Origin: Saccoglossus kowalevskii
Lineage: Eukaryota > Hemichordata > Enteropneusta > Harrimaniidae
Direction: 5' to 3'
DNA: 25,870 nucleotides
Assembly: GCF_000003605.2 (NCBI RefSeq)
Contig: NW_003130854.1
Coordinates: 873,865 to 899,734 of the forward strand
Shown: positions 1-25,870 of the stretch, piece by piece
How the letters are laid out: each line of letters starts with the position of its first letter
Position numbering within the stretch: the stretch's first letter is position 1
Program-made: the position numbers and the translations under genes
Notes under the pieces: model-generated
The model's input: only the letters and a program-made list of their open reading frames with translations
What the model was told of the DNA's origin: nothing
Databases searched by the model: none

Positions 1-937
1 CCACATACGGCTCAACACTGGACGGTCAATGTGCGTGGTCCCACACAGTTAGCGACGACTAGTGCGACGTAAACAGCCGACTCTCTCTCTCTCTCTCCAA
101 CGTTTCCTGTATTGACCTTGCTAATATCAACTGCAGATATCCGCTCGTCACGTGCGTACATTCGCCATACAGTAGTTGACCTAGAGAAACGTAGACCCGA
201 CAGCAAGTTCCAATCTGAACCCCGGCGTCTACAGCGTGCCCAAGTAAATCCTGCAGAAACTTGACACTACGAAGTTACGACCACTCAGTGCGCCGACCAC
301 CACACCTCAGCTAGGTTGTCTGAAGGCGATTATGAAAAATAACATTCACAGCAAAACAGCCTGCATAAGCGTAGTACACGAAATGGCCTCCAATAATCAA
401 ATTCCCTGACTGCAAAGCTTCAGTCAACAAACCGGTTAATACCTACAGTTGAACACCACCCTTTAAAAGTCAACAAATTTACATTACTCACTTGTCAGTT
501 ACAACACAATGCGTTTCACACGACTTGCACAGGCTGCAGTTTATAACTTGATAACTGCCTGCAACGCATGGCTGTGATGGCAAACCACTACCTTCCGCAC
601 ATGATATTTAGTGTGCTCACTCGTCGCTGGTCCCCTGGCAAGTGACTAGGCAAAAGTCAGTCTTTCCTGCCTTGATGTACAAGTTCAGGTGGCCATTTGC
701 TCAGCCAATCAAATTACACTACTGCTCCACCAGGTGCTATTTAACTTAGCACAAGAACTCCTGCCACCAAAATGTGACATTATCACAATGTTTGATATCA
801 ATCTGTGCTTGATCACATATTTTCACATAGTTTTAAATATAGCTCTAATCAATAAGGTGTCTTTATATGGCTGTTACTGTAACTGACAATTAGATGTTCA
901 CCTGGCATCATAAAATTAAGGTTATTTGTGGTTTAGT
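1..937. other. No assignable gene; (CT)n microsatellite at 81-98
   Basis: The first 700 bases are less AT-rich than the rest. They contain only short ORFs with no recognisable domain or convincing splice pair. A pure CT dinucleotide run occupies 81-98. The plus-strand ORF at 689-886 has random-looking composition and no known motif. I see nothing else that can be called. Confidence 0.5.
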
Positions 938-1241
938 TTATAGATCTTTTGATATTTCAGTACTTTCGTTGCTACCATAGCTTGAAAGAGTTTGACGTCC
1001 AGACTGCAGTAGTTCATGTTCCTCGGACCAGCCGTTACCACTGTGGGTTCGTCGTCTGTTGCTGCGTCTCCTTCTCACATTTGTCTCATTATTCAAGTGG
1101 CCATGTACATGACTTGAAGATTCCTCACTTTCATTCCATGTTTCCCATTCGTCATGAAGTAATACACACTGCCCACCATATATACTACACTGTCGACTCA
1201 GATACATCATGTCCCAGTAGAAGTTGGTGAATTCATAACTA
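938..1241 (-). CDS. Possible terminal exon of an unknown gene, arginine/serine-rich tail
   Basis: On the minus strand a pyrimidine-rich tract ending in TTTTAG precedes position 1241, and an open frame runs from there to a TAA at 938-940. The reading would enter in phase 2. The predicted peptide of about 100 residues has an aromatic/acidic first half (tryptophans, two cysteines in SRQCSIYGGQC, WETWNESEESSS). A basic stretch VRRRRSNRRRTHSG follows, then a Ser/Glu-rich end. The absence of stops and the polar low-complexity composition resemble a cytoplasmic or nuclear tail. I recognise no family, saw no upstream exon, and no canonical AATAAA follows closely. It may be a chance ORF. The open frame continues upstream to about 1378, but without an ATG at that end. 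Confidence 0.25.
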
Positions 1242-2020
1242 AAATAAAATGTTACACAGGAAAGAACATTTAAATTCATATCATCCTTACATTTGTTAAT
1301 TGTATCTAGTCTCAACTCAACTTTGATTGAAGAGTGAATGCTGCGCACAATCAATGAATGCAGGAAATACAATCGCAAAATGATTGGAAAATGTTTTTCA
1401 TATTATCGAAATCTAGGTTTAAGGGTTAACTTGCATGAATATAATAACGTTAACAGCCAAAGACGTGTTAGTAATAATAAAGTGGAGTGACTTCTAAAGA
1501 GTGAATGTTTTTGCAAACTTCGTATACTTCCGGCTTTAGTTATAAACTGTTTACCAGGTCAACAGCCGAAATCATGTTGTTTGTTTTTTGAGCAGTTAAA
1601 GTAACACACTACAACACAACATTACGTGAGACAGTAAGCGGTACTTTAGTCATTTGTGTAGGAGAGTGTCTGTGTGCCTCACCATAGCTTATCTTTCTAT
1701 CATATATGATTTGTTGGCAAATGTAGGTTTTAGTAGTGAACGTTTTGTCTGTCTGAAGAAGTGGCCCATAACACTTTTATTTAAAATACATAGTATTGAA
1801 TCATTTCAATTTAATAAGCAAATTGGAGAATCTAAAATTAATCTGCAAACCATTCGATTTGCATAAAACTGAAATATTAACAAGACTTGCCCTTGGTTAA
1901 TTAATACCAATAATAGTTGAGCCCTTAGTAAATACGAGTAACAAAGTGTTGTCTTTACCTTAGAGCGATTGTGATGGTCATTCCCAGAATACCCACAACG
2001 TGACCGAAAACTAGAAAGTT
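1242..2020. other. Intergenic, no feature seen
   Basis: AT-rich sequence between the possible exon at 938-1241 and the poly(A) site of the minus-strand membrane-protein gene. Short plus-strand ORFs, such as that at 1654-1866, show no domain and no splice context. Confidence 0.4.
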
Positions 2021-2026
2021 TTTATT
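2021..2026 (-). terminator. AATAAA polyadenylation signal for the minus-strand gene at 2162-2620
   Basis: TTTATT on the plus strand reads AATAAA on the minus strand, about 135 bases past the TGA of the membrane-protein ORF. The minus-strand sequence beyond it is GT-rich, as expected for a cleavage/polyadenylation downstream element. This supports the ORF being transcribed and being the last or only exon. Confidence 0.5.
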
Positions 2027-2161
2027 AGTCACAAACCAGTGTCAGTGTGATATCAACAGTCATAATGATAAACTCTGCGAGATTTGTTAAACTGGCAAAT
2101 AAGTATATGCAGACAGAGAGGTATCCAACGTTGCAACGATCACTCCCATGGTTCACCCGTG

Positions 2162-2620
2162 TCAGTGGACGTTCTCGTTTGCAGTGACGAGCAGTATGAA
2201 CCAGAAGAATAGGCCAATTGGCATAACAATATATCTTAGTGTGTGGTTCAATACGAATATAACAATGTAGTATATTATCACTCTCAGCATGAGAAGAAAC
2301 ATTTTAAAGTAACAATTCCGTGAGCAAACGACGCGGAAGATCCAGAAGATCTTTGAACACGCAATGCCGCCGTAACCCGTGGCTCCACCGGTCATGCTGG
2401 ATACATATAGACAAATTGTGATTAAAACAATCAGGATCGAGGAGACAGGCTCTGCAACTATTGTAGCTGCCATTCTCGCCACTGGGTCATCAAATGTACA
2501 TGTTGTATTCGGCTTATTGTATCGATGCAAGCAGACGAACTTTATAATTAATAGGCTGGCAGTAAGTCCGACTGAAATCGGCAACATGACCACGATAAAA
2601 TGTCGTGTGCACCAACACAT
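2162..2620 (-). CDS. Small four-helix membrane protein, family unknown (152 aa)
   Basis: An uninterrupted ORF with a true ATG at 2620-2618 and an A at -3, ending in TGA at 2164-2162. Four hydrophobic segments are obvious at about residues 8-30, 59-80, 107-126 and 129-147. A polar loop between the first two carries an N-glycosylation sequon (NTT, 38-40) and cysteines, and a Gly/Tyr-rich stretch (GGATGYGG) follows helix 2. Cysteines cluster at the N-terminus (MCWC) and between helices 2 and 3 (ACSK, VCSRNC). The size and four-helix layout recall tetraspan families such as claudin/MARVEL, but I see no signature (for example no W-GLW-C-C), so no family is assigned. An in-frame TGA lies upstream, so the start is plausible without an upstream coding exon. 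The poly(A) signal at 2026-2021 supports a real transcript. Overlapping plus-strand ORFs here are shadows. Confidence 0.5.
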   Translation of the reverse strand: MCWCTRHFIVVMLPISVGLTASLLIIKFVCLHRYNKPNTTCTFDDPVARMAATIVAEPVSSILIVLITICLYVSSMTGGATGYGGIACSKIFWIFRVVCSRNCYFKMFLLMLRVIIYYIVIFVLNHTLRYIVMPIGLFFWFILLVTANENVH

Positions 2621-4152
2621 TTTAGCGCATAGACTTACAATATTTGTTTCTTGTAAAAAATCACAAGACTGAATGACTCATCTGCGTTCCACGAATTGGC
2701 TTAATGTGTGCAGAAATCAGCAACGTGTCTAAGGCTATTGTTATAAACAAACTTACAACAAACCGAAAACCACCATATCGACAGCATACCATAAATCTCG
2801 TTCACATAAAGACCTGTGTAAACATGTCATCCTAAATAAAAGGTCAATAAACTGACCTGCAATACATGAAGCCGTCAATGCTAATTACCTACGACCGTTG
2901 AATTCGTACTCTGAATAATATCACAAAGATCATTGGGACAATAGTGTTACGTGAGATACACACTGTCGTGATAGCAGTGCTGATATCAAGCTCGAATATA
3001 ATAAATTAAGATAACAATGTATCGTCCGTTGGTAATAATGTGTGAAATCCATGAATTTGACAGAAACCGTTTAAACAGAAATAATTGTGTCTGTATTTTG
3101 TTTGTTGGAGATCTCAATCGATGTGATGAGTGTGAATGAATCGATGTGACGAGTGTGAATGCTGTACAAGTGCAGTAAGCAATACACTGGTCTAATTATA
3201 GCTATGACACAATTACGTCAACAACTTTGTTACTTCCTTAACCTTTGCATAACGACGGACAATACATGGGAACTAGAAACCATGGTTACAAACAGCACAA
3301 GACGAATGTAAACGTGCACACACTAAAGTGTGGATTGATTGGCAAGCTACCTAGCGGAAGTTTCTGAAAATATAACTAGCACATGGTAGATTAAGAGGAG
3401 CCCTCTCGTAAAAATGCAGTGCACGTTATCGTGTGAACACCGATTCTTGTAAAATGTGTGAGACTGGACCGTGACGTGCGATATTGCTGATGTCAACATT
3501 AATGAAATGGAATTGTGGTCGAAACGTGTGGTTTGTTAACGTTAAACTGTATGCCTCGATTGCAAACAACAAGACTGCCGGCCATTCACGAATACGTCGG
3601 GCTGTGTCAATGTCATTCAAGGTCGTAATTTAACATTTTATTATGCTCAATGGGTCGACTCAATACAATTTGAGTCACTTCAATAAAAAATATGTGCGAC
3701 CAGTAATACTCTTTGTCACAACTCAGATCATTCGATTCCCATTTCAGGGTATGAATGTTTACTAATTTGGTGGCGATGATTTTGGTAAACAGTTGACCAA
3801 GGGGTCGTGAAGTTAAGTCAAATATTAACACAGACACCAAATAATATTCAAATTTCTACAATCTCGTTTGTGAGTTCTTAAAGTGGGACACAATTCTAGA
3901 ATTATATTTATGCTCTCCGATGCCTGGATAAAGTTTAATTAAAAAAATAGGTCTTGTTCTTTTTATTGCTTCATATAATGGGTTTGAAAATTGGTTAATA
4001 AGTTAGTGGCAAACCGCTGCTCTCCGTGGCGAGATCTAGCCGTAGAGGGCTAAACTGTGACGTCATTTCTGAACAATTGCGTTATACGTATATTGCGTAT
4101 ACGCTGACAGTATCCCGGGACAGTATCTGCTCTCCACAAAGCACTTGTTCTG
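2621..4152. other. Intergenic; one short tandem duplication at 3116-3161, otherwise nothing clear
   Basis: Two adjacent minus-strand ORFs (3426-3620 and 3613-3840) overlap slightly in different frames. They give uncharacterised peptides with no domain I recognise, and no splice sites join them. They may be remnants of an old element. No promoter was identified for the flanking genes; a TTTATAA-like string on the minus strand near 2740 is a weak candidate. Confidence 0.4.
3116..3161. repeat. 23-nt direct tandem duplication
   Basis: Two adjacent 23-base units (3116-3138 and 3139-3161) sharing the core CGATGTGAYGAGTGTGAATG differ at one position. This is a simple recent tandem duplication in intergenic DNA. 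Confidence 0.85.
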
Positions 4153-4584
4153 ATGAAAAACTTCAGCGTTAGCAAATATGAAAATAAAATTAATAAAACA
4201 AAATTTGACATGTATGGTCTAACAGTTAAAAAGCCATGCCAGTTTGAGCCAATGTACTGTGCAGGTGATGACAGAAAATGTTTGGCGGAAAGTGAAGGTT
4301 CAGGTGATGAATCGGAAGCCAGTGTTTATGTGGACAGACTGAAATGCAGAGAATGGTGTTTCTGTCAATGTCCAGTTGATGCCAACTGTCTGGTGTGCAT
4401 TTGTTGCAAAGGAATATCGGGGATTAGATTTGTTCGTGGTCTGAATCGTGTCATAACCACTTTTCGTATCATGGCTGGTATCAGTCACGATTATCATTCG
4501 GTTCATGTTGCTTCCGTTTTGGATAGGCCAGGTCATTTTCAACCAATAATTATATTACCGTTACTCAATTGCATTGTCGTCTAA
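4153..4584 (+). CDS. P2X7 C-terminal-type zinc-binding domain ORF (143 aa)
   Basis: The ORF starts at ATG 4153. The segment PCQFEP (about residues 28-33), an acidic spacer, then DRLKCREWCFCQC (61-73) and CICC (82-85) follow the layout of the cysteine-rich intracellular domain of the P2X7 receptor. In that family a W-C-x-C near one end and a C-x-C-C further on help bind zinc. The same domain without a channel is common as a stand-alone ORF in invertebrate genomes and transposons. No channel-forming P2X ectodomain or transmembrane segment is present, so this is not an ATP receptor. The residues after about 90 do not resemble the rest of the domain and may be frameshifted or unrelated, so the copy is probably decaying. 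The similarity is from recalled family pattern and is not a computed match. Confidence 0.5.
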   Translation: MKNFSVSKYENKINKTKFDMYGLTVKKPCQFEPMYCAGDDRKCLAESEGSGDESEASVYVDRLKCREWCFCQCPVDANCLVCICCKGISGIRFVRGLNRVITTFRIMAGISHDYHSVHVASVLDRPGHFQPIIILPLLNCIVV

Positions 4585-5166
4585 TTATCATTTCCGTTTT
4601 ATTAAATACATCCATGCAATTCAGTCGACCTAAGAAATGGACGCCAAGAGAAATAATCAATTGTCATGTACGTGACGATGTGTGAAATGAATTAGTTCGC
4701 AACCAAGGTGTGCTAAAATCGGGTCTGACTCGCGTACTTCTAGTACATGGTGTTGCTGGGAAGAAAAAAACAACTATCGTATTATTTATTTACGAATAGC
4801 GAGAAGAGATATATCATGTACATTGCTATTACATGTATACACTTCAGAACTACAAGCAAAATAAAATGCTGGTTTAGAATACAGGGATGGTGGTCACTGT
4901 TTTTTTTGTTTTTTTTGTGACCAGTATTTCTCTTTCTTTCACTTGTTTGTTCGTTGTATATTAATGTTGCTTAATAAATAAAAACACAGGGGTGAAAAAT
5001 TACCAAGAAAAACACTTGCATTCACATTTGTTATTGAGAGTACTATTACTTGTGATTCAATGGTTGTCGGACCATACCACACGCTAGACAACATTCAAAC
5101 AGCATTGTTGCACCAATCAAAGATGTGTGAAAGTATGCCCATTGGTTTTAATCTGAGCCAGGCCGT

Positions 5167-5168
<2 letters not shown>

Positions 5169-5211
<43 letters not shown>

Positions 5212-5242
5212 GGGGGGGGGGGTTGGGGTTCAGTCGAACCCC
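5169..5242. repeat. T42-G12 homopolymer run followed by a perfect 7-bp hairpin
   Basis: A run of 42 T (5169-5210) is followed directly by 12 G (5211-5222). After TT comes GGGGTTC-AGTC-GAACCCC (5225-5242), a perfect 7-bp stem with a 4-nt loop. Read on the minus strand this is a C-run and then an A-run, as at the tail of a retroposed element. Assembly accuracy in such a run is doubtful. Confidence 0.8.
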
Positions 5243-5560
5243 CTACATTTTGGAAGTGAATTGATTTGTGATCGTAGATTAGAACATAATAAAACAAACA
5301 GTATTAATTAAAATAATTATCATCGTTTAAACTATCAGACGCAGCCGAAATTGCATAGTAATGAGCATTTTTGTGGCAACGAGCTTCACATGTCTCAGCT
5401 CAACATCAGCAAATAAAAAAAAAGTTGTTATAAATTGGCAAGCTTTTATTCTGTGATTCCGCGATGGTGTAACGAAGATCGCGTTCAAGCAGCTGATGAT
5501 AAATATTAAAACAACATTGAAACAATAATGTAATGGCGGTCACTCTCTGAAGGATGTGGT

Positions 5561-5576
5561 GGTCCTGAATAGGGCC
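5561..5576 (-). promoter_or_regulatory. Histone-mRNA-like 3' stem-loop
   Basis: On the minus strand the sequence reads GGCCCTATTCAGGACC, flanked by AAAC before it and ACCACA after it. Metazoan replication-dependent histone mRNAs end in a 6-bp stem and 4-nt loop of the form GGYYCT-TTTC-AGRRCC, followed by ACCA and a purine-rich downstream element. Here a purine-rich CAGAGAG follows about 15 bases on. One stem pair is a C-A mismatch. No histone reading frame lies upstream on the minus strand, so this would be an orphan or relic signal, or coincidence. Confidence 0.35.
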
Positions 5577-7730
5577 GTTTGTCTTGTGCTAGTGTTCGCT
5601 CAGTTATTAAAGTGTGGGGATCGAACGGGGTTGACACGACAACACAACACTGTACTTTTCTAGTTTGGTTCATTAGTTTTGTATTTTTCAAGTTAATGAT
5701 GGCATATATACTGTTTTGTTGCAAGTGTTTTGTTTCAAGAATAAAAAATAGTTGTCAGCAAGAATGGCATGTCTCAATTTCACAATCATCCAGGCTGTGT
5801 ACTTTCGGAAAAATCAAAGTAGTACTTTAACCTGGGAGATTTATTGGCAAGCAATTATAGACTAAAATATATATTGACGAGTTTTTCGCTGTTTTGGTCA
5901 TAAACATAATAATAAATACGTTTGAATTTAGCTTGGTAGAAAATGAAATTCACTTTTTATATGTCCATTTTATAATGATCTGAGGGCCGATCTCTTGTCA
6001 ATAACCCTATGCAATTATGCAAATACTGACAGTCCGGGCTTACTTCGTTGCTACACAAAATGACACATCATTTATCAACTAGCTCTGTATTTTTCAAAAG
6101 TTTTCAAGCGACGAGATGAATATGAATCCAGCTTTACTTAGTACCATGTTTTTAAAACGTGCTATTCACTTTTCTACCAATTACATTTTCTACGATGGAC
6201 TGAGGCCCAGTACCGAAATAAAATTACATAATACAAAATTGACTAATACTAAAATGAATAATTCTAGACAGATTTCGAGATGAAATTGTGTCCCTTTTAT
6301 GTGCGCAAACATCTGCGAAGAGCGAAAAAATCGTTACATTCTACCTTAAAATGCTTAGACAATAATGCTAAGATACGTATAATCTTGTCTTTTTTTGTGT
6401 ACAACATTTCGCCGTAGTGTATCTAGCGTGTGGGTGTGTTTGTCTGTGGGTGGCTCAGGACCACTTCTCTGAAATGGTTAAATAGTTCAAAGATGTTATG
6501 TGAAATAACTTACCAACGTAATACAAAGTAAACCAATTGAATTTAAAACCGAGAATATAAAAATCTCTGTAACAGAGCTCAGACACTTTTTGAATATTCA
6601 CACGTTTCACATCAAATATATTATTGTTGTTTTCGAACCCTCTATTCAAAAGTGCTGGCTACGGTCCTGTGAGCCCACTACAACAACTACAACACGATTT
6701 ATTTCTTGTGTTGAAAATATTGTAAAGTCACGTACGTAGAATCATGGCTAAGCTCCTATTAAATGTCATGGTAGAAGTGCAGCGAATTCAGTGTATTCAC
6801 AACAGCTGATTTGGGTAGTTGTTATATTTGGAAATCAACTTGTGTGATGAAAAATCCATTACGAAGCCAATTCGAAATATGCTGAATGCTCTTAATTTAA
6901 GTCATTCGTAATTCATTCACGAGTCAAAAACTGTTTGGTTTTGTTATAAAAAAAAACGCCATGTAAATGGGTTGATTATTGATAGTGATACAAACAGATG
7001 ATTTCAATGTACAAGTTTCCCATAAAAAGGAAAGGCATATTTGTTGAGCGCCATAGCCTTTTTTCGTAGGTTATCATGGTTGTAAATTTTATAAACTTCG
7101 ACGACAAGAGGTACGTTTTTAGGCAAATGTGGCGTTGACGCAGGTCAAATGCATGACAGATGTACGGGTATCCATAATGCAGCCAATGAGTTCAAAAAAT
7201 ATAAATTCACGATCTGTACGAAATGCATTAACAAAATGTCCATAAAAAACGTAAATATAAAGAAACTATTTCTCATTGAGACTACTTAGACATAGTATTA
7301 TTAAATGTATTTATTTAAATTCCGGAAAATGTGACGCCACGCATGTATGCGCCATATTGAATATCTCAGAAAAGAATCTTTCCATGGAGACGCCTTGTAC
7401 ATAATATATTCTCAAAAATTCTCTCCTCGAATCCATGAACCCGTGTTCTTTAGTAGCTCAATTGGTTGCTATTTCAATAAAATACTGGCCAATTTAAATA
7501 AAGGAAACATAATTATTGATAGCAATCAGCTGTATATAAACCAACAATAGTTTAGATTAGAATGTCGATTCAGACAATCTTTTTCATGAAAATCAAACAT
7601 GCAAGAACGTTAAGAATGTATAAATTCAGAGTACAAGTTTGTAACCATTTGTGACCACATTCACTTATATTAATATATATATGTATAAGCCATTAAAACC
7701 ATCTTTCAGTTTATATTAGTATGTATTCCA

Positions 7731-7746
7731 TCAGTTGGCTGGACGA
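7731..7746 (-). CDS. Terminal coding exon of the VWD gene (SRPAN, stop)
   Basis: A very strong acceptor, TTTTTTCTTTGTTATTTGTAG, is followed on the minus strand by a base that completes AGT (Ser), then RPAN and TGA. The phase matches the exit of the VWD exon, and the summed coding length becomes a multiple of three. The protein would end right after the VWD domain. The 3'UTR continues to lower coordinates, with only variant poly(A) hexamers seen nearby. Confidence 0.55.
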
Positions 7747-10700
7747 CTACAAATAACAAAGAAAAAACGGCACGTCGTTATTAAAATACAATAATTATTA
7801 TACTTATATGCGTTTCAAATACACTGATAACTTTGTAAGGGTAAGGGATTACGATATCGAATGACTTACCTATCAGGTATCTCCCAACTGTTTCCAAATT
7901 CCTCCACATCATCAACCAATTCTAAACCACGTCTTGTAATCTTCTGGAAGTCGTCATCGGGATCGTCATTTGCGTTGCCCAGTAAACCACACACTTTGCC
8001 ATCGTAACGTTTGTCAATTGCTATGCTGACATGCCCATCATCATTGAACCAAACAGTGAACTCACCATCCTTGTCAATTTTCAAGTTTGGTCCGTCGTGT
8101 TCAATAGTAACACCCCTAGTGCTGTCATTCCATTGTCGCAATTCAGACATGTGAAGTGTATGCGTTCTATTTATCTACAATAACATAAATGTGTTGACAC
8201 ATACTTGCTGAAAAAAGCGATTATTCAGTTATGCACTATAGCTTTTTACACAGTTTATTTAAGTACGAAGACGCATGGTATCATTGTGATTGCTTTCCTA
8301 GAGCGAATTTACTGAATGAATTTTTTTGTGAAATTACTATATGTACATTAATCCAGTAGCTTAGTGACTGAGTATTCGTACTCACCAACACACATCTTCC
8401 TTCTAGGAGATCAATTCTAAATGAGCCCATGAGCTTGATATTCATAGTGACGTATATGCTCTTGGTGTACTTCACAACGTTGTTATTCTGTTGCTGTTTC
8501 AACCAATTGTCAATGACAATAGAGAAACGAGCACTTTCCAGCGGTCGACTACATTCCCTAATTAACGTGTAGGAACCGTTTACTCGGAATCGAAATTTTG
8601 TTTTGTCGAGGGTGTGAAAATTGAGATATCCAAATATACTGCTTTCTGCAATAATACAAATTCGTTTCAATTACAAACTTGTCAATTTTGTTTTGAAATC
8701 TATAAACAGCATGGCAAAACGAATGACTAAATGATAAATATGTAATTTACCTGATATGCTCTCACTATTTGTGATGAGGATAATGCAATACATCACACAT
8801 ATATTGAGCTCCTAATCAGTGACCTAAGGTTCAAGTATTGCTGATACAATAAGAACACTAACTTATATGTACATGAAGTATTAGTGAAATAAATTAAACG
8901 AACGCAAGTATATTCTCTTATATGCATTTGATATTTGTAACACAATATTTGGGTGGGTAGTTAAATATGTCTAAACAGAAAATAATAAGTGGGAATTATT
9001 TCAAATTATTACTTTCAAGTTTTACATAATTGACTCGGAATATACTCTCAAAGAAGCTGGCAATTCATTTGAATTGAATTAAATCACGTTATAGATTGTT
9101 TACGTTGAACCCAATTAGTATGAAAACAGGTTTAATCAAAATTTAGTCATCTTGTTGGCTTAAACAATGTCCGACACTAAAAGACGTGGTTGCAGAATGG
9201 CGAATATTTAAAAATTGGCATGTCGCTCAACATTTGTATATTTAAAAATATTATCAAATATCTATTGTTAGATTCTGAGTGTGATCGAATGTAGTACGTT
9301 TAATACACAGACATAATTAGTTTTAGAGGCATGATCATGCATATTAAGTAGCTAGTTTGCATATTAATTATCTCATTTTATTCTGGGTAACCCACATTTC
9401 AAAAAACGTCTGAGTGAAGTTATCTAAAATAAAGAATAGAAAATATCATCATGAAATGAATGAATCCGAGGTTCACCCAAGATACCTTCCTACCAACTGT
9501 CAATAATTGACGTAATAGGCAGAAGTAATACATAACATTGTTTGAAATTGAGAATTGAAAATAATGCCACGAAATGAACAAATGTGATATAGGTCTACCC
9601 AAAGTACCGATATACCAAGTATCGAAGCAACAGAACTAATAGTTTTCAAAAAAAGTTAAAAATTACAAAAAATAATTGATAAAAAAAAGAGAATTGAAAT
9701 TATTATAATGAAATGAACGAATCTGACACTATCAATATCAAGACTGCAGACCAACAATCACTTTATTAGTTTTAAAAAGGCGGCAGAAAAATGTCAGTAA
9801 CTTATTGCCGAATTCCATAATTTTTAAAGACATGATTGAAGATTTGGCACCGAGAAAAAATGAAATGAATTTATAAGTCAGTAAAAGAGAACATTTTCAA
9901 AATAGGGAAAGCAAATGTACTGTTTCACACTGTCGCGAAAGCCTCTGATGTAAACATCACGCGAATCGCCTGATCCATATACAAATGTAATGTGTATATG
10001 GTGTTTCGAACGACATATCTTGGAACTACAAGCGATGGTTAGGAAAATACTGTAAGAGTTCTCAGCAGACGAATGAACATAGAAAGGCAATGAATGCATC
10101 ACCAGAAGCTACTCTGACATTGAAACAGTGCCACCCAAAAACTAATGTAGAATTTAACTGGCCGTCGATATAACGAACGATCGCCAGTTTAAAATGGCCA
10201 TNNNNNNNNNNNNNNNNNNNNNNNNNNNNNNNNNNNNNNNNNNNNNNNNNNTTTTGCCCCGCTGTTAAAATATATCATTGAATATTTTAGTCTTATTATT
10301 AGTTACGCAGAACAAACATCGCGTCATTTAAGACGGCATATTTACGTTCATGGGGGAAGAAATGATATATTCAGCATATATACTATGATTTGGTAACGTT
10401 GATAGTTGAATGTATTTCATAATAAAACTTACGAGGGTGGGCACAACATTTGCAGTTAGTTGAGCATTTCTTTGGCAATTCGATTTCGCTTCCTTCACAA
10501 AATCGTGGTCTGCAACAGCCCCCAGCATCATGGCAATCGTGTGATTTCTTTAGACCCGTAGTATGATCTACAAAATAACATTCTAACAATAAAATACTAT
10601 TATTGACCAAAAAAAACAAACAATTTGTCCCCTCGCCAAATTACTCGCCATCGTTTTCATCTGAAAATACCGACACTAAACTGAGCAATAGAAACAGTGT

Positions 10701-13700
10701 AGGGTGTTGTCATTATTAATATAATTATCCTAAATATGTAACAGTCACTGCCAAATAAGCGGCCCACAGTACCATTTTTGGCATTGATCACAAACAAACT
10801 CTAAACACTTCTAAGCTGCACGACAGGCCACGTTGAGCACCGTTCGGGCGCTTGACACTCAAAATAAACAGCCCCTTTCATATTAACACATGGTATATCG
10901 ATAAGTAGTAGTTGTTGATTGTGCCTGGTAATGCATCTTGCGTGAATAATACTAACGATTAATGTCGCTTTTGATGAGCATTATTATTATATTTCGATGT
11001 AGGATTATTTACAAACTTCAGAATTCAGACAAACAAATTAGCTTATGATTATCGCGGTTTCGATATACTTGTATTTGCCTTTTATTACCAATTACTATAC
11101 CACTTACCGGTAAAATAGTCAGTACAACTGTGATAAATAAACAAATACTAGTTAATCAACATGTTAGCTGACGATGGTATTTATTTCAGTTTATCAATCG
11201 ACGTAAAGGATCAATACATCACGTCTCGACTACAAATTAGTCCAATAGTGATATTACAAATAGGTTAACAGTATTCACCGTAACAAATAACTGATTTACC
11301 CCGATATGCAGCATTTTCTCACGTCGGGTCCCGAGCATAATCCGGAACGATAATCGCCATTTACACAAGGATGGGCCCGTGTATCTAGGCACGCCGCACC
11401 TGGTATAGCAGTACAATTTGTGTCGTCTGAAAAAAAATTTTTGTATACCTCGATGAAACACCAAGCGATCAACACTGATTAGTCATCACAGAAACTTTTA
11501 TAAACCATACACAATGTTTCTATGCAGCATACACATTGTATAGTTTTCCATTGTTTCCCTAATACATATGGGATAGTTTACCAAACCACAGCAGCAAAAT
11601 AGTTTTTTTCCGTGGTCTTGTTCACTTTTTTAAGTAAAAACAAACACCAACAACCAGTATAACGAAAACAGATGAGATGTTATGACTCGCACAACGGTAT
11701 TGCATTTACAATACATCTATGTATTAACAAGAAAACAGAATTTGTGATTATTTGTTGAGTATATTTAGGATGAACATTGATTTACTTAAAAACTTGTGTG
11801 TATTATTCATTAACTGTACACCCGTAACGCCAATTTTTAAATATGTGTAAACAACGTGTCAGATTTGTGAACTGCAAGTGTTATTTAAATTAATTGTAAT
11901 ATTGAGTAATTTTAATAAACAATATGTGTCATATTGTTAATAAACATTTCATTCGTATATACAATAGATGATCAAAATTAACATCAGGTGTTTCATTAAT
12001 AATAAGTGTACTCCAAGTGAGTCATTGTATACTTAGAGTTAATGGAGTGGTCTTTTAGCGGGCATGGAATTGAATATTTAATGCAGATATAATATTTGTT
12101 GGAATGTTTACTGTACTCAGATGTTATTATGGAGTAGCTCGGCTTGTTACAATATGTAATGTATTGTATAATGTCCAGGTATTTGGGTGAACATGTTTTA
12201 CAGCTATCATAGTTGGTGTAATTGTGTTTCTTAAAGACATGTTTTCAGTATAGGAATAAGCTCGATGTTACACTACTATAATATACATAATTGTTTTCAG
12301 ACATATTCAGTACAGTACAGTACAGTACATCGTGAATGTACTGAAATAAGCTTGCATGATTAGAAAATGTTTGTCCAACTGGGGTAATATACCTTGAGGA
12401 GGAATGCAGCATTGCCTGAAATGATGCCCCTCACATTTGTCTTGTACATACCAACCATCACACGGTACGCTGGTTTCCTGACATACACCGTTTAATTTAT
12501 CGCAAGCACCATCACCTATTAATGAATAAAAAACAAACAATTTCCTATTATCAGGTGCAGGCATACATATATGTATTGTATTGTCTTCATCGTTAATGTT
12601 AATAATTGTTTACGTAATTCTGGTGAGAGTGTTTAATACTCACGCGTCGTTATTACACGCGCACATAAACACGTGTTATGCTTTACACATTGGGGATGCA
12701 TGCAGAATAGTAAAACTTATTGTGGAAAGCAATAATGAAAAGCGTACACCGCAAATGGCATATATGGGTTGCTATAGGGGGAACGGTAGGATTGTTGATT
12801 TTATCGCTGTAACAATATCTCTGGAGTGCATCCTCTTTACGAGTTATGAGCACATAATAGGGTCCAGATGTGAAACGTCTCCGGTAATGTAATGAGCCAT
12901 ATTAGTTACCAATGAACTGAGAATAACAATATTTTACGTATAACATGTATATTACAAGTATTTACCTCCGTCAGCGATACAACATACCGTGCCATAACTT
13001 TTCGGATGACACCTATATGTTGGAACTGTTGTGTTCAATTCATAAGATTTTCGCCCACCACACTTTAACGACTCCAGTTGACATTTGTTGGGGTATGCAC
13101 AGTCTTCAGTATCTGTAATGAGATGAGAATATTACAAAAAAATAATAAATATAAGTGCATTGACTTCACATTACGACGTAGGTTTCCTTTATTAAAAACA
13201 AAATGATTTTCTTAGAGACAAGTTACTAAAGACTTGTCAAGAAGAAGAAACATTAAACATCAGTTCTATTCTTTCTCGTGTATTTTATGTCACGATTATT
13301 TTGCATCAAATTTGCCTGTCTTGGTGCCGGGTGGCCGTGGATAAGACGTGCCGTGGCATTTAGTTGGACTGTTCGCAACTGTACGCAAGCGGGGATTATA
13401 CTCATGTACGCAGTACATGTTTACTTAGATTTACCAAGGCATTTACCCTTCCGTGTTTTTCACCTTAATCACTTCTTGGGATTGCAACACATAATAGTCA
13501 TTGATATCAGCGGAGGCAATTTGTGATCGAAACAGAATACTACCAAATATACATATTGAAAGACATTTGATGCTCTATAATTCCCAAACCAGTAATATAT
13601 ATACATCGTCAATAATGAATAATTATCTTTTTAATCCTATGATATGTTATACGACAATTACACATATATATGTTTTGGTTATTGGTGTCCTGTGTATAAA

Positions 13701-15958
13701 CATAATGGGGAAAATAAATGTAAACTTACGAACTGAATACGAACATGGGTAGCCACACTGACAATGCACTGTGTAATCAGACTCAGCACTGTAGGCGTTG
13801 TACAACGTGTTAGGCTGCTCGCAAACACCTCCGCTATCAAGACAGGAATCTGAAAACAAATAAACAACGAGTAACTTATTAAGGTAATTGCAATAAATTA
13901 TACACAACCTAAAATAACTATAAATAAAATAAATAAGTGTATGATATTTATGATCAATTTATCTGTCAAGTTTGTTAATATACTCAAAATCAAACGTTTG
14001 GTGACTCCTTTCAACAATGCACTATGTAACAATAGTAAGTATCATTAGCGCAACTCAATTTGAGATACAATTTACAGAAATAATATTAAGTTAGTCAATT
14101 ACGGGAACCCATTCCAAATATAGATGTGCTAAGAATCTCACAATTCAAGCCTCTATTTCAATAGCAATTTCATTCACACTATCAGGATAGCCCAAAATAA
14201 AGTCATTTGATCCCAATATGGATTTAGCTCACTCAAATCTACGAAACCACTTTTTCAGCCTGTATACAGTTTGACTGTGGCGATTTCATTTTCGATCATT
14301 GCTATACTTCATGAACTGTGTACTGTGTTAACGTATCATACCGTATCAACTCGAAAAAATATCAAATAATAATTAATGTTAGTAAGTCTTGACATGCAGT
14401 TCATATTACTGTGATCTTCTCGTCTACAATGTAAATCTTCGTCTGTGTCTTCTGATTGATTATAAAATGCATACAAGTGTTGTGAAAATGTTGAAAGTTG
14501 TACATTTTCATAATCACTGAACCAAAAAGTGTTTAGTTCAAATAAGCACATTTCCGTATTTGTACTAAACAGCAATTCAAGTTTCAATGAAAAATCCATC
14601 CCAAATTTGCTTGATTTAGGTATGCATTTCACACAATATATTCCATGATACAGAATGTAGTATTACCTGTTGCGCCGTTTCCTTGAATATCATACTCCCA
14701 TGGAATAAAACATTTCATGTGTAGATTGCACTTATTATATTCTACACAAACACTACTTTCGGCAAAACAACCTTGTTCAATACCAACATCGGTTCTGTCA
14801 TCCAGGCAAAATCCCTTATTTCCAAATGTATCTTCACATGATATATCAGTATTGTCTGCACAAATAATTTTATTATTTGGAAAAAGTAAAATAAAAAAAA
14901 ATATTTAAAACTGTAGGCTGCAATTCCAAGAGTAACATCGCTTTGAATGAGATTGCCGATTCATTACACAATTGTAGTCATTTAATCTGTTCCGCACATT
15001 ACACAGTGTGTAGTAACGTAACAGATGTGATGTCCCCTTATTCGTGTTTGTCATCAATATATACACAGTTACATACATGCGTTTATAACTCGAGAGACTG
15101 GGCTAATTTAATTTTTGGTCCGTACATTTGGAAATAAAAATTGCGCCTCTAGTATACGAGTTCATGACGAAACCTCCTTTTTCTGGTATGTCAGGAATGC
15201 TGGATTAATATCTTGCATAACATCGCTTCAAGAAATATAGTTTTAAACGACAACAATGCAAAGACAAATATATTTTGGATTTCTATCACTCACTATTACA
15301 CGGTACTGTCATATTGAAAGAATTATTTGCATTTGCACTCATCACAAAATTGGTTGCCTTTCCCTTATGTATAGCAATAATGACAATTTATATTTGGTCG
15401 CATAAAAGTGCTTCTTTCAGTTTTATAAATCGAGTTAATATGTTTTCTATTCATTTATTATTTTTGGCAGTTGATAATAAGTTGCGTTTGAAGAATGGCC
15501 GTACTAAAGAATTGTACATTACATATGTGTGAGTTGTTTATACTGGCTATAAATTATGCAATGTATTAGCTCAAATATATTAATCAGTTTCTTAAACTCA
15601 CCATAATTAGCATTAAAGTGTTCCCACTACAATAAAATAAAAGAAAATATACAATTGATCTGTGAGTATACACAAACTAACATACAGTGTAAATACTTAT
15701 ATACACTTTTCACAATGATAAAAATTGTGTTTTACATGAGTGATATACCTTTGTAACGGTATTTTGTATGCAACACAAGAAGCTAGAATTTACTTGGCCA
15801 CTTTTTAATTGTTACTATAGTATCAATGTGATTAAAATCTTCTTTATAATGGAGAATCCGTGAACAGCTAATACAGTACCTGATCTTCAAGTTTGACTGT
15901 TAACACAGACTTTATAAACACTGACATAATGATGCAGCAACGTATTGACATTCGCATC
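7731..15958 (-). CDS. Secreted cysteine-module + VWD-domain protein gene (reassembled, about 507 aa, 11 exons)
   Basis: The gene was assembled by hand from GT-AG sites and phase: 15957-15880 (start), 15626-15602, 14855-14667, 13849-13730, 13112-12966, 12515-12393, 11428-11302 (see below), 10567-10433, 8645-8386, 8174-7870 and 7746-7731 (stop). All splices keep one frame except the fifth cysteine-rich exon, which has one surplus G. Layout: weak signal peptide (1 to about 21), six disulfide-rich modules (about 36-314), one VWD domain (about 316-500), short tail ending RPAN. VWD domains mediate protein-protein contacts in secreted multimers and matrices; the usual C8, TIL and EGF neighbours are absent. 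Likely extracellular, for example matrix, mucus or humoral; the function is unknown. The VWD half is secure and the 5' two exons are tentative. A gap in the intron at 10202-10251 could hide sequence. Confidence 0.6.
7870..8174 (-). CDS. VWD domain, C-terminal half (101 codons)
   Basis: Acceptor TTATGTTATTGTAG, donor GTAAGT; entry phase 0, exit phase 2. Clear VWD signatures are present: GEFTVWFNDDGHVSIAID, then KVCGLLGNANDDPDDDF, equivalent to the CGLCGNYN-type loop with Asp/Asn residues for calcium, then VEEFGNSWEIPD at the usual end of the domain. The second cysteine of CGLCGN is a leucine here. Two N-glycosylation sequons (NRT, NDS) lie near the start. Reading through the donor would end at once in TAA, giving an almost identical C-terminus. 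Confidence 0.88.
8386..8645 (-). CDS. VWD domain, N-terminal half (86 codons)
   Basis: Acceptor TTTGTATTATTGCAG, donor GTGAGT; entry phase 1, exit phase 0. The peptide SIFGYLNFHTLDKTKFRF, NGSYTLIREC, FSIVIDNWLKQQ and IYVTMNIKLMGSFRIDLLEG follows the beta-strand order of a VWD domain. The usual GDPHYxTFDG opening is changed to GYLNFHTLDK, and the first family cysteine (G-x-C before Y-x-L) is missing. An NGS sequon is present. The match is by pattern recognition; with the next exon it makes a full-length domain of about 185 residues. Confidence 0.8.
9429..9760. repeat. Three diverged tandem repeat units, period about 120-140 bp
   Basis: Segments starting near 9433, 9551 and 9691 share the core GAATTGAAAATAAT followed by ATGAAATGAAYGAATC and similar flanks; the first two also share an ACCCAAGATACC / ACCCAAAGTACC stretch. 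A weaker fourth copy (AAAAATGAAATGAAT) lies near 9856. They look like an old minisatellite-type expansion inside an intron. Confidence 0.6.
10202..10251. other. Assembly gap (50 N)
   Basis: Fifty undetermined bases within the intron before the VWD exons. The true length is unknown, so an extra exon here cannot be excluded, although flanking phases (1 and 1) are already compatible. Confidence 0.98.
10433..10567 (-). CDS. Cysteine-rich exon 6 of the VWD gene (phase 1-1, 45 codons)
   Basis: Acceptor TGTTATTTTGTAG, donor GTAAGT, both strong. It codes HTTGLKKSHDCHDAGGCC, RPRFCEGSEIELPKKC and STNCKCCAHP, with eight cysteines. The same framework is visible (C-x6-C-x4-C-x10-C-x5-CC) with two extra cysteines, which would allow a fourth disulfide. 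The composition is compact and basic. It is the last module before the VWD domain. Confidence 0.7.
10568..12392. other. Introns of the VWD gene around cysteine-rich exon 5
   Basis: Only exon 5 (11302-11428) was found here. I looked for a phase 2-to-1 exon in 10568-11301 that would resolve the exon 5 conflict and saw none: a 16-nt candidate near 10650 creates a stop. A short GC-richer patch near 10820-10860 has no donor and is probably a repeat scrap. An (ACAGT)n microsatellite is at about 12311-12328. Confidence 0.45.
11302..11428 (-). CDS. Cysteine-rich exon 5 of the VWD gene, with a phase conflict at its donor
   Basis: Acceptor TTTTTTTTCAG. It codes DTNCTAIPGAACLDTRAHPC, VNGDYRSGLCSGPDVR and KCCIS, with spacing C-x7-C-x7-C-x9-C-x7-CC. 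This is a close relative of exon 4. The only adjacent donor, GTAAAT, follows TCGGG. The exon is then 127 nt and leaves in phase 2, while the next exon needs phase 1. A single extra G in a run of four explains it: a 126-nt exon would restore the frame. If the intron were retained, translation would stop right after CCISG. It could be a sequence error, an allelic frameshift or an unseen alternative exon. Confidence 0.6.
12393..12515 (-). CDS. Cysteine-rich exon 4 of the VWD gene (phase 1-1, 41 codons)
   Basis: Acceptor TTCATTAATAG, donor GTATAT. It codes DGACDKLNGVCQETSVPC, DGWYVQDKCEG and RQCCIPPQ. The cysteine spacing is C-x6-C-x6-C-x8-C-x7-CC. Together with the next exon this is the clearest form of the module. 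The pattern C..G.C.(D/E)TS..C.G.Y...C.G.....CC is one I associate with small domains in secreted metazoan and fungal proteins, though I cannot name a family with certainty. Confidence 0.65.
12966..13112 (-). CDS. Cysteine-rich exon 3 of the VWD gene (phase 1-1, 49 codons)
   Basis: Acceptor CTCATTACAG, donor GTAAAT. The peptide holds DCAYPNKCQLESLKCGG, an NTT glycosylation sequon, YRCHPKSYG and TVCCIADG. The spacing C-x5-C-x6-C-x16-C-x8-CC is the module scaffold with a long third loop. Its place between modules of the same ending (CCI) supports tandem origin. The acceptor pyrimidine tract is weak, but the phase agrees with both neighbours. Confidence 0.6.
13318..13400 (+). repeat. Possible tRNA-derived SINE remnant
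   Basis: A GC-richer patch in the intron between cysteine exons 2 and 3 contains TGGCCGTGGATAAGACG, which resembles a tRNA/SINE A box (TGGC..AGTGGATAAGACG). GTTCGCAACTG follows about 40 bases later, a poor B box. No complete tRNA fold is visible. It is a guess based on these two motifs and composition. Confidence 0.3.
13730..13849 (-). CDS. Cysteine-rich exon 2 of the VWD gene (phase 1-1, 40 codons)
   Basis: Acceptor TTTGTTTTCAG, donor GTAAGT. It codes SCLDSGGVCEQ, a Tyr/Ser-rich spacer, then VHCQCGYPCSYSV, for five cysteines. The opening C-x6-C matches other modules, but the second half is different (CQCGYPC), so it may be a distinct small domain. Entry and exit in phase 1 let it be gained or lost without a frameshift. 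Confidence 0.65.
14667..14855 (-). CDS. Cysteine-rich exon 1 of the VWD gene (phase 1-1, 63 codons)
   Basis: Acceptor TTATTTGTGCAG, donor GTAATA. The reading is open only in phase 1. It gives six cysteines in segments ISCEDTFGNKGFCLDD, GCFAESSVCVEYNKC and HMKCFIPW. The end KCFIP parallels QCCIP in the later modules but lacks the Cys doublet, so it is probably a diverged member of the same module set. No named domain is assigned. The plus-strand ORF opposite is a shadow. Confidence 0.6.
14856..15601. other. Intron of the VWD gene, nothing else seen
   Basis: AT-rich sequence between the candidate microexon and cysteine-rich exon 1. Plus-strand ORFs (14943-15137 and 15275-15532) show no domain, no matched splice sites and random composition. 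Confidence 0.45.
15602..15626 (-). CDS. Candidate 25-nt microexon of the VWD gene
   Basis: The acceptor TTTTATTTTATTGTAG and donor GTGAGT bracket 25 bases coding WEHFNANY plus one base. It enters in phase 0 and leaves in phase 1. It therefore fits both the start exon at 15880 (phase 0) and the first cysteine-rich exon at 14855 (phase 1). The splice signals are good, but an exon this short could be chance. Confidence 0.4.
15880..15958 (-). CDS. Candidate first coding exon of the VWD gene (weak signal peptide)
   Basis: A strong acceptor, CTCTTCCCTTTTACAG, sits immediately before GATG on the minus strand. The ATG at 15957 opens 26 codons, MRMSIRCCIIMSVFIK and so on, to the donor CAG|GTACTG. The exon ends in phase 0, which matches the microexon at 15602. 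The peptide has a basic start and a hydrophobic stretch but a lysine inside it, so it is a poor signal peptide. In-frame ATGs at codons 3 and 11 are alternatives. The upstream acceptor implies a 5'UTR exon that I did not find. Confidence 0.4.
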
Positions 15959-17399
15959 CTGTAAAAGGGAAGAGACACACAATCACAGTTTCACTGTAAA
16001 CATTGAATATCAGTGTAATATATGTATCTCTAGCCTACACAATCACTTAAGTGTTTTTTATACTTTGCTGGTTTAAATATAGTGATTTTCAAGACACTTT
16101 TGTAATGTTTTGAAATCATTCTGTAATAGACGTGAAGCGCCCACGTACGTATTACTCCACAATCGAAAACATTAGTTCATGTTCGAGGGAAATATGTCAC
16201 CATAACAAAATCATGTACGCTCATTCGGTTCTCACGACGTTGCAGTACTGTTTAGGACCAACAAGTCGCATGTTTAAAGTAGACATTATAAAATTACAAG
16301 AATTAAATTACAAGAATTTTATAAAAAGATTGTTTACTAATTGTAAATCAAAAGAAAAACAATGTATATGTTCTTTTTAAGTAGTGATTCATCCGCTGAC
16401 ATCCATGTAAGTTAACACCATTTATTGATTCATCTGATTTTTAGATATATTCTCGTCATCTAAAAACATTATATGATATGAAGCTAGCGACACAAAATGA
16501 TCAACATTTTAATCTGAGATCATTAGTGTCACTGTGAATAACGTAAACGTATTGTAACAGCCTGTTACTGTAATCAACATACAACATTTACTCAGTATTC
16601 GTTTTAGTATGTATTATAAATTTATGCAGTCTATAAACAATTTTAAAATACCTCAATCAGCATGTACACTTTCTCATCTTTTTAACGATTCTGCCGTATT
16701 TATTGATTAGTCTTGTGTCTAAATTCCGCTGCCGGACGGGGTATGATGCGTCGGTGAGTGTATAGTTTGGTGGTGTGCGGTGGGCATTATTGGATGGTAT
16801 TATTTTGATTTATTCACGATATGATGCGTTTGAATAGAGAACTGTGATTAATAAATGCTACACAGCTAGATCATTCATTGCACATAATTTTTCAAAAATA
16901 AATGTGGCATATGGTTGGGATTTCACCGGTTTGCGTTACAGGCCATTGTATATATGGCCTAATTCACCAAAATAATAGAGTGATTTTGAATACCAGGTCG
17001 CCTGCGTTTCCATCAGTGCGTGACATGGCGCTAAACGTCTGCTTAGTGTAGCTTATTCAGTGACGTTTATTTGCGGTATAGATACATGTTTGCGGAATCT
17101 GTGTTTTTGTTTTGCTTGTTCTTACCCGGACAATCTTGCCGGCAGGCGAGCTCGAAACTCGAAAAAAATATTGGGAACAATGGCACGCGTAATATGGTCA
17201 AATAAATATTTACTTTGCTCTTTGAATAATAATTTTCAATTTATTGAAGAACGCTTAAAATTCATCTGACGGAATTGAAATAGTTACATTACACAAAATA
17301 TGCACTCACTGTCACACTTACAACAATATACGGATAATAGTTATACAGAATACAATTATGAAATACAAAATTCAGGATAAAAAACTGCAATAAGCAAAA
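15959..17399. other. Upstream flank of the VWD gene; no gene supported
   Basis: The acceptor at 15958 implies a 5'UTR exon in or beyond this stretch, but I cannot place it. Plus-strand ORFs at 16132-16380 and 17060-17269 have no recognisable domain. A small inverted repeat, GGCCAT-TGTAT-ATATGGCC, lies at about 16943. Confidence 0.4.
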
Positions 17400-18240
17400 A
17401 GACAATTCAAAAAAGTTAATTTGGAAGATTCTGTTGTCTTTTAAGGAAACTGGTTTTAATACATTTAGCCAGTGATATACAGATCATTTTGTTTTGCTTT
17501 TCATTAAAGTTAAGAATTTTCTACGATTGTTTAAGTTCATAAAGTTGTTCATGTGTTTGTTAGTTTCTTCTGACAAGATTTCACACTGTAATCTAGAAAG
17601 TGAGCATAACATTATGAAGTGTACTTCATCCTCCACTTCATTCCTCACATAATATTTTTTTGTGTTTGGGTTTTTGGTCTAGAGTGTATTTTCTTTTCAG
17701 AGGGAACTGCCTAGTTTGCCGTATATACCCATTTTGGATGTATTTTTTGAACTCCGAGTACAAAGCTGTTGAAGTAGAGATGCACTTTTCCACCTTGATT
17801 GGTATGAGCGTTCAGCCCCCCAAAAAACAAAAACAAAACAAAACATCTCTGTCATAGACTAATATCGAATGAACTAATTTATCGATTTTGGTTGGATTTG
17901 TATCCTATTTCCTGTTTGCCCTCTCTGTTTAAGAATATTTATGACCGCTTTGAATTTCCCATCGCTGCTCATTAACACTCCCAGATAATTGAACTGTGTG
18001 ACAACGTTCACTTCTTCATTTTCTTGAAAAATAAATTTTCAAACATTTGTTTTCTTTATGTTGATTGCATGAAGCCAAATTATCTAAACAGTTCTGTAAA
18101 CCATTTTTACTTTCATCCGGTAATGTTTTGAAATCGACAAATGTGGTCATTATTACGTGAGCTAGATTTAGCAGGGACAAATAGTTCCGTTTTGTCGTCA
18201 AAGTGTGAGTTTTTATACCAGTGTGATCCACTAATTGATT
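17400..18240 (-). pseudogene. Decayed non-LTR retrotransposon (LINE) reverse transcriptase 3' fragment
   Basis: Three colinear minus-strand segments match the end of a LINE RT ORF. The first (about 18230-18030) gives GLQNCLDNLASC and ENKCLKIYFSRK, the region after the YADD box where GLQ..LD.L and KTKVMVF-type motifs occur; the catalytic YADD itself is degraded. The second (about 18020-17870) gives VTQFNYLGVLMSSDGKF, the FNYLG(V/I) motif typical of this zone. The third (about 17770-17550) gives YSEFKKYIQNGY and then VEDEVHFIMLC, the usual EDE.HF...C near the 3' end. Frameshifts and stops separate them, so it is a dead, 5'-truncated copy. The family (RTE, CR1 or other) cannot be set from this. 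Confidence 0.75.
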
Positions 18241-18412
18241 TTATTCAAATCACAGCAAGATATTATACGTTTCACGGAGACAGTATTTAACAGAAAATCC
18301 CCGACACGTATTTTGACTTCTAACCCCGATTTTGCATGAAAGTATAGGAACGTTTTGTCGATAAAGCATGCGTTTTTATTTTAGTGCGATCCACTATAAT
18401 TCTTTTTTATTA
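18187..18412. repeat. About 60-bp duplication in and beside the LINE relic
   Basis: The segments at 18190-18245 and 18352-18410 share the order CGTTTTGTCG, AAAG, GTTTTTAT, then AGTGYGATCCACTA with scattered differences. The first lies in the RT remnant and the second just outside it, so the relic may be partly duplicated or extend further. Confidence 0.6.
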
Positions 18413-18702
18413 TTGGGAAATAATTGCTTAAATTAACAACAGTGCTAGCTATAACGCAAGTGTTCACACTGGTAAATAAGCAAACACGTTCATGATTATT
18501 TTTTTATTTATTTTTTTGTTTTTTAAAAAGCAATTAATGTTGTTTTGAAATTAAACATCGGGTTTTCAATTTGTTCCAGTCCGCTCGCTAAAAGAAGGCT
18601 CCGCACTGAACTGTCAGCTCATGAATAATCTTGCATAAATATGTATATTGAGCTCCGAGGTTACCGGGGCGGAAACCGCTGGTTTGATTTTTATCACCTC
18701 CC

Positions 18703-19120
18703 TAACCACACGCACAAATGCTCAGCAACGTATTGTCTTGTTTGACGGATTGTTTGGATTAATAAAAATATCGATGCGTCAGCCGTTGTACATCCATGAT
18801 ACTATGCATTGATATACGTGCCTAATATGATTTAAATAAACACCGATTATCATGTATCACATCTGACTAGTGTGTACATATAGTACACATAGTACACATA
18901 CAGTAGATTGTGCATATTGTATAAGGCGAAACACATGATATTGCTTTGTCTATTGTGAATATGTAAAATCTATTTTGTTAATCAAACAGGTTTTGAAAAT
19001 AATACGCATGTGTTGAATTCATTTAAATACGTTTTCTAGGTATCGCGCAATAATCTACTTCATAGAAACCTGACAACAATTTGGATGCATCATAGATACA
19101 TTTTGACCACACATCATAGT
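18703..19120. repeat. Dispersed repeat, copy 1 (uninterrupted)
   Basis: This segment runs from CTAACCAC...GCACAAATGCT to about CATAGATACATTT.GACCA.AC. Its left part matches 20935-21097 and its right part matches 24064-24265, in the same order and orientation with few differences. It is the unbroken version of a repeat whose second copy was split by a TIR element. A short AGTACACAT iteration at 18880-18905 is present only here. No ORF or TIR is recognised in it. Confidence 0.85.
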
Positions 19121-20934
19121 AAAAACATGCCGTTGCATTTGTTAAGAAACTTGTAGCGTGGCAGCTTGCAACAACGTACATACTGTGAAATATTGCTATT
19201 TTTATTATTTTTGCACAAGCGCAAAAAGGCCATATAGCGCGATTTAATTTTCGTAAAAAACAGGTGCACATTGTCAAGTTTTTGCTTTGTTTTGCTGGTG
19301 CATATATCTCATAACTTGTTTGCATTGTGTATAACAAAAAATTAAAATGAAAAAAAAAGTGTTCACACAATAATTTGTCTCAAAGGGCATTTCAGTACTG
19401 ACGTATACGGTTTTCGTTTTGCTATACTGTAATACTACGATCGCCGTAACACTTCCACTTAGTAGCATTGCAATGCAACAGACAAACACCGATTATGTTG
19501 CTATCACCAAAACAGGACACTTCAGTGTTAAAATACACATACGTGAAATCCTCGAATAATTAAAAGAAGAGTTATCCAAGAAATAAGATCGAAATGGGCA
19601 ACGAGATGCTGTTTTTAAACATCCCGGAAAAATCATGCACTCTGAGATGCCATCCTTTTTTCCCCATCATGCATCGGTTGCAATTTCGAAAAGTACGTTG
19701 TATGTCTGCGGTTGGGGACCTCTCATATACTAAGGCATGTGTCAATTGTATCGGCCTTCTCGTCTACATTTGCTTAAAACGTGCCTCGATTTAAAATAGT
19801 TTCCTGTCAAAGCGACTTCTTTCCGAATTTGCTGTTGATAGTTTGTGTCACCGGCGTTTGAGTAATAGAAACTAATAATCGCCGTCGTGCAGATACATTT
19901 TGATAAAATATTATGTAAAACAATACATTACAGCCAACCAATCAATTGCGTGTTGTCCTATTGTTTACAGGCTCGAGCTCCGGCCCATTTCAGCAGGGTA
20001 TTCTGACTGAAACTGAAATAGTGTTGAACTTGGCACGGTTCGTCTGACATAGGAACGAAAAAAGGGCGTCATGCATTGTGTTGTTTATCGTTAAAACGTT
20101 TGAAGGAAGATAAATTTGTACTCATCTTTGAATTAACGCAAATAACCCGTCGCGATCACGATGTTTATAAGACTGTGTGACTATCATATTGGCTTTAAGT
20201 AATGCATTATGCCCCTTCCTCAGTGTTATTTATAATTTGCATAACCATTTCCAACAACTAACAGAGTGTTGCTGTTAATAATTAAAAATGCTTTTACAGT
20301 CCCAAATTTGAATCTATTATCATTTTTTTTAAAATGCCACTGCACATAATATGTCATCGCTTTTATTTTACAGAGTTATATTTCACTATTTATATACAGC
20401 CTTATAAATTGTGCTAACCATGACAAACGAGAATGCTTGTGCCTGTTATCAGCATTTCACTTTTGACAAAGCTCCGAAATGTTAACAGTCACGGTATGAA
20501 TAAAAAAACAAAATAAAACACGTACCCATGAACCTGCAATATACATTAAAAGTAAATGACGAATACCCACTTATTCAATCATAACTCCGGTCAGGATAGA
20601 TCGAATACAAACGATTACAAATACAATCAAAACATAGCGAGCTGTTAATAGAACATGAATAGCATTGAATACATTTGATTTTTCAGTGAAAACACAACAT
20701 ATATATCAAGGCTACAATAACAAATATTGACATGTTTTACGAGTTTACTGTAAATAATATGTGTTATAATAGTCAAACAACAAACAATTTACCTTTGAAA
20801 ATGTGTAACTGACCACAGCTCACCTTATAACAACTTTATGACTCAGTTGTGCAATAAAAAGTCGTACTTTGAGTTGAAGTGATGTCGCTCTTTCCCTGGC
20901 AAAATAGGCGTTCATATACGTTCCGTTGACCCAA
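19121..20934. other. Intergenic between the two repeat copies; nothing supported
   Basis: AT-rich DNA. Minus-strand ORFs at 19023-19489 overlap the repeat and have no domain. The plus-strand ORF at 19594-19794 has an ATG but no recognisable feature or poly(A) context. Confidence 0.4.
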
Positions 20935-21097
20935 CTAACCACGCGCACAAATGCTCCGCAACGTATTGTCTAATTTGTATGGCTTAATAAAAATATCGAT
21001 GCGTCAGCCGTTGTACATTCATGATACTGTGCATTGATATACGTGCCTGATATGGTTTAAATAGACACTGATTATCATGTATCACATCTGACTATTA
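20935..21097. repeat. Dispersed repeat, copy 2, left part
   Basis: The order is AACCACGCGCACAAATGCT, AATAAAAATATCGATGCGTC, then TTATCATGTATCACATCTG, matching 18706-18865. It ends at the apparent target site GACTATTA (21090-21097), where the TIR element begins. Confidence 0.85.
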
Positions 21098-21313
21098 TTA
21101 GCTATCCCTATATGTTCTTCAGTGAACCTCGAAATAGTGAGTACTGTAAGGTTTTATGGTGGAAATATAATATACAGGTTCTAAGGACTCAGAAACTGCC
21201 GGATGCTAATTTGCATACGTGTAGCATTTTGCATAATTGACCTAATTAAAATATTAATTAGGTAAAACCACAAAAGCTAATACATCTTACTTTGTAATTC
21301 ACATAGACTTCAT
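21098..21313. repeat. Left terminal inverted repeat
   Basis: It aligns to the reverse complement of 23850-24056 with substitutions and short indels. The best blocks are at 21138-21160, 21190-21240 and 21262-21313. The outermost 30 bases pair poorly. It contains the palindrome ACCTAATTA-N6-TAATTAGGT at 21240-21263. Confidence 0.8.
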
Positions 21314-22046
21314 TTTTGTGTCTAGTCCCATGTATTTGGCCCCAAGGAACCCATCGAGCATGGTTTTAGATCCATGTGACCCTTCTGGCCATTTGGAATC
21401 AAAATGGCCACCATGCGTAATAAGGAAAGTCATAAAATTGACATATCTTTATAACCGATAAACATTGGTCCCTACAAGTTTTATTTAGCGCGTTCACAAA
21501 TCCATATCACTATATTAAAACATGCTAACCACAATGTAGCTGAATGACTAAAGCCAAATAAGTATCTGCTTAAGATGTGAACATGGTTTTGATGTATGAT
21601 CTCATCAAAGGATCATCTGGTGAAGTTGCAAATAAGTTCTAAAATACAATAAAATAATGCATATTGTAATAACATTTAACATCACTTTTCAGTAATCCTG
21701 TACAAGCTGCAAAGTATTATAATTATTACAGGAGAGAGTGATAAAAGCACTAAACTACACTATATAATTAAACTATTTGTCTTTCGATACATCTTCAGTC
21801 CTTATGTTACAGACTGACAATGCATATATAGAATGATGCAAAACCACAAACAATAAACAATTACTAGTTTGTGACGCTGAATAGTCCAGCAGTTACTAAA
21901 ACTGTTATGTACACTCAGATTTCAGGATGCACCTAGTTCTTGCATGGACAGAGTGCACTATCACCTGTTTTTCAAAAGACCGCATAATGGATATTTTTAA
22001 TAATATTATCTTCATAGTCATTCTCTCTTTCCTCTACATCTGCTTC

Positions 22047-23391
22047 TCATTCCTCCTGCTCATTATTGCCTTCATCATATTCTTGTTGCGTCAGCAAGTT
22101 ATCCCCTCCCTCATTTATGCAGTAACTGGTACATGATAAACCACTTGCTGCACGACTACACTTCCTGCTACATGCTTTTATCTTGGCTTTGCAGCCACAA
22201 CTAATTACATCCACGAGAAGATATGGTACAATTGATGTCTTGGACATTACTGGCATTACTTGGTTATTTTCCCGAACTTCCCATCTATAGTCAGTGATTT
22301 GCACAACAATATTTGAAGACGTGCCTGCTGGATATGACATGTTAGTTTAGGTTCTGTTGGCGGAAGGGATTTCAGAGGTGGGGGATTCTTTCGCTTGCGG
22401 GAAATCTCATACTTTACTGCAATTATTGATGTACTATATTCTAGCAACAGAGAGCCAGTACCATGTGATATCAAGTCAATATGAGTTGTATCTTTCTCTC
22501 CCAGAACTGAATCCAGTCCAGCTATTTCAGCACGGTTGAGCACTTTTCCTTTCCCACTACAATAGCGCATGCATTCCCAAAATATTATTGCATTTCTCCC
22601 CAAGCTGGGAGACAGTTGTGTTGACCCATCCCACTTTTCCATTTGAACACAACATGATATACATGCTTTCCAGCACCAGTATACAAGCAGAACAAACACA
22701 TCTGTGTCATCACTAAGAATGCGCACAATCTGAGCTCCTGGTGCAGCATGTAACATGTAGCGATGGAGTCTGCTTCATAATGTTGTACAATACTGTCTGC
22801 TCGGTTCACAAGTTCAATATTCTCAGAGGTCATATGTTCAGAGCGATTGTGAGAGCTGTCGCTTATAATCTTTGTTTTTCACATGATGGCATCACAGCCA
22901 GGACGAGGTGAATTTAGGGACACCTGATATTGGTTTGAACCCTCTCCAGCTCTCCTCTGTCTCATGATCCTTTGCACTGATTCCATCATAACAATCAAAG
23001 AGTACATATGTACAAAGGTACTCTGTATTTGAGGAGACGATATTTCATTTCATTTGCAACATCACCGACTGTACCTGAAGATGGCCAGACAATATGGTAT
23101 AGCAGATGAGAGGCATTCACCAGGAGAGTACAGGGGGGAGGATTCTTTATGATGACACCAAGTCGTTGGACCAACACTGATTTAGAGGCAGCCATATTCG
23201 TCAATAAGTGGCGGAGGTACTGTATACAGTTCACGTTGGGAGGAGGCCATAAAGCAAACAATCTCTAGCAAACTTGAACTAAGGCACTTGAGAGCGACAA
23301 ATTCCTGTAGGTGGTTCACCACCATGTACCAATACACTTGATTTCCCCTTCTTTGATACAGAAGTATATGAGCTATAACATGACATAACAC
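22047..23391 (-). pseudogene. Frameshifted PIN/FEN-like plus CXC-domain transposon-associated gene
   Basis: Pieces in successive frames form one protein: FMASSQRELYTVPPP and IDEYG (about 23270-23190), LGVIIKNPPP and HIVWPSSGTVGDVA (about 23160-23040), LFDCYDGISAKDHE (about 23000), RADSIVQHYEAD (about 22800), RILSDDTDVFVLLVYWCWK (about 22725-22670), AGLDSVLGEKDTT, PPPLKSLPPTEPKL, then the C-terminus VDVISCGCKAKIKACSRKC, GLSCTSYC and NNEQEE with stop. SDDTDVFVL resembles the acidic core of PIN/FEN-type nucleases. The C-terminal Cys pattern resembles a tesmin/TSO1 CXC DNA-binding domain. I recall this arrangement as a multicopy uncharacterised family in fish and invertebrate genomes. At least three frameshifts plus stops make this copy dead, and its N-terminus is missing or unrecognisable. 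Overlapping plus-strand ORFs are shadows. Confidence 0.7.
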
Positions 23392-23849
23392 TGATGCATT
23401 GTTACTCTCTGATGCAAGTATAGATTCAAGCTGTACATGGATAGCAATATCACGTTCTAGACTCCTGTATTACAACAATGTTTTAAAACGAATTCATATA
23501 ATTAGAACAATGAGAGTCGGTAAATATACTTTGAAGGCACTTTTCTTATACTTCTCTTTGCATTTTTTTCGCGCATTCCATGTTCAAGAAAATCTAGTTT
23601 TTATAAGTATACATTTCCAAACGGAATTGGATGAGCTAAGAAGTTCACACAAGTCTAGAAGTAAAACCTACATCTCTATCTGAAGTACTTGATGATTTAC
23701 CTGTGAACACACTATAATTTAGGCGTTTTAAATAGTGGTATCGACCTGGGAACATGCTTAATGAAATTTATGGGAAGCAAAACAGTGGTCTAGATCTCAA
23801 TCCCAAGTCTTGATATTTAAGGACAACTTGTGTTATTGTTGTTCTGATT

Positions 23850-24056
23850 TGAAGCCTTTATGTGATTTACTGAGAAAGATATGGTAGATTTTGTGATTTG
23901 ACCTAGTTAATATGATAATTAGGTAAATTATCCAAAATGCTACCACATATGCAAATTAGCATCCGACAGTTACTGAGTTCTTGGGAACTATACATTGCAT
24001 TTCCAACATAAAACCTTACTGTACTCGGCATTCCAGGCTCACCCCTTTTGCTAGTA
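23850..24056. repeat. Right terminal inverted repeat
   Basis: Inverted partner of the left repeat. It holds the degenerate palindrome ACCTAGTTA-N6-TAATTAGGT at 23901-23924 and GCAAATTAGCATCCG near 23950. It ends at the second GACTATTA copy. Confidence 0.8.
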
Positions 24057-24063
24057 GACTATT

Positions 24064-24268
24064 ATACAAGGCGAAACACATGATATTGCTTGGTCTACTG
24101 TGAATATGTAAAATCTATTTTTTATTCAAAATAGGGTTTGACATTAATACGCATGTGTTAAATTCATTTAAATACGTTTTCTAGGTATTACGCAATAATC
24201 TACTTCATCGAAACCTGACAACAATTTGGATGCATCATAGATACATTTCGACCATACACCATACATAG
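24064..24268. repeat. Dispersed repeat, copy 2, right part
   Basis: It matches 18917-19120: AAGGCGAAACACATGATATT, then TACGCATGTGTT, TTTAAATACGTTTTCTAGGT, then CAATTTGGATGCATCATAGA. With 20935-21097 it makes up the second copy of the repeat, separated by the TIR element. Confidence 0.85.
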
Positions 24269-25870
24269 TGAGTACATCTTGTGTAGCTGGAGATCACAAA
24301 TCAATTATATAAGATAATTATATTACAAAGTTTAGCGTCATTGTTTGCTGTGATAATTGCACACAACGCAGCTTATATATTCAGCTGCACATATATTTCA
24401 ATGTAGCAAATGATTCGATTATTATGCGGTTGTAGGTCGAATCAACCGATGCGTACCCGAGGTCGAGGTTTTGCATTTCATTTATGACGTTTTTATATTA
24501 ATTCTAATTAGCCTTGCAACTAATTTTTAATATTTTTTTTTGGATAATGAATTACAATTTGCTTTACGTTTATGTTCTTTATCTTATTTTTGCGAAACTT
24601 ACAAATGTGTCTGTTCTACCAATATCTCGAAAACCAACAAGATTTCAATGAAAAGTGTTTATTTGGTGCTCTGGGATGATGCTCAGTTATATCACCAGTG
24701 TTTCTGGCAGCAATATAATATCGCGTGAATGACCATGTGTTATTTATTTTGTTATATCAAAAAGACATGCACTATGTACACCTACACCAAACATACGCTT
24801 CTCATACACACTATCCCACATAACTCAATTGCATGCATTGTTTGCTGAAACGAATGCGAAATACACAGTAATTTTAACTTTCAGCAGTGTGGGTCAAATA
24901 ATTTATCGAGTATAAAATTACTTGAATGAATGGGTACTTTTAAATATTCTAATATTTCAAACGCAAGTTATTTAACCAAACGCCAGATTCAATCTCAGAA
25001 CGCCAGGGATGTGACTGAAATAACTTCTCTCGAGCATTGGCGTAAAATGGGTAAAATACTCACAAAGTAGAAAGCACTGCTTTATATAAATATTATCTAT
25101 CCTAAACACCTAAACAAAGTATTTTTCTTAATATTCATTCTAGCACGTTTGCTTTCTAATTCTAATTGTTAAAGTTTCTTTAAACCCTTGAAAGCCACCG
25201 AAAGCAACAGCGGCCAAGACAGCAGCAGTGCAGCAAACGGAAATTTGTAATGAGCAGTGATCCGTGGTACATCGTGTCCATTTCACAATATAATCTCATC
25301 CTTACAATTAATTAATTACAAATTTAGTATATTAGTCTTATTTTTGACTCGATGTTAACATAAATCTGTACTATGGTATTGGTGATATATGAATTGGGTG
25401 CCATAGGATGGTACTTGATGGCCAACCAACCTAATCAAATATGTATTTTGCATTGTACGAGTGCAAAATAAGTTATTACTAAATTAGAATATTAGGATAT
25501 TAGTACCAGCTGTTATAAACGCATGCGCATTGGCTCGATGTGAAATTGCTTCAGCCATTGGGTAACGGAATTAACTGGTGTCCGTGTGAAAACCGCTGTA
25601 AAGTGGCGGTAAAATCAGATGAATTTGCGCGGTTTTCTGAATGATTTGGAGCAGCAATGGAAGCCGACCATTTAATTGATAACAATCTTGTCCAGAATAT
25701 GATTTTAAATGGCTAAGCTTATAGAGAAATCAGTCTCGTATTGGAAAGCATGTTTCCGGGAAGAAGAGGTGTCGAGGTGACGTGGCGTGGCGAGTAGATT
25801 TGGGTGTTATGAAAACATAAACGGACCCAAAAAATGCCGAACGGACCCAAACGGACCCAAATATGATGAA
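24269..25870. other. Intergenic to window end; no gene supported
   Basis: AT-rich sequence without splice-supported or domain-bearing ORFs. A plus-strand ORF at 24540-24728 has no recognised feature. At the very end ACGGACCCAA occurs three times (25821, 25841, 25851), a small tandem array that may continue beyond the window. Confidence 0.4.

Follow-up and report, generated by a model that had tools for sequence, protein, structure and literature searches.

Gene model and exon structure

Within the window (the whole 25 870 nt stretch of DNA that was analysed) we identified a putative minus-strand gene, of an animal as judged from its introns and VWD, extending from approximately 15960 to 7731, with a predicted product of 514 aa on 12 exons, an anatomy obtained by computation. 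This count takes in a 78 nt start exon, a 25 nt microexon and a predicted 20 nt microexon, and the resulting length replaces the ∼507 aa proposed in an earlier note on this DNA. An extracellular-type product, made of phase-1 exon modules and one C-terminal VWD, fits the data. The features of the locus are as follows.

15880..15957, minus strand: start exon, 78 nt, phase 0 out; begins MRMSIRCC...
15602..15626, minus strand: 25 nt microexon, phase 0 to 1
14667..14855, minus strand: cysteine module 1, 6 Cys, 1-1 exon; spacing not that of defensins
13730..13849, minus strand: cysteine module 2, 5 Cys, 1-1 exon; spacing not that of defensins
12966..13112, minus strand: cysteine module 3, 5-6-16-8-CC, 1-1 exon; beta-defensin-like in Cys order only
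12393..12515, minus strand: beta-defensin-like module 4, 6-6-8-7-CC, 1-1 exon
11300..11426, minus strand: beta-defensin-like module 5, 7-7-9-7-CC, 127 nt, phase 1 to 2
11108..11127, minus strand: predicted 20 nt microexon, phase 2 to 1, bridging modules 5 and 6
10433..10567, minus strand: beta-defensin-like module 6, 8 Cys, 1-1 exon
8751..8793, minus strand: weak alternative first exon (MYCIILITNSESIS), giving a VWD-only product if used
8386..8645, minus strand: VWD first exon, phase 1 to 0; PF00094 at 39 bits alone
7870..8174, minus strand: VWD second exon, phase 0 to 2; PF00094 at 34.5 bits alone
7731..7746, minus strand: last exon, coding end up to the stop

Usable splice sites were found on the minus strand for all six cysteine-rich exons and both VWD exons, with scores based on textbook frequencies and not on ones trained on this species. 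Of the candidate start exons found 5′ of module 1, that at 15880..15957 has the highest hydrophobicity; it possibly encodes a weak putative signal peptide, and an in-frame stop lies upstream of it at 15993. The 25 nt microexon is flanked by a donor and an acceptor at the 99.6th and 95.6th percentiles, respectively, among the sites of that strand. At the other end of the gene, an AATAAA is present at 7315, 416 nt 3′ of the coding end.

The nine splice-consistent exons of the earlier note included the six cysteine and two VWD exons for which we found usable sites, but one of its junctions is out of frame. The module 5 exon (11426–11300) exits in phase 2, whilst the module 6 exon (10567–10433) needs a phase 1 entry to be read as a module, and as such the nine exons do not constitute one frame. 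A 20 nt microexon at 11127–11108, which contributes one extra Cys, would restore the frame between the two modules, and could thereby resolve the clash and yield the 514 aa product. Its donor has the joint best score in the window, and an equally well-scoring microexon was encountered in one of 4000 random introns, with the candidate's own scores serving as the threshold. As a different means of repairing the frame, we considered an acceptor for module 6 at 10596, which scores higher than the usual one (−0.9 versus −2.7); as it adds ILLLECYFV, which we judged to be the tract preceding the usual acceptor, we regard it as the less likely solution. Alternatively, the module 5 exon might be a decaying or optional cassette that the true product, then of 465 aa, omits. 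Leaving it out keeps the frame open and makes the second microexon unnecessary; nevertheless, the exon is itself open and resembles module 4, and the intron that follows it holds a microexon with that donor and precisely the required phases, so that we regard such an omission as improbable.

The locus could also comprise two transcription units or isoforms: one for the cysteine array, which would stop short of the VWD, and one for a small protein made up of the VWD alone, with exon 8793–8751 as its first. This start exon is phase-compatible, has a good donor (score 8.7) and is located immediately 5′ of the VWD exons, inside a 1787 nt intron that is the longest of the gene and also contains an N gap. 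Its hydrophobic stretch, however, is very short, a comparable exon was found in 47 of 500 random introns, and the phases of module 6 and the VWD match; we therefore consider this arrangement distinctly improbable. No 1-1 cassette exon was found between module 6 and the VWD exons.

The C-terminal VWD domain

The terminal VWD named in the earlier note was recovered in the joined protein, for which the version without module 5 served as the Pfam query: the joined domain matches PF00094 with 69.1 bits (E-value 7 × 10−19, columns 2–151 of 156) against a curated cut-off of 22.9. A PDB sequence search with the first VWD exon alone returned no match. Typical VWD motifs are CGLCGN, with both of its Cys, and an early GxCxYxL Cys, and these are also visible in the aligned relatives. 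The domain described here has three Cys in all, with CGLLGN at the place of CGLCGN and NGSYTL at that of GxCxYxL, residues that are not needed for membership of the profile; the first Cys of CGLCGN is retained in the second exon, together with an acidic loop. It is thus a VWD without most of its usual cysteines, which we refer to as trimmed.

A Pfam scan of the minus strand below 7740 gave no domain at all, neither C8 nor TIL nor any other, although a comparable scan did detect the VWD. C8 and TIL were likewise not found anywhere else on that strand of the window, and the gene does not contain a D assembly (VWD-C8-TIL-E). We accordingly rejected a continuation of the gene into C8/TIL, in agreement with the lone terminal VWD of the earlier note.

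Cysteine pattern and module relationships

Five of the six cysteine exons are of phase 1-1, in line with the earlier description of them as mostly so. The Cys pattern proposed to be common to four modules was borne out by modules 3–6, where a six-Cys arrangement ending in CC fits with spacings of 5-6-16-8, 6-6-8-7, 7-7-9-7 and 5-5-10-5, the last of these, for module 6, being obtained by skipping two extra Cys. When six frames of the whole window were searched with a slightly wider Cys pattern, exactly these four modules were matched, compared with a mean of 0.05 and a maximum of 2 in 40 shuffles. Open phase 1-1 exons with at least six Cys occur at five minus-strand loci, compared with none on the plus strand and a mean of 0.07 (maximum 1) in shuffles; four of the five are exons of this gene and one lies in a transposon-like stretch. 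With any phase allowed, eight such exons were found on the minus and one on the plus strand (shuffle mean 0.78, maximum 3). The cut-offs for open exons were relaxed once stricter initial ones had let through a single exon (shuffle mean 0.03).

An origin by exon duplication was upheld for one pair of modules. Modules 4 and 5 are 39 % identical, and a single one of 2000 Cys-fixed shuffles was as good; for the remaining 14 of the 15 pairs, between 39 and 1547 of 2000 shuffles were. The earlier view of an extracellular protein assembled from phase-1 exon modules is compatible with the data, with support for duplication limited to modules 4 and 5. Both of our module models were built on two-sequence alignments, since MAFFT did not bring the cysteines into register for sets of three or more modules.

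Relationship of the modules to defensins

The Cys order C..C..C..C..CC is present in modules 3–6 (in module 6 with two further Cys) and absent from modules 1 and 2. In beta-defensins the disulfides connect Cys 1-5, 2-4 and 3-6. Their canonical spacing is C-x6-C-x(3-5)-C-x(8-10)-C-x6-CC, with considerable variation reported (PMC6716921), and each of modules 3–6 departs from it. To compare the modules with known peptides, we used a lizard beta-defensin profile of 40 rows, covering 39 peptides from Table 2 of that paper (66 genes by its own count) that were hand-picked for a regular Cys pattern. Out of 1000 Cys-fixed shuffles, none scored as well as module 6 (19.9 bits, a module favoured by the three 8-Cys peptides in the profile), six as well as module 4 and 23 as well as module 5; the corresponding counts for modules 1, 2 and 3 were 32, 42 and 371. 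Structure prediction, which the earlier note had suggested for modules 3–6, gave for module 5 a helix and three strands that overlay on beta-defensins with a low Z, and for module 3 a poor model. Net charges of modules 3–6 are +1, −3, −1 and +1, and do not show the net-positive character of beta-defensins.

A phase I intron before a Cys region is not specific to defensins. Such an intron lies 5′ of the Cys region in all six modules, and is a described feature of defensin genes (PMC7203481).

The profile search that had been proposed detected the VWD in the joined protein but no defensin family: with the six modules and E-values up to 10, and with filters that discard most weak matches, Pfam yielded a sole row, VanW (E-value 0.11, module 2), which we took as chance. 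PDB sequence searches with the modules remained at chance level, with two rows at an E-value of 1 or more and, for modules 1 and 2, two tetranectin rows (0.32 and 0.4). PHROGs returned one row (0.17) for two of the six modules, phage records searched with module 5 one match (E-value 8), and a viral fold library, queried with the predicted structure of module 5, 16 rows, every one with an E-value above 2; there was no match in Rfam. Among viral and prokaryote contigs, which would hardly be expected to include an animal gene, 26 stretches with the pattern were found and none was confirmed as a relative.

Four modules (3–6) are beta-defensin-like in spacing, and three of these (4–6) also appear defensin-like in profile or predicted fold; modules 1 and 2 are cysteine modules without defensin spacing. 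It might be argued that an unrelated disulfide module has converged on the beta-defensin Cys spacing, in which case the protein would simply be a structural component of a matrix, adhesive or coat and would lack any immune ancestry. The missing Pfam family, the chance-level PDB rows, the non-cationic modules and the behaviour of modules 1–3, which is not defensin-like, are all in keeping with this, as are the phase 1-1 exons, which are frequent in shuffled extracellular modules generally. Against it stand the scores of modules 4–6 with the defensin profile, which exceed those of nearly all Cys-fixed shuffles, and the superposition of the predicted module 5 structure on beta-defensins; we consider convergence unlikely, albeit deserving of weight.

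Proposed function

The layout of two cysteine modules, four with beta-defensin-like spacing (six to eight Cys) and one VWD suggests a possible mode of action. The VWD would anchor the protein in an extracellular layer such as mucus, a clot, or an egg or body coat, whilst the tandem defensin-like modules would display several disulfide-locked loops that might jointly attach to surface molecules of microbes or of the host. The modules are close to neutral or acidic and show no regular processing sites between them, from which we infer that the protein is more probably a multivalent binder anchored by its VWD than a killing peptide. An antimicrobial poly-defensin, whose modules kill or entangle microbes in place or after proteolytic release and whose VWD serves only for targeting, would be consistent with the module 5 model and with the double and triple beta-defensins that occur in birds and lizards (PMC9138766, PMC6716921). 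The net charges between −3 and +1 speak against killing, however, as does the inactivity of a comparable X-tox protein (PMC2728511), and a dibasic pair, as read from the sequence, is found in one linker only, before module 6, which speaks against release; such a role is very doubtful.

Overall, we would give an even chance to the combined explanation of a computed 514 aa gene anatomy and a putative anchored multivalent binder. Tentatively, and at slightly less than even likelihood, the gene may represent an extracellular protein of a new class, in which a poly-beta-defensin with at least three, perhaps four to six, modules, one exon each behind a phase I intron, is joined to a single trimmed VWD, and defensin folds build up an anchored multivalent surface instead of acting as free peptides that kill. 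Defensin-type folds are mainly found as small free peptides. If our reading is correct, the fold would here have been shuffled, as a module, into a larger extracellular protein, with tandem copies on separate exons and a mucus-type VWD joined to them. This would provide a testable case of immune peptides becoming, or arising from, proteins with a structural or adhesive role, and would account for the Cys pattern that had been left unnamed.

Comparison with known systems

With beta-defensins and big defensins (trans-defensins) modules 3–6 share six Cys ending in CC and, for module 5, a predicted helix and three strands, and with defensins all six share a phase I intron placed 5′ of the Cys region (PMC7203481). 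By our own reading of Table 2 of PMC6716921, the two additional Cys of the 8-Cys module 6 fall in the gaps where lizard VkBD16–18 also carry theirs. Several beta-defensin domains per chain are also seen in avian AvBD11, again with one exon per domain (PMC9138766), and in Komodo VkBD39 (PMC6716921), although these are short peptides of two and three domains, respectively, with no VWD noted in the excerpts of those papers. Unlike beta- and big defensins, the modules described here have wider spacings and no Pfam match, are not cationic, and occur several to a long protein that is fused to a VWD.

To our knowledge, the lepidopteran X-tox proteins contain no VWD. This ‘defensin rosary’ is similarly a secreted tandem of diverged defensin-like motifs (PMC2728511), but its motifs are CS-alpha-beta (cis, with CXC, by the rule given in PMC9138766). 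Modules 3–6 end instead in CC.

The partner domains of MUC4 and RGMB differ from those found here, and in BMPER/crossveinless-2 the C-terminal VWD region is likewise preceded by cysteine modules, which there are VWC. In MUC4 and RGMB a VWD without C8/TIL, outside the full D assembly, is already known, with a cleaved GDPH where the present domain has GYLN (PMC10880436). BMPER has a VWD together with C8 and TIL (PMC10880436), and neither C8 nor TIL was found in this gene. The architecture had been called undescribed; for its parts this is an overstatement, given the beta-defensin-like spacing of four modules, the profile or fold evidence for three of them and the known VWDs without C8/TIL, whilst a defensin–VWD fusion was not seen among the open-licence PMC papers listed. 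A string of defensin-like modules combined with a single trimmed VWD looks unusual.

Exon structure of the predicted gene

The predicted gene lies on the minus strand, and its exons are listed below in plus-strand numbering.

Predicted exons, including candidates
15957–15880, minus strand: candidate start exon, before the first module
15626–15602, minus strand: 25 nt microexon, before the first module
14855–14667, minus strand: cysteine exon, module 1
13849–13730, minus strand: cysteine exon, module 2
13112–12966, minus strand: cysteine exon, module 3
12515–12393, minus strand: cysteine exon, module 4
11426–11300, minus strand: cysteine exon, module 5; 127 nt, phase 2 out
11127–11108, minus strand: candidate microexon; 20 nt, phase 2 in, phase 1 out
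10567–10433, minus strand: cysteine exon, module 6; module read when entry is in phase 1
8645–8386, minus strand: VWD exon 1; PF00094, 39 bits alone
8174–7870, minus strand: VWD exon 2; PF00094, 34.5 bits alone
7746–7731, minus strand: last exon

Of the six cysteine exons, five are phase 1-1. The nine exons originally proposed do not form a single frame, because module 5 exits in phase 2 whilst module 6 must be entered in phase 1. One bridging candidate was found in the intervening intron, the microexon at 11127–11108. Its donor has the joint top score in the window, no other microexon in the set of ten introns passed when the cut-offs were strict, and an equally good one occurred in 1 of 4000 random introns matched for length and dinucleotide composition. 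As loose cut-offs admit an open exon with phases 2 to 1 in 67 % of random introns, the case for this microexon is carried by its splice scores. Its inclusion yields a predicted protein of 514 aa with 43 cysteines, replacing the earlier estimate of ∼507 aa. Skipping of module 5 also keeps the frame open, giving 465 aa, and we consider such a product unlikely; an alternative module 6 acceptor at 10596 would likewise preserve the frame.

By a generic splice-site model not fitted to this species, the acceptors of modules 1, 5 and 6 and of both VWD exons score poorly (56th–80th percentile). A strong donor-like site (score 11.0) inside module 5 would delimit a 27 nt 1-1 exon (11426–11400), probably by chance, possibly as an alternative splice form. 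The intron that separates module 6 from the VWD exons contains a run of 50 Ns (10202–10251), which could hide an exon, more so if the real gap is larger.

Cysteine exons compared with chance

The stricter cut-offs, tried first, passed only one exon (shuffle mean 0.03, 30 shuffles), after which loose splice cut-offs were adopted. With these, 1-1 exons that are open and hold six or more cysteines occurred at five minus-strand loci and no plus-strand locus, against a shuffle mean of 0.07 (maximum 1, 40 shuffles). Four of the five are cysteine exons of the gene and one lies in a transposon-like stretch (22558–22737). In any phase, there were eight on the minus strand and one on the plus strand (shuffle mean 0.78, maximum 3). 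The cysteine exons thus exceed chance. Exon duplication, put forward in the earlier note, was supported for modules 4 and 5 only, which were equalled by 1 of 2000 shuffles with cysteine positions kept; for the remaining 14 of 15 module pairs, 39 to 1547 of 2000 were as good. On the plus strand, an open stretch of 158 aa (4108–4584) has splice-like ends, a dense cysteine cluster from ∼4226 and no Pfam match.

The region 21139–24026 resembles a DNA transposon, with inverted repeats of ∼168 nt (21139–21305 and 23859–24026, 83 % identical) enclosing minus-strand open frames (22047–23469), and gave no convincing Pfam match. Its flanks (20935–21094 and 24060–24263) are repeated adjacently, 45 nt apart, at 18702–19118, an arrangement suggestive of a dispersed repeat with the element in one copy and the other copy empty.

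The VWD domain

The joined VWD exons matched PF00094 over columns 2–151 of 156 (69.1 bits, E-value 7.1 × 10−19, computed on a protein version lacking module 5), and the domain's closest relatives of solved structure are FCGBP, von Willebrand factor (VWF) and mucins. Judged from its sequence, the domain is trimmed: alignments to FCGBP and VWF place a leucine at the second cysteine of CGLCGN and lack the early cysteine of GxCxYxL, and three cysteines are present in total. Self-cleavage would not be expected, since GYLN occupies the place of GDPH, the self-cleaving motif described together with its mutants in PMC10880436.

The proposal that the VWD stands without C8 or TIL was upheld, as a Pfam scan of a type that did recover the VWD gave no further domain on the minus strand, C8 and TIL included; nor were any found on the plus strand at 1–9600 and 16000–25870. 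A lone VWD is not novel in itself, because MUC4 and RGMB, as described in PMC10880436, share this lack of C8/TIL. A separate short VWD-only product, beginning at a phase-compatible candidate start exon (8793–8751), appears unlikely; comparable start exons were present in 47 of 500 random introns. No relatives were confirmed in viral or prokaryote collections, an absence expected for an animal gene.

Predicted location and mode of action

The protein is probably extracellular, given a possible signal peptide, dense cysteines and a VWD with three N-glycosylation motifs. No other candidate start exon identified upstream of module 1 is as hydrophobic as the one at 15957–15880, but the signal peptide that it would encode looks weak. 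The VWD would anchor the protein in mucus, clot or coat, where it would act as a multivalent binder. In contrast to cationic defensins, the modules carry charges of −8 to +1 (−8 and −5 for modules 1 and 2; +1, −3, −1 and +1 for modules 3–6). Regular release of peptides from the modules seems unlikely, as on our reading of the sequence only one linker, before module 6, contains a dibasic pair. PMC2728511 describes Spod-11-tox, a moth protein in which diverged defensin motifs of the cis type stand in tandem; it is secreted, but it is not processed to bioactive defensins and is not antimicrobial. Together with the module charges and the single dibasic linker, this precedent leads us to favour a VWD-anchored multivalent binder in mucus, clot or coat.
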